From positions 868,001 through 932,000 of the forward strand of contig SPDT01000009.1 in assembly GCA_008477525.1 (NCBI GenBank): 64,000 bases of DNA, read 5' to 3'. This DNA comes from Hypomyces perniciosus. Taxonomy: Eukaryota > Ascomycota > Sordariomycetes > Hypocreales > Hypocreaceae. The notes under the pieces were generated by a model. It worked only from the letters and a program-made list of their open reading frames with translations. It did not search any database and was not told the origin of the DNA. This document shows positions 1-64,000 of this stretch, one piece after another. A program made the position numbers and the translations under genes. The first letter of the stretch is position 1. Each line of letters starts with the position of its first letter.

Positions 1-420
1 CTTTTTTTTTTCTTTAACTATTTAAACCTTTAAAAAGAAAAAGGTAGGGCCTTTATCTTTTATAGTATAAACTATATTAAAACCTAGCTTTAACTAAGCT
101 ATAGCTTCTTTATTTAGTTTAATAAAAAGATAGTTATTTATATAAGTCATAATAAAAATACTATTATTTAAATTATAAAAATTTATAGAGTTGGAAATTA
201 AAGGCTTATATTTTAGTTTATTTTTTAAAGTTTATAAAGCCTATTATTATTCTTTAAAGGACTATTTAAGACTATAAAGAGCTTTCTATAACTAAATAAC
301 TTAATCTATATTAAGGTTATTACTTAATTTCTTAAAAATAAATTTAATTTTAAGGGAAATTTAACTAATATAGTCTTGAAATCCTTTAGGGAAGTTAAGG
401 AAAATAGTTTCTTTAAGTAT
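1..420 (-). pseudogene. Ty1/copia reverse transcriptase remnant, RIP-decayed
   Basis: Reading the minus strand gives a recognisable copia RT order despite stops. A segment like IFLNFPKGF near 360-400 is the usual position of the VYM-QPPGF motif. KALYSLK near 270-290 matches ALYGLKQ. IFIMTYINNYLFI near 110-160 matches the catalytic YVDD block with both Asp turned into Asn. KDKGPTFFFL near 40-70 matches the LKDLGP..YFLG block. The Asp-to-Asn and Gly-to-Ser changes are G-to-A transitions, as RIP makes. It is cut by the window start and by the repeat beginning at 421. No function can remain. Confidence 0.6.
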
Positions 421-1000
421 TATTAAAAAGGAGGGCTAAAAAGCAAGGATTTCTATATAATTAGGTAACCTTCCTATTCTGGCTAGACCCGGAATTAGGC
501 CTGATACTAGGACTAAGTTCCTGGAGGAACTTTGGTATAAGTCAGGAAATTTCTATTATCTTTAATAATAATAATTAAGCTAGGACCAGCTACCCCGCCT
601 ACCCTAAACTCAATACAATGGCCATAATGGCTATTATGAAAAATCTGACTAAAATAGTTTCCTGTTTATATAGCTGTAAGTTAATTGGCCGATTTTCTAT
701 ATAAATAAATTCTGCGGAAAATAAAAATAGGGCCACGAACCTAATTCTGCCGCTATATTCCTATTATCTAATTAGAGGACTATTATAGAAGACAAAGCTA
801 TTGTTTATACAATTCACTTCTATACTAGCTATATATCACTAGATATTCTATAGCTTTCTAGCTATAATTCAGTTACAATTTAATTGTTTATCTATTATTA
901 ACTTAATTAGACTCTTAGTCGTTTCCTTATTACTGCATTAGGTATACCTTCCTTAAAGCTGCACTTAAATAAGGTTCAGTATAACCTTGTTATTTTAATA
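421..1000 (-). repeat. 580-bp dispersed repeat, LTR-like, RIPed copy
   Basis: This stretch is the reverse complement of 42,174-42,752 over its whole length, with many C-to-T/G-to-A differences. Shared blocks include the run around 460-560 (Pro/Gly-rich-looking GC patch) and the end near 980-1000. The better copy begins TGTTAAAA and ends TTTTAACA, the short inverted TG..CA termini expected of an LTR; here they read TATTAAAA and TTTTAATA. I see no 5-bp target duplication next to either copy. It could be a solo LTR or a non-autonomous element. Confidence 0.55.
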
Positions 1001-4000
1001 ACCTTCTAGAAGCTAGTAATTTTCTTTAACTATAAATTATTTAGGAATATAATATTTATAGTATAATACTGCTTTGCAATCTTCCTGCTATATATTAACT
1101 ATAAATTAAATATAAAATTAAACTTATTTAACTATATAAACTTATTATTAGGCTTATTATTAAGCTCTGCACTATTATCCTTTACTTTAATTTTTTTAAT
1201 TGTAAAGCCTTTAACTTTGCGGCCTATCTTAATTAATATATACTAGTAGTTAAATACGCCTAGCTCTACTTCAGTAAACTAGGCTATTAGCGACACTAAC
1301 TGCTTACTAAACTCCGATATATCCTAATAGCCCTTAAACCCTAGCTAAGTATTTATTTAAAGTTATCTATTACTAAGTAACTAGATTATCTCCTTTTTTA
1401 ATACTTTTATTATCTTTATTATTAAAGCTATAGCTATAGCTATAGCTATAATACTATTAAACTATTATATTACCCTATTTAATACAAAACCCTTACTAAT
1501 AGCATTAACTAATATCTCTTAATATAGTAATAGCTCTTTAAGCAGTAGTAGCTATATAATATACATTACTATTATTTTGCCTATATACTTTAGTAAAAAG
1601 CGCGTAACCTTAATGCTAATATCCTAAATCACTTTACTTTTATTACAGTCTATAATTAAAAAGACTTACCTATTAAAGACAAAGATATTCTATATTAGCT
1701 GCTCTTTATTATAGTACTATATTATTATAATCTCGGGCCTGCGCCTTAACTGCCTACCCTAAGTATATATATTTACTAAATGCGCTAGCTTAAACTTATA
1801 TAATAGTATTAACTAGCGCTTTACTTTCCTTACTCGCTAACTACACTTTTTAATATCCTATAACTTATTTATTATTAACCTAAACACTTTACTAGAACTA
1901 TACTATAACTAGCTATTCTCTTTATACCCAGTAAATAAATTATTAATAGCGCCTTTTATAAAATTATCCTTAATATAATACAGATTAATCTCTTACTTAA
2001 AATTAGCCTAGTTACTATATAGTAGTTTATTTAATAGTATCATAGTCTTAGTTACCCCTTTATATACAGTCTAGTAAAAGTCTATTATTTTTAACAGCTG
2101 CCTAATATACTGTAATATCTTTTTATCCTTAAGTTATAAAAGTTTTAGTATACTGCCCTTATAATAGCAGTACCCTTTACTATATACTATTTACTTAATT
2201 AATATAGCGACTAGTATAAATAAGCCCTTAACTAGCTAGTTCTTAAACTGCTTTTAGAAATATTTAATAGCATTAAATATTATTTTATTTAGGTTTTTAG
2301 CTTAGTTAATTTTTAGTTTATCCCTAAAAATATACTTTAATATTATTAAATAAATATATTATAGCAGACTAGTAAACTTTACTATTACTGCGCTTATATT
2401 TAGGTTCTATATCTACTTAATACTGTTTTAATATAGTATAGCTGTAAAGTAAATTAATAGGTTTTTATATATATTAAATATAACCTACCTTTTAATTAAT
2501 TAAACTAAAAAGCAGAAAATATATTTATTTGATGCTATATTTCATTTATTTTATCCACTATTATTATTACTATTATTATTATTTAAGCTAATACTTAAAT
2601 TATTTATATTACTGCTATTATCTTTAGCTAGCCCTATACTGTTATTACTATTACTATTTATTAACTTAATAATTATATATAATTTATCCTATTATATATT
2701 ATTAAAGTAAATACTATAGCACTTTTTAACTTCCTCTTTACCTAGCTAATATATTTAAATACAATAGTAGAGATAGTTTATTTAGTGCGCTATATATTTA
2801 GCTATTATACTTGTATTCTTACTTTACTTAAATAGCCAGTTACCCTATTTATCTGCCTTAATACTGCCTAGCTATATAAATGCCTTATCTAATATAAGCT
2901 TTAATTACCTTTTATATCTCTTAACCTTACAATTAAAACTATTAGCCAGCTATACTATCTACTCTTACTTTAAATATATATCTTTATCTTATATTTTCTC
3001 TTAAACAATATAGCTAATTAAGCTAGTACTTGCCTTTTACAGTTAAAGTAAATCTTTCCTAACTAAATACTTTATATAGCCTACCCTGCAGACTTATATT
3101 AACTTATAGTTAATTTTAATCCTACTATCTATAATTTATTAAACCTTTTATTTTTAACTTTAATAATAACTTTATATTCTTTAATAATATTCTATTACCT
3201 AGGTAATACTTTTAAGTTAATAGTACTATTAATACTGCTAATACTGCTACTATAAGCGCTACTGCTCTACTCCTACTTAACCCCCTTTTTAGCCCCTTGC
3301 CTATTTACCTTAAACCAGTTACTTGCCATTTAAGCTTAAAAAAAGCACTAATACTAAACGCTAGTCTGCCATAATATATTATATTACTCCTCTCTCTCTA
3401 TTAGCTGCTATATAACCTTTAGCGATACTTAACTAAGTATATACAGGTTTATTTATCTATACTCCTTTTAGCAGTATTTCTTTATACCTTTCTCTTTATA
3501 ATATATATACTAGCAAAACCAGTAAACTAGACTATTTATTACTAGTTCCTCAAGAAGTAGGTTTATAGTATAGTCTAGTAGTAGGAACTGAAATCCCAGC
3601 TTTAAATCGGCTTATATTTAAACGATACCTAGCAGCTAGTAAATAGCCGCTATAATCTCTTATTGCTTTTTAGCTAGAAGCCTATATAGTAATACTGCTA
3701 AATAGCTATCTACCTTATTATATATATACCTAAAGTAATAGTCAATATAGATAATAATCCACTATATTTATAAATACTAAAATAGTCTATTACTTACTAT
3801 TATTTTTCTTTATACTAAAACGCTAAATATTAAATGCTAAATTTTAAACCCTGCTATAACCTTTTATAAAATAGTAAACTATTATATAGAAATTGTATAT
3901 ATATATAAATCGCGCTATATATATCTCTATACTCTTGTTCAGCTAATATAAACCATACCTGCTGCCTTAATTTTAGCGCTATACTGACCCTAGATTTACT

Positions 4001-4189
4001 ATAACCCTAAGTAACCCTAAACCTAACTAAACCTAAGACCTAATTAGTAAATACGCTTTAATCCCCCCCTGCAAATAAAATCAAACCAGTGGCGCACCCC
4101 CTATAGGCCAATTAGTAAATGCACTCCAATAGCCTCCGGTTTAATTTTATTTAGCTATAGTGCCTAGGCGTGGAACCTGCTATCTTCCT
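1001..4189. other. AT-rich RIP-decayed DNA, unresolved
   Basis: Very A+T-rich, TpA-dense sequence with stops in all frames. It may hold the rest of the copia element whose RT lies at 1-420 (integrase and gag would be expected here on the minus strand), but I could not recognise a motif. A short GC-richer patch at about 3,540-3,620 and 4,080-4,140 has no recognisable product. Confidence 0.5.
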
Positions 4190-4535
4190 ACTAAAAGACG
4201 CTATTTTTAGGGAAATTCCTAGATCTAAAGATCCTAGCTGGCTAGCTAGCCGGGTCCAGAAAAATCATGCTAACTAAATACAATACCCTTCCTTTCTTTT
4301 CTTTCCTTTATTATACTTATCCTTTCCCACCTCTTTTATTTTCCTATTTTCCTATTTTCCTATTACCTATCCTTTTATTTTCTATTTTTCTTTACCTTTA
4401 TCTTTTACCTTTTCCTTTATTTACTTTCCTTTACTATTATATCTTTATTTAAAGTATAATTAAACTAGATAGCTAAATAATACTAGGGCAGAATAGCTTG
4501 GGCAGCAAAATATAGCCTAACCTAACCCTAGACTA
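4190..4535 (+). repeat. Repeat family R, copy 1 (telomere-like end), left arm of inverted pair
   Basis: A GCTAGCTAGCC-rich head is followed by a pyrimidine-rich low-complexity tract (CTTTCC/TATTTTCC units, 4,285-4,440) and a conserved tail with GGCAGAATAGCTTGGGCAGC and CCTAACCTAACCCTAGA. The same unit occurs inverted at 9,200-9,575, and tails recur at 24,660-24,725, 41,835-42,043 and 42,044-42,173. The 61-codon open frame inside is only the pyrimidine tract and is not called as a gene. Confidence 0.6.
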
Positions 4536-4543
4536 ACCTATAA

Positions 4544-4658
4544 TATTATATTCCAAGCACGTTTCCCTTATATACAGTACTATTATAATAATTGCTAGAA
4601 ATGCAATTATTAGCTTATTCTTTTACTTATTAACGTAATAGTATAATAGTTTATTATA
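4544..4658 (+). repeat. Solo LTR, 115 bp, RIPed, with 5-bp target duplication
   Basis: Aligns end to end with 9,076-9,194 (shared core TTCC[A/G]AGCACGTTTCCC and ATTGCTAGAAATG). Its ends read TATTAT..TTATA where the better copy has TGTTAC..GTTACA, as expected from RIP. It is flanked on both sides by TATAA (4,539-4,543 and 4,659-4,663), a perfect 5-bp duplication, so it is best read as a solo LTR left by recombination. Confidence 0.65.
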
Positions 4659-4663
4659 TATAA

Positions 4664-6800
4664 TAGGTAAAATATATACTTATCTACAATTTACTACTTT
4701 AAGGTTTTTCTTAGTATTAAGGTTATAACGCTTTACTACTTTAAGGTTTTTTTAATATTAAGGTTTTAATCCTTACTAAATATAGTAAAGTTAAGAATAT
4801 ATCTTTATAGCTTTAAAAATAACAATAAACTTAAATCTTTTATTATTAATTATAGAAAATAGCTGTAAAGTTAAAAGTATCTTTATTAAAACACTAGATT
4901 TTATAGACTTTTATAAAATTTAGCTATTATATAAAATTAAAACTTTTGTCCTTAACCCTTAGTCTAATCTTTTTATATAATGTTTACTTTCTTTAAGTAG
5001 TCCCTCTATAGATATTGATTTATTTATTATAAGGCTTATTAGCTAGACAAGTAAGGAATACTAACTTTTAATACATTTTAGTATAGTACTATAGGATATG
5101 AAATATATGTTTGTATTTTATATTTTTAAAATATCCTATATATAGGGCTTATATTATTATATACTTTACAATAATATCTTTACCTTCCACTAAAATTAGA
5201 CCTTTAATAAGGAGGTTAGATACCTGCAGTTAATACAGTATATACTAAATAAAATGTTTAAATTATTGTTTATAGCGCTTTGCTTTTAATATATTTCTTT
5301 TATTGCATTAATGTTAAAAGTAACTTCTTATTACAATATATTAAAAGGATATAGAGTGGCTCTTTATTTCCTTAAAAGAATAATCACTATACTATAAGTG
5401 AAGTTAAAGGCTGAGCCTAGTTATTAAAAGATAGAATAGAAAAACTAGTTCTTAATATATATACTACAGTAAAGTAACTGGCATTCCTTCTTTATAGTGG
5501 CGCTGGCGATACTTGTTATGCTTCTGCCAATCTATTATACCAGGCCAGCAAAATTAAAGTCTATATCTCAGTAATTGTAGCTGACAATACGGGCCATATT
5601 ACTTACAACACCTTCAAGTTTACGATCTTAGCCTTTTCTAGCCTGTAAGTATACTATTAAAGAATGGACTGGCTTTATAAATTAATAATTTCTTTTATCT
5701 TTGCTACACTATATAGTATCTCTTTAATGCAATACAGCAATAGTAATAACTAATGAACCTTTATTACAATTACCCTGCTTAGTATTTATCCTTGACCTCT
5801 CTGTTAATATAAACCTATAAACCTCGGTTTATCCCTTAAGAATTTACCTGGATTATTATAAGAGGATAAAGATATATATTAAGTAAAGTGTAATAGTTAT
5901 AATTTTATAAAACTAGTAGGTTTAAGTAAATACTAATATATTAACAACTATTTAAATAGCTATACTAAATTATTGTAATTTATTTAGTTTTATATATAAA
6001 GGAGATATATAATAAATATACTTAAAGTAATATAAAGTGCTATTGCTTTATTACTTTATTGTTTTAAGAGCATTATAGTATATATTACTCTTTATATAAT
6101 TAGTTATTTTTTTCTATATAACCTTATAACTTCCTTTTAGTTATTAAGGCAATATATAGAGAGGTTAAAGCTTATTGTATAATACATTTTAGGTTGGGTT
6201 GTAATATATTAATACCCCTTAAAACTATATTTATTATTGTTGGATAATATTGGAATATAGTATTAGGAATACAAAGTCGATAGCCTTACTTTTACAGTTA
6301 AATGCTATTTAAAGGATTGCTTATATAGCCTCTCTTTATATATAAAGATAGCAGGGAAGGAAGCCAATTAGTAAAGGAAAGTAATAAGGCAATATACACT
6401 TTTAATAATATGTTTAGGCTGATTATATAACAGTATTATCTAACAATATAATGGAAACATGCTTAGAATGTAATAAATTAAAAGATATATAAGGCTTCTT
6501 ATTAACTTAGTATTTTAAAGAAGTCTGCTTATACTTATTTTAGCTATTTAGAGATATATATAGGAGTTATACTATTAAAACTCTAGGAACTATTAAATTA
6601 AAACCAGGATTCTTAGGCGGATATAAGGGAGGGGCGAAACATAGGTATAAAGGGCAGAGAATTTATGGTTTATAGTAAGGGAGTCTATTAAGCCTCTATA
6701 CAAGCAGTGCTTATATAAAAAGCGTAACTTTTAGGCATGGTTTTATTAACTTATATATATTACTAATATAGCTAGCTACCGCGGCTGAATCTAGCTATTT
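4664..6800. other. AT-rich RIP-decayed DNA, unresolved
   Basis: No intact frame. A less mutated patch at about 5,480-5,660 and another at 6,590-6,830 have mixed base composition, but I recognise no family in them. Confidence 0.45.
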
Positions 6801-7305
6801 AATATATAACTAGATCTTTGAAAAGTCCTATAGAGTTATACTATACTGTCTTAATGTAAAGGTTCTTCCATTCTCCGCGATATACAACGTCTTTAAACTA
6901 TACTTGCCAAGCTAATAATATAGCGTCGGTAACTAATATCCCCTATTAGGATGTTTCCTCGGCATTAAAAGCTCCCATCCTGTATATATAGTGGCTGAAG
7001 CATGTATATCCCAATTCTTGTTATAGCCTATATAATAGCCGGTTTAAGGGTGAACGAATCCGCAAGCTATCTTTCTCAACGCAAAGCCATTGACTGCCGG
7101 TATTCTTGCTTTTCTGCATGTCCTGCAAGCAGAGCCCACTATCTTTGGAGGGGGTGATGGCCTGGTTGGAGGCCTTTTCGATGACGATGTATGTGCTACC
7201 TGGCCATGGGACAGCGGGGAAGTGGCCGTCCCAGAGCTTATCCACAACAGTCGGCTCTGACTCGGGAGTATATGCCGTGAAGCCAGTAATTGAAGTAGCT
7301 GACAT
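6800..7305 (-). pseudogene. Small fungal protein pseudogene, 3' half RIPed
   Basis: The start ATG at 7,305 opens a clean frame for about 80 codons with the phrase PAVPWPGSTYIVIEKASNQA and then GSQWLCVEKD near 7,075. After that the reading shifts: the expected continuation is found in another frame with interrupting stops (GYYIGYNKNWDIHASA near 6,990-7,040, then HPNRGY and LYIAENGRTFTLRQ near 6,850-6,950). This pattern resembles small fungal hypothetical proteins with a GST-[FY]-I...WVCVE-[RK]...GFRNP layout that I recall but cannot name. G+C content falls sharply at about 7,040, inside the gene. Confidence 0.5.
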
Positions 7306-7857
7306 CTCAGGCGTTCTCGATGTCTTGACACTGCGCGAGAATGTGTGCTGATGGATGGAATTCGCAAAGACTTGGTGATTTTGATGGCTGTTTCCAAACT
7401 CGTGAAAGGGGAATTTGCTGACATTGAGCGGAGTAGAATGGTAGATGTCTGGATCACCGCATAAATATGACGTAGGGGGATGCTACGCCATATTTATTGT
7501 CACGGCTAATAGTTACTCCAGCTTCTCTATTGCTTTGCTATTATTAGCTTTAACGCTATACGAAATCTTGCACGGATGATAAAAGGATATCGTCAATTCC
7601 AAGTTTAACTTTCATGGCCTCTCGCACTAACAAAACTTTGGAGCCCTGACGGCGCTGGTGCTCTATATTACCCTTTACCTCTATATTACCTTCCACCTCT
7701 CAAATAATCTATAATCCAATATCCGCCCTAACTGCTCCTATTATTATCCTGGGGAGAGGAAAGAGTAAACTACTGGTGGCAAGGAGCTAGTAGCTGCTGA
7801 CACCAGAATAACGTCGACGCCCGTTTTAATAAAAAGAATCCTTCGCCTGCCTTTAAG
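7306..7857. other. GC-normal intergenic region
   Basis: Ordinary base composition, no convincing coding exon. It would contain the upstream regions of both the minus-strand pseudogene and the plus-strand membrane protein gene. Small open frames here overlap the pseudogene antisense and are not supported. Confidence 0.4.
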
Positions 7858-8445
7858 ATGCCACCTTTAAGATACCACCTTTTCAACCCAACTGCAGCTA
7901 TCTATCCCCTTTTAACCTATTATCCTCCTAAGGCATCACCAAGCCTGATACTCAAATCGTGTCTAGTTACAGACAGAAGAAGGCGCAGAACTGCAATGGT
8001 TCCTCCTACTTCACGTTATATAAAGCTGGGGGAGTGCCTTCTTGTTATGGCAACCTTTGCAGGGACACTTACTTTTACAACTATCTTAACTATCTCAAGT
8101 CTCCCCTCTATTGTCAATACTCTCCTTGGTTATGCCTCAGCTCTCTTTTTAGCGTCCATAACAGGCATTTTCCCCCTTTTCCTAATACTCCAGCGATTTT
8201 CCGATAACGATCCTCCCGACGATACATATTATTGGCCAGTCATTATCGGGTTCACGGTTTTCGCCTTCGCGATATTTGCTGCATTTGTCCTCTTGATTGT
8301 CGTCCTCAAATACTATATCTCTGGAGCAGCCTTTATCCTCGGCGCAACTATTGTGGGAATTAATGCTGCATTGGTGGCGGCCCTGGGGCTCTGGAACTTA
8401 TATACTGAGTGGGATGCCAGAATACGACCACTACTGAGGATTTAG
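7858..8445 (+). CDS. Putative small four-helix membrane protein
   Basis: A single open frame of 195 codons; an internal ATG at 7,996 gives a 149-residue form starting MVPPTSRYIKLGE, which may be the real start because the first 46 residues look like leader sequence. Four strongly hydrophobic segments follow (about residues 58-80, 84-108, 127-150 and 154-180), separated by short polar loops such as QRFSDNDPPDD, and a short C-terminal tail. No family is recognised. Base composition is normal although RIP-decayed DNA lies on both sides. Codon flow and helix spacing suggest a genuine protein; expression is unknown. It could also be a relic of a larger gene. Confidence 0.45.
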   Translation: MPPLRYHLFNPTAAIYPLLTYYPPKASPSLILKSCLVTDRRRRRTAMVPPTSRYIKLGECLLVMATFAGTLTFTTILTISSLPSIVNTLLGYASALFLASITGIFPLFLILQRFSDNDPPDDTYYWPVIIGFTVFAFAIFAAFVLLIVVLKYYISGAAFILGATIVGINAALVAALGLWNLYTEWDARIRPLLRI

Positions 8446-8639
8446 AAGATTTCTCCAAAGGCCGGCACGGGAGGTACTGGGTCGTGGGCGGGCTAAGCGG
8501 CAGCGAGAGGGTTCCCCGGGCCGGATCATTATCTAGAGGCACGCGATAACGACCAGGAAGGAAGGGATAGGTCCGATACGGCAGGGTCAGAGTAGGCCCA
8601 TATACTAACACAATACGGACAAAAGCTGGCAAAGGAGGA

Positions 8640-9060
8640 GGATAAGTGGTGGCGAACTATCGAATAGAAAGTGTTTTTGTGCCTTTTCTGAAAAACGCTA
8701 TAGGGGTAATAAAGGGGCGTCAACAAAAACGCCGTCACTAAGATTATAGCGAGAGAGTGCGTTGGCAACTACATTATCTTGTCCAGGGCAGTACTTAATA
8801 ACGAAATTAAAGGGCGAGAGAAAGTCTGCCTGAAGATGGTATTTGTTTTTTCGAGACATGTCTATCGTGGTCATGAACTTGGACAGCGCTTAATTGTCGG
8901 ACTGGACTGAGACGGGATTCCGACAGGTCTACTACTGCAAGGGTTGCTGGTAATTTAACAAAATGCAACCGAACTGAACCGTGCACGCGATCGTGTCTTT
9001 CTTGTATTTCATTAAATACATGATTTTTATCCGTGCACGTTACGACCTAATAGCTCTCGC
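8640..9060 (-). pseudogene. Ty3 RNase H/linker fragment
   Basis: Minus-strand reading gives FNFVIKYCPGQDNVVANALSR followed by YNLSDGVF, which matches the end of the Ty3 RNase H domain (F.I.YRPGK.N..ADALSR). Just upstream SDN-ALSKFMT and SRK are recognisable in shifted frames. The block is interrupted by stops and frameshifts and no RT or integrase is attached. Its base composition is near normal, so it has escaped most RIP. Confidence 0.6.
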
Positions 9061-9075
9061 AGCTAGGGACAGTAT

Positions 9076-9194
9076 TGTTACGTTCCGAGCACGTTTCCCT
9101 TATATACAGTTGGTACCGTTATGATAATTGCTAGAAATGCGATTATTAGCCTATTCTTTTGCCTGTTGGCGTAACGGTATAATGGTTTGTTACA
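9076..9194 (+). repeat. Solo LTR, 119 bp, with 5-bp target duplication
   Basis: Begins TGTTACGTTCC and ends GGTTTGTTACA, the TG..CA termini of an LTR with matching inverted ends. Flanks are AGTAT (9,071-9,075) and AGTGT (9,195-9,199): a 5-bp duplication with one G/A difference. A RIPed relative is at 4,544-4,658. Confidence 0.65.
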
Positions 9195-9199
9195 AGTGT

Positions 9200-9575
9200 C
9201 TAGGGTTAGGTTAGGCTATATTTTGCTGCCTAAGCTATTCCGCCCTAGTATTATCTAGCTATAGAGTTTAGTTACACTTTAAGTAAAGAAATAAAGGTAA
9301 ATTAAGTAAAAGTAAAGGTAAGGGGTAAATGTATAGGAATAGGAAATAGAAAGATAAGTAATAAAGGATATACGTAAAAATAAAAAATAGGAAAATATAA
9401 AAATAGGAAAAAAAAAAAAAAAAAAAGGAAAGGTATAATAAAAAAAGGCAAGGAAAGGAAAGGAAAGGAAAGGAAGCTATATTTAATTAAAATGGTTTTT
9501 CTAGGCCTAGCTAGCTAGCTAGGGTCTTTAAATCTAGGAATTTCCTTAGCTATAAAAACTGCTAATTAGGCCCTA
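9200..9575 (-). repeat. Repeat family R, copy 2, right arm of inverted pair
   Basis: Reverse complement of 4,190-4,535: tail first (CTAGGGTTAGGTTAGGCTAT, TGCTGCCTAAGCTATTC), then a purine-rich tract (AGGAAAGG units and a poly-A run near 9,410-9,425), then the GCTAGCTAGCTAGG head and GGAATTTCCTTAGC. The two arms lie about 4.7 kb apart and face each other. Confidence 0.6.
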
Positions 9576-11170
9576 GTCTTAGCTAAAGTTAGCCTAATTA
9601 GGCTATCTAGCTATTTAGTTACTGTTGGTCCTATAAGCTGCTGTAGCATTTTATAAAGCTTAGCAGTAGTTTTTTCTATAAAACTACTAGTTAAAAGGAC
9701 AATAGGCCTAAAAGAGGCATTTAAGGCACTGTATTTATAGTGTTTTTCCTTGGCTGCCTTTATAAGTATACTATAAAGGTTTTCTTTAGCTAATACTTTA
9801 TTAATAGCTACCTTTTATTAGTAGCTTTATAGGTATCCTTATACCTTAAGGTAACCTGGTCCCTATAATAGCTATAGGGTAGGTCTATAGGCTTAGCTAG
9901 TAATAGGAACTAGCTTTTTAGCGATTTAGTAATCTTAAAGTCTATTATAATTAACTGTTTTTATATTAATAAAACCTAAAGCTATTAATAGTTAAAGTAG
10001 TTAATATTTTTAGCTTAGCTTTTTAAGAATAAAAGTTTAAGTTAACTGTTAACTGGGCTAGCTGTTTTTAGTTAGCCTTTATAAAGATAGCCTTAGTAGT
10101 TTTTATAGGGCTAGGCTAGCTAGCTATTTAACTAGTTATTTAACCTAATAATATACTATTAATATATAGTAACTTTAAAAATAACTTAAATAAGTATTAC
10201 CTTTACTTAGTTAAAAGAATTGCTATAAATATATAACTAAATAGGATATATTTATACCTATATAAATAACTCTATATATAAAATGGAATTAATAATAAAA
10301 TAGCTATTAAAGTAATTTTAACTGCTTTAGCTATATAAGCAGAACCTGTATATGCTTATAGATAGGGAGATTATACTGTAAATAACCCTATTTATAAAAA
10401 GTATTATACTATATCTTAAATTACTTACATTATATATAGCTATATAGTATACTTTTAAGAAAAAGTAAAATATAATATATTCCTAATTAAAATCCTATTT
10501 TACTTTATAAAATAGGTATAGGATTATAATGCTTTTAAAGAATAAATTATAACTATATAGTATTAAGACTTTAAGGTTATTATTATTAAATTAAATACTA
10601 AAACCTTAAAGGAATATTATTAGCTATAAAGATTTAAAGAATATAAGTTTAAAAGATATTATATTTACTGCTAAGAGAAATTAATAAAGTAGTATTTCTG
10701 CTATAATAAAAGGTTTAAATATAATCAATAATACCATTTAAAGTGCAATAGCTTAAAGTATATTATATATAAATAAAATAAATTAAGGGATTAATATATA
10801 TAATAAGCTAATAATACCTTATATTTATTACTAGACTATATATACTATTAAAAAGATAAATGCGCTATCTACTTATAGGGAAAACTTTAAAAGTAGTGAA
10901 TATAAAAGTATATAAAGTATAAACTTACTTTAAAAGACAAAGAGATTAATTAGATTATAAAAGAGCTGCATTAAAATCAGTTTAATTTTATTACCTATAA
11001 AGGAACTGCCTATAATAAAAGAAGGTAGTATTTACTTTAAGGAACCTTAATTAACTGTAAAATTTATATAAAATAAAAAGAATTAAGAAATAATTAATAC
11101 TATTTATAAAAGGGCTATAAAGTAATAATTAATAAATTATATCTTTTAAAATATTAAATAATAAAAGTAA
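9576..11170 (+). other. AT-rich decayed DNA, probable gag region of RIPed Ty3 element
   Basis: No intact frame. Position directly upstream of the protease/RT remnants suggests leader and gag of that element; Cys codons cluster near 10,660-10,750 as a zinc knuckle might, but the motif is too eroded to state. Confidence 0.35.
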
Positions 11171-11179
11171 TAATAAAGA

Positions 11180-14100
11180 TTTACTATATTTTAAATTAAA
11201 GATAATAATTAAAGGATATTAGTTATATATATTAGTAGATAGTAGAGCGATAAGTAATTTTATTGCACCTATAACTGTAAATTACTTACAGTTACTTTAA
11301 AAAGAGAAAACTAAACTATATTAACTTTATTAGGCAGAAAAAGGAGCCTTTATATATAATAACGGATAGGTTAAGCGAAAGACTGATTATTTTAAACTTG
11401 AAATCGCTAAATGTAAAGGAGCAGTTCCTTGCAATATAGCGAATATTAATAGGTATAACATTATCTTAGTTATCCTTGGTTAAAATGCAATAACCCTGAT
11501 ATTGACTGGGAAAACGGCTAGCTTTATTGGCGCGATAATAAAGCTTCCCTAGCGATTAAAACTATCAGAAAGGCTCTAGCCGCAGGGCAGAAATCCTATA
11601 TAGAACCCCTAGGTATACTGAAAAAAGGAACTAAGAAAATTACCTTTAATTTAATTATAGAAACAATCTACCTAAAAGTAAGACTTAAATAAAGTAAGGG
11701 AAAGGATAGATAAATCTAAAAAATAATTGCCTTTTTACAGAAAGTATTTAATAATATCAACAAAATGCTTAAAATAAAAAGCCTTAAAATAATAGCGTTA
11801 TTAAAATAGCTGTAAAATATCCTTAAAGAATACTAGAAGTATAATAAGCTGTTTAAGGAAATACTTAATATAAAATTACTAGAATACAGTTAATAGGACT
11901 ATATAATTAAGCTTAAAGATAGTGTAAGTATTACCTTTTATAAAATTTATAATCTAAACGAAAAAGAGCTTAAAAGCCTACGCGACTATTTAGATAATAT
12001 ATTAGCTAAAGGGTATATTCAACCTTCTTTATTAAAAGCAGGCTATTTTATTATATTTATATTAAAGAAAAGAGGTAAATTATAGCTAGTTATAGACTAT
12101 TAACAGTTTAATAAAGCTACTGTTAAAGATAAAACCTTATTACTGTTAATTATAGAATTGCAGGATAGACTATATAGAAAAAAGTAGTTTATAGCGCTAG
12201 ACCTTAAAGGCGCTTATAACTTTATTTAAATTAAAAAAGGATATAAATAAATAACTGCATTTTAAACTAAATATAGCTTATTTAAATACCTAGTTATGCC
12301 TTTTAGTCTTATTAATGCCCCTGCAATATTCTAGAAAATAATTAATAATATATTAAAAAAGTATTTTAATATCTTTATAGTTATTTACCTGGATAATATC
12401 CTAATCTTCTCGGATACCTTTAAAGAATATAAGGTATATATCTATAAAGTATTATAGACACTATAAAATACTAAACTATTTATAAAACTAAAAAAATGCA
12501 AATTCTATATATAGAAAATCACCTTTTTAAAGTATATTATTACCTTTAAAAAAATTCGCATAAATCTATTAAAAGTATAAGCAGTAAAAGACTAGCCTAT
12601 ACCTATAATAGTTAAGGAAGTTTAAAGCTTTTTAAGACTTGCTAACTATTATTAATAATTTATTAAAAACTATAAAAGTATTATATAAACTCTCTATAAA
12701 CTTACCAAAAAGGATTAAAAGTTTCTATAGGCATTAAATATATAAAATATATTTAATAAATTTAAGCAGTTTATTTTAAAAAAAACCTATATTTATTATA
12801 TTTAACCTATTTAAAGAAATAGAAATTAAAATAAATGCTTTTAACTTTACTATAAAAGCTTAATTAAACAAAAGGATAAAAATAGTAAACTATACTTTAT
12901 TGCCTTTTACTTTAAAGTATTATATAGCGCAGAATTAAATTACCTGATATATAATAAGGAATTCCTCGCTATTATTCTTATATTTAAAGAATAGCGATAT
13001 TATCTATTAAAAGGAATATATAAAGTTAAGGTATATATTAACTATAAGAATATCGCGTATTTCGCAATAGTTTAATAACTTTTTAGGAGGTAAATCTACT
13101 ATGCAGAATACCTTTTAGAATTCGACTATATCTTAATTTACTAGAAAGGATCTGAGAATAGATAAGCAGATACACTTAGCAGATAAATTAACTATAACTA
13201 GGGAAAGATTAAGTATATTAGGCAGATTTTAGAATAAACCCTTAAAAGATATTATTAATAAATAGCACTTTAAGCTATATATAAGGTATTTAGTGATAAT
13301 ACTATACTTTAATGTATTAAAGAGTACTATATTACCTGGGATAATAATAGATTCTTAAAAGATATAGAGTTTAATAAAAAAAGAATTTAATAATAAAATA
13401 AAAAGATTTAAATTTTAGATAAACTTTAGAAAAATATAGTTATAAAAGTTTATTAATACCTAATATATAGATATAAAGGTATTTATAAGACCTGTAAATA
13501 AGTTTAAAGGTATTTTAAGTTTTAAGGGCTTAAAAAAGTAGTATAAGATATTATTTCTCGCGATATAATTTATAGAATAGTTAAACCCTTGAAATATAAA
13601 CTATACAGTAAACTTTAACCTTTACTAATACCAGAATAACTATAAGAGTTAATCTTATTAGACTTTATTATTAAACTATTACTATTTATTAAACTAGGAT
13701 TAAAGATTAAATATAATAGTATTTTAATAATTATAGATTAATTTATTAAATACGCTTACTTTTTTCTATATAAAGAAGTAATAGATGCAGAAACACTAGC
13801 TTATATATTCTTACAATTCGTTGCAGTTAACTATATAATCTTAGCTGAGATTATTTCTAACTAAAGGTTAACCTTTGCGTTTAAATTCTAGTAAGCACTT
13901 ATAAATTAGTTAGGCATAAATTATAAGCTTAGTACTGTATATTACCTATAGATAGACAGTTAAACAGAATGCATTAATTAGGTTATTAAAGCTTATCTGA
14001 GAAGTTATATTAACTTTAATTAAGACGATTAGGTAGAGAAGCTATTAATTGTATAAATGTCTTATAATAGCGACATTTCAGAGTTAACCGGATTTAGCCC

Positions 14101-14260
14101 TATATACACTAATTATAATTTTACGCTAAATATATATAAAGCGCTAAAAAAAGGCCTATATATCGATAAAGTATAAATTAAAGCTAAACATATAAAGCAG
14201 TTATATAAAGAAATGCAGGTATATTTTCACTTATTTTACTAAAACCTAATAACTTTTATA
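11180..14260 (+). pseudogene. RIP-decayed Ty3/gypsy pol (PR, RT, RNase H, IN)
   Basis: Domains appear in Ty3 order on the plus strand in broken frames. Protease near 11,235 reads ILVDSRAISNFI, where DSG has become DSR. RT near 12,090-12,430 includes VIDY-QFNKATVKDK, FIALDLKGAYNFI, VMPFSLINAPAIF and YLDNIL (from YLDDIL). RNase H lies near 12,810-13,200 (AELNYLIYNKEFLAI, YWKGSENR-ADTLSR). Integrase lies near 13,690-14,200 (IDQFIKYAYF pattern, AEIISN, LGINYKLSTVYYL, IDS-TECINQVIKAYLRSY, MSYNSDISELTGFSP). Trp and Arg codons are stops and Asp/Glu are Asn/Lys throughout, the RIP spectrum. The element is long dead. Confidence 0.8.
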
Positions 14261-14840
14261 AAAATAAGTATAATATATAAAAGCACTTTTAGACTTTAAT
14301 TATAAAATTATCCACTATAAAAAAAAATAAAGTATAGCTAAGCTAATATTTTTAGTAGAAAAGCTAATTATTATTAAAAAATCCCTAAATTTATAGAATA
14401 AATATTCTAATTTAATAAAGAAAGATATTTAAAATAAAGATAACTTAACTGAATATTTAAAGTTAAGAAAGATAACCCTTTTATTAATGAAATCTAAAAA
14501 TAGTTTTTATAAACTAACCTTAAAAATTAATTAAAAAAATTAAAATTGATAATATAGGAAACCCTATAATAAATAATAAAATATAGGTACTTAAAAAACT
14601 ATATAAAAAAGTAATATAAAAAGTCTATAAATATTTAGTTTATAGATATAAAAGGATTATAAAGATACATTAGTAAATATAATAATATTATATATTTAAA
14701 AATATAAAGAAATAAGTATAAGAAATAATTAATAAATATCTTATATATAAAAGAATTAAAATAGGGAAATATAAACCCTATAAATAACTATAACTACTAC
14801 TAGTACTAATTAGAAACTAGGAATCTATCTTATTTAATTA
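14261..14840. other. AT-rich decayed DNA between two integrase remnants
   Basis: Stops in all frames. It probably contains the C-terminal part of the first integrase and the junction to the next remnant; no motif is secure. Confidence 0.35.
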
Positions 14841-15900
14841 TATTATAGACCTACTACTATTAAGAGAACCTATAATAAGAATGAAATTTAATATTATATT
14901 TATAATAATTAACTTTTAAAATATATTTATTTTATCCCCTATTATAAGGTAAATAATATTAAAGATCTAGCCTATATATTTATAAAAACTATAGCTAGTA
15001 ATTAAGGATTATCTATAGAAATTATATTAAATTAAGAATTAATATTTATATCTAAATTCTAATAAAACTTAATAAAAAGCTTAAGTATAAATTATAAACT
15101 TAATATAACTTATTACTTATAAATAAATAGATAAATAAAATAAATTAACTAGATTATTAAAATATATTTATATTACTATATTAATCTATAATAAAATAAC
15201 TAGATTATTTACTTACTAGTTATATAACTATTATATAACTACTTTATATTAAAATTAATAAAGGTTATGCTAATATATATTAATTATAGATATACCCCTA
15301 ATATATACTAACTAATATATAAAAAATAAATGCTAATAAAGCTATCTTATAAATAGAAAATATAATTAAATTATATAAAAAAATATAATAATAACTAGAA
15401 TTTATCTAATAAAAAATAGTTAAATATATAAATAATAAATAGATAAAGATATCCTTTAAAAAAGAAAATATAGTCTACCTATTTTAATATATTTTAAAAA
15501 GTAAAAAACTAAATATTAAAATAATATAACTAAGTAATAAATTAGATTTTAAAAAACTAGAACCTTTTAAAATTATTAAGAAAATTATAGAAATTAATTA
15601 TAAACTTTTATTATTAAAAAATATTAAATTATATCTAGTTTTTTATATTTTATTATTTAAAAAAATACTATAAAATAAAAATATAGAAAATATTATTATA
15701 AATAAAAGTATAATAAAAGTTGAAAAAGAAAAATATAAAATTAAAGTAATTATTACTATAAAACTAGAAAATAAAGAATATAAATATCTAGTAAAATAAA
15801 AAAATTACTTTAATATTAAAAATATCTAGGAACTAATTATAAACTTAATATACTACCTAAAAGAACTATAATAATTCCACTAGTTTCTAGAACTAAAAGA
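14840..15900 (+). pseudogene. Second RIPed Ty3 integrase-chromodomain remnant
   Basis: A second integrase pattern follows the first: FISKF--NLIKSLSINYKL near 15,040-15,100, then a run matching TYHPQTDGQTERINQ with most Trp/Gln/Arg/Gly altered, and YINYRYTP near 15,280. Near 15,780-15,840 the phrase EYKYLVK-KNYFN is the core of a chromodomain (YLVKWKGY). Having a second integrase without RT shows this is a fragment or a nested copy. RIP-type changes are at least as heavy as in the upstream element. Confidence 0.6.
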
Positions 15901-16930
15901 CCTAGATTTATAAAGTTATTATTAAGCCTAAAAAAAACCTAATCTATTTTAGCAAATACCTCTAATAACTAGAAATTAGTTACTATTACTACCTCCTAAA
16001 TAAATAAAAAAGGCATTATACTATCCTTTTTATCCAGGCCCTATAAGCCCTATTTAAAAAATTCAGTCTAGTATTTATACACTATTTTCTTAATATAATA
16101 GATATAGTTTAACTACCTAGCTATCTATATAATCTATAACTAGAACTTAGCTAAATAGAAGTAAAGACTTTCTAGTCTCTTACTAACTTTATCTTCTTCC
16201 TATTTAAGTTTTTTCTATTATTTAAATACCTATATAACTAAAGGAATTATTAGCCTAGAAAAATACTAGGATATAAGAAAAATATATAGAATAAAGTAAC
16301 TAGTATACTATTACAAGAATATCTTTAATAGATATATTTACTATATCTTAAAGAATTATTAACTATATAATAAGTTAACTTCTTATAAAAATAAAAAGTA
16401 TAAGGTATATTAATAAAATTACCTTTAGAAAGAATTAAAAAAGTAAGTAAAGTATATTTATTAAATTTATAAATATAAGATTTAGAAATATAGTCTATTA
16501 TAATATTAGTATAGTAAAATAGAAAAAAAAAGAAAATAGATTTATAAAGGACTAATAAATCTTAAGGATAAGACTAATAGAAAGGGGATATTATATTACA
16601 ACCTAACCTTATACTAGACCTAGTTATAAGACTTTAAGAAAACCCTAGTAAATAGGACTAATAAAAATAAAATCACTAGCTAAGTTATAATCCTTAAAAG
16701 GGATTATTACCTAAATAATAATCCAGGAATAATAGGATTATTATAATCCAAGTAATCTAAAGTATTGTTCTTATATATAAAACTAGATAAATAATAATTA
16801 TTTAGTATAATTACTTAACTAGTTATTAATAACTGTATTTACCTAAACTACCTATTTAATAGAATTATAACTAAAAACCTTATTGCTTAGACTATATCCT
16901 ATTCCCCTACTAATATAAACCCTAATAAGT
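15901..16930. other. AT-rich RIP-decayed DNA, unresolved
   Basis: No recognisable gene. Part may be 5' sequence of the LINE whose 3' end follows, or the tail of the preceding Ty3 remnant. Confidence 0.4.
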
Positions 16931-17322
16931 TTATCCCTTAGAAACCCCAACCCTAATAACCCTATTAAGTATTATAGGACCAGGCATATTATAATTAAAG
17001 AGGGAGGGCTACTTTATAGAATATAAGATAGTTAGACCTTTTTTATTAAATATCCCTTTAAAAGAAACCTCCCTTTTTTATCTATTTAGATTTATAGGAA
17101 GCAAGGCCTTCTAAAAACTAGTAAAAGAAGCAGATCTTTATAGTCCCCCCTTAATAGAGATAGAATAACTATACCTAGATTAAAACCCTTTTATTTATAA
17201 ATTAAAACTTAATAAATAGTAATATAAGCTACTAGCTCCTAATCTCCTATTACCTATAAGGGATTTATATAACTAGCTTATTTAGTAGATATAAATAATA
17301 AAACAAACAAATAAATAAACAA
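16930..17322 (+). mobile_element. Tad-like LINE 3' end, RIPed copy
   Basis: From about 17,080 onward the sequence matches 49,550-49,791 base for base apart from C-to-T/G-to-A differences: the stretch around GGAAGCAAGGCCTTC, the UTR piece AAGGGATTTATATAACTAGC, and an (AAAC/AAAT)n tail ending at about 17,322 where normal-GC DNA begins. It is a 5'-truncated non-LTR retrotransposon and forms the sharp right edge of the RIP block. Confidence 0.7.
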
Positions 17323-18358
17323 GAGCCGTTAATGAAATTAGCAGCTTGTGAAAGTATTTGGGATAAAATATAGCAAAAAGATTTTATATTTCACCTTAGA
17401 ACACTCCAGACCCTCGACCACGAGATGATAAATCAACAAGCTATTGAAATCTGTCACTCGACCCTTAATGCCCACTTCCCTTAGGCAATGGCCACTTATG
17501 AAACTGCAGTAGAATAAGACATGTCCTTGCCGTAAGGGTAAAATATTCGGCTGCTTGAGGCTGGAGCAATAGGGGACGTTAGGACCTGACTGAAGAGAGC
17601 AAGTAGTGACTATCAAGGCTGTGGCAAAGATGAGCTGTCAGGGTGAGAAGGGGCCAAGCTCGGTTGTCCATCTAAAGTCAGGGCAATTTCTAGATAATGG
17701 CTGGGTTGCCGGCTCTCTGGAGGCCGATATCCTACTATTGAAACAGGCTGGGAAGATCTCTAGTCCACATCCCAGCCTCCCACTAATCGTATCTATTATA
17801 TAACAGGGGATTTAACAATCTTATCTGAAAGCATACTCATGTTCCAATTGAATATTGTTGAAAAGCTGGCTGATGAAGTACGCTAGATCGCAGGTAAACG
17901 TGCTAGCCTTAAAAACCTTTCCACTTCCAAGCCAGTAGGCAACGCTATATATAGCGGTTGAGACGCTGGCTAGCCAAGTCCACCAGGGCATCTCTAAAGG
18001 CCGCTCCACTGGCCCTGTTTTCCCTATGCTATGTTTCGTTTCCGGAACATTCGGTGTATTTTCACTTGCCTTCTTTATCCGATCTGCGGTCTTCATCTTG
18101 GAAGCTGTTGTGCTACCAGGCTCGAGTCATCGATCTCAATTCCCGACAATAAAGCATCCACGAATGCTGTCACAAGGACTCCCTCCATGTAAGCCAAGCT
18201 TTACTTTCGCTTAGATGTTAGCCAACCCTCGGAAGCTTTCCGATCTGGGTGTTGCTCGTCGAACACCTGCCCCCAAATATTAAAATCACCCTCAGCTTGT
18301 ATATAATGAATCAAATGTCATGTCGTGCAAATTTCGATGCCATCCCTGATAAGAGTAT
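17323..18358. other. GC-normal region downstream of the MFS gene
   Basis: Normal composition begins abruptly at 17,323. Two minus-strand frames of about 90 codons (17,338-17,616 and 17,821-18,096) are open; the second has one Trp-rich hydrophobic stretch (WWTWLASVSTAIYSVAYWL). Neither matches a family I know and both could be chance. The 3' UTR of the MFS gene would end here. Confidence 0.4.
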
Positions 18359-20240
18359 TTAGATTTTGGAACCGATCCCTAGAATTCCTGGGGAAGACGT
18401 ACGGATTTTCTGTCCAAAGAAGTATAGAGCAATTGGGATAGGGATGAAGGCAACTGAAAGAAATCCCAGCAATGAGCATCCCCAGTCCAAGCCGAGATTT
18501 CCAAACATAGCTCCCGCAAAGACGGGAAATGCGGCGCCCACGCACGACCGTGCTAGATCGTTACCGGCATAGACAGAGCCAATGTATCTGCGCAGATTAT
18601 CAGCTTTTGATCTCATAGCATGAGCGTGCTGGAAGTACTTCGGGTATGCGTCTCCTTGATAGTTGAGGATAGCGTTGAAGAGCAACAGTCCACCAATAGA
18701 GAAAAGCGACGACCCAATGATAGGGACGACCCAATGAATATTTTCTCGTGCAGTCCAGCCAAACCAGAACAGGCAGACTGGCAGGCAGAACGCTCCGACA
18801 ATAGCTGGTGGAAGTCGAGCTTCAGGAGTCAAAGTTCCTGCCTCGTACTGCTTCTCTTGGACGAAGTAGAGATAAGTGAAGTATGCACCAACCGCAACAA
18901 TGGCGCCAACAAGAATACCCAAATATGCCAGCCCGGAAGTACCGAGAGTAAAGTGATAGACTCCGATAAAAGCTCGCGGAAATGCCTCAAACCAGCAATA
19001 GAGAATGGCGTAGACAAGTCCGAGATAGAGGTCGGTAACGAGGAGGATAGGTTCTCTGAAAGTCAGCTTAAAGGGTAGCCAAAGAGCAGCCTTCGCGATG
19101 TCTGCTTTGCTTAAGCTCCTAGCTTCGATTTCGGCCTCAGTCTTTATTGAAGGGTCGTCCAGGCCCTTTCGGAGGCGTTGCGCTCGATGGTAGAGGATAG
19201 TTGCTGAGCTTGTCTCCGGCAGACAAAATGCGAGGAGAGTAAAGCAGAAGGCGTTGAGCCAGATCAGCTCCCAGATGGTCCATTTCCAGCCTTTGAACTC
19301 TGCGGCGAAACCACCGACAAGTGGCCCAAGCACAGGGCCACACACGGCGAATATCCCCCAGATACCAATGGCGTACCCTCTCTTTTTCTCGGACCAGATA
19401 TCAGCCATTGAGGCGCCACCAGTGGCCAACACTGGGGACCCTACAAAGCCTGTCAAAAAGCGGAACGCAAGCAGCATACCCAAATTACTCGCATATACGA
19501 CACCAAAATTCAGGAAGATGAAGCAGAAGACAGAGAGTATGTAAATAGGTGATCTTCCGATGGGAGGCGCTTCAGCGAACGGCGCAATAAACATAGGACC
19601 AGTCCCTACTTGGTATCAGTATGTAGACGGTTCATTGGGTGGGGTGGGGGTGGGTGAGAAGGGGGGAAGAAAACTGACCGTAGCCCAGGACAAACACCGT
19701 CAGTCCGAGAACTGCGGCAACTTCGCTGATGCCAAAGTAATGCTCAATATCCACAATTCCGGGTGTGTAGATTGCTGATCCAATATAAATAGAAAATGTC
19801 AAGAAGCATACCTGGCCAGTGGTGGCGCACTTTTTGAACAGAGACCAATTCTGGGGGTTCGCAGGGTCATTCTCATCAATCCAAGTGACGATCTTGGTAT
19901 CAAGGTCAGCTTGGGTCTCGAGCTTGTTTAATTCTGCTTCATTTTGTGGTGCGAAAGCCTCGGTGTTGTTCAGAATATTTCCGGAATTAGTTCCGACACT
20001 CGATGACCTCGATAGACGGCGCTCGGTTGAACGTGTTGGGCCCTGACCTTCGATTTCTAGCGCATTCGAATTTCGAGTGGCAGTCCATCTTTGCAGAGAC
20101 TGAGTATTTGCGAGAGAACGGTCCGTCTGAATCGCCCTTTTGTAGTGTTCAGGATGAATTTCATCAGGATACCTAAGGATCTTTCTCTTCGTTAATAACC
20201 GTAGAAGTTGGCCAACAAAGCTATCCCGAAAGTTGTCCAT
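18359..20240 (-). CDS. MFS drug/polyamine-type transporter (DHA1-like)
   Basis: Two exons: 20,240-19,679 and 19,605-18,359, joined across a 73-bp intron (donor GTCAGT, acceptor AAGTAG) that restores VLGYGTGPMF, giving 602 residues. An in-frame GTG extends the frame upstream, but the first ATG is at 20,240 (MDNFRDSF). A long hydrophilic N-terminus (about 150 residues, with an ENDPANPQNWSLFKK segment just before TM1) is typical of Tpo1/Flr1-type fungal exporters. About 12 hydrophobic segments follow; GPVLGPLVGGF in TM5 is the antiporter motif C, and AEAPPIGRSPIY occupies the motif A position. DAYPKYFQHAHA and the LGLDWGCSLLGFLSVAFIP end are standard for the family. The expected role is proton-driven efflux at the plasma membrane; substrate unknown. 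It is the best preserved gene in the left half and is flanked on both sides by RIPed DNA. Confidence 0.9.
19606..19678 (-). other. Intron of the MFS gene
   Basis: 73 bp on the minus strand, GTCAGT at 19,678 to TAG at 19,606. Chosen because it is the only join that restores the conserved LGYGTGPMF turn in the correct phase. Confidence 0.85.
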
Positions 20241-20800
20241 TTCAGTCAATAGCGAGGGCGGAGTGCAAATTTGCGGAGCGGACACCGGTCTTTGTCTGAG
20301 AATCGAATTTCTCTAGATGTTGGATCGGACCAAGCTGCGAGAGTTGTCTTTTTGATCACGCCGTCTGGAGAGTCGTAGCACCACATAAGTACTCCGTTCG
20401 AAATAATTGGAACATAATGGAGGAATGTCTCTTGAAGGCAGGCCACGGAGCAATCGGGTGGGAAAACGCCACCGAAGCGCATAGGTACGGGGCATTCGTC
20501 GGCGCGAGCATAGCATTCTAAGCGGTATGGCCACAGAAAAACGGTGTACTATTACGGGAGACAAACGGATGTCGCCAATGAGATCTTAATGTTGATAGTT
20601 AGCAAGAGGATATCGACATATAGCTGTAGTGGCTGAATCAGCGGCTGGACTCAAAAGACCGCCAAAATCAACCCCTCCTTTCAGCAGCTGCAAATTCCCA
20701 CTATCCACGGTTGCCCACTTTTCCTAGCCACAAAACATAATCATGCCACTATAAGTCAGACCACCCACTAGGCAGCTACCCCTCTCCAGCTATCCCATAT
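20241..20800. promoter_or_regulatory. Upstream region of the MFS gene
   Basis: Normal-GC sequence upstream of the start at 20,240. It should hold the promoter and 5' leader. I see no unambiguous TATA box or binding site. Composition turns AT-rich again at about 20,810. Confidence 0.4.
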
Positions 20801-20809
20801 ATTTTAGCT

Positions 20810-22249
20810 AAGGGGTCGTTTTATTATCTTTAGTATATAAGTACTCTTAGCTTTGGCGCTATATACTAGTCGCCCTAGCTTATAAGTAATAATCTTTAGC
20901 CACTTCCTGTATAAGTAGTATATTATTATACTTTAGCACTAGTATAGGTATATATAGCTGTTATTTAGGTAGGTAATCTTTAAGTAATATATAGGGAGAG
21001 TTTATAGTTTAAAAAATTAGTAAATATATAAATTATTACTATAATATATATAATAGCTATAAAATAGATAGGGATATTATAGATAATATTAAATAATATT
21101 ACCTAGGTTATTTAATAATAATTTATTAAAGTTTATATATTATAGTTATTATAAATAATTAATATATAATACTATTATTATATATATTATTATAATACTA
21201 ATAATACTAATGTTATAACTTTTTCTAGGTTATTTAAATTAGTGTTTTTACCTTATTTAAAATTAGCTAACCTTTTTCTTTCTATAGAAAATAGAAATAA
21301 TAGCTTATTAAACTAAGATTTATTTTTATTATTATAATACTTTAAAAAAGGCCTAGGTTAAAGGCACTATTACTTTTACTTAATAGTAAAAAAATATTAT
21401 AATTATAACTTTTTATATAATAAAATCTTTTAGTTTTACTAAATTAGTAAAATATATAACTATATAATTATAAAGTTATTTAATAGGAAATTTTATAATA
21501 AACTAAAAGAAACTTATAATAAAAAAAAACCTTTTTAATAAAACCTAAATAAAATTAAAGAACTATTATAGTTTAAAAGCTTTAAAGCTTGCTATTTAAC
21601 TTATATCTAGTTTATTATAATAGCTAGAATAAATAGAGAAATTAGCTTTTAAATAATTAAATATATTTTAGATATATAAAACTAAAGAAAATATATTATA
21701 TAATTTAGGTTATATATCTTTTATTATTATATTAAGTAATAAATAAAATTTATTTATAAGTCTTTTAAGTTTAAACTAGTTAAAGAAAATTATTATAATA
21801 TTCTTTATTTTAATAAGTAATATACCTTTTATAATAATAATTACTAAATCTATGTTTTTTAAAAGCTAGGTAAGAGATATTACTTTAACTATTTCTATAA
21901 ATAGCTAAGCCTAAAGCTTAAAGAGAAATATTTTAATATTTAGTTTTAGAATATAATTAGCTATAATTTTGAAAGTAATTTTTATAAATATTAGATTTTA
22001 ATAAATAATATAAGGAAAATAACTTTAACTTATTATTATAATTATATTTTTATAAAGATAGTTAAACTATAGCTGAATTAAAAAATAGACTTTATTTTAA
22101 AAGAAAATTATAATTTAAAGTATATATTATTAATAATAAAGAAATATAAAAATAGCCTAAAAAATTCTTAATAATTAAAATTAAAATTAAATTAAATTTA
22201 TTATTAAAAAATTAAAATAAAAAAATAAAAAATAAATTTTATAAAAACA
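20810..22249. other. AT-rich RIP-decayed DNA, unresolved
   Basis: Stops in every frame, long TpA-rich runs. Probably an old transposon, but no domain can be recognised. Confidence 0.45.
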
Positions 22250-23105
22250 AATATTTTAATTAAATTATTATTTATTATTTTTATTAAAGGATTATAATAA
22301 TAAATAAAATTATAATAAAATTAATAATATAATAAATAAAAAAGATACAATAAAATAAAGCTATATCTAGCTTTAAATATAATAATTAAATAATAAAATT
22401 AATATAATAAACTATTAGTTATATAATATTAAATTAAAGCTTTATTAAATAAAGTTTTAAAGCTATATTATATTATGCTTTTTTAAAATAAAGCTTTATA
22501 TAGCTAAACTTTATATTATATAAAAGAACTTTTTTTAATAACTTAATATTATTAGAAATAGAGTTTATTTTACTCTAGATTATAAAATAAAAACCTAGTT
22601 AGCTGCTCTCTAAAATAATAAAAACTTTTTCCTTTAGTTATAACTAAAGGTTTTATATATAATTAAAGAACTAGCTATTTTATATTAACTAACTATTATT
22701 TTTATATTTAGATAGTTAATAATAAAAAAAATTACTTCTTATTATTATTATTATATATTAAATAAAATAAGATTTATTATTTTATAATTTAATAAAGTAG
22801 AATTACTAACTAGATTGATAGTTAATAATAATTAATAAACTAGACTAAAAACCTAGTTTAATAAAAACTAAAATTAAAAAATTAAAAATATTTATTATAA
22901 TTAAAAAGAAAAGAAATAAAATAGAAGTTTTTATAAATTATTTAAATTATTTTAAATATATAAAAAATAATAAACTATTTAGAAAATAAAAGTAAATATA
23001 TAAAGTTAGTAAAAGGCTTTAGAATAATAGTTAATTAATTAAATAATTAATAGCTATATTTTTAAATAACTATAGCTAATATAATATAATTTAAAAATAC
23101 TATAA
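22250..23105 (+). repeat. Long direct repeat D, copy 1
   Basis: About 850 bp that recur at 23,350-24,245 in the same orientation, sharing in order the ATAAAATTATAATAA start, GCTATA-CTAGCTTTAAATAT, the block around AAAACCTAGTTAGCTGCTCTC and TAACTAAAGGTT, and the end TTTAAAAATA-TATAATA. Copy 1 carries more A/T than copy 2. Confidence 0.6.
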
Positions 23106-23349
23106 TAGGTTTTTTATTTCTTTTATTTAAAAAGGAAAAACTATTTTAATATATTTATAAAAATATTATTATAATTATTAAAATTGATAATTAATAATAT
23201 ATAATATAAAAAAACATAAAATAAGATTATTTAAATAAAAAAAATAAAAAATATATAAAAAAAAAAAAAAAAAATTTTTCAAAATAATATTATAATATTT
23301 ATTAATATAAATAATATTATAAAAATTAAATAACTTTAATAAAAATAAT

Positions 23350-24245
23350 AATAATAAAATTAATTAAGTTATTATTTACTACTTTACTAGAGAACTAGAA
23401 TAATAGATAAAATTATAATAAGATTAATAAAATTAATAATATAATAAATAAAAGAGATATAATAAAGTAAGGCTATACCTAGCTTTAAATATAATAACTA
23501 AATAATAAGATTAATATAATAGACTATTAGCTATATAATATAAAATTAAAGTTTTATTACATAAAGCTTTAAAACTATATTATAAAAAGCTTCTTTAAAA
23601 TAAAGCTTTATATAGCTAAACCTTATACTATATAAAATAACTCTCTCTAGTAACTTAATATTAGTAGAGATAGAGTTTATCTCTAGATTATAAGATAAAA
23701 ACCTAGTTAGCTGCTCTCTAGGATAAAGAGAACTTCTTCCCTTAGTTATAACTAAAGGTTATAATTAAGAAACTAGCTACTTATTGCCCTTACTTATAAT
23801 TAGCTTTTTTATAGTATCTACTTATAAGCTTAAGTTAAGCTTACTTACTTATATATTAACTAACTACTATTTCTGTATATATATTAAATAAGGTAAGACC
23901 TATTACCCTATAACTTAATAAAGCAAAGCTATTACTTGGATTTCCTATATATAGCTAATAATAGCTAGTAAACTAGACTAAAAGCCTAAGTTAATAAAAG
24001 CTAAAATAAAGAAATTAAAAATACTTATTATAGTTAAAAAAAGAGAGATAAAATAGAAGCTTTTATAAATTATTTAAATTATTTTAAAGATATAAAAAAT
24101 AATAAACTATTTAAAGAATAAAAGTAAATATATAAAGCTAGTAAAAAGCTTTAGATTTAATAATAATTAATTAGTTAGATAGTTAATAGCTATATCTTTA
24201 AATAACTATAGCTAATATAATATAATTTAAAAATATTATAATATA
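23350..24245 (+). repeat. Long direct repeat D, copy 2
   Basis: Direct partner of 22,250-23,105, separated by about 245 bp. The 80 bp just before it (23,270-23,350) recurs at 24,980-25,060, and its last 120 bp recurs inverted at 24,525-24,645, so this block has been rearranged or nested. It could be a pair of LTRs around a deleted interior, or a tandem duplication. Confidence 0.6.
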
Positions 24246-24524
24246 TCTTTTATCTTTTATCTAGAAGGGATTAAAATAATTATATAATAATTTTTATATT
24301 TTAATATTTTTTTATAAATTAAATTAAATATCTTTATTTTTTTATTATTATTATTATAATAAATTATATTAATAAAGGATTTATAAAATTAAATTTATTT
24401 AATTATAATAAAAAATAATAATTAATTAATAATACAAATATTTTAAATTAAAAAAATCTAAATTTATTATTAATAATTTTAAATTTTAATAAAATTAATA
24501 TAATTTTATTAAATAATATATTCC

Positions 24525-24645
24525 CTCTTAAATAGAAAAGATAAAAGACCTATTATAGTATTTTTAAATTATATTATATTAGCTATAGCTATCTAAAGGT
24601 ATAACTATTAATCTTTATTTTCTATTTATCTAGCCTATATCTTAA
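24525..24645 (-). repeat. Inverted copy of the D repeat end
   Basis: Reads AAAAGACCTATTATAG, then TTTTTAAATTATATTATATT and AGCTATAGCTAT, the reverse complement of the end of D (23,000-23,110 and 24,170-24,250). Confidence 0.55.
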
Positions 24646-24659
24646 AATGTAATATAGAA

Positions 24660-24725
24660 AGAAAACACTTAGGCAGAATAGCTTAGGCAGCTAAATATAG
24701 CCTAACCAAACCCTAACCCTAAAAA
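24660..24725 (+). repeat. Repeat family R, copy 3 (tail only)
   Basis: Matches the R tail: GGCAGAATAGCTTAGGCAGC followed by AGCCTAACCAAACCCTAACC, with telomere-like CCCTAA units at the very end. Confidence 0.55.
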
Positions 24726-26161
24726 ATCAGTTTCAACTTTATTAATAAAGCTAACTATATCTCTATAAACTAGATAACTTACTATAATAATAACTATATA
24801 ACCTATAAAAATAATAAAGATAGTAATAACTACTATTCTAAAGCCCCTAAAAAAAATAAACTATCTTTATAATAAAATATAGAGAAAGAAGATTTATAAT
24901 AATCTAAAAGGAATAAAGATTCTATTATATTAGACCTTTTAATAAAAAAGATATATTAAAAGAAAAGAAATAACCCATTAGAAATAATATTATAATATTT
25001 ACTAATATAAATAATACTACTAGTAAATTAAATAACTCTAGTAAAGATAATAAAAATAAAACTGATAAATATAAATATTATATAGGAAACTAAAAAGAAA
25101 CTAACCTTAACTACCTATCCTAGTATTAAAAAGGATAAATAATAGATAAATTTAGCTTATAATATATAAATACTAATAATTAAGTTTAATAAAAAGAAAT
25201 TTAGTAAGCTATGTATAAATTTCTAAATTAACTTAAATAGATTTAACTAAAAAGAATACTAATAGAAATAGCTTTTAAAGCTATTTCTATTAATAATATA
25301 ATTTAATGAGAAATAAATTACTATCTATAACTTAATAATAATATATAAATTAACCTATAACACCCTTAATATAATAATATATTATAAATCTTATATATAA
25401 TATATAAATATCTAATATACTTAACTACTAAAGCTATTAATAATATATTCCCTATATAAATATATTATATACCTATTATAACCCTATATCTTAAGGAAGA
25501 TCTAAAGGAATATTAAATTATATCCTAATACTATCTATTTAATATAGCCCTTTTGAAACTAAAAAATAAAATATAACCTAACTATATTAATAGCTCTATA
25601 GAAATAAAAAACTACCTAATATAGAATTGCCCTTAGTACTCTAACTAATATAAAGATAAGTAATTATATAGATACTAATCCTATATTTTAAAAAGTCCCT
25701 ATAAATATAAAAGGAATGTTTATAGTAAATATAAAGACTAGAAGTTAGAATTATATAAATAACTATAAAAATACCTTAATAATCTAGCAAAAACATTCTA
25801 GAGTAATAATTATAATACTATAAATATAGAGAATTATATAGCTAATAACTATTATAAATACACTATATATAAATAAGAAATTAAAAGGCTATATTAATAT
25901 TTAAGATATTAAAGGTTTAACTTCAAAACCTATAAATATAGATAAATAAGTAATATGAAAAAATACTACTAACTAAAGTATATTAAATGTATACTAGAAA
26001 CTTGCAAACTATATATATCTATAAGGCTCTATAAATATAAATATATAGAATAATATAACTATATTAGATATACCCTATATAGCAAATAAAAATAGAAATT
26101 TTAATAGCTAATATAAAGACTATATAATAATAGGTTTAGTTTCTAGATTTATAAAAGAGAA
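24726..26161. other. AT-rich decayed element, host of the Ty3 insertion (left part)
   Basis: RIP-type sequence without intact frames, continuing after the retrotransposon at 33,275-33,490. Less eroded phrases near 25,540-25,660 do not give a family. Confidence 0.45.
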
Positions 26162-26166
26162 CTAAC

Positions 26167-26428
26167 TGTCAGGAGACCGGAAGCTCCGGAGCTCTTGTGA
26201 CATCACATGGGCCGGAATGCATATGTAAGAGCAACTGTGGTCCCCGAAGATATAGAACTTCAGAGACCAGTAAACGACTGCTGCTACACCTAACTACTAG
26301 TTTCTGGCTTGTTACCTGCTAGTTAGCATCTATCTCTCCTCCAAGTGACTGCTCTTCAACCTCCTCTACTCTTCCCTAGGGTCGCAGCCCCTCGCCCGAT
26401 CCGTCTGCCCCAAAGAGGGTCTCTGACA
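26167..26428 (+). repeat. 5' LTR of the Ty3 element
   Basis: Starts TGTCAGGAGACC and ends GGTCTCTGACA, giving short inverted termini. It differs from the 3' LTR by one base (CTCGCCC here, CTCACCC there). A TGG at 26,432 shortly after it is a possible start of the tRNA primer-binding site. Confidence 0.95.
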
Positions 26429-26480
26429 TACTGGTCTCTCACTATTCCCAGCAAGGGTGGGAAGACCATTGGAGTTGAAG

Positions 26481-27653
26481 ATGCCTTTGGCGGCGAATGA
26501 CCAGCTCACTCCTAGTGAGGAGGCTGTATCTCAGACGCAAAGACCTTTGAGTGGAGCTACTCCTCCAGATCGTCAATCGGGCCTTCTGGACAGTACTTTG
26601 CTTACAGAAGAAGAACTTGATGCTCGCATTCGGCAAGCAAGAGACGAGCAGCGAGTGCGCTTGAAGAGGAAATATTTGGACACTCTTCTTCGAGGGGAGA
26701 ACCCTTCTTTTGAACTCCCAGAGACTGAAGGTTTATCGCCTACAACTAGCTTATCACACGCTGATAGTTCGAAACGACCTTATGAAGGCGATTGGGGCAA
26801 AGTGAAAATTCAAGCTCCTCGTTATGAAGGAAAGTCTTGGGCAGAACTACAGACTTTTCTTACTATTATTGAAGGGCAATTTGAATCGTCTCCTTACACT
26901 TTTTCCCAAGCAACCCGCAAGATTACCTATGCTGCTTCCTGCTTGAAAGGAGATATTCAACGGCGATGGGTCAGCTATTTCAGAGAAAAAGGCGGATCAG
27001 CCGGATCGATTACTTGGGACGAATTTCGTCAATGGCTTAAGGACAACAATCGCGATGGCCCAACCAGGTGCCACGAAGCGACTTCACAGATCTTTCGCTT
27101 ACGTCAAGCTGCTGGACAGAATTTTCAGTCGTTCCTCTCCCAATTCGAGATCGTTGAGAGCGAGCTCCCTGAGACGACTCCTCCACAGCTTAAGATTTGT
27201 ATGTTCTTGCAGTGCCTTTCCCCTGCAATGAATGAGCAGATACTTCACCATGGAATCCCTACGACCTGGCAGGAGTTGATTCGTGCCGGTACAATCGCTG
27301 AGACTCTTGTGCGTGGCCGTACTGGTGACGCAAGTGGCTCCCAACAGGAATCTCGATCTCAAGGAAGATACGGAAAGACCGGACCTACTAGTCAGCGGGG
27401 ATTACACCAGGATCACGCCGCTGATGTTTCAAAGAACACAACAACCGAAACACCCGGAGGTTCGAGAGAACAGAGAAACCTCCCCAGCTCGGTAATTTGT
27501 TGGAAATGTGGTGGTCCTCACTACAAGACCTCCTGCCAAGCTCCTGATTGCACGAAGTGTAATAGCAAGCACCACTCCACCGAAAAGCACGATAACCCCG
27601 TTCAGCCACACCTCACTGGCGGAAATGCTGAACCCGCGGTTCGTCGAGCCTAG
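26481..27653 (+). CDS. gag: Ty3 Gag polyprotein
   Basis: An open frame reaches upstream to 26,457, but that codon is GTG; the first ATG is at 26,481 (MPLAANDQ), giving 390 residues. The central part (about residues 100-270) has the Ty3 capsid pattern: WAELQTFLTIIEGQF, YAASCLKGDIQRRW, WDEFRQWL and FRLRQAAGQNFQSFLSQFE. Near the C-terminus lies CWKCGGPHYKTSC, a zinc knuckle with three rather than four residues between the second Cys and His, followed by CTKCNSKHH. It ends at a single TAG after which protease continues in the same frame. It forms the particle shell and binds RNA. Confidence 0.9.
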   Translation: MPLAANDQLTPSEEAVSQTQRPLSGATPPDRQSGLLDSTLLTEEELDARIRQARDEQRVRLKRKYLDTLLRGENPSFELPETEGLSPTTSLSHADSSKRPYEGDWGKVKIQAPRYEGKSWAELQTFLTIIEGQFESSPYTFSQATRKITYAASCLKGDIQRRWVSYFREKGGSAGSITWDEFRQWLKDNNRDGPTRCHEATSQIFRLRQAAGQNFQSFLSQFEIVESELPETTPPQLKICMFLQCLSPAMNEQILHHGIPTTWQELIRAGTIAETLVRGRTGDASGSQQESRSQGRYGKTGPTSQRGLHQDHAADVSKNTTTETPGGSREQRNLPSSVICWKCGGPHYKTSCQAPDCTKCNSKHHSTEKHDNPVQPHLTGGNAEPAVRRA

Positions 27654-28394
27654 GAATACGATTGCCATGTGGATCCACCCATGAGACGACCGGAGAAGAT
27701 GCGGCTAGGTGGCCACTGGCAACATGTGAATACCCTGTTTGATCCCGGCAGCGATGTTCACATTATCTCTTCACGATGGAGGGATCAATTAGGAAGTCTA
27801 TCACCGGCTCCTAAGCTTACCGCTATTTTCCCAGGTGTTTCTGCTATGACCTATGGCTATGCAGATATACTTGTAAAGATAGTTGACGACTGGGGAGTAG
27901 AGAAGAAGTGGCTACTCCATTGCGTTGTCGCTGATAGCCTAGAAGACTTTGTTCTAGGAAGACCTTGGTTTCGGGAAGCCGATCCTACCCTTTCCTGGAA
28001 GTATAATCGATGGAATTATCCTTTAACTGGGGATTCTATCACCTTAATAGCCTCTAAAAAGCAGCTACAACAAGCTATTAAGGAAGCCCGAGTAGCTTTT
28101 GTATTAGCAACTGAAAAGAAGCTGGAAGTTGGGTTAGAAGCTTCGGAAGACCTACCATCTCCCGACTTAGACGAAGCTACTTCCCTAGAAGACCACAAGT
28201 CGGCCTTGTGTTCAAAATTGCTTCCTATATATCATGACCTCACTAGTGTCTTCTCTGCAGAAGAAGCTGCCAATGCATTAGCAAGTCGACAGCACGCTAT
28301 TGAGTTAGAAGATGGGAAAATGCCTCCGTGGAGTCCTATCTATAACCTAGCACCTAAAGAGCTGGAAGCTCTCCGCGAGTATTTGGAAAAAAAG
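27654..28394 (+). CDS. pol: Ty3 protease and start of RT, in the gag frame
   Basis: Open in the same frame as gag after the TAG at 27,651-27,653. There is no ATG until 27,681, so expression probably needs stop-codon readthrough or reinitiation. Protease motif TLFDPGSDVHIIS (27,735-27,775) is the DPG-S variant of the DSG active site, and FVLGRPWFREADPTLSW near 27,950 is the usual downstream block. The segment ending AANALASRQHAIELEDG and SPIYNLAPKELEALREYLE is the N-terminal entry to RT. The frame stops at 28,448, but homology leaves it at an A-run, 28,388-28,394. Confidence 0.85.
28388..28394 (+). promoter_or_regulatory. A AAA AAG heptamer at the frame change to RT
   Basis: In the protease frame the codons read GAA AAA AAG, so the heptamer A AAA AAG is in the right register for -1 slippage. 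A -1 step here moves exactly into the RT frame (ALQNAWIRRSVSPAGAPVIF). The A-run could equally be a two-base insertion specific to this copy. Confidence 0.45.
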
Positions 28395-30919
28395 CACTAC
28401 AGAATGCATGGATTCGGCGGTCTGTTAGTCCTGCAGGTGCCCCTGTAATCTTCGTACCGAAGAAAGGCGGTAAACTGCGAATGTGCATCGATTTCCGTGC
28501 TCTGAACAAGATAACTCGCAAGAACCGCGCTCCTTTACCATTGATTTCGGAGATTCTTGACAGACTCTCACATGCTAAGATTTTCACCAAGCTTGATTTA
28601 AAGGACGCATATCACCGGATACCTATCCGCGAAGAAGACAGGTGGAAGACGGCATTTCGCTGCCGATACGGACACTTTGAGTGCAACGTTATGCCATTCG
28701 GCCTTACGAATTCCCCTGCAACTTTTCAGCAATATATCAATGATACGCTACAAGATCTGGTTGATCTTATCTGCATTGTGTATCTTGATGATATCCTGAT
28801 TTATAGCCGCACCCTCGAAGAGCATACGCAACATGTTCGCCAAGTGCTTGAAAAGCTGCGAGATGCAAAGTTGTACGCCAATATCGATAAATGCGTCTTT
28901 CACGTTACTTCAGCACCTTTCCTTGGATACGTTATTACGCCCAATGGAATTGAGATGGAACAGTCACGCGTTCAAGCTATTGCTGAGTGGCCGGTACCTA
29001 GAAGCGTCCACGACATCCTTGTATTTCTAGGATTTACAGGGTTTTACCGTCGCTTTATCAAAAATTACAGTAAAATTACAGCACCCTTAACGGATCTAAC
29101 TCGTGGGAAGCGAGAAGGGTCTTTGCAGCTAGAGCCTAGCGCTCTTGAAGCTTTTCAACAACTGAAGAAAAAGTTTTTAGAGAAACCTGTTTTAACACAT
29201 TACGACCCAGAGGCGCCGATTCGTATAGAGACAGACGCGTCAAACTATGCGATTGGGGCAGTACTAGCTCAGTACCAGCGAGATGCCTGGCACCCTGTGG
29301 CGTATATATCAAGAAAGCTAAGTGGTTCTGAATTACGTTATCATACCCCTGATACTGAATTTCTTGCTATTGTGGAAGCTTTCCGAACGTGGAGACACTA
29401 TCTGGCTTATGTGGGTACGGAGATTCAGGTCATAACAGACCATCTCAACCACCGTTACTTCACAGATAAGCAGAAGCTCTCACGCCGGCAGGCAGAGGCT
29501 CTTGATGAGCTAGCTCCGTTTAATTTTCGCATTGAGTACAGGCCGGGGAAGTTTAACCCTGCTGATGCCTTGTCTCGACGCCCTGATTTTCATGATCTTG
29601 CTGAGATTGAAGAATCACAGCGAGGCTATATGTCAATGATTTTGCAGCGTTTTCATGGCACGGAAGCCGACAGCCTATATGAACCAGAGGGATCTGCAGC
29701 AGCGCACTGTAGTGACCAGGAACATATGAGGTCGCCTGTAGACGGGAGCGTTGCTCCAGCGTCGCCCCAGGTTAGGGGATGGGGACTAGATGCTACTCAG
29801 CAGATAGCCCACCTGCAGAGTGTAGTGGCCAGAGTTGTAACTGCTGGTTCGCAGGTTGCACGGCAGACTACCGCAGGTTCGCCGCCAGAACTACAAGAGT
29901 CCTTGCGTTCAGCTGTCCTACAAGCTCAACGAGGAGATTACTTCGTTCAGCAGAAGGTTCGGAGCCAGGGAGTGGTTGGTACGTCTCGTGGTAACGACTG
30001 GGTCGTCGGTGATGACCAGCTAGTTCGCTACCAAGGCAGAGTCTATGTGCCGATAGGTCTTCGTACTGAGATTTTGATGCTACTTCATGATGATCCAACT
30101 GCTGGACACCAGGGAGTTAGTCGTACTTTGAAACGCATTATGCTGACCTATTATTGGCAAGGCATGAAGCGAGATGTTAAGCGTTATGTGTCTACATGTC
30201 ACGTTTGCCAGACAACGAAGGCGAGAACCCATCGACCTTATGGCGAACTTGCTTCGTTACCGATACCAGAAAGACCCTTTAGAGAAATTTCTATGGATTT
30301 TATTACGGATTTGCCGGAAATCCCAAACCATAAAGGCAAACACCCGTATGACACGATTCTTGTTATCGTTGACCGATATACGAAATATGCCTTGTATATA
30401 CCTACAACAGCGCATATTACAAGCAACGGGGTCGCTGACCTTTTTATAAAACACGTTTATCCAATTTTTGGAATACCACAAGGAATCGTCTCTGACAGAG
30501 ATCGATTGTTTAAATCTGGATTTTGGCGAAGTTTCTGTCACCTACTTGCTTGTAAACGGCGACTTAGCACCACTTTTCACCCACAGACTGATGGTCAGAC
30601 CGAACGGCAGAATCAAGCCTTAGAGCATTATTTACGTTCTTTCTGCAGTAAACAACAGGATGACTGGCTACAAAAATTGTCTCTCGCTCAGTCTACGTAT
30701 AATAGTGCCGAACATTCTGCAACTGGCTACTCACCAGCTTTCTTACTGCTTGGCTACGAGCCCGACGCTCCAGGTCATGATGGATTAACCTATTATGGAC
30801 ATTGTGCCGACGCTATTACTAGGGTGGAAGAGCTTCGAGCTACCCGTGAAATAGCTGAACAAACTCTACGACAAAGCCAAAAAGAATACGAGAAGTGGTA
30901 TAAACACTCACCGACTTGA
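28395..30919 (+). CDS. pol: Ty3 reverse transcriptase, RNase H and integrase
   Basis: One long frame with every catalytic motif intact. RT: MCIDFRALNKITRKN, IFTKLDLKDAYHRI, VMPFGLTNSPATFQ and YLDDILIYS (28,780). RNase H: IRIETDASNYAIGAVL, SELRYHTPDTEFLAI, QVITDHLNHRYF and FRIEYRPGKFNPADALSR. Integrase: zinc-binding HDDPTAGHQGVSRTL..CHVC (30,090-30,210), MDFITDLP, ISDRDRLF-type VSDRDRL and TDGQTERQNQ, the D-D-E triad. It copies and inserts the element. It ends at TGA 30,917-30,919 just before the GPY/chromodomain part, which continues in the +1 frame. Confidence 0.93.
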
Positions 30920-31484
30920 GAAGAAATTCGCAGTTGGCGACTGGGTATTAATTTCTACAAAATACCTGAAACTCCGGCGACCTAGCAAGAAACTCGCTGA
31001 AAAGTACATTGGTCCTTACCAGATTGAACGCCAAATTGGAACAAGTGGACTGGCATACCAGCTTTGTTTCCCATCTTCTGTCAAAATTCATAATGTTTTT
31101 AACGTTATAAATCTTGAGCCATATCATAGCCGCGAGGGAGAACCTTCTGAGCCAACAGATCACCCCTTCAGCGCTGAAGAGACATTTGAAGTTGAGAAAA
31201 TTGTTGATCATAAGTATAAGGGGATACGGCGCTTATACTTAGTCAAGTGGAAAGACTACCCAGAGACTGATAACACTTGGCAAAAGAAAAGTGATTTTAC
31301 CGATACTGAGTTAATTCAAGAGTATGAGCAGCGACTTGCTAGTGAACGACCAGCTACTACTACTAAGCGTCACGAAGTTGAAGGGAGCAGGGTGCTGCGC
31401 AGTTCCAACCAGTCAATTGAAAACAGAAAACGAACTCGCAACAGCGCACGTCTTGCAGCAAACAAGCGGCGACACTACTACTAA
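30903..31484 (+). CDS. pol: Ty3 integrase C-terminus and chromodomain (+1 frame)
   Basis: Open without its own ATG from the end of the RT frame. It reads LEKKFAVGDWVLISTKYLKL, then LAEKYIGPYQIERQIG (GPY module), IHNVFNVINLEPYH, and a chromodomain FEVEKIVDHKYKG..YLVKWKDYPETDNTW at about 31,185-31,285. Chromodomains of this class bind methylated histone H3K9 in related elements (chromoviruses); whether this one does is inferred. The one-base frame change near 30,903 is best read as an indel. The C-terminus is basic (RKRTRNSARLAANKRR). Confidence 0.88.
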   Translation, partial: NTHRLEKKFAVGDWVLISTKYLKLRRPSKKLAEKYIGPYQIERQIGTSGLAYQLCFPSSVKIHNVFNVINLEPYHSREGEPSEPTDHPFSAEETFEVEKIVDHKYKGIRRLYLVKWKDYPETDNTWQKKSDFTDTELIQEYEQRLASERPATTTKRHEVEGSRVLRSSNQSIENRKRTRNSARLAANKRRHYY

Positions 31485-31491
31485 GTGACAG

Positions 31492-32493
31492 CTAGTTCTC
31501 TTCATCTCCAAACAGCACCTCATCGCAATCTTCCATGGTAGTAGGACACACCCGAGGAAATGCAGGAATTTCAGCACGCTGGCATATCACACAATAATTA
31601 GCTAAGAACTGCCCATTACGAATGAAGAAACACATACCGGAACAAGAGTACGCATAACAGCAGCAATGGTGGCGAGAGAGTTTGCCTGATCGAGAGCAAC
31701 TTGAAGGTTCAAGCGCTCCAAGTTTTGGCGGCGACGCTGCTCGTTCGCTGCAGACTCTTTCTCTTTTCGCTCCTTGGCTGGGCCTGACTTCTGTCGCATC
31801 GATGTGAGGTTCTTTTTGCATTGGACTCGTAGTGGTGCTATCACAAACTGGGTTCTTGTTAGCCGCTATTATACAATGAAGAAGCAACACCGAAGCACTC
31901 ACCTCGTCGACAGGGAACTCTTGGGAACATTGAACTAATGCCTTGGCGGCATTGACAAATTGACGGGCGATTGGATCGCACGACTTATTGTTTGAGAAAC
32001 AATAAAAACATTTCTCAGAAGCAGCTAGCACGACACGAGTTAGCATGGAAAGTTTTGCTTTCTGATTGCATGAAACTCACATTCATCATCACAGCACCGG
32101 GGAGGTTCTTTTCCTGACTTCGCATTCTATTCGATCAAGAGGTTGAGACAACGACGACATGGCGCGGGGCGTCTGTGGCGAGTTAGCAGTGGCCAATGGT
32201 TGTATCTGTACGAGAACACCTACTGGGTTAAGTTGCCAGCGGCTTTGCGGCGTTTTGCTGGCAAGGGCGTGGCAATCTCAGGGGGAGGGTGTTCCAATGG
32301 AGACGCAACCGAGATGGCACTGGCTGCAAGCAAAGACGGGCTTGCCATGTCGAGGTTCTCGGATACCGCAGGATCGCTATCATTTTCTGAAACCGGGCTG
32401 TGAGCGTGTTAGATGGGAAGTCGTAGTGAGGAGTCAGCTACAGGAAACTCACGAAGCGGCGACGTCCATCGCAGAAGGAAGAAGAGAACTCAT
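31492..32493 (-). CDS. Spliced antisense cysteine-rich gene inside the Ty3 element
   Basis: Six exons on the strand opposite to gag-pol: 32,493-32,453; 32,397-32,224; 32,172-32,081; 32,024-31,903; 31,847-31,638; 31,578-31,492. All five introns (51-59 bp) are GT..AG, with CTAAC or CTAAT shortly before the acceptor, and the exons join in phase over 726 nt (241 residues). The start MSSLLPSAMD is preceded by GCCACC, a good initiation context. Exons 3-4 encode PCRRC, a CC pair and CFYCFSNNKSC, a Cys pattern like fungal zinc-binding domains of the DUF3716 kind (similarity by eye only). Exon 5 is charged and probably coiled coil (KERKEKESAANEQRRRQNLE); the C-terminus is acidic (MEDCDEVLFGDEEN). One TAG (32,127-32,129) interrupts exon 3 and would be CAG before a C-to-T change. 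Function unknown. Confidence 0.72.
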
Positions 32494-32507
32494 GGTGGCA
32501 GGCCGAA

Positions 32508-32577
32508 CTAAGAAAAGAGAACTGCTATCGCACAATAGGTTAGCTGGTAATAAGAAGCGAGAGGAAGGAATACTTAC
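32508..32577 (-). other. 5' leader intron of the antisense gene
   Basis: GTAAGT at 32,577, CAGCTAACC branch-like site, and TTTTCTTAG at 32,508 on the minus strand, directly upstream of the short leader TTCGGCCTGCCACC and the ATG at 32,493. Confidence 0.6.
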
Positions 32578-32990
32578 AGAGAAAAGCGCCCACAGGGAGA
32601 GAGAGGGCGAGAGAGAGAGAGACGAAGAGGAAGAAAAGAAGGAAAAGAGAAAAGAAAAGTGGGGCAAGAATGCATGCAGTGCACTCGCACGCGGTGGTGA
32701 ATTGGGAGAAGAAAAACAGAGTGAATCACTTGTGCGTTAGCAGCGAAGGGTTGGCTTGTTACGTGGGATTTCTCTGCTACCCTCTAAGTCCAATTGCACG
32801 GAAGTGTGCTTTTGAACTACGAGGTCAGAAACTTTTTAGGCTACCAAGCGTACGCCGAAGTGTTTGAGTCTGGGGCTTAAAGAAGCGTCTGTATAGGAAA
32901 TGGTTGCTGCTTAGCACGGCAATGGGGTGTCAGAAGCCGGAAAGGAGCTGGTTGGACATGGGGTCCTCGCCGGCATCGAGGTCGATGCCA
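32578..32990 (-). promoter_or_regulatory. Probable promoter/leader of the antisense gene within the element
   Basis: On the minus strand this region is strongly pyrimidine-rich (long CT runs at 32,590-32,660), a common feature just upstream of transcription starts in filamentous fungi. No conserved sense coding sequence is present. Open frames here are low-complexity. Confidence 0.4.
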
Positions 32991-32991
32991 T

Positions 32992-33002
32992 AAAAGGGGG
33001 GG
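32992..33002 (+). other. Polypurine tract of the Ty3 element
   Basis: AAAAGGGGGGG lies five bases before the 3' LTR, the expected place for the plus-strand primer. Confidence 0.7.
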
Positions 33003-33007
33003 CAGCC

Positions 33008-33269
33008 TGTCAGGAGACCGGAAGCTCCGGAGCTCTTGTGACATCACATGGGCCGGAATGCATATGTAAGAGCAACTGTGGTCCCCGAAGATATAGAACT
33101 TCAGAGACCAGTAAACGACTGCTGCTACACCTAACTACTAGTTTCTGGCTTGTTACCTGCTAGTTAGCATCTATCTCTCCTCCAAGTGACTGCTCTTCAA
33201 CCTCCTCTACTCTTCCCTAGGGTCGCAGCCCCTCACCCGATCCGTCTGCCCCAAAGAGGGTCTCTGACA
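33008..33269 (+). repeat. 3' LTR of the Ty3 element
   Basis: Identical to the 5' LTR apart from one A for G (CTCACCC). Followed by the target duplication CTAAC. Confidence 0.95.
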
Positions 33270-33274
33270 CTAAC

Positions 33275-33490
33275 TTAAGATATCTATCTATAATATAAAG
33301 CTAGGATAAGAATCTATAGCAAAAAAAACTATAGTATCTATAAATAGAAACAATAGTTAAAAGAACAAGATTACCTATAGAAAGATATAATATAACTAAC
33401 AAAATACTAATATCCCTTAATACTATAAAGAATAAATATAAAAGGCTTAAGTTAATATTAAAAAGAAGAATTATAAAATATTATATTAAG
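33275..33490. other. AT-rich decayed host element (right part)
   Basis: Continues the RIPed block interrupted at 26,166. It ends at about 33,500 where normal composition returns abruptly. Confidence 0.5.
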
Positions 33491-33499
33491 ATATTTATA

Positions 33500-34960
33500 A
33501 ATAGTAATCTCCAACACGCTGCTTCCGCCTCCGGAAAGGGCGCCCTCCCGTTTGGGTAACGCGCCCTCGCCGCCCTGACTGCATCGGCCTTCCCGTTGAC
33601 CCTAGTCGCAAGGCTTACATAACCGAACCATATAAATATCCCAACGCCTGTCCTCGACTCTCGACATGTACTCTTGACTTCTCTCTCCACCTCCAACACT
33701 GCTGTGATTGTCGCTGCTGCACCTATCGTCTCTGCCTGCGCCCACGTGTCTTATCCGCGCTCTTCATTTTGCATTGACACAGCCTGGTTTCAGGTCCCAC
33801 CGCCGCCAGCTTACCGCCAACGTCCGCGTGAACCTCCTCGCTTCACCCTCCATTGCCGTACGCGTTTACCTCCCTTTCTTCCCGAATTGCTGCTCCTGCA
33901 TGCTGTCTTAGCATTCGTAGCTTCAAAATCACGGAATCCATCTCCATCAAGTCGAAAATCGTTATGCCTACATCTCACATCCAGCAGGAGCTCCTTGGTT
34001 TCCGGTCTCTTCGCCGCCATCATCATTCCCTCTCCCGCAACCAGTACCCAGTTTGTGGGCTCAAGGGACCAGCCAGTCACAAAAATACCTCAACACACTA
34101 ATAGTGTCAATGCGCGAGGCAGATTTACCAATCGGCAACAAGAATAGAACGACGCGGGCGCTACCCCTGGCCAGCTGAATTTCCCCTTGCACTGTGGATT
34201 TGTTTGATACATCATGTTAAGACCAGCGCATGATCCATCAATACGACGGTCATGACTCGGCGTTATGTCGGACGGACTCTTTCCGACCTCAGACCATCAA
34301 AGGGCCGGGTTCCCCTCTCGATATTGATTGGTGATGAGGGCCGCATGACGCAAGCCAGCACATGCTAATGCTGCTCGATGCCTAAAGCTGGGATAAAAGC
34401 AAGCATAGACGAATCCGCCTTAATGATGCCTACGAGTGGTTTCAAGCCCCATCCTCCAATCCGGCCACGGAGTATGAGACGGGTCGCAGTATCAATGCTA
34501 TTCGAGGAGGCATAGGGAGCCAGCGAGCCGAGACCTTGGGTTGGCTTCGGGGACGCCGAGAGTTGTGTGTCACGTACGGTGTCAGTCGAGCTATAGTGAT
34601 GTTGCAGGCGGATCACGCCTATCCACCATGACTGCATCCAGGTGGCCCGGCAGATGGATGATTGGCAGAGGAGATGTGATGGCTGAAAGGTTGGCCTTGA
34701 CGGGCGTCGAGGCATGCCTTCCCCTGCGCGCGTCGTTTCGGACGAACGGAAGGTTGAGAGGGCTTGAGAGTGCCTGTGGACGGTGGCATTTGACTCGAGC
34801 TGGGGAAGCGAAGTGCCAGCAAGAGTATTGAGCGCAGCCGGCTTGCATATTTAAGGCATCTCGCGCCCGTGCTCCTTCTGACGATCTTTATCGACAAAGT
34901 TCCCCTCCTGTTTGTGAGGAAACTGCACCACTCGCTCCCGCGAAAGGTTCGTGCAACTTG
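33500..34960. other. GC-normal region with no assignable gene; upstream of the Myb-like gene
   Basis: A plus-strand frame at 33,674-34,147 and overlapping minus-strand frames are open, but they are Pro/Ser/Arg-rich, lack a recognisable domain and overlap one another. The last few hundred bases (TTTAAGGCATC near 34,850) would be the promoter and leader of the gene starting at 34,961. Confidence 0.35.
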
Positions 34961-36620
34961 ATGATGGCATCTACTGTTACACTTGAGGCTCAACTCGTTT
35001 GGGCTCCCCTGGTTGCGGCGCATATGGAGGACACTAGGCAAACAAAGCAGCAGCAATCACGGCTATCGGCGCAGCAAGAGCGTCCTTCTGTTTCTACTTC
35101 CTCACAGGCAAGTTTATCGCTAGGAGCAGTTGAAAACTTAAATCATCCATCCGCCGTCTCCTGGTGGCCTTTGGATGAGCCGATTATAATCCCCTCCGAT
35201 ACTGAATCTGAGATGGATGATGCGGATGCCGAAGGCGGTGAAGGCGGTGGCCATGATGGTCGTGACTTTGATGACTCGCGATCAGTCGATACGCTTCCAT
35301 CCGTCAACGCAATCATCGCATCCGTGGCTGAAGCACGGTCTGACAACACGAAGAGCGTTGGTAAGTTGTCGCACTCTTTGTTCCCTACGAGTCCTGTGGC
35401 TGACGAGCGGGCTAGAGAGTCCCATCATGGTGTCTGGTGGTGCTGGCCAGGCCGAGGACCCCTGCCGGCCAGGTTCGTCAACAGTCAATCAAGCCACTGA
35501 AGATGCTATGCTGGGCATTGAACCATCAATATCGGTGTCAGGGAGCCCCATGAGGTCTCCGTCCGTGCTACCGCCAACAATGCCCGCACCTAGCTTGCCC
35601 CAAGAGAACGAAGAGTCACAGAGCCCTGCTGAGAGCATTGGGCGTTGGGTCAACTGTCTGCCCACGAGCAGAACTCCCGCGCAGCTCGGCAACATTCTCC
35701 AGACACCCGAGGTTCGCGCGTCGAGACAGCAGTCTCTAGGTATCTCAGCAGGACCAGACCTGGAAGGAAATGGCTATAAGGATTACTATGCGGCAGCCGA
35801 CCCGTCGCAGTACCCAGCCGAGTCTCCGGTGGAGGCTCAGGGCTCGTTTATCGAGCGTAGGAATCCGGGTGTTACTAGCCTAGCACAACATATCCGTGGG
35901 ATCGGCAGCAAGGCCCAGTCCGGTGATGAGGGTGATTCTGATTCTGATGACGATGCCAGTGGCATACATGGAGACACGGAGTACTGCCCCTCTGCGGCAG
36001 ACAGCGGCGAAAAGGGGTGGGAAGAGGACGGCCTGGGCAGTGACGCAAATGGCACTGAACAACCGTCACGCAAACGCCGCAATTTCGGGCGGTCTCTGGC
36101 TACCACAAAGCGCCTTCACTGCCGCAGCACGACGTCCCGTTCCCTAATAGCTACCAAATCATCAATGCGAACGAGGAAGCACACACCTGCCGGCAGCATG
36201 CTCAGCCCGCTAACGTCGCACGCTGCATCCGAGGAGGGAGACGACGAGGTGGCTGCTGCAAAGTTTGAGGAGTGGCCTTTGCAAGGCGCCATACTCAAGC
36301 GCGTTATTCTAGACGGCGTGGCGACGTTCCAGCTACAGTTCGAATGGCCACCCTACACAAAGCACAACCAAAGAAGCGTTGTCACGTGCAATACACGTCG
36401 TATGATAACCTCAAGAACAAGTAGTGGTTAGGCAAGGCAGACCCCGGGCACAAGGGCTAGATTCACACCCGCAGAGGACGATCTACTCATCAAGTTGAAG
36501 GCGGGGCATGGGAACCTTTCGTGGGGGAAGATACATCAGCGGTTCAGTAACACCTTTCCAGGGCGCACTGTTGGAAGCCTACAGGTACACTATTCCACGA
36601 AGCTGAAGGACCGTGAATGA
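34961..36620 (+). pseudogene. Myb/SANT-like nuclear protein gene with a broken 3' end
   Basis: Exon 1 (34,961-35,360) and exon 2 (from 35,416) join across a 55-bp intron (GTAAGT..GGGCTAG) in phase. The N-terminus is long, polar and Ser/Pro-rich with acidic patches (EMDDADAEGGEGGG; GDEGDSDSDDDASG), then a basic stretch (PSRKRRNFGR). Near 36,270 comes EEWPLQGAILKRV, and near 36,460-36,615, in another frame, RFTPAEDDLLIKLKAG, LSWGKIHQRF and FPGRTVGSLQVHYSTKLK, a complete Myb/SANT-type helix set. Between them the frame shifts at about 36,365 and 36,455 and a TAG interrupts (36,421). I infer a once intact DNA- or chromatin-binding protein of a family common in Eurotiales, now disabled at the C-terminus. 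A missed intron is a weaker alternative. Confidence 0.6.
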
Positions 36621-37200
36621 TGTTGGCCTGGTGTTGGCCCAAGGACGGCGCAGGACTCGGATTTCACTTGGAGTTATGTCAGTGGAGGGTGATATAATTA
36701 GGGCGCTTGCGAGTTCAAATTTACATCTGAAATAATAATTATAGCAACAACAGCTACTCATCAACCGACCACCGCCTATTGCTGTCCTCCTGGCTAAAGC
36801 AGTAGGATATACCGCATCCCTTTCACAACAGCTAACTTTAAATTCCTCGCGGACAAAAATTACGCACAAGATCCGCAACTCAGATCACTTACTGTAGTGA
36901 AGAGCAGTCTTATATTCGCATCGCTCTCCACCCAGAAATTATGCCATCTACTAATCGACCAAACCCTATCCTACCATACTCTTAAGTCTTGCAGGCTGCA
37001 TCGCTTAAAGCACACCATGCGCGACCAATCATATACTTATTGTATCAGGACTTCATAAAAACACCGTGGAATTTTATTGGCTCAAGCATTCCTATCCGAA
37101 TAAAATCCGAAGAACAGGAAGTATGTAGTACCCCTTCTAGGGCGGTAAATTAAAGACACATTGTCGATTGGACACATCTGTGTTATGACTTCTTATTTGA
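36621..37200. other. Intergenic, no gene seen
   Basis: Mixed composition with no coding signal I trust; short minus-strand frames at 36,579-36,878 have no recognisable motif. Confidence 0.4.
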
Positions 37201-37204
37201 ATGC

Positions 37205-37626
37205 ATTTTTACCGATAGCGGTTCAAACATAATAATATAGATGGTTCAAAGAGGGTGGAGGAGCTTAAAAGGCTTCTTCGACAGGCGCAAAGATTTGACA
37301 AGAAAGCGGAGAGACAGCGACGGGCGTTAAAGGAACAGACCCGACGTATGACATTGGACAAGTATATAGCAGCTTATAATATCAACGGCCAAGTTTTCGA
37401 GAGCCGTAATTTCTTACATGGTCGAGGCGACAGGTTCTCTCGCAGGCCTATAACGAACGGGAAGAGTCTAGAGAATTTCCTATATAACGGTGTGGAGGAT
37501 CCTTGTTAGATGCATCGTAGAGCAGCTCAAAGAGGTGGGGAAGGTTAGAGGCGAATTTCATATCGGAAATGGTGTCATCTTTGAAATTCAACCTCACGCC
37601 ATTAGCGATATTAGCCCATTTCAGTA
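37205..37626 (+). pseudogene. Fragment of a fungal protein-kinase-related family
   Basis: A charged helical run (ELKRLLRQAQRFDKKAERQR) leads into RMTLDKYIAAYNI, like the coiled-coil plus T-L-x-E/D-Y-L-x-A-C-H junction seen in a large family of fungal kinase-like proteins that I recall by pattern only. After a TAG at 37,507 the reading resumes one frame over as VRCIVEQLKEV and FHIGNGVIFEIQPHAISDIS. No kinase domain follows. The internal frameshift, missing domains and lack of an ATG in frame mark it as a relic. Confidence 0.4.
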
Positions 37627-38083
37627 GTTGGCTAGTGGATTAATACATATACTATAGGTATATCAGGGAGGGTGATTTTGAAAAACTTCTGAGCCAGCTG
37701 GAGGGATGATTAGTTACAGGAGCGCGTGGTTTGGAGCTCCATGATGCATACGTTAGTTATTGGGCAACGCTGGACTCTTTAATATATGCAATTACCTCAT
37801 GCCTGAAAGAAAATACCCCGCTTCCGCCAATCTGTCCCCACAAACCCGACCGAGCCCAATCTGCCTAGCAGCCTTCTTATGATGTTCCTTTTCATTTCTT
37901 TCCTCCTCATTGTATTTCTTGCCGAGATAATATCTAGTATAAGCAAGAAATGTTATTGATTCTATATATCGAGTTTACGAGATCAACGTCGTTCTCCACA
38001 ATCCAGCGTGTTCTATTACCTTGTTCAATAAGTGAAACTTGCAAGCATCAAAAATATTCAAAACCCGAATCTCGCAACTCCTA
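37627..38083. other. Intergenic, upstream of the hydrolase gene
   Basis: No gene recognised. Probably the 5' region of the plus-strand gene starting near 38,096. Confidence 0.4.
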
Positions 38084-38095
38084 ATGGTGGTTATA

Positions 38096-39562
38096 ATGGA
38101 TCTTGCGCGATCTGGGATAGCCCTTATTCTAGCTTGCATCGCCGCCATCGTGGACCTGTGGCTGTGGCTGTCAGCAAGAAACAAACGCTCGCCAATCTCG
38201 CGACCACAGGAGCATTCCGCTGATGCCTTGCAGGGAGAGGGAAAGCATGTTTGTGGAGTCCACAATCAAATAGGCAATATACTTATTAACACCACTATAG
38301 AATCGTGCCCGACATCCTCTCGAGATATTGTACCCTACTGACAACGCCAATAAGGACACCGAGGCTGAGTAAGTGTTAAGGATTGGCACTAGGGAGCATC
38401 GATCTAACCAAGGCAGCATCATTGCTGTACACGGTCTTGGGTCAAACGTTGACTGGTCATGGGTATACAAAGACGGCAACAAGCATATTAACTGGCTTGG
38501 AGACCCTGATATGCTGCCCGCGAAGGTACCTAAGGCAAGGATTATTGTGTACAACTACGAGTCGAAATGGCACAAAGAGGCCCCAAAGACACGCCTCCAG
38601 CTCTGCGGAGAGGACTCATGCATAGTGTACACTCATTCCGCGATGGCGTCTCTAGTCGCCCGATTGTCTTTGTCGGCCATAGTCTAGGCGGAAATGTCAT
38701 TATACATGTGAGCCGGTGTACCTACTGTTAGTGTGCATTTAGCTAATCTACAACGTTAAGGGCCTCTTATATGCCAACTCCGAGGAAAAATTTAAATATT
38801 TGCCGCAGGTTACCGTTGGTCTTGTGTTTCTAGGCACTCCTTTCCGGGGCACGAAGTGGCAACCCTTCATCGAATCCATTGCGTGGCTTGGGCAACCGGT
38901 AGGCTCGCATAGTGGAATCATCAAGGAACTCAATTTCGATGAGCCTGTGCTATTGGACAAATTACATAGCTTCTGCCGGCTGCGCAATAGGCTCTCGACA
39001 CCAGTCTCTTGCTTCAGCGAACTCTATGAAACTGACTATGGCCGGCGGTTCGGAGTCGAGGGAGTGGCAAAAGGAATGGTACGTAAGAAACATCAATAAC
39101 CAGAATCGTACTCACATTCTTAGGTCGTGGAAGAAGCCTCCGCTTGCATCCCGGGTCTTGATAGATATGCCCTTGAGACAGATCACTTGAAGATAAACAA
39201 ATACCGAGGCCCCATCGACCGCTCATTCTTGACTGTCTCGGCGACAATATCCGAGATGTGCGCCAATGCGAAGGATATCGTTCACCTTCGGAACCACCGT
39301 GCGTCTCATTGTTCCTTAATTTAGGAATTCGCTAACCTTATTGACAGCAAGGGAGATTATTACTGATAGTGCATGTAAGTCTTCTCACCTACCATATACG
39401 CCGAACTTGCTGACAGACTACCAAGACGCACTGAAGGCGAAGCCTGAGGCCGGAGCCTGTCTACGCAGTCTCTTCCTGACCGACCCGCTAGAGGATAGGG
39501 CTGCATTGAAACGTAAGATAGTGTAGATATGACGTGGATTGACTGATACAGTGACCCCGTAG
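38096..39562 (+). pseudogene. Alpha/beta-hydrolase domain, truncated NLR-type N-terminus
   Basis: Exons by splice signals: 38,096-38,248; 38,301-38,368; 38,417-38,707; 38,761-39,078; 39,124-39,298; 39,348-39,374; 39,417-39,512; then a few codons to TAG 39,560-39,562. An alternative ATG lies at 38,084. A hydrophobic N-terminal helix (IALILACIAAIVDLWLWL) precedes IIAVHGLGSNVDWSW, RIIVYNYESKW, IVFVGHSLGGNVII (nucleophile elbow GHSLG, Ser present) and VGLVFLGTPFRG. Later LRSLFLTDPLEDRAALK is the linker normally found just before NACHT domains. NACHT and repeats are absent. A one-base deletion at about 38,616 breaks LCGED/LMHSVHSF. I read it as the severed front of a fungal NLR; a short stand-alone hydrolase is possible if the frameshift is a sequencing error. 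Confidence 0.65.
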
Positions 39563-41834
39563 AAAGGCGAAGTGGATATTTATCTATGTAAGCTGCAGGA
39601 CTAAACAGCTGATACTGGGTAGAACCGTAAATCGGAGTTGGAGGGTCTAGGATTCAGAATATGCTTTCGCAGATCACTGACTAGAAAGTGACCGTTGCCT
39701 ATTTTAGTATTTTCCGAGTTATAAAGCTAGTCAACTAACCCTGCGTTTCCTTAATTATCACTAGAACTTAATAATTAAGCGTTTTGTGTAAGGCCCTCCC
39801 TTTGCAATAAGAAATAGGAACTGATAGAAATTTACTATTAGTAGTGTATGAGTAGTATGAGGAATTCGTTGCTGCTATTCTGTAAAATGCCCTTAACTGC
39901 CAGGCCGTCATTGAATAGTAAGGCATTATGCAGCGTTTGACCATACTACGGTCAGGCAACCTGTGCGCAACAGTCCTGATAGTTGATGGTGGTTAGAATT
40001 ATCAATGATCCGACGTTAATACGAGTATTTTGCCGATTATTACGGGGAAGACGCTGATAAAAATGCTTATAAATTCGCTAGTAAATTAGTTCTAGTCTAG
40101 CGAAACGCCCTGTTAATACTGAATAAGGAACACTAGTGTGTTCGAACTATGTAGATGCTGGGACATGGGGCGACGATCGTCAAGTAGCGTCTGTTGCCTC
40201 CTCGTATAATAGTTGCGTTCTTACAGTTTTAAATGATGCCTGTAGCCTTATTAGCTTTATGCACAACAATGAAAATGTACTAGCCCTCCAGATATACAGT
40301 AATACTGGGAATATGGTGATACTGGATTTATTAATCCTTACGCTATGTACTTGTATAAGATAAGTGAATGGATAGAAACTAGATACCCATTATCCGGATA
40401 TTGGAATACAACCTCCATAGTGAGAATATAGAGTTTTTGTTAGCTATATTAATTATTATTATTTTTACTAGTAGGTTGTCTCACTTAACTATAAACGTAA
40501 TATTGCTACCCGCCTTGATGGAAAATCCTGTAATTTAGTGTTGATTTTAGGGTTCCTTTAAGGGCGTAATTATCGCATGGTTTACAGTAAAAAACTATAC
40601 TTTGGTATAGCGGGTACCGATGCGACTAAATTATAGCTGGCTACAGAGTATAATATGGGGAAGCTGAGATAACACTGTAACAGAATGACATCTCGCCACT
40701 GCAAGTTTCTATGCAAAAGTACCGTCCAAACCCCTGTCAGCTAAGCACGATAAGATTCAGCCACCGCCTGCTGACTTCTAATAGTAGCGCGATAAAGAAG
40801 ACTGCGCCGCGATTTGTTGTGCTTATGATAAATATACGAGTACTTTGCAGTCCCGGTTTTTCGTACTAATACGAAGTACGACGTGGTTGGCTCGGCAAAT
40901 GCTATTATCCCCGCAGCCGATCAGTTACCTGTTAGGTGAAAATCTTTAGTATATCCAAAAAGGGTAATTAGTGGGATATGGGTCCTATCAGCTTATGTAC
41001 AGTCACATTCCCCCCTCCCACTATAGTAGTAGCAGTACTAATAGTACATACTAGTACCTGTCTGCCGGAGGTCTCCACCTTTATACGGCACGGGCACTCG
41101 GAGCAATATCTTTCTTATGTACTCCGTAGGCCCGATTCTTTACTCCATATACGCGACTATCAAGTATCCATGATCCCATGGATAGATTGGGTGAGAAAAG
41201 GGGGGTTAATGTGGCTTTACGGTCGCCTAACACTGGTTCTAAAGACTTTATGCATTTTTTGGTTGTAATAAAGGGACTTTAAATTTTACGGGAAAATAGT
41301 TACCTTTATTTGACTGTAGTAACTACCTAATAGTTTATAGATTAATATAAAGCTATATAGTATTCATTCATGTTTATATAGTATAAACATTTCCTATCTA
41401 TTAATAAATTTCCAAAATATTTAAATACCTACTCCACACTCGCGTTTGAGACAGTTGGATGGGTTTTGCCTCAATATATGCCTATGCAAATAAGAGATAT
41501 CAAGTACACTAGGCAAGGACTAGCAACCCCATTCGCATCCTACGAGTAAGCCCAGAAGTAGCCCCGCTAGCATCAATTATTAGTACTGGTAGTACTACCT
41601 TGAGGGTCTCGTATTATCCTGATCCTTCCGTATGAAGACGGAATAAGAATGGATACTCTATGAGGGAGGCCAACTCGAGTATTATACGCATATAACGGCT
41701 TCTACGTAAAGAACGCTCCTGTAGATCTAGGTAAAGAGTGGTTATATATTTGTTTATAAATAGATCTATCTTCTAGAGAAGAGGAGAAGGTAGAGGTTAA
41801 TATAGTCAGTCACCTTTTTACCTTAAGCTTCTCT
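39563..41834. other. 2.3 kb without recognisable gene
   Basis: Moderately AT-rich with scattered CpG. Small open frames (for example 40,136-40,363 and 40,978-41,268) have no motif, and the sequence is not as eroded as the RIP blocks. It may be old intergenic or deleted NLR sequence. Confidence 0.4.
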
Positions 41835-42043
41835 CTAGGGTTAGGGTTGGGTTAGGCTATATTTTGCTGCCCAAGCTATTCTGCCTTAGTGTTATCTAGC
41901 TATCTAGTTTAATTACACTTAAAGTAAAGAGATAAAAGTAAGGGAAGGGTTATAAGTAAAGGAAAAGGTAAAGGATAAAGATAAAGAAATAGGAAGTAAA
42001 AGGGATAAGTAATTAAAAAATAGGAAAATAGGAAAATAGGAAA
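41835..42043 (-). repeat. Repeat family R, copy 4
   Basis: Starts CTAGGGTTAGGGTTGGGTTA, then TATTTTGCTGCCCAAGCTAT and TTATCTAGCTATCTAGTTTA, then a purine-rich tract. The telomere-like TTAGGG units are the best preserved of the family. Tandem with copy 5. Confidence 0.6.
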
Positions 42044-42173
42044 GGGTTGGGTTAGGCTGTATTTTGCTGCCTAAGCTATTCTGCCCTAATGTTATCTAGC
42101 TATCTAGCTTAATTACACTTTAAGTAAAGAGATAAAGGTAAAGGAAAGTAAGTATAGGAAAGTAAGTAAAGGA
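42044..42173 (-). repeat. Repeat family R, copy 5
   Basis: Head-to-tail with copy 4, shorter purine tract, abutting the 580-bp repeat at 42,174. Confidence 0.6.
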
Positions 42174-42752
42174 TGTTAAAATAACAAGGTTATACTGAAC
42201 CTCATTTATGTGTGGCTTCTAGGAAGCTGCACACAACGCAGCAATGAGGAAACGACTGAGAGTCTAATTGGGTTAACAATGGATGAACAATTGAATTGTA
42301 AACGATCTAATAGCTAGAAGCTATAGAATATCTAGTGTATGTGCGGCTGGTGTAGAAGTGATTGTATGAACAATAGCTTGTCTTCTACAATAGTCCTCCG
42401 ACCTAATAATAGGTGTGCGGTGGCAGAATTGGGTTTGTGGCCCCATTCCTATTTTCCGCAAAATTCATTTGTATGGGAAATCGGCCAAATCGACTCACGG
42501 CCATACAAACAGGAAACCATTTTGGTCAGATTTTTCACAATAGCCATTGTGGCCATTGTATTGAGTCTAGGGTAGGCGGGGTAGCTGGTCCTAGCTCAAT
42601 TGTTATCGTTGAAGATGACAGAAATTTCCTGACTTACACCGAAGTTCCTCCAGGAACTCGGTCCTAGCGTCGGGCCTAATTCCGGGTCTAGCCAGAATAG
42701 GAAGGTTACCCAATTACACTGAAATCCTTACTTTTTAGCCCTCCTTTTAACA
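42174..42752 (+). repeat. 580-bp dispersed repeat, LTR-like, better preserved copy
   Basis: Ends TGTTAAAA and TTTTAACA. Matches the reverse complement of 421-1000. Contains GC-normal blocks such as CAGGAACTCGGTCCTAGCGT. Flanks AAGGA and GTTTA do not match, so a simple solo-LTR insertion is not shown. Confidence 0.55.
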
Positions 42753-43277
42753 GTTTACTTTAAAAAAAGGAAAAAAGGCTTTTTAAATCCCTTTTAAAAA
42801 AAAGATATTAGGTTTTATATTAAAACTGAAATTAAGTTTAAGGGTATTAATTTCAATACATTTATTATTAATGCGGCGTTTTTTAGGCATAAATAGAAGG
42901 ATTATAGCTACCTTTTACTTTAAAAGTAAAAGAGTGCCCTCCTTTTTAAGTCGCTAGAGTACTGCTTGCCTAGCAGTAGCGAGGTTTAATTATCCTTAGT
43001 TTACTTAAAGTTTAATAGTATTCGCTATCTTTCTTTAAATGCCTAGGAGGGGCGAGAGAGCGTTATTAAGCTTATTTTTCTTAATAGCTAGTCAAGAGGT
43101 TATAGAATTTTAGTAAATAGGCACCTAAAAGGTGGGGTACCTGTAGGTGTAGGAGGGAAGTTTGAGGAGCGGACGTCCCTGAGTAGTGTATATCAGGTCA
43201 GTAGTCTGTTTGGCTTATAAGCCATTCGCATTTAGGCATCGAAGGCTGCAGGGAATATAGTTTTTACTAATACGTAC
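42753..43277. other. Partly AT-rich region adjoining the chitinase break
   Basis: No gene recognised. The chitinase frame ends at 43,278 and its expected downstream exons are not here, so a deletion or insertion junction must lie close to 43,200-43,277. Confidence 0.4.
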
Positions 43278-44729
43278 CTGGCGCACCTGTCGAGGACTTA
43301 GTGACGGTACAGAAGTCTGGTGTAGTGCCACACTGGCCCCAAATATCGCAGCACGCGTTCAAGGGACAAGGGTTAATAGATGCCAAATTCGTGCCAGAGG
43401 AAGGCTTCTTAGTCCCTGATACTTGAGGACCGCAGATGGCATTTGGAAGAGGGGCGGGCATTGGCGGGTTGCCTGTGCTTAAGCAGATGACAGCCCCGGT
43501 TTGAAGACCAGCACAGCCGCTCCAGCCCCAAGTTTGCATATTGAAAGATTCAATCTGAGCAACTGTGATGCTGTTTGCAGCTGCAATGGCAGCACACCAG
43601 TCACCGGATTTGACAATGTGAGTAGCACAGGTGCTATCAGGGCCCGGCTTGGGGGATATATTTGGGAGAGTGCCAGACGAGCAGCAAACCCATTGGCCAA
43701 CCTATGTTAAAGTTAGTGAATAAGACCTCAGTTCGAATGCAGAGGGAGACTGCTCACTGCGAGCCCAGAGCACAGCGTTTTGCTTGGGTTATAGGAGGCG
43801 AATTGAGCAGGCGAGATGTGACATTTGCTTGTCAGAGAAGCGTACGAGTCGCTAGACGCGGTCTGAATAGCCTTGCAATTTCCACGAGCCATATGAGAAT
43901 GTCCAGGAACATGTGATCGCTTTGAATGGGAATGGACATTCTGGAGAACATCGTCATTACCTGCAAGTGTACTCGTCTCTAATAGCTGCTGGAGCCAGAT
44001 TCTGGCATTGGCAAGTGGACGTGGGTTAGATCCGTAGCACTTGGCATGGCCCTATCCCTGTACTGCCTTCTGCACGGCCGCAAGGCTGATATCTGCAGTG
44101 ATGCCAAAGTAGTGGTCGGATAATAGACTGTTGCCGCACAATTCGACAGTTATAGCAGAGCCTCTTCTTGCTTCCTGGAGGAAGGCCGGGACGATGGACG
44201 ATACAGTACCCCGGTTGTTGATCAGCGCACCGGAGTAGACCCCGATGAACACATTGCCAGCTTTAGCGAAAGTGACGGTGGTATCGCAATTGGCAGGGTC
44301 ACTGAGATAATCTTGCAGCTGCTCCACTGAAGCAACCACATCAGTCTGCGCAATCGCATTCACAGGCTTGGAAGAAATGGTGATATTGGCAGGAGACTTA
44401 ACAGAGGTTCTGCAGATAGAAGATGAAGTAGTATTAGTTTTGGCCGAGACGGGTGTGAGGTTAGCTGAGCAGGAGCGGATAGAGACCGGCGTCAAGGCAT
44501 CATCGACTGTATTATACACGGCAAGATCGAGGAGAAGTATATCATTGCAGACTCTAAGACGTTCAACGCTATGGTATACTGTCTAGTTGCTGGGGCTGGT
44601 TGCTGTATTGCAGCTGACGGGACAGCGCTTGTAAGCTAGGGCCTCCGCCTTGGTTGTATTAAAAGCAAGGCATGCTTGGTTAGAAAGGAAAAGGACCGCA
44701 AGGACCGCCCGGAGACGGAAACGTGTCAT
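43278..44729 (-). pseudogene. LysM-CBM18 chitinase pseudogene, GH18 domain missing
   Basis: Starts at ATG 44,729 with a signal peptide (RAVLAVLFLSNQACLAF), then the N-terminal module LERL/VERLRVCND and DDALTPVSIRSCSA. A first LysM (YASLTSKCHISPAQFASYNP) ends at a 56-bp intron (43,757-43,702; GTGAGC..CATAG); after it come VGQWVCCSSGTLPN and a second LysM (IVKSGDWCAAIAAANSITVA, ESFNMQTWGWSGC). A chitin-binding type 1 region follows (PCPLNACCDIWGQCGTTPDFC). This is the front of a fungal subgroup C GH18 chitinase. Two TAG stops (44,583-44,585 and 44,052-44,054) sit where family members have Trp, consistent with G-to-A changes. The sequence stops at a donor-like GTACGT at 43,277 and no catalytic domain follows. 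Confidence 0.75.
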
Positions 44730-45914
44730 TTTTTCAAGTGTCAACCTTTCAAGTGGAAGAGGTAGCTTAAGATAAGAGGCTGAGAAAGGAGTGATAAGAA
44801 AACACGAAGAGAAGAAGTGTAAAGAGGCTTAGGGGCCTTTGAAGCACTAGAGCGGGCATTATCTGCTCTTTTGCGGATAGCTTCCCATTTTATAGAAGTT
44901 CTCCTAGATTGAAATATCAGCTTAAGCGTTCAAAGACTAGAGATTCATATCATAACCTTAGACTTAATGAGATGGCTAGACCAAGTATGTAAGACAAAGT
45001 GCTAAATATAGAAGTGCTGTGCACCTTTAGGGTTGAGGATGAGTGAGAATGGATAGAATGACCACGTTGTGTGCACGTGGCGTTAGAGTATAAGCGGCAT
45101 GGTCTCTGGCATGTTGGAGAATGGATGCACAAAAATACCTTTAATAAGGCCACTGAGAAGTCTGTGTCCGCACGTGTGCTTGTAACGTCTTGGAGTCTCA
45201 CTCCAGAAGGTTGTTCGGGACTGGAAATTTACCAGGGACTCCATACATACATACTACTAGTACCCCATCGCCAGACTAGCTCCCCCACTGGTGAGATATT
45301 ATAGCGGGGTTCCCTGGTTTACTATATTCTTACAACCGTTATTAGGACACTACCTACCAGCAGCAAGGTGTTTGGCGGAAAGTTTAATTAGTAGTATACG
45401 AGTATGAAATATATTCATATATGTGTGTATATAGTCGGTTGTTCGAAATAGATCAACATCTGATAAATTCCCTATTGAACGCCTGTCAAGTACGAGTATA
45501 CTCATTATATCGTACTTTATAGATAGCTAGTAGTATATAATTATCCAAACGGGCTTAGTCCACTCATAGATCCTGTTAGGATCCCGCCAAATGGCCATCA
45601 CGAAAATACCAAAATGAAATTACTAATTATATAGCTGGGACTATTATTGCTTCTGCAGTCTCCTGCCTGTTCTTTTATTGTTTTAACCCACTTGGCTAGT
45701 GGAGAAGACTAGACGGAAGCGGCCGTTATACAAAACTCGAAGCCCAGAAGAGATAAAAATAAAACCTAAGCCCCTGAAGCTAATACTAGTTAGTATTAAG
45801 CTATACAGTATTCAGGCTTGTCTAGATGGGTAAATGTAATAATAGTTTTGCGTACTCCATATATAGTAGCAATCCGCGGGAATACGAGATTTAAACACGG
45901 CTGGGCAATTACTC
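44730..45914. other. Intergenic, no gene seen
   Basis: The first 300 bp would be the chitinase promoter. The remainder is AT-leaning with short unsupported frames. Confidence 0.4.
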
Positions 45915-48443
45915 CTATATGATTAATAATGCCACCATTTTCTTTTCGTTTTCGAGGAAGTTGATCATATCTGGGTCAACTTTACTGGCCTTGTAAGCAT
46001 GATGTCCCCAATGCATTAAGGCATACTTATAGGCTGGGTTTAGTTGAAGCCGCTCTCTATACTTATCGCTCTTCAGGGTAGGGCCGCTTCCGAAAACGTT
46101 AAATGAAAGGTACGCTATACAGGTTCTAGCTATATTATCCTCGGCAGCAGGAAACCAGCCCTCTTGTGTTTTATCGAAATATTGTTGTGTTATGTAATGT
46201 ACCAATCTGATAAGGCCACTTCCGATGTCGATGGTGACTAGCCCTGCACATACAGAGATGATGGTCTCAAATAGTGGCAGGTTTTCCTCATCAAGCCTGC
46301 TATTTCCGATTTCTACCGCCAGGAAGTGCTGGAGTTCCGATGCTTCTAGTTATCTTCGCGAATATGCGATCCACGATAGAACTTGCTTCGCCAGCTGTTC
46401 CTTTTCTTCTAGTTGACTTTCAATTCATTTCATTGCCTCGTCATATACACAAGTATACGCATCTACTCCTAACCCAGTAGGCAGTCTGTTTATGGCATCT
46501 CGAACAGCCTTCGGTATTACCTTGCTGACAAGCGACTTAAGATAAAGCTGGGCCAGAAGAAACTTGGAAATGGTCAGTATATCGGTTCAAATCATCCAAG
46601 TCAGAGACTGGTATAAGGCTCATACATTCCCTGCATTGATTTAACAATCGACATCTTTACCAGTTCCTTAAGCTTCACATGGCCCTTAATGACTTGTATT
46701 CGGTCCATCTGACCATTAAGGTATTTCTCTATATCTTCGCTCCTTGCAAATATTTATAGAGATAGACTGTTATTGAACTTTCTCGTAATCTCTATCAGGG
46801 GCTTTAAAGTTGCAAAGATATTCATGCTACTATTTTCCTGTAGGTTAAAAAGCGCATCTATGAACCTCCTGAGGTCATTATCAGAAGATTGCATCTTATT
46901 AAGGGCGTTGACAATAATAAAGACTTTCGAGTACTGCTGAACCACAGATTATAGTATTATAAAGAGATCATAAAAACATAGTCTAGTTCCTTCCTCTTTA
47001 TGCTTGTAGTAGAGGTGTTTTATAAGTTTTGAGGAGGACTCACTATGACTAAGTTGTCTGAGTAGACTCCCCAGCAAGTCCTCGATCTTTTATTGATCCT
47101 TCCGCTGGAAATTACTATAGAAAAACGCAATCCCTGTAGAAGGATTATTCGAAAATTGCTTCCGAAGGTCGTCTATTACAATCGCGTTAATGATTGTTTT
47201 CCCTGCCCCCGGGATCCCTGGGCAGAATAATGTCTTCCCTCTGGATTCAAACCAGGCGTGGTATTCTGTTGATTTGAAGAACCATTGGCCAGTTCCCTTT
47301 TGAGATCCTTTGAGAAAATCGCGATGCTTGATGCCGTAGTCGATAGGGCTGATCCAATTAAGCATCGAGATATCTTGCTGGGTGTCCAAATAGCACCTCA
47401 CTGCTTCAACGCTGGCCCCAATTTTAGACACATTATCGAGGACTAAGAAGTTTTAGAATTTCCTACACTTTCAAGAGGGAACTTTGCATTAACTAACCAT
47501 GGCTTAACACTTCCTTCATGGGGCGCTCTCTAGCAACCGCTTCTGGCTGCAAATTCTCTAAAAAACTCCTTCGTCCAAGCCGCAGCGACAGCCGCAGTAT
47601 ATTCCTGCCATAAATTATTCTTCCGAGAGTCTGCATAGTCGCAGATACCTCTAACAACGAGGCAAGGGAATTCGTTCATCAGCCCTGCAGCCTCCATCTT
47701 AACACACATGACATTGCCTCCGAGGCTCTTATTGAGGTGATCCCGAGCCTGTTTGTCCTTGATCACTTGGTTTCCAGAAGCGATAAGACCATAGTGAACC
47801 TCTGCCTCTCTGGGTATATTGCGTTCTCTATCTTCAGCCAGAGGATCAATTAGTCTCAGTGACCAGGTATACTTTATTGCCAATCTAGGCCAGTTCTTCT
47901 TAAGGTTGTTCAGGTGCTCGGGAATCTTAGACCTGTGTATCTCGTGCTTGGTTTTAAGTTTGCCTAGTGCTGTGAGCAACGCGCTTGGTGGATTATTGAG
48001 TGCACCGGTTCTCCTAAAATGCCCGTCCTTCTCCGCCTTACCGAGATCCTATTGGACTACCCCAGGATACTAATCACTTAGGACACTAACTACTATATCT
48101 CCAAGTCTAACTCCAGACGAGGGAATACCACCACCAATACCTACTATAAAGCCAGCCTTAATAAACGGAAAGGTATTGAGCAGTTGGGTTGCGACGTTGC
48201 CGCCGTATTAGTTCTAATCTTCCCTTTGGGTAGACAAACAATCACGACGTTATGCTGTCGGATAAACCCGAGAGTATAAGAGTTGTGGTCGGTTGCTGGT
48301 TTTGGTAGATCAGCGTATAGTTCGTCAAGCATAGCGTTTGCTGCCGTCTACTCTTTGGGAAGAGCACAGATCTATCCAATACTGTAATCAGAATGGCCCA
48401 ACTTGGTCAAGTTGGACTAGTCGTCTGCCATTTCCGCAGGCAT
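45915..48443 (-). pseudogene. NLR pseudogene: purine-phosphorylase-like domain plus NACHT
   Basis: From ATG 48,443 the reading gives ICALPKE and MLDELYADLPKPATDHNSYT, then FIKAGFIVGIGGGIPSSGVR and LGDIVVSV, the phosphorylase-like N-terminus of fungal NLRs; VMCVKMEAAGLMNEFPCLVV and GICDYADSRKNNLWQEY complete it. After an intron near 47,465 come AVRCYLDTQQDISMLNWISP, a P-loop PGIPGAGKT (47,215) and a Walker B region FIIVNALNKM. The lower end has LVHYITQQYF, ARTCIAYLSFNVF and YALMHWGHHAYKA, the segment that precedes ankyrin or TPR repeats, which are absent. Several TAGs replace Trp (IG-ICALPKE-TAAN; PGVVQ-DLGKAEKDG), and Walker B Asp residues are Asn. It is a dead innate-immunity/heterokaryon-type receptor. 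Confidence 0.8.
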
Positions 48444-49294
48444 TAACGATATCTTATGAGATTCCAGTATGGGATTTTAGTATGGTGAGGAGAAAGGTAG
48501 TCTTAAATGAGTTGAGCTTTGGTAAACAAAGAGATAAGAATAAATAGTGCGATATTTTGCAAGAGAGTGGCAGTGGGGTTAGAGCTATCAGTTTTTAGAG
48601 GAGTATGAAATGATAAGCAATAAGAGTACGACATTTCTCTGAGCTATGAGGGGCTTTGAGAGTTTATTCGGGATGTATATTCTTATTATGCTCGGTCTTT
48701 CAGCTCTTGCATCTCAGCTGAGAGTAAATCTCCCCCCCTGAACTTAGTAAACGATTATATATTAATAGTATAACTATCCTGTTGTTTTTACTTGCCTTAT
48801 ATAATTAGTGCCCGCATCCCCAGATTAATTGTTGACCTGCCGCAGTCAAGGTGCCAAGCTCAATATATTGGCACATGTGCTCCTTGAAAAGAGTCCTAGC
48901 CAATCCAATGCTGCGAATTAGCGCTAACATGCCTCCCTATGTCTCGGAATTCCATGGATGGCAAATATCATACATGTTAGCATGTGCATTGCCAGTGAGC
49001 GGTAGATTGAGAATCCTCCTCCCACCCATCCAGCCACTGTCAGGGGTAGGATTTGTCATGGGTCGCTCATTGGACTGGATGAGCTCTCCGCACTTCGTCT
49101 AATTAACTTGTGCGCCCCTGCTTGTTAGACACTGATGGTGCAGTGGGCCTAGGAAACATATGTAATTACAATTTGGCCGCTTTTAGGCATGCCCACAAAC
49201 ACTGTGCTTTTAGCTAGGCAGAAGATAGGCAAATAGGATCATATCCCATGGCTGTAAACTGTCAGAGCTGGCGCGCGTAAAAATAGAGTCTCCA
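48444..49294. other. Intergenic, no gene seen
   Basis: Upstream side of the NLR pseudogene followed by moderately GC sequence. A plus-strand frame at 48,851-49,102 has no recognisable motif. Confidence 0.4.
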
Positions 49295-49791
49295 CTCCAA
49301 CCCTCGGCCTGTGGGGACTCGGGGCCCCAGCTTCCCCCCCGGAACTCAAACTCCCACGCCCCATCCTCCACAGGCTTCTGGCGGAAAGATCGGGACATGG
49401 GGACTTCCAGGAATACCACGAACGCTTCGGGCACGACAGAGAGTCTGTCTGCAAGTGCGGCGAACCAAGGAGACAAGGCCACTTCGCGGAATGCAGAATG
49501 GTCAGGCCTTTCCTCCCAGACATCCCCCCAGGAGAGACCCCCCTCTCTTACCTACTCTGACCTACAGGAAGCAGGGCCTTCCAGAAACTAGTGGAGGAAG
49601 CGGACCCTTATGGCCCTCCCCCGGCGGAAACAGATTGACACCACCCAGATTGACCCTTTTTCCTTTGTAAATTGAAACTCAGCGAACAGCGGCACAAGCC
49701 GCCGGCTCCTGACGTCCTATTGCCCATAAGGGATTTGTGTAACTAGCTTACTTAGTGGACGTAAATAATAAAACAAACAAACAAACAAACT
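49295..49791 (+). mobile_element. Tad-like LINE, 5'-truncated 3' end
   Basis: Plus-strand reading gives PASPPELKLPRPILHRLLAE, SGHGDFQEYHERFGHD and CKCGEPRRQGHFAEC, the C-terminal end of a fungal Tad-clade ORF2 with its zinc-binding C-x-C...H-x3-C. A stop follows at about 49,558 (TGA, where relatives read a Gly or Trp region), then SRAFQKLVEEADPYGPPPAE. The UTR ends in an (AAAC)n tail at 49,791. No TSD was identified. It matches the RIPed copy at 16,930-17,322 and the minus-strand fragment at 53,679-53,962. Confidence 0.8.
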
Positions 49792-50035
49792 TCATAATGC
49801 CTCAAAATATAACCATACATTCTTCTACAAATCGACCTAATCCACCTTCGTGTTAGATCACTGCACATGACTCTATAATTGCCACGCGACGTAGATTGAA
49901 CAAAGCGATTTTTTTTTAAGGAGACATTAGTCTGGCCCAAGACGCTAAGTAGGCTTGGGCTCTCCATGAATGAAGGTCTGTGTCTGCAACAGTACATACT
50001 GTACCACAAAGTGTCGAAATTAAGATAGAATTCTG

Positions 50036-53000
50036 CTATGAAGAATCAATCTGTGGTAGTATGATGCAAAACCATCTGTTTCGGCAAACCTCCTCCTCCA
50101 GTCCCACTATTTTTGAGATGTAGTCCCATGATTTCTTTTCGTTCTTCAGCTTCTCCTCGTTCTTCAGCTCAAGTATTTTCTCGTTTTGCCATTGAAATAC
50201 TCTTCCCTCCAAGGTGCGTGTGCCATTCAAATGCTCAATCAAAAGTTGAAAATCCTCTAAATCCCTCCGTTCTTCTTGATCTATGAGCGAAGGATCACAT
50301 TTACCAAAACCCTGTTTATTGCACTCCTCGACCAAGGCTATTCTTTTTTTCGAACAATCTTTCAAGAACCCTTCGCATTTGCGCAGCCTTTTCTGGATGT
50401 TTTCAATCGAGGTAGGGGCATTCTTGGTTTCATTTACGCTTTTATATAGCTCTCGATGTTGGTCTTCGGACCTAGCGTGGAGGCTCAGAGTTTCCTGCCG
50501 TTCTCTTAAGAGTTTGGCTAGTCTGATTGCATCTTTTGCAAGGGCGATCAAACTTTCCCATTCTTTCTTTGCATGTGTTGCTTTGTCGACCAGGCCCCCG
50601 CAGATAGTTGGAAGGCCAAGACTTCGACCGTTGGTACATAATCAGCTCAGATAACGTCTCAGACCGGTTTTGGCAATCATTCAACGCCACTTGACTTTGA
50701 CGAGAGAGGATAGAAAGACGATTCTCAAGCCATTGAAAGTCTTCAGGGGACGGGTAAAATTGACCCCCTTTAGGGTTGTCGTCGTCGGAGTTGTCGTCGT
50801 CGGAGCTGTCCTGAATGGTTTGTCCTTCTGTCTCAGAGGAATTCTCTAAATGGGGACTATCATCTGAGCCTAGGCTTCCTTGACAGTTTCCCCCATTTCC
50901 AGCCTCTGGCCACCGCTCAAGTTCTTTGTCTGTGTCTTGTGATGACTCTAGTCGGTGGCTGGTTTGATCGGAATCGTGCTCATTCTCTTGGGAATTTTCG
51001 TTGCCCTTATTAGGCTGGATGCCTTTACTGTTCCCAGATTCATTGGATGGAAAGTCGACATGTACTTGCTGCTCTATAGCATCGTTATTCCAGCCATCAG
51101 ACCGAGCGGGCGAGGCAGCAGCGTGAGGCTGTCGACCGTGTCCCTCGTCGTTGATAGATCGCTAATATCCTATTAGAATTCCCTAACTATATTGCATCGA
51201 GAAGTATAGATAGAGGGAGGGTTTCTTACAATGTTATCAGTATTCCCATTCATATCACCGCTGCTTGCCTGATACCTATCAAGACGCCAGGCACGTACTG
51301 TGACCTCCTCGTCCCGAATTTCGCTCCTGTCTCCATCTGGATCTCGGAAGCGCTGCTCTTGTTTTGCCAACTCAAAAAGACCCTTCAAGAGTAAGGATTC
51401 CCTTTTTGGCAATCGATTCAACGACTTCCCAGAGACATTCTCTAGCCAATACATCTTCACATTTTGCTGCCGAAAATACTGGTGAACTGGCTCATCAGTT
51501 GGCCCGACAATGAGTCTCACGATATGACGCAGTGCTTCACCTATTTCTAAATATTAGTTAGAAGTGAACCTTGGGAAGAAAAAAAACAAGCCTGTTGGCT
51601 AACCAACCTCTCTTCCCCGTCTTATGGGGGTGGTGAATTGGGATGGTCTCCGGCCACCAACTTGGACTTTTCCGTACCCTCTTGCCATTTTTATGGATCA
51701 AATACCTTACCCATATGGAATTGAGCTTCTTTAATGTCAAGAAACTGAATTGCATAAAAACGTAAAAGTAGTGAGAGTCAAATGCTTTATGGTCGCTCAG
51801 AGGAATAGTCTGGATTCTCCAGCAGCATGTATGATTGAGAAATGCTTCTCCAACTGTGGAAAGCTCTTCTTCTCCTGCCGTAAATATCTCATCGCAGATA
51901 ATGCACCGCCATGACCAAACCCAGTCACAAGCGTGGACCATAGAATGATGAGACCGCAACTTCTGAAGAGATTCATGACGCGCTCGACATTGAGTACATC
52001 CATATTTTGGGCTCCGTAAAGAATTTGCGATTGATGTCCGGTCCCTTCCCAACTCCTTTCGACATTCCTCGATGAAGTAGCCTTCGTTCATCAGATGGAC
52101 GGTTTTCTCCAACTCCACCGTGCTGATTCTGAAGGTCTTGACATATAAATCCGGATATTCGTTAGAAATATGACTTAGTTTAATCGAGAAAAATAAGAAA
52201 TTATATGCCACAGACTTTGCAGGCTTGAGTCTTTGGATCACAGAAATGTGACCCCTGATACTTAAGAGGGAAGCTTTGTTTGCATATAAAACAGGTCTAT
52301 CGATATTTTAGTAAAACGCTACTTGAGGCCAGGAATTCTCACTTTTATTGTTTGTCCGATGTGATTTTTCTCATTAGAATACGGAGTTATCGAGGCAGTA
52401 AGCCTGCGCCAACGCAACTTGCATGAGTTCCAAGTTCTCAATAGAGACGATTCCAGTATTTCTTTGGTGGCTCCCATATCCATTAGACGACCAAGTTCTT
52501 CCAACTCTGAAGGTGTCCAATCCGTTGGTAAGTCCTTAATCGTACGTTGATGAACGACGTGAAGATGTCGTCTGTATTCAAGACCATCGGCCACCGTTAT
52601 GCCACATATTGTGCAAAAGCGCTTCTTGTTGACGCCAAGTAGCTGGGGCTTAAAGCAAAACTACCAGTTAGCATAAAACCTCCCCTAAGGCCAATAGATT
52701 CTCACTCCGGATGCCCTTTCTCCTCTTTTAGCCTCCGGCACTGTCTTGATCAGCGCTTGACTGGAATTATCATTGTCTTGGACATCTTCATCATCTTCGT
52801 CGTATTCGTCTCCAGGTTGGAAGTTGTCATCAGTCTCATACGTGGTTAGAGAGCTATCGGAGGCATCTACATCCCATTCGCTCTCCCTCTGCTGGGAGGG
52901 AACTTCTTTTCTCTGCCTTTTTGATGGTCGTGGGTCTTTTACACGCACGGGTTGTTTTCGCTTCGACGTCGGCGATTGATGTCTGGATGAAAGAGGATGG

Positions 53001-53050
53001 GCCGTATTTCTCCCTACCGAACTGTGGGGGGGAGTTCGGAGGTTGTATGA
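50036..53050 (-). CDS. C2H2 zinc-finger protein with Myb-like segments and C-terminal coiled coil
   Basis: Multi-exon. A basic and acidic N-terminus (PSKRQRKEVPSQQ; DEYDEDDEDVQDND) leads through a 45-bp intron (52,705-52,661) to finger 1 CTICGITVADGLEYRRHLHV and a Myb-like segment DWTPSELEELGRLMDMG..SCKLRWRRL. A 46-bp intron (52,342-52,297) precedes CFICKQSFPLKYQGSHFC; after another intron near 52,143-52,208 come ISTVELEKTVHLMNEG, CTQCRARHESLQKLRSHHSM and CIICDEIF. An intron near 51,540-51,600 leads to EALRHIVRLIVGPTDEP and, after one near 51,130-51,230, a polar acidic region and a coiled coil ending at 50,036. A probable last intron lies near 50,590-50,650. The start is unresolved: no ATG in frame at 52,948 (GTG), so a 5' exon above 53,040 (acceptor CCCCCCACAG) is likely. 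Predicted nuclear, DNA-binding; target unknown. Confidence 0.65.
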
Positions 53051-53665
53051 GTGTAAAATATTTCTCTGTATAGAAAGTTAGAAGATTGTCTCGAGCACTT
53101 GCAGCTCTACTCCAAAACTAATAGAAATGGATATTGATAGAGGCTAAATAGCATGCATAGACGAGCGTACGCTGAAGGATGATCCTACCATGCCTGGGGA
53201 CTCCCTTCTCCGCGCTATCAACTGATTTGCGAAAAAAAATTGAATTGTTGGCCAAGGCTCTCTAACTTGAAGACTTAAGCTATCGAGTATGGGCAATATC
53301 AAAGCTGGGTGGTGGATGGTACTTTATCCACTAGAAACTAACCGTGCCCATTGGTTCGCAGAGGACGCCTAACAGTAATCCAAAAGTGATGGCCTGCCAA
53401 CCAGTAAAGTGAAAACTTTTGCTACTGGGGGTAGCGAGCTAGGCATCATGAGATGCGGGTCTAATGTGTGTAATACGGCTTGGCGTATGGAACTTCCAGG
53501 ATTGAGACGCTTGGGAATATGAAACGGGAATTACACCTGCGCTTTCTCGCATCCCTTCCGACGTATGGCCAAGTAGATTGAATTTATCTCCTAGTTCCCC
53601 ACAATATGAAGGGAACTAATGAGCTTTCTGCTTTGGGTCGCGGCCAGTTTTAGTGCAATCAATGG
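53051..53665. promoter_or_regulatory. Upstream region of the zinc-finger gene
   Basis: Likely holds the first exon(s) and promoter of the minus-strand gene. I could not fix them. No other gene is seen. Confidence 0.35.
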
Positions 53666-53975
53666 AACTGTCGGCTGTTTTTTTAATTTTTTTTTATTAT
53701 TATTAACGACCGCTAAGCATCTAAATACATGAGCCTCATCTGGGCAGTAGGTTGGTAGGAGCCAGGGGCCCGAGGGGTCTCTGTTTGCTACGTTTCGCCG
53801 GACAAAGGAAAGTGTTTACATAGTTTCAGTCTAGATCTTGGGGGGGAGGGCTGTATGGACTCGTCTCCTCCACTAGCTTCTGGAAGTCTCTGCTTCCTTT
53901 CGGTCCCAGCAGATGAGAGGTGGGGCTCTCCCCTCTGGGGATTTCGGGTAGGAAGCTTCTTCAACTGTCGGCTGT
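53666..53975 (-). mobile_element. 5'-truncated LINE 3' end with 13-bp target duplication
   Basis: The duplication AACTGTCGGCTGT stands at 53,666-53,678 and 53,963-53,975. Between them, on the minus strand, 284 bp read GPKGSRDFQKLVEETSPYSP, the same C-terminus as the LINE at 49,295-49,791, followed by the UTR and an A-rich tail (T-rich at 53,679-53,707 on the plus strand). A classic target-primed insertion that is little mutated. Confidence 0.85.
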
Positions 53976-54631
53976 ATCACAGAACAAAAGGGGAAAGGGA
54001 GGCAGAGGATCAAGGATACTAGAACAAGGTAAGTATTAGTCCCTTACCTGCAAATATAATATATTATCTAAAGAGTATACATACGTATGTATCTCTGAAG
54101 CTGCGGGCTATGAAAATCTAAGTTAGTATGATAGTTGTTATGTTGCGACTCCTCGTGTATCTCTGCCTGTGACTCCTCTGCTCTTGAGCCCCTATTTATC
54201 TCTCTTTCCTTTTTCTGGAGGAAATCCTTTGTAAGAAGGCTGTGAAAATGGAATGAAAAATCTTCGCCTATAGTAGTGTTAACGCCAGTCAGAGAAAATC
54301 AGCTTCTGAAAGAGATCGCTCCGTCGTGTCCATCATCCAGGACACCGCATGACAGAGTGTCATAACGGGTATCTTAATTCCAACTCTGTTGACCTCCCAC
54401 TGGCTGTTGCTTAGAATTGGTTGCCCCTTATTCTTCCACCCGTGAAACCATACAAGATCAGCATTACGGCAAGTGTTGATATTGACTCGATATTTACATC
54501 GCAATTTCTTCTGCTTTATTGTATACCTTTACTCCTCCGTTAATCATTTGTGTGGCAGCGGGGCGGGCGCTATCCACCAGTACGGTATACAGCCATTGGA
54601 CCAAAGTGTAAGTTTAAAATGTAGTCAGACT
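53976..54631. other. Intergenic, no gene seen
   Basis: Contains only short frames (for example 54,289-54,504 minus) without motifs. Probably 3' flank of the membrane protein gene. Confidence 0.4.
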
Positions 54632-55550
54632 TCAAACATCCCGCTCTGAAATGTCGAAACGGTTTTCATGTCTTTGTCCCCCAACATTACCACCATTCCC
54701 AGGGACTAAAGGAACTATTGCTGACTGTTGAGTTCCCGGCCTGCGTAGAACCAGAATATGTTCTGGAATTGTGTATATATATTTGCGAAGAAGTGTCCCA
54801 CATTCGCTTAGCTCGTCGAAGGGCAGGACTATCAATGCCAAGACTGCCATGCAAAGGCAACATTGACCACCAAATTGCTGCTGGATTATACCGAGTTCAG
54901 TGCCCACCAAAAGCAAAGATGAAGCTGTGAATGCTGTGAAGAAGGCTATTCCAACTATAAGCAATCGTGTGCAGGGTAGTCGAAAATCTATCGGCTGTTT
55001 CTTGACCCAGGCTGCTCCTATCAAAGTCAGGACGGAGGCGCTGAAATGGGATATTCCTGGGACAGCCCATATGCCCTTAATGCCCGATTGGTGCAGCTGC
55101 CAGATTCCCACTCTAATAAAGGTAGTATATAAAGCTAGTAACACTCTAATGATATATCCCTGGCTTCCTGGGAAACAACTTTTGATAACCGGGAAAATAA
55201 TCTCGATAATCTATAATATGTTAGGAAAGACCAATACCAGCTGGGACCTGAGAATATACCTCGACAATATTGAGAGATAGTAGAGTAGACCCCTTCCATG
55301 CAGCGAAGCAGGGGTAAGAAAAATTATGAGCGGTGAGCTTTATTCTAATGGCCAAAAAGGCAACAGCAGAAGCAAGTCCACAGAGAGTGAAGAGACAGCA
55401 GCTCAGCATAAGCACACGGTCTTCACGAGCTACGTGGCGTTGCTCTCTCAGCCTAGTCTTCCAATAAACATAGAAAATGAGAAAGGCGATGGTGACAGGA
55501 AATAGAATCCCTGCCTCAATGACCTCGCCAGATGTAATTTCATGGTCCAT
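54632..55550 (-). CDS. Putative seven-helix-like integral membrane protein
   Basis: Exon 1 is 55,550-55,260 (97 codons) and exon 2 is 55,210-54,632; the 49-bp intron has GTATAT, TTCCTAAC and TATAG and joins in phase at NIVE/IIEIIF, giving 289 residues. Hydrophobic segments: VIEAGILFPVTIAFLIFYVY, VLMLSCCLFTLCGLASAVAF, a segment around the exon junction, GYIIRVLLALYTTFI, a stretch around FSASVLTLIGAAWV, LLIVGIAFFTAFTASSLLLV and CCLCMAVLALIVLPF. The N-terminus is acidic and short, and the C-terminus is polar (about 50 residues), a receptor-like layout. No family recognised with confidence. Base composition and open frames suggest a living gene. Confidence 0.65.
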
Positions 55551-55901
55551 GTTAAAGAGCGGTAAGCCAGTAAGGTAGGAGCTTCGGTGTAGACGTGCAA
55601 CGCAACCAAAACACCTCGCAGCCGGGCCATCAATAGTATATATAGTTCTTAGAACACTAAAAGCAAATAATTTATATAAGTTGAACCGTCATCATCTACG
55701 AAGTATCGAAATACAGCTAAGTATCGCCGCCGGCCGAACATTAGCTTCTGTCGCGACTCATACGAATAGGACATTTAGATAATTCACGTGAATCTAGAAC
55801 AGCTATACTATTTCTCTCTCAATTATCCCTTAATCTGTCACTTGATCATGGATAAGAGGGAGAGTGAACCTCCGACACGACACAGCCTTGACAAGGACCC
55901 T
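55551..55901. other. Intergenic, upstream of the membrane protein gene
   Basis: Would contain its promoter. A plus-strand ATG at 55,848 (MDKRESEPPTRHSLDKDPQ) runs into the hairpin below and has no further coding support. Confidence 0.35.
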
Positions 55902-56074
55902 CAGCGCTGCCGTCAAATAAATACGTACCGAAGTGACATGTGTAAGATATTAAATCAATTAAATCCAGATGTACTACAACACTTTATATTTGTAAGCTTC
56001 GGTACATCTGGATTTAATTGATTTAATATCTTACACATGTCACTTCGGTACGTATTTATTTGACGGCAGCGCTG
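55902..56074. repeat. Perfect 73-bp inverted repeat (hairpin) with 27-nt loop
   Basis: Arms 55,902-55,974 and 56,002-56,074 are exact reverse complements over 73 bp. The outer ends read CAGCGCTGCCGTCA and TGACGGCAGCGCTG. No mismatch was found by eye. It could be a foldback element, a recent inverted duplication or an assembly/library artefact. Confidence 0.9.
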
Positions 56075-56539
56075 CACAGTGTTTGGTAGGGAAGGGAGGA
56101 GCAATGCATTTAATTTTATCTTTCTCGACAACTCAAGTCCACCAAAATCTGGTCTTCGGCAAATATTGGTCATGTACATACCCTTGGATATGCGATCGAA
56201 ATTAAGAAAACTAGAGCTACCAATTGAGATCTCTATACCAATGAATCCACTGTTCAGGGCCCCCAAGGAGCCAGCCATCAATGCCTTGCTCAAGCACCAT
56301 CTCACATGACATGTCGATAACAGGGATCTTCTTCGGGTCACCATGATGCTTAATAAATATAGACATGAACTGACCGTAGCGAGCTACTGAAGGGGTTTCC
56401 TCTTTAAACAAGTGTTAGATTGAGTAGTGCATGATGACAAGAAATCTTACCCCTGCCAAATTCCCTCGGAACAATATAGAATGTTATCTCATCAGCAGTC
56501 TTATATTTAACCTAATATACAGGACTCTTTACCGCCAAT
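56075..56539. other. Possible eroded minus-strand coding fragment
   Basis: Minus-strand reading includes SVARYGQFMSIFIKHHGDPK, KKIPVIDMSCEMVLEQGIDG and EQWIHWYRDLNW in one 64-codon frame (56,217-56,411). It looks like protein sequence but I do not recognise it, and it stops against the hairpin-side sequence. Confidence 0.3.
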
Positions 56540-56861
56540 GGACAAGACTGTTTAACCCCAGGGGACGAGATTCTTATACCTTAGGGGATAAGATGCTTAT
56601 ACCCCAGGTAACAAGATTCTTCAACCCTAGGGGACAAGATGCTTGTACCCCAAGGGACGAAATTCTTCAACCCCAGGGTACAAGATTCTTAAACCCCAGG
56701 GGACGAAATTCTTCAACCCCAGGGGACAAGAGTCTTCAACCCCAGGGGACGAGATTCTTCAACCCTAAGTGACGAGAGTCTTTAACCCCAGGGTACAAGA
56801 GTCTTCAACCCCAGGGTACAAGATTCTTTAACCCCAGCGTACAAGACTATTTAACCCCAGG
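56540..56861. repeat. Minisatellite: 14 tandem copies of a 23-bp unit
   Basis: Consensus close to GGACAAGATTCTTCAACCCC plus AGG, repeated 14 times with point variation (GGACGAGATTC, GTACAAGAGTC and so on). Because 23 is not a multiple of three, the open frame through it is incidental. Confidence 0.9.
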
Positions 56862-57810
56862 GTATAAGGGTATAAAAGCCAAAAACATAGGCTTAACTAT
56901 ATATAGCTAAACAGGAGGTTAGCCTTAACTATACCTCCTTTTCTTTTTTTTTCTTTACCTTTTCTTTATTATATTTCTTAAAAATTATAAAGTATAAAAT
57001 CGTTTAAACATATATAAAAAAAAGCTCTAGTTTAAGGTATAAAGCTTTAAAGGTATAAAAATCTAAGTCTAACCCTATAGCCAAGCATAGGTTTTACCTT
57101 AACTATATTGTATATAAAGTCAAGGGAAGATAATAAATAAGATTAGATTTATTTTTATTTAAATAAAATATTTAAATTAAAAAATTAAATTAAAACTTTT
57201 TAATTTAATAATTTAATATTTCTTTTTATAATAAATTTATAATATTTATTATATTTAATTATATATATTAATATATATTAATTTTCTATATTTTACTAAT
57301 AAAAATATTAATATACTTTTTAAAACTATTTTTTAATAAATTTGATTTCTTATAATTACTAGCATAAAAAATTTGTATGGCATTTTTAATAAACTCTTAG
57401 ATAAGTGCGTCGCCGTATATAGGTGAGGGCTTTCTATTCGCAGTGGATAAGAGTAAAGCTAAGCAATAGCATAATGGTATCACAGTTTAAGTATTAGTAG
57501 TAATAAAGTATGTTTGTTAACACCTGTCTATCTAAACTATCTAAATGATAATGAATGTAAGGTTATAGAGAAATGAAATACAAAATAATCACCGTAAAAG
57601 GTGAGTGATCTCTGAAATAATGACCATTAGATCAGTGATTAATTGGGTAATTACTGGTGTCGTGGTAATCACTTTCCTGTTATTGGTCAAACGAATGTTT
57701 GCCACGTGACCTTTGGCCCTTGCCAAAGTCGGGTCGTGACACACATTACCACTTAAATCTTGGACTGATTTATACCCTGCCTCAGTACCCCCTGCCATAC
57801 TATGCCCAGC
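56862..57810. other. AT-rich spacer downstream of the secreted protein gene
   Basis: 56,890-57,380 is strongly AT-rich and probably RIPed or simple sequence. 57,400-57,810 is more normal and would be the 3' flank of the minus-strand gene. No gene recognised; a 69-codon minus frame at 57,589-57,798 is unsupported. Confidence 0.4.
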
Positions 57811-58473
57811 TTAACAACCATCCCGAGATCCTCCATAGCAAGACTCGCACTGGTTAAAGTTTTCTCTCCCCGGGTTGTTTGTGTTGAATACAGTGTGGAT
57901 GTAGTCGTAGTGTCTGGGGGATTTGCAAACTGTATTTGGGTTGCCATCTCGCTTGCCGAGGTCAACGTCGACAAACCGTTCATTCACAGCCCCCTCGGGC
58001 CCAAAAATGGTCGGTGAAAATGGGCTTGTGTCCGCAATCACCGTAAAATTGGTAACGGAGAAAAAATCCGATTCCTTGACATCGCGCTTATACCAGCGCC
58101 TGACATAGGCGTTGATTTGATCATAGGCCTTATCGGCGAAGTAAGAACTTGGAAACCGTATCATGACTGAGAAAAAGCCCTGCGCCCCGGAGCTCAAGGC
58201 GCGCTCCGTGTACCGCACGGTTCCGGGAATGCCGTATCCGAAAGCATCACGGCCGAATCTCCAGTAGAGGTCGTCGAAAACAGACCCGACAAGGTCGATT
58301 GGGATGTTGGTGACTCCAGCGTCCCATAGTGCATTGAGGTTTTGCTGGGTAAACCTGGTTCCAATGACGATATATAGGTTGTTGCCCCCTCTCGAAAGAA
58401 ATGCGGCATTGGTAGTAGGGGATAGCGCTGTTACAGCTGCGGCTGCCCACTGAAGAACGTTGGAGAATCGCAT
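57811..58473 (-). CDS. Putative secreted protein, unknown family
   Basis: Single frame of 220 residues from ATG 58,473. The N-terminus is a signal peptide (MRFSNVLQWAAAAVTALSP, cleavage probably after TNA at about residue 22). The mature part has FTQQNLNALWDAGVTNIP, YGIPGTVRYTERALSSGAQG and AYVRRWYKRDVKESDFFSV, plus two possible N-glycosylation sites (NFT; others uncertain). All Cys lie in the last 40 residues, ending NQCESCYGGSRDGC. Size, secretion signal and a unique core are compatible with an effector or a secreted enzyme, but I recognise no family. A small 3' exon is possible. Upstream 58,474-58,600 would be the promoter. Confidence 0.6.
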   Translation of the reverse strand: MRFSNVLQWAAAAVTALSPTTNAAFLSRGGNNLYIVIGTRFTQQNLNALWDAGVTNIPIDLVGSVFDDLYWRFGRDAFGYGIPGTVRYTERALSSGAQGFFSVMIRFPSSYFADKAYDQINAYVRRWYKRDVKESDFFSVTNFTVIADTSPFSPTIFGPEGAVNERFVDVDLGKRDGNPNTVCKSPRHYDYIHTVFNTNNPGRENFNQCESCYGGSRDGC

Positions 58474-60090
58474 TTTTACAAGGCAATGACCTTATTGTAT
58501 GAGCGAACGAAGATGTAAAAAGATAATGGATGCAATAGAGAGTGTTTGCTGTAAGGAGTTGGAAGGAATAAGAGATAGAGTTCACGAGGATTTATCTATG
58601 CTTTATATACTTGTCACGGCACCGACTATGACGCGATATTGACGCCCTGTTACGTGAGCTCCGGTTATGTGACCAGGTGTCAACCTCAGTAACGGATAAC
58701 TCCACATCACGGCACATTCCTTTATTCCTAACTAGCCTGTAAGAACCCGGATAGTCTGTAAGAACCCGGATGGTTAGCAAATTCATGTATTTAAGCAGCA
58801 GCTTTTCCCACCTAACTTGGGATCAGAAAGAGTGTCGAATTCTATCGTTGTATGCATCTGCAAATGAGCCCTTATACTGTTGATCTGTGATTGATACCAG
58901 GCCCCAACGCATTCCTAGCTATAGCTTTCTGTAGAGCCTTAGGGCTTTCTCGCTCTCCACGGCACAACAATGATATTTGCCTTAACCTGCCTTTCCATGC
59001 CATGATAATACTTACTTCTAAAGTCTAGGCTTTAGAGTTTTCTTATTGTTTATATAAGCATATAATAATAAGTCTTATTATAATATAGTATATTTAAGCA
59101 ATAATTCTACTTTGATCTTAAGCCTGACTTATGTAGTATTTAATGTAATGTTATTTTTAATAGTAATACCTGCTATAGAATACTGCTTATTATTGCGTTG
59201 ACTCAGTAGTTGTAAGATTCTCGGCCCTATTAGTAGGTTCTAACATTTTACTTATTCTTCTAACATTAAACTAGTGAACAAGGGTTTATATTAACAGTGG
59301 ATCGAGGTAAGGTTAAGTAATGGCACTAATGGTTATGATTTGGTACAATAGCTAGTTCTAATAAATATTGTATGCATTAATGACTAGCTAGTCTAGTTCT
59401 CTTTGAAAGTGCTATTTAATCAGTATTTGTATAGAGGAAATGGATAGTATGTGTATATTGGCTAATTGTATTAATTATGAAATGAAAGAAACGATGGTTA
59501 AGTTTAGGATTGTGTCGGATTGTGTAATGATTAAGTCCCTCTGTAACATGATCATATAATGGTTAGGCCGTAACAATTTAGGTCAGCAGTATAAACCCAG
59601 CAGCAGCTTGTTATAGTAACCCGGGCCTTAATTTGGTCATATGCCAAGTCGGATCCACCTTTGACCCCATGCGGTATCTTTACTAAGTAAGCACTTGCGA
59701 AAACCACAGCACATTCCGCTTATTATATTATATCAGTGAGATGCTTATTTTGCTTGCCTAAGTATTAATAAGTAGAAATAATTATAACCGCTATAATAAC
59801 CCGGACTATACTAGATTATATACTGGGCTTATAGACCCGCTTTTTGTGGTACATGGTATTTTTACTGACTAAAGCAATCAGGTGAATTACAATGGGATCG
59901 ATTTGATCCGGGTTAGCAAATCGAACAGACTCGGTTCTTATCTGACCCGAGCCAAAGGTTATTGGATTAATAACAGTTTATCCTGGACCGAATGAGCCTA
60001 TGTTTCCTGGGTGCCTTCCCGTATCTTGAGGAGACGTGCGCCTGCATGCTGGGAAACCATTGGGTACAGTAGTAATAGCCTGTATAGGTA
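58474..60090. other. 1.6 kb intergenic, partly AT-rich
   Basis: Holds the promoter of the secreted protein gene, then AT-rich sequence with a duplicated short phrase near 58,740-58,770 (TCTGTAAGAACCCGGAT and GCCTGTAAGAACCCGGAT, 17-18 bp units). No gene is seen. Confidence 0.4.
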
Positions 60091-61466
60091 CAGTGGGTTG
60101 ACAAAAGTTCCGACTAATTGATCGCGGGGCGCGTTATAACGCGAACCTTGCAATAGCACCTTCTTCTTCCAATATTAACCACGTAACCAAAATGGCAGCA
60201 ATTACGCCTAAAAAGCATTGGAGTCCTCATAAATGCACGAGGATTGCAGTGGTATACGATTTAGGCCTTCCTGCGCCGGTAATCGCGATAAAAGAGGGCC
60301 TTTCTCCGAGTGGTGTGTATGGCGTTGTAAAACGCTATCGCACCCAGACTTCTGCGAAATCGAAACCACGCTCTGGGCGGCCACCTAAGCTTAATGATTC
60401 GGATAAAAGATATATCTTTCGATTAATTAATCAAAACCCTTTTATTACAGTTAAAGAAATTGTTGATTAGGCAGGGTTAAAGTGTTTTGTGCGCACTTTA
60501 ACTCGGTACCTTTGAAAATATGGTATCTAGTATTACTAAGCACTTTGACGGCCATTTTTAACCGAACAAGCTGCTGCAAATCGGCTGAAATTTGCATTAG
60601 AGTATGCCTTGAAGCCAGTTTCCTTCTGGAGACGTTGGATTTTCTTTGATGAGACTATAATAGCCCGGGGCGAGGGCGAGAAAACGAAGTGGGTTTTCTG
60701 CCTACTAGTACGTTCTATCCCTCCTTTTTCTTAACGCTATTCTAACCGCACTAAGGCCGAGAGATTAAAGCTAAGTTATGTATAAGGAAAACATAAGCCG
60801 ACTCGTTATTCCTAGATATTTTGGGGTGCCTTTTCCTTCAATAAGCGGATTGCCCTTACTGCTTTAATCGGTGACCCGGATTCTAAGCGCGGCGGCGTTA
60901 CAGCTCGAGTTATCTTAAATTGTTTAAAGGAAACCTTGCCTATAATTGCAGAGCCAGGTTCTATATTTGCCCAGGATAACGCCTCAATATATAAAGCCTT
61001 CGTTGTGCAAGACTGGTTGGAGGAATGGGCTTAAGAAAACGGGATAGAATTGGTGGACTGGCTGGCATATTCGCCTGACCTTAACCCTATAGAAAATCTA
61101 TGGAAGCTATTAAAAGAAAAGATATTAGAGCGTTATCCTGAGCTCGCTGATCTTCTAAAAACTATATCTTTAAAGCAGAAGCTATGCGAAGCAGCTGTTA
61201 AAGCTTGGGAGGACTTTGAAGATGAGCTGTTGAATAACCTTATAGATTCAATGCCTCGGCGCCTTGCGGCCATTATTGCTGCCCGCGGCTGGTATACTAA
61301 ATATTGATGTATCTCATCAAAAAGCCTAATCGCTTAGAATTCTGATATTTCTTTTAGCTAGTTAATTGACTTAATTTTAGCTGTAAAATCGTAGATTGAA
61401 TGTTGAAGGTTAATGTATTTAAATTCTGGATTTGCGGGGTTGGTCGGAACTTTTGTCAAGTGACTG
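60091..61466 (+). mobile_element. Tc1/mariner element with TIRs and TA duplication, decayed
   Basis: TIRs CAGTGGGTTGACAAAAGTTC and (inverted) CAGTCACTTGACAAAAGTTC, about 28-30 bp, bound a 1,376-bp element flanked by TA at 60,089-60,090 and 61,467-61,468. The internal sequence encodes one transposase in broken form. The right TIR is immediately followed by GCTAGGCCC. Confidence 0.88.
60192..61307 (+). pseudogene. Tc1/mariner transposase pseudogene
   Basis: ATG 60,192 opens a 92-codon frame with a basic helix-turn-helix (KEGLSPSGVYGVVKRYR; SKPRSGRPPKL is the GRPR-type linker), ended by a TAG at 60,468. Reading on across stops and shifts gives WIFFDETII (first Asp), FAQDNASIYKAFV (second Asp) and YSPDLNPIENLWKLLK (Glu), so all three catalytic positions survive. 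The C-terminal 85 codons (61,050-61,307) are open to MPRRLAAIIAARGWYTKY. Several stops are Trp/Arg positions and fit RIP. Inactive by itself. Confidence 0.88.
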
Positions 61467-61468
61467 TA

Positions 61469-62399
61469 GCTAGGCCCTTAATAAGCATGGACAGCCGCTC
61501 CGCACCGCCGGGCTTTCCTGCTCTTAGCTCGACCCCGAGGTGCGGTGACTTCACGTTTCGCCGAAAAGTGCTGCCTGGAATAAGAGCGAGAACAATAGTT
61601 AACCCGCTATACAATTATCCAAATAAGCATTTCTTTTATTCACTTTCTTACCCAGTCTATTAGACTTTAGGCATTAAAATCTTTTTATTATTATGCTTAC
61701 TTTGGAGTTTGCTATCTGGCAAATCTTGACTTAGTTGTAAGATTTTAGGCCCTGTTAGTGGATTTTAACATTTTAGTTATTTTTCTAATAAACTAGCAAA
61801 CAAGGGCTAATATTAGTAAAGGATTTGAATAAACTTAAGGAGTGAAAGATGCCGTGAAATGGGGATTACTGAAATCTGGAGGGGTGAGAACCCAGGAGGG
61901 TTGAAGAGGAGGATGCCGCCCGCTATGATGTTATTGACGGATGAGCTCGGGGGAAAATATTGGCTGTCGCGGGAGAACCGCGTGGGCGTAGCCGGGAGAA
62001 ATATGGGAAAGAGGCCATAATAAATCTACTATGAACTAAGCAATCAGAAGTTTGATCAGACAGTAGCTACCTAAGCGCTTATGCATTGTCCAGTGATTGA
62101 TCTGTAATGAAAAACGGCTACTAGTATTACACGGCGGTCACCTAACTGGTGAGGTGGCCTGAACTGGTAACCATGCCACGTCCCACTTATTCGCAGTTCG
62201 GTTTCCTCTCAGCTCATAAGCTGGTGCTCGACACCAAGGCGGCCACATCAGCAAGGCGGCCACTTTTTTGTTGAAAATGAAGCTATCCGCGTTTTCTATA
62301 ACTATAGCCGGTAACAGAGTCATAACAATAATATGGTTAAATTCGCCCCTCAATTCTCTATCGCCTAACAGTTTTCGCAGCTTCAAAAAACACCTTTTT
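61469..62399. other. Intergenic, no assigned gene
   Basis: Mixed composition. A minus-strand frame at 62,138-62,386 may be the eroded extension of the transposase fragment below but shows no motif. Confidence 0.35.
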
Positions 62400-62625
62400 T
62401 GACGTAGTTATGTTGTTTTTGCTCGGCTGCCTCAACAAGCCGCTGTGCTCTCTTGAGGTCATCAACCTTCTACTATACCATTTGGCGCCCTTGGGCCACA
62501 GTTAATATGCCCCCTGACTTCAAGGGCTTATTCTTGAAGGCTCTTCGTAATCGTTGCGTTTCCTCGGCCTTCTTTGTGCGGTTGAGGTCGCGTTTTGTTT
62601 AGACTAGCTCTGTGGCATGAATTGT
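62400..62625 (-). pseudogene. C-terminal scrap of a pogo/Fot1-like transposase
   Basis: Minus-strand reading gives RDLNRTKKAEETQRLRRAFK, KNKPLKSGGILTVAQGRQMV, then two stops and KVDDLKRAQRLVEAAEQKQH. This is the coiled, basic C-terminus found after the DDE domain in fungal pogo/Fot1-type transposases (established family pattern, recalled by eye). Catalytic domain absent. Confidence 0.5.
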
Positions 62626-63082
62626 CGGATAACGTCGGTCTAGTTGTTGGAAGAAGTAAAAATTGTGTATGTAAGGGAACCTGTGATCTGACGTGAGGTG
62701 AAACAGAACGCGCAGCATTCTGTTTCTATGATAGAAGGATTGGAAGGGAAACCATTTTTACGGAAGGACGAACGGTGCCCCATCTTCGTAATGTGTTCAA
62801 GCTGACTACGTAACTGTAGTTTTCCAACAAATACAGTCACTGCTTGCACCCCTCCTGCGTATCTCGTTCTAAGCTCTATCACTCTCTTCTTGTGCTTCCC
62901 CGTTCTTGACACTTAAGTGCCTTATTTCCACATCAACTACAATTACCGAGGTGCACACTTTACTTTCACTGGCTATAACGGTTTTGACAGCTTTTTCATA
63001 TTTTCAATTATCTCCGAGTGACCTCCAGATGAACTAGCGCGTATTTCAATTGCCATGAATTCCTCCCCAACCATTGCTATAT
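62626..63082. other. Intergenic, no gene seen
   Basis: Includes the 3' flank of the MYND gene. A 90-codon minus frame at 62,640-62,912 is unsupported. Confidence 0.35.
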
Positions 63083-63830
63083 TTAAGCAAACATATGGTG
63101 CTTTTTGAAATCATCCCATTTGAGATGGAACAAGCCTTGCAGGTCAGAATTCCTAAGCAATTTACAATCTACTTTATGGCCCTCCTTATTCCAGCCAGTG
63201 GTCTGGCAGGGCTGACAAACGCATAGCGTTAGAGAAGTCAAACATATTACACCAGCTAAACGATTGCATGCTTACCTTGTCACAATACCCGAAAACGGTA
63301 CATTTTGCACACCGTTTCAGCGAGTTCCTCTTTTGATCACATCCATGGCATACACCTACACCTGTTCCTGATATTGCGTACTTCTGTACCCGGTCATTGA
63401 GCAAAAACAAGTCATTCAATGTGGCAGGAAAAATCTGTTGACGGTTTAGTTAGTACTGGGGGTTAGGGTGAAAAAAGTTTTTTTCAGAGAGATATGGAGG
63501 TTACCGTTAGTGCTGGTGGGGTCTCGTGTCGAATTCCAATAGACGAATCTAGGAAGCCATGTTGTTCAGCGTAGATAATGGCAATGGTGTAACCCGTTTG
63601 AATCTGAGGGGTTACTTCTTGGCCACGATCATCTGTATGGAAGGCTATCGGAACTGTGTGGCCAGATTTGTCCTTGACAATGAGTCTCAAGCGGAAGATA
63701 TATTCAATCTCGACAATCTCGGCAAGGAAGCACCAATGCTTGCGTGGGCGATATGTGAACCCATTTGCTGTATCAAAGTACTCGAGGTCGATATGATCAT
63801 CCCATGGTAGCTCACTAAAGCTAGGAAAGG
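63083..63830 (-). CDS. MYND zinc-finger protein (5' end unresolved)
   Basis: Exons: about 63,830-63,505; 63,434-63,276; 63,211-63,083, with introns of 70 bp (63,504-63,435) and 64 bp (63,275-63,212), both GT..AG and in phase. The first part reads LEYFDTANGFTYRPRKHW, LRLIVKDKSGHTVPIAFHTD and GYTIAIIYAEQHGFLDSSIG, a domain that precedes MYND fingers in many Eurotiomycete proteins. The finger is complete after splicing: CHGC, CAKC, YCDK/PCQ, GWNKEGHKVDC. The end is FHLKWDDFKKHHMFA. There is no ATG in frame before a TGA near 63,850, so a 5' exon near or beyond the window end is likely. Probable role in protein interaction; partner unknown. Confidence 0.7.
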
Positions 63831-64000
63831 CCGACTCGTTTCATAAACTAGCACACTCAGAGGCTTCTTTCCTTTCCCTTAAGTTATAAGTAGAAAGAAA
63901 ATCAGCTCAGGCTCGTACACTTTGAAGCCCGAATTTCAACTATAGTTATGAGCAAAACTAGCTTCCTCTTGACTTATTCTCTTGCAATTGTAAAGCCGGG
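63831..64000. other. Window end, probable 5' region of the MYND gene
   Basis: No exon could be fixed here. TGTGCTAG on the minus strand near 63,850 is a possible acceptor. Confidence 0.3.

What the first reader, a model, noticed from the sequence alone, without database searches (positions are those of the whole stretch)
31492..32580. A six-exon antisense gene carried inside a Ty3/gypsy retrotransposon
Between pol and the 3' LTR, on the opposite strand, five introns of 51-59 bp all have GT..AG ends and a CTAAC/CTAAT branch-like site, and the exons join to 726 nt in one phase with a GCCACC-ATG start; a sixth intron sits in the leader. Sense transcription of the retroelement should not see these as introns, so they survive reverse transcription, which fits a gene transcribed from its own promoter. 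The product is Cys-rich with a possible zinc-binding site (PCRRC...CFYCFSNNKSC), a charged coil and an acidic tail. Such a gene could be a captured host gene or an element-encoded regulator. One TAG in exon 3 means this copy may be dead while others are not. To my knowledge this is not a standard part of Ty3 elements, but I cannot search.
Basis: partly seen in the sequence, partly recalled or inferred. Interest (0 to 1): 0.88.

Follow-up and report, generated by a model that had tools for sequence, protein, structure and literature searches.

The report
Antisense spliced gene inside a retrotransposon
A fungal retrotransposon carries, back to front, a spliced six-exon gene for a cysteine-rich protein; a second, very different element in the same genome has the same gene in the same place, so it looks like a long-standing accessory gene of unknown role.

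Summary
A 726-nt, six-exon antisense frame with one internal stop lies between pol and the 3' LTR of a Ty3/gypsy chromovirus. Candidate introns far exceed chance (9; 600 shuffles: mean 0.2, maximum 4). LTRs differ at 1 of 262 sites. Exon 5 matches 66 places in the genome. In 35 other copies aligned, nearly every difference is C>T/G>A biased to CpA, as in repeat-induced point mutation, and all 35 have lost the start codon. Siblings therefore cannot show selection or settle the stop. The decisive find is a divergent gene (L072) with introns 3 and 4 at the same codons, exon 4 of equal length, the same six cysteines and an acidic end. It lies antisense, 424 bp from a different repeated LTR (431 bp here). 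A third remnant (L084) shares introns 3-5. Differences between families lean to third codon positions, moderately. I read it as a resident accessory gene, probably a zinc-cluster nuclear regulator (inferred). Precedents: brtn of Boty, plant antisense ORFs. No protein relative was found.

The parts
26167..26428 (+). 5' LTR (262 bp, TG..CA), preceded by target duplication CTAAC
   Evidence: LTR repeated genome-wide, 41 matches listed from 40 scored of 268 candidates
26457..28448 (+). gag and start of pol, one frame, with an in-frame stop between them at 27651-27653 that 16 of 17 aligned copies share
28481..30919 (+). pol open frame: reverse transcriptase, RNase H, integrase
   Evidence: Pfam RVT_1, RT_RNaseH_2, RT_RNaseH, Integrase_H2C2 above cut-off, rve below cut-off
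30909..31484 (+). 3' end of pol: Tf2-1-like SH3 and chromodomain (about 31185-31334)
   Evidence: Pfam PF24626 5.4e-17, PF00385 1.4e-14
31492..31578 (-). antisense gene exon 6, acidic tail and stop
   Evidence: acidic end also in L072
31579..31637 (-). intron 5 (59 nt)
   Evidence: L084 has a GT..AG stretch with CTAAC here
31638..31847 (-). exon 5, basic segment and long helix
   Evidence: 66 genome matches; relatives in L072 and L084; model of this exon alone has helix 27-68 of 70 residues, mean pLDDT 73.7, pTM 0.38, no alignment
31848..31902 (-). intron 4 (55 nt)
   Evidence: same position and phase in L072 and L084
31903..32024 (-). exon 4 (122 nt), CxxCx6C half of the cysteine cluster
   Evidence: 122 nt in L072 and L084 too
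32025..32080 (-). intron 3 (56 nt)
   Evidence: same position and phase in L072 and L084
32081..32172 (-). exon 3, first half of the cysteine cluster; holds the one internal stop
32173..32223 (-). intron 2 (51 nt)
32224..32397 (-). exon 2, Ser/Pro/Ala-rich with a KRRK basic patch
32398..32452 (-). intron 1 (55 nt)
32453..32493 (-). exon 1, ATG in GCCACC context
32525..32577 (-). leader intron (53 nt; alternative acceptors at 32522 and 32508)
   Evidence: leader intron with a GTAAGT donor at similar distance from the LTR in L072
32600..32659 (-). pyrimidine tract (97% C/T) upstream of the leader intron, likely part of the antisense promoter (inferred)
   Evidence: highest value of the element on this strand; similar tract in L072 (best 60 nt 87%)
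33008..33269 (+). 3' LTR, followed by target duplication CTAAC

Best explanation
[quoted passage not shown] Its introns face the wrong way for the sense genomic RNA, so they pass through reverse transcription uncut, while the antisense transcript loses them. The product is a small protein with a Ser/Pro-rich start, a basic patch, a six-cysteine cluster, a basic long helix and an acidic tail. That layout suggests a zinc-binding, probably nuclear and dimerising, regulator of the element's own expression or of its relation to the host. Shown: anatomy, genome-wide distribution, RIP-type destruction of siblings, and conservation of exons, intron positions and layout in a divergent element. Inferred: transcription, splicing, zinc binding, nuclear action, regulatory role.
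For: Intron signals far above shuffles. L072: same intron 3 and 4 positions, exon 4 exactly 122 nt, 34% identity to the window protein in alignment A1, with C77, C80, C98, C108, C111, C118 invariant; antisense, leader-intron donor 424 bp from a repeated LTR against 431 bp here; pyrimidine tract kept. L084: introns 3, 4, 5 kept. Third-position excess of differences: A-B exons 4+5 56/47/74 (P 0.011), B-C 25/20/43 (P 0.0018), A-B exon-5 core 14/8/27 and for transversions 6/3/16 (P 0.0017). Intron interiors compare at chance level in 6 of 7 pairs, whereas exon 4 beats its shuffles for A-B and B-C. The conserved frame in exon 5 is the spliced one, not the unspliced ORF. Exon 5 models as one helix, residues 27-68.
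Against: No RNA or protein evidence. The window copy has a stop in exon 3; all 35 aligned siblings have lost the start codon and carry 9-24 stops. Exon 4 alone shows no third-position excess for A-B or A-C (P 0.29, 0.20), A-C exon 4 does not beat its shuffles at DNA level (score 3.0, maximum 6.0), pooled A-C is borderline (P 0.052), and pooled transversions are borderline or absent (A-B 0.050, A-C 0.041, B-C 0.47). The tests are not corrected for their number, and the exon-5 core was chosen after seeing the alignment. Within family A, transversions show no selection: 63 events in 726 exon nt against 28 in 276 intron nt, codon positions 19/18/26. No Pfam match up to E=10 and no protein relative in the 5.8-billion-sequence collection. 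The regulator role rests on composition and cysteine spacing only. L072 exons 1 and 2 were not identified.
Confidence: 0.6

Rival explanations
1. A host gene captured by the element (transduction) and carried as a passenger, without a role in the element.
For: Spliced, ordinary fungal-looking gene; introns kept as expected if captured in reverse. L084 is a single, un-RIPed relative in a GC-normal region; self-comparison of the 4.8 kb around it shows no repeat pair.
Against: A passenger should not keep intron positions, exon-4 length, cysteines and distance to the LTR across two families with unlike LTRs. L084 is itself broken: a frame break in exon 5 and exon 3 not recognisable; a pol 3' fragment lies about 0.4 kb from it on the gene's own strand, so its surroundings are not plainly host either. 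No host protein relative found.
Confidence: 0.15
2. The antisense transcript, not the protein, matters: it makes double-stranded RNA with the sense RNA and dampens the element.
For: Antisense orientation and promoter-like tract; such a role is discussed for plant antisense ORFs (PMC7264820).
Against: A non-coding role does not need conserved cysteines, reading frame or third-position excess.
Confidence: 0.1
3. The relevant product is another ORF here: the 184-aa unspliced antisense ORF 31492-32046 or the 193-aa sense ORF 32159-32740.
For: Both are open.
Against: The exon-5 match to L072 and L084 is in the spliced frame; the unspliced ORF's best matches are where it coincides with exon 4 (its other rows have E 0.066-0.79), and the sense ORF has one match, E 0.001, in a charged low-complexity stretch of L072. 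Neither has a Pfam match up to E=10. Open paths of up to 205 codons occur in 300 shuffles.
Confidence: 0.05
4. Not exclusive of the best reading: the stop was already in the amplifying master, so this family spread without the protein and the gene is a relic of an older working one.
For: 32 of 35 aligned siblings have a stop at that site and the other three have transversions in otherwise ruined frames.
Against: RIP saturates such sites: 96 of 187 CpA sites are changed in at least all but three copies, so siblings cannot tell. The splice signals and the rest of the frame are intact in the window copy.
Confidence: 0.3

Closest known systems
brtn of Boty-like retrotransposons (Botrytis cinerea; Zhao et al. 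2011, Virology; paper not held, seen only as cited in PMC7264820, PMC8365987, PMC4227169, PMC5987419)
   Same: Extra antisense gene in a fungal LTR element whose gag-pol has a CHROMO domain; listed among antisense ORFs between pol and 3' LTR; missing from the last annotation of the B05.10 genome.
   Different: Protein relation could not be tested: the sequence was not at hand, and searches with the window protein and with A1 found no relative at all. Whether brtn is spliced I did not see.
Plant antisense additional ORFs between pol and 3' LTR (Grande gene23, RIRE2, Retand TRP28, PvRetro13)
   Same: Position, strand, presence in most copies, unknown role; gene23 has its own promoter and a nuclear product (PMC7264820).
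   Different: Plant elements; Retand is a non-chromovirus lineage, and the held text of that paper does not contain the word intron (PMC11963269). No Pfam domain found here.
HBZ, antisense gene of HTLV-1 (seen as mentioned in a passage of PMC11963269)
   Same: Nuclear product of an antisense gene of a retroelement, as an analogy of working.
   Different: No sequence relation claimed or tested; different host kingdom and element class.
GAL4-type Zn2Cys6 fungal regulators (pattern and order of parts recalled)
   Same: Six conserved cysteines, second half CxxCx6C, followed by a helix and an acidic tail.
   Different: First half is CxxC then 17 residues instead of about 6 (recalled); no Pfam match up to E=10.

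Membership tests
Ty3/gypsy chromovirus | RT, RNase H and integrase in that order, then a chromodomain, between LTRs | tested here: met
Antisense additional ORF between pol and 3' LTR | Lies between pol and 3' LTR on the opposite strand | tested here: met
   pol frame ends by 31484, gene 32493-31492, LTR from 33008
Antisense additional ORF between pol and 3' LTR | Present in most copies of the family | tested here: met
   35 aligned copies (of 39 other places; the other four not fetched) have the whole module; 27 of 35 keep the 726-nt length and 8 differ by 1-3 nt; exon 5 at 66 places. Elements without the gene would not have been found by these searches.
Antisense additional ORF between pol and 3' LTR | Own antisense promoter | not testable with these tools
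   only a pyrimidine tract and leader intron seen
brtn | Protein homology to BRTN | not testable with these tools
   paper and sequence not held; protein searches empty
GAL4-type Zn2Cys6 cluster | Match to a zinc-cluster profile | tested here: not met
   no Pfam family up to E=10
GAL4-type Zn2Cys6 cluster | Six cysteines with CxxC..C..CxxCx6C order | tested here: inconclusive
   six cysteines conserved between window and L072, but first-half spacing too long

The most novel reading that the evidence does not exclude
A chromovirus lineage carries its own spliced transcription-factor-like gene (zinc cluster, dimerising helix, acidic tail) on the antisense strand, which acts in the nucleus on the LTR or on host silencing and so lets the element spread in a genome that destroys repeats by RIP.
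Probability: 0.15. Interest if true: 0.85.

Novelty: new variant of a known kind. Interest (0 to 1): 0.55.

Why it matters
Antisense accessory genes of LTR elements are known, but their role is open. This one is unusually gene-like (five coding introns plus a leader intron), and its structure is kept across two elements with unlike LTRs in one genome, which makes conservation testable. It also shows how a retroelement could carry an intron-rich gene through reverse transcription: only the antisense reading would be spliced. Such genes are easily left out of annotation, as noted for brtn (PMC8365987).

Tried and rejected
Protein relatives: window protein (E up to 0.001) and window+L072 profile (E up to 10), none; the search needs shared exact words and predicted proteins of similar length, so a spliced gene in unannotated fungi would be missed. 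Viral contig scan with pol found nothing. PDB search with the profile gave six rows, best E 0.29, taken as chance. Rfam: none in the window at gathering score. Selection within family A: rejected as a test because differences are mostly RIP-type and the rest look post-insertion. The first exon-5 codon comparison used a faulty offset and is replaced. Reading L084 exon 3 by eye: dropped, because DNA at positions 406-762 on its gene strand matches other places in the genome. Chromodomain fragment beside L072: weak (best 9.6e-5) and 1.6 kb from the gene's stop in AT-rich DNA, so I rest the L072 placement on the LTR, not on that pol. Paper searches. Of the papers cited I read PMC7264820 parts 1 and 2 of 3, and passages found by word in PMC11963269, PMC8365987, PMC4227169, PMC5987419 and PMC3248453; all others only as listings.

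Full report
What is there. The window holds one Ty3/gypsy element with LTRs at 26167-26428 and 33008-33269, which differ at one of 262 positions, and a 5-bp target duplication. Its pol encodes reverse transcriptase, RNase H and integrase, then a Tf2-1-like SH3 and a chromodomain, so it is a chromovirus. Among the 120 closest pol relatives listed, those whose organism is named are fungal (Purpureocillium, Hirsutella, Chaetomium, Monosporascus); most, including the best 27, name none. It is 726 nt long with one stop in exon 3. A leader intron at 32577 follows a 60-nt stretch that is 97% pyrimidine on the gene strand.

More than chance. A strict intron rule (donor, CTAAC/T branch, acceptor, 45-66 nt) finds 9 candidates on the antisense strand and none on the sense strand. 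Two sets of 300 shuffles give a mean of 0.2 and maxima of 3 and 4. The length of the open path by itself is not unusual.

Siblings. DNA search of the genome gave 45 matches at 40 separate places, the window's included (only 40 of 80 candidates were scored). Exon 5 alone matched 66 places at E<=1, the window, L072 and L084 included. I aligned 35 of the 39 other places. Lengths are nearly constant (27 of 35 keep 726 nt, 8 differ by 1-3 nt), but 35 of 35 have lost the ATG and carry 9-24 stops. Each differs from the window by 118-397 C>T or G>A changes, 4-19 changes the other way and 2-12 transversions. The C>T or G>A changes hit CpA most (33-89% of sites) and CpC least (3-31%). This is the signature of repeat-induced point mutation. 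Of 20 loci fetched long, 15 have LTR matches at both ends and 5 at one end. So the siblings show that the module was in the element when it spread, but they cannot show selection: transversions run at 63 in 726 exon nt and 28 in 276 intron nt. They cannot settle the stop either: 32 of 35 have a stop there and three have transversions, yet 96 of 187 CpA sites are equally saturated. Thirty more loci were fetched and compared; most are the same RIPed family, a few are mosaics or more diverged.

A second family. One of those loci, L072 (C16:3487575-3488851, GC 51%), is not a RIPed copy but a divergent gene. By DNA search it occurs at one place, apart from three matches of 38-57 bp. Its exon 4 is 122 nt, as here. 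Introns 3 and 4 sit at the same codons and phases. All six cysteines of the cluster are kept, and so are the basic segment of exon 5 and an acidic end. Several stops in its exon 5 suggest light RIP. Exons 1 and 2 were not identified. Its leader-intron donor lies 424 bp from a 230-bp LTR, against 431 bp here. That LTR resembles the window LTR in little beyond its tips and recurs in the genome, with seven further copies at full or nearly full length at 82-97%. A PPT-like tract before it makes the gene antisense to the element. A RIPed chromodomain fragment lies 1.6 kb on the other side, too far to claim as the same element.

A third remnant. L084 (C5) keeps exon 4 (122 nt), part of exon 5 and introns 3, 4 and 5, is not RIPed, and has a frame break in exon 5. 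The 4.8 kb around it hold no repeat pair by self-comparison; LTR-tip-like hexamers occur three times and were not followed. A pol 3' fragment lies about 0.4 kb from exon 5 on the gene's own strand, not opposite to it. L084 may be an old element remnant or a host relative; I cannot tell.

Selection. Between families (A window, B L072, C L084), differences lean to third codon positions: A-B exons 4+5 56/47/74, P 0.011; B-C 25/20/43, P 0.0018; A-C 41/37/53, P 0.052. Exon 4 alone shows it for B-C only (P 0.017). Pooled transversions, which RIP does not make, are weaker: A-B P 0.050, B-C 0.47, A-C 0.041. In the conserved core of exon 5, picked after alignment, transversions are 6/3/16 for A-B (P 0.0017) and 3/3/11 for A-C (P 0.008), but 3/3/2 for B-C. 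The tests are not corrected for number. Intron interiors align at chance level in 6 of 7 pairs. The exon-5 match is in the spliced frame and not in the 184-aa unspliced ORF. Taken together this is moderate evidence for a protein under constraint before the copies died.

How it most likely works. Sense transcription from the 5' LTR makes a genomic RNA in which the introns are inverted and invisible, so they are copied into DNA. Antisense transcription from the 3' side makes a spliceable mRNA. The protein has a Ser/Pro/Ala-rich acidic start, a KRRK patch, six cysteines with CxxCx6C at the end, a basic segment, a 42-residue helix (modelled from exon 5 alone, no alignment, mean pLDDT 73.7, pTM 0.38) and a tail with net charge -6. 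This resembles the order of parts in zinc-cluster regulators (recalled), but no profile matches, so I claim resemblance of working, not membership. Transcription, splicing, zinc binding and nuclear action are all inferred.

Known kin. [quoted passage not shown] PMC4227169; PMC8365987). A Monilinia transcript similar to BRTN is reported (PMC5987419). I could not get the BRTN sequence. Within the searches named I saw no description of this gene.

Verdict. A real, element-resident, spliced-looking antisense gene; a new variant of a known kind. The copy in the window has a stop in this gene and two frameshifts in pol that are absent from the 17 and 20 copies that aligned there, of 20 tried, so it is unlikely to work as it stands.

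Noticed in passing
window 26429-26439 and 26262-26272: The 11 bases after the 5' LTR are the reverse complement of a stretch inside the LTR, which suggests self-priming of reverse transcription as in Tf1 (recalled) rather than a tRNA primer.
   Followed up: partly
window 27651-27653: An in-frame stop separates gag and pol; 16 of 17 aligned copies keep a stop there, so it may be a read-through signal of the family.
   Followed up: partly
window near 28.39 kb and 30.89 kb: Two pol frameshifts at A-runs are private to the window copy (absent in the 17 and 20 copies aligned there); real damage or assembly error.
   Followed up: partly
window 31492-32493: At eight sites in exons and introns the window carries T where 12-35 of 35 copies carry C on the gene strand; all eight changes are on that one strand and in mixed contexts.
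   Followed up: no
window 10001-18000 and 22001-26000: AT-rich stretches (GC 13-30% per 2 kb), with repeats around 22117-25019, lie on one side of the GC-normal element; likely RIPed DNA.
   Followed up: no
L053 (C3:1134876-1136143): Only exon 5 onwards matches family A; upstream is different DNA, part of it resembling an LTR in reverse, so the locus looks like a mosaic.
   Followed up: no
G000, LTR search: The window LTR has 268 first-look candidates (40 scored); the best others are 97-98% identical, far less mutated than the internal region.
   Followed up: no
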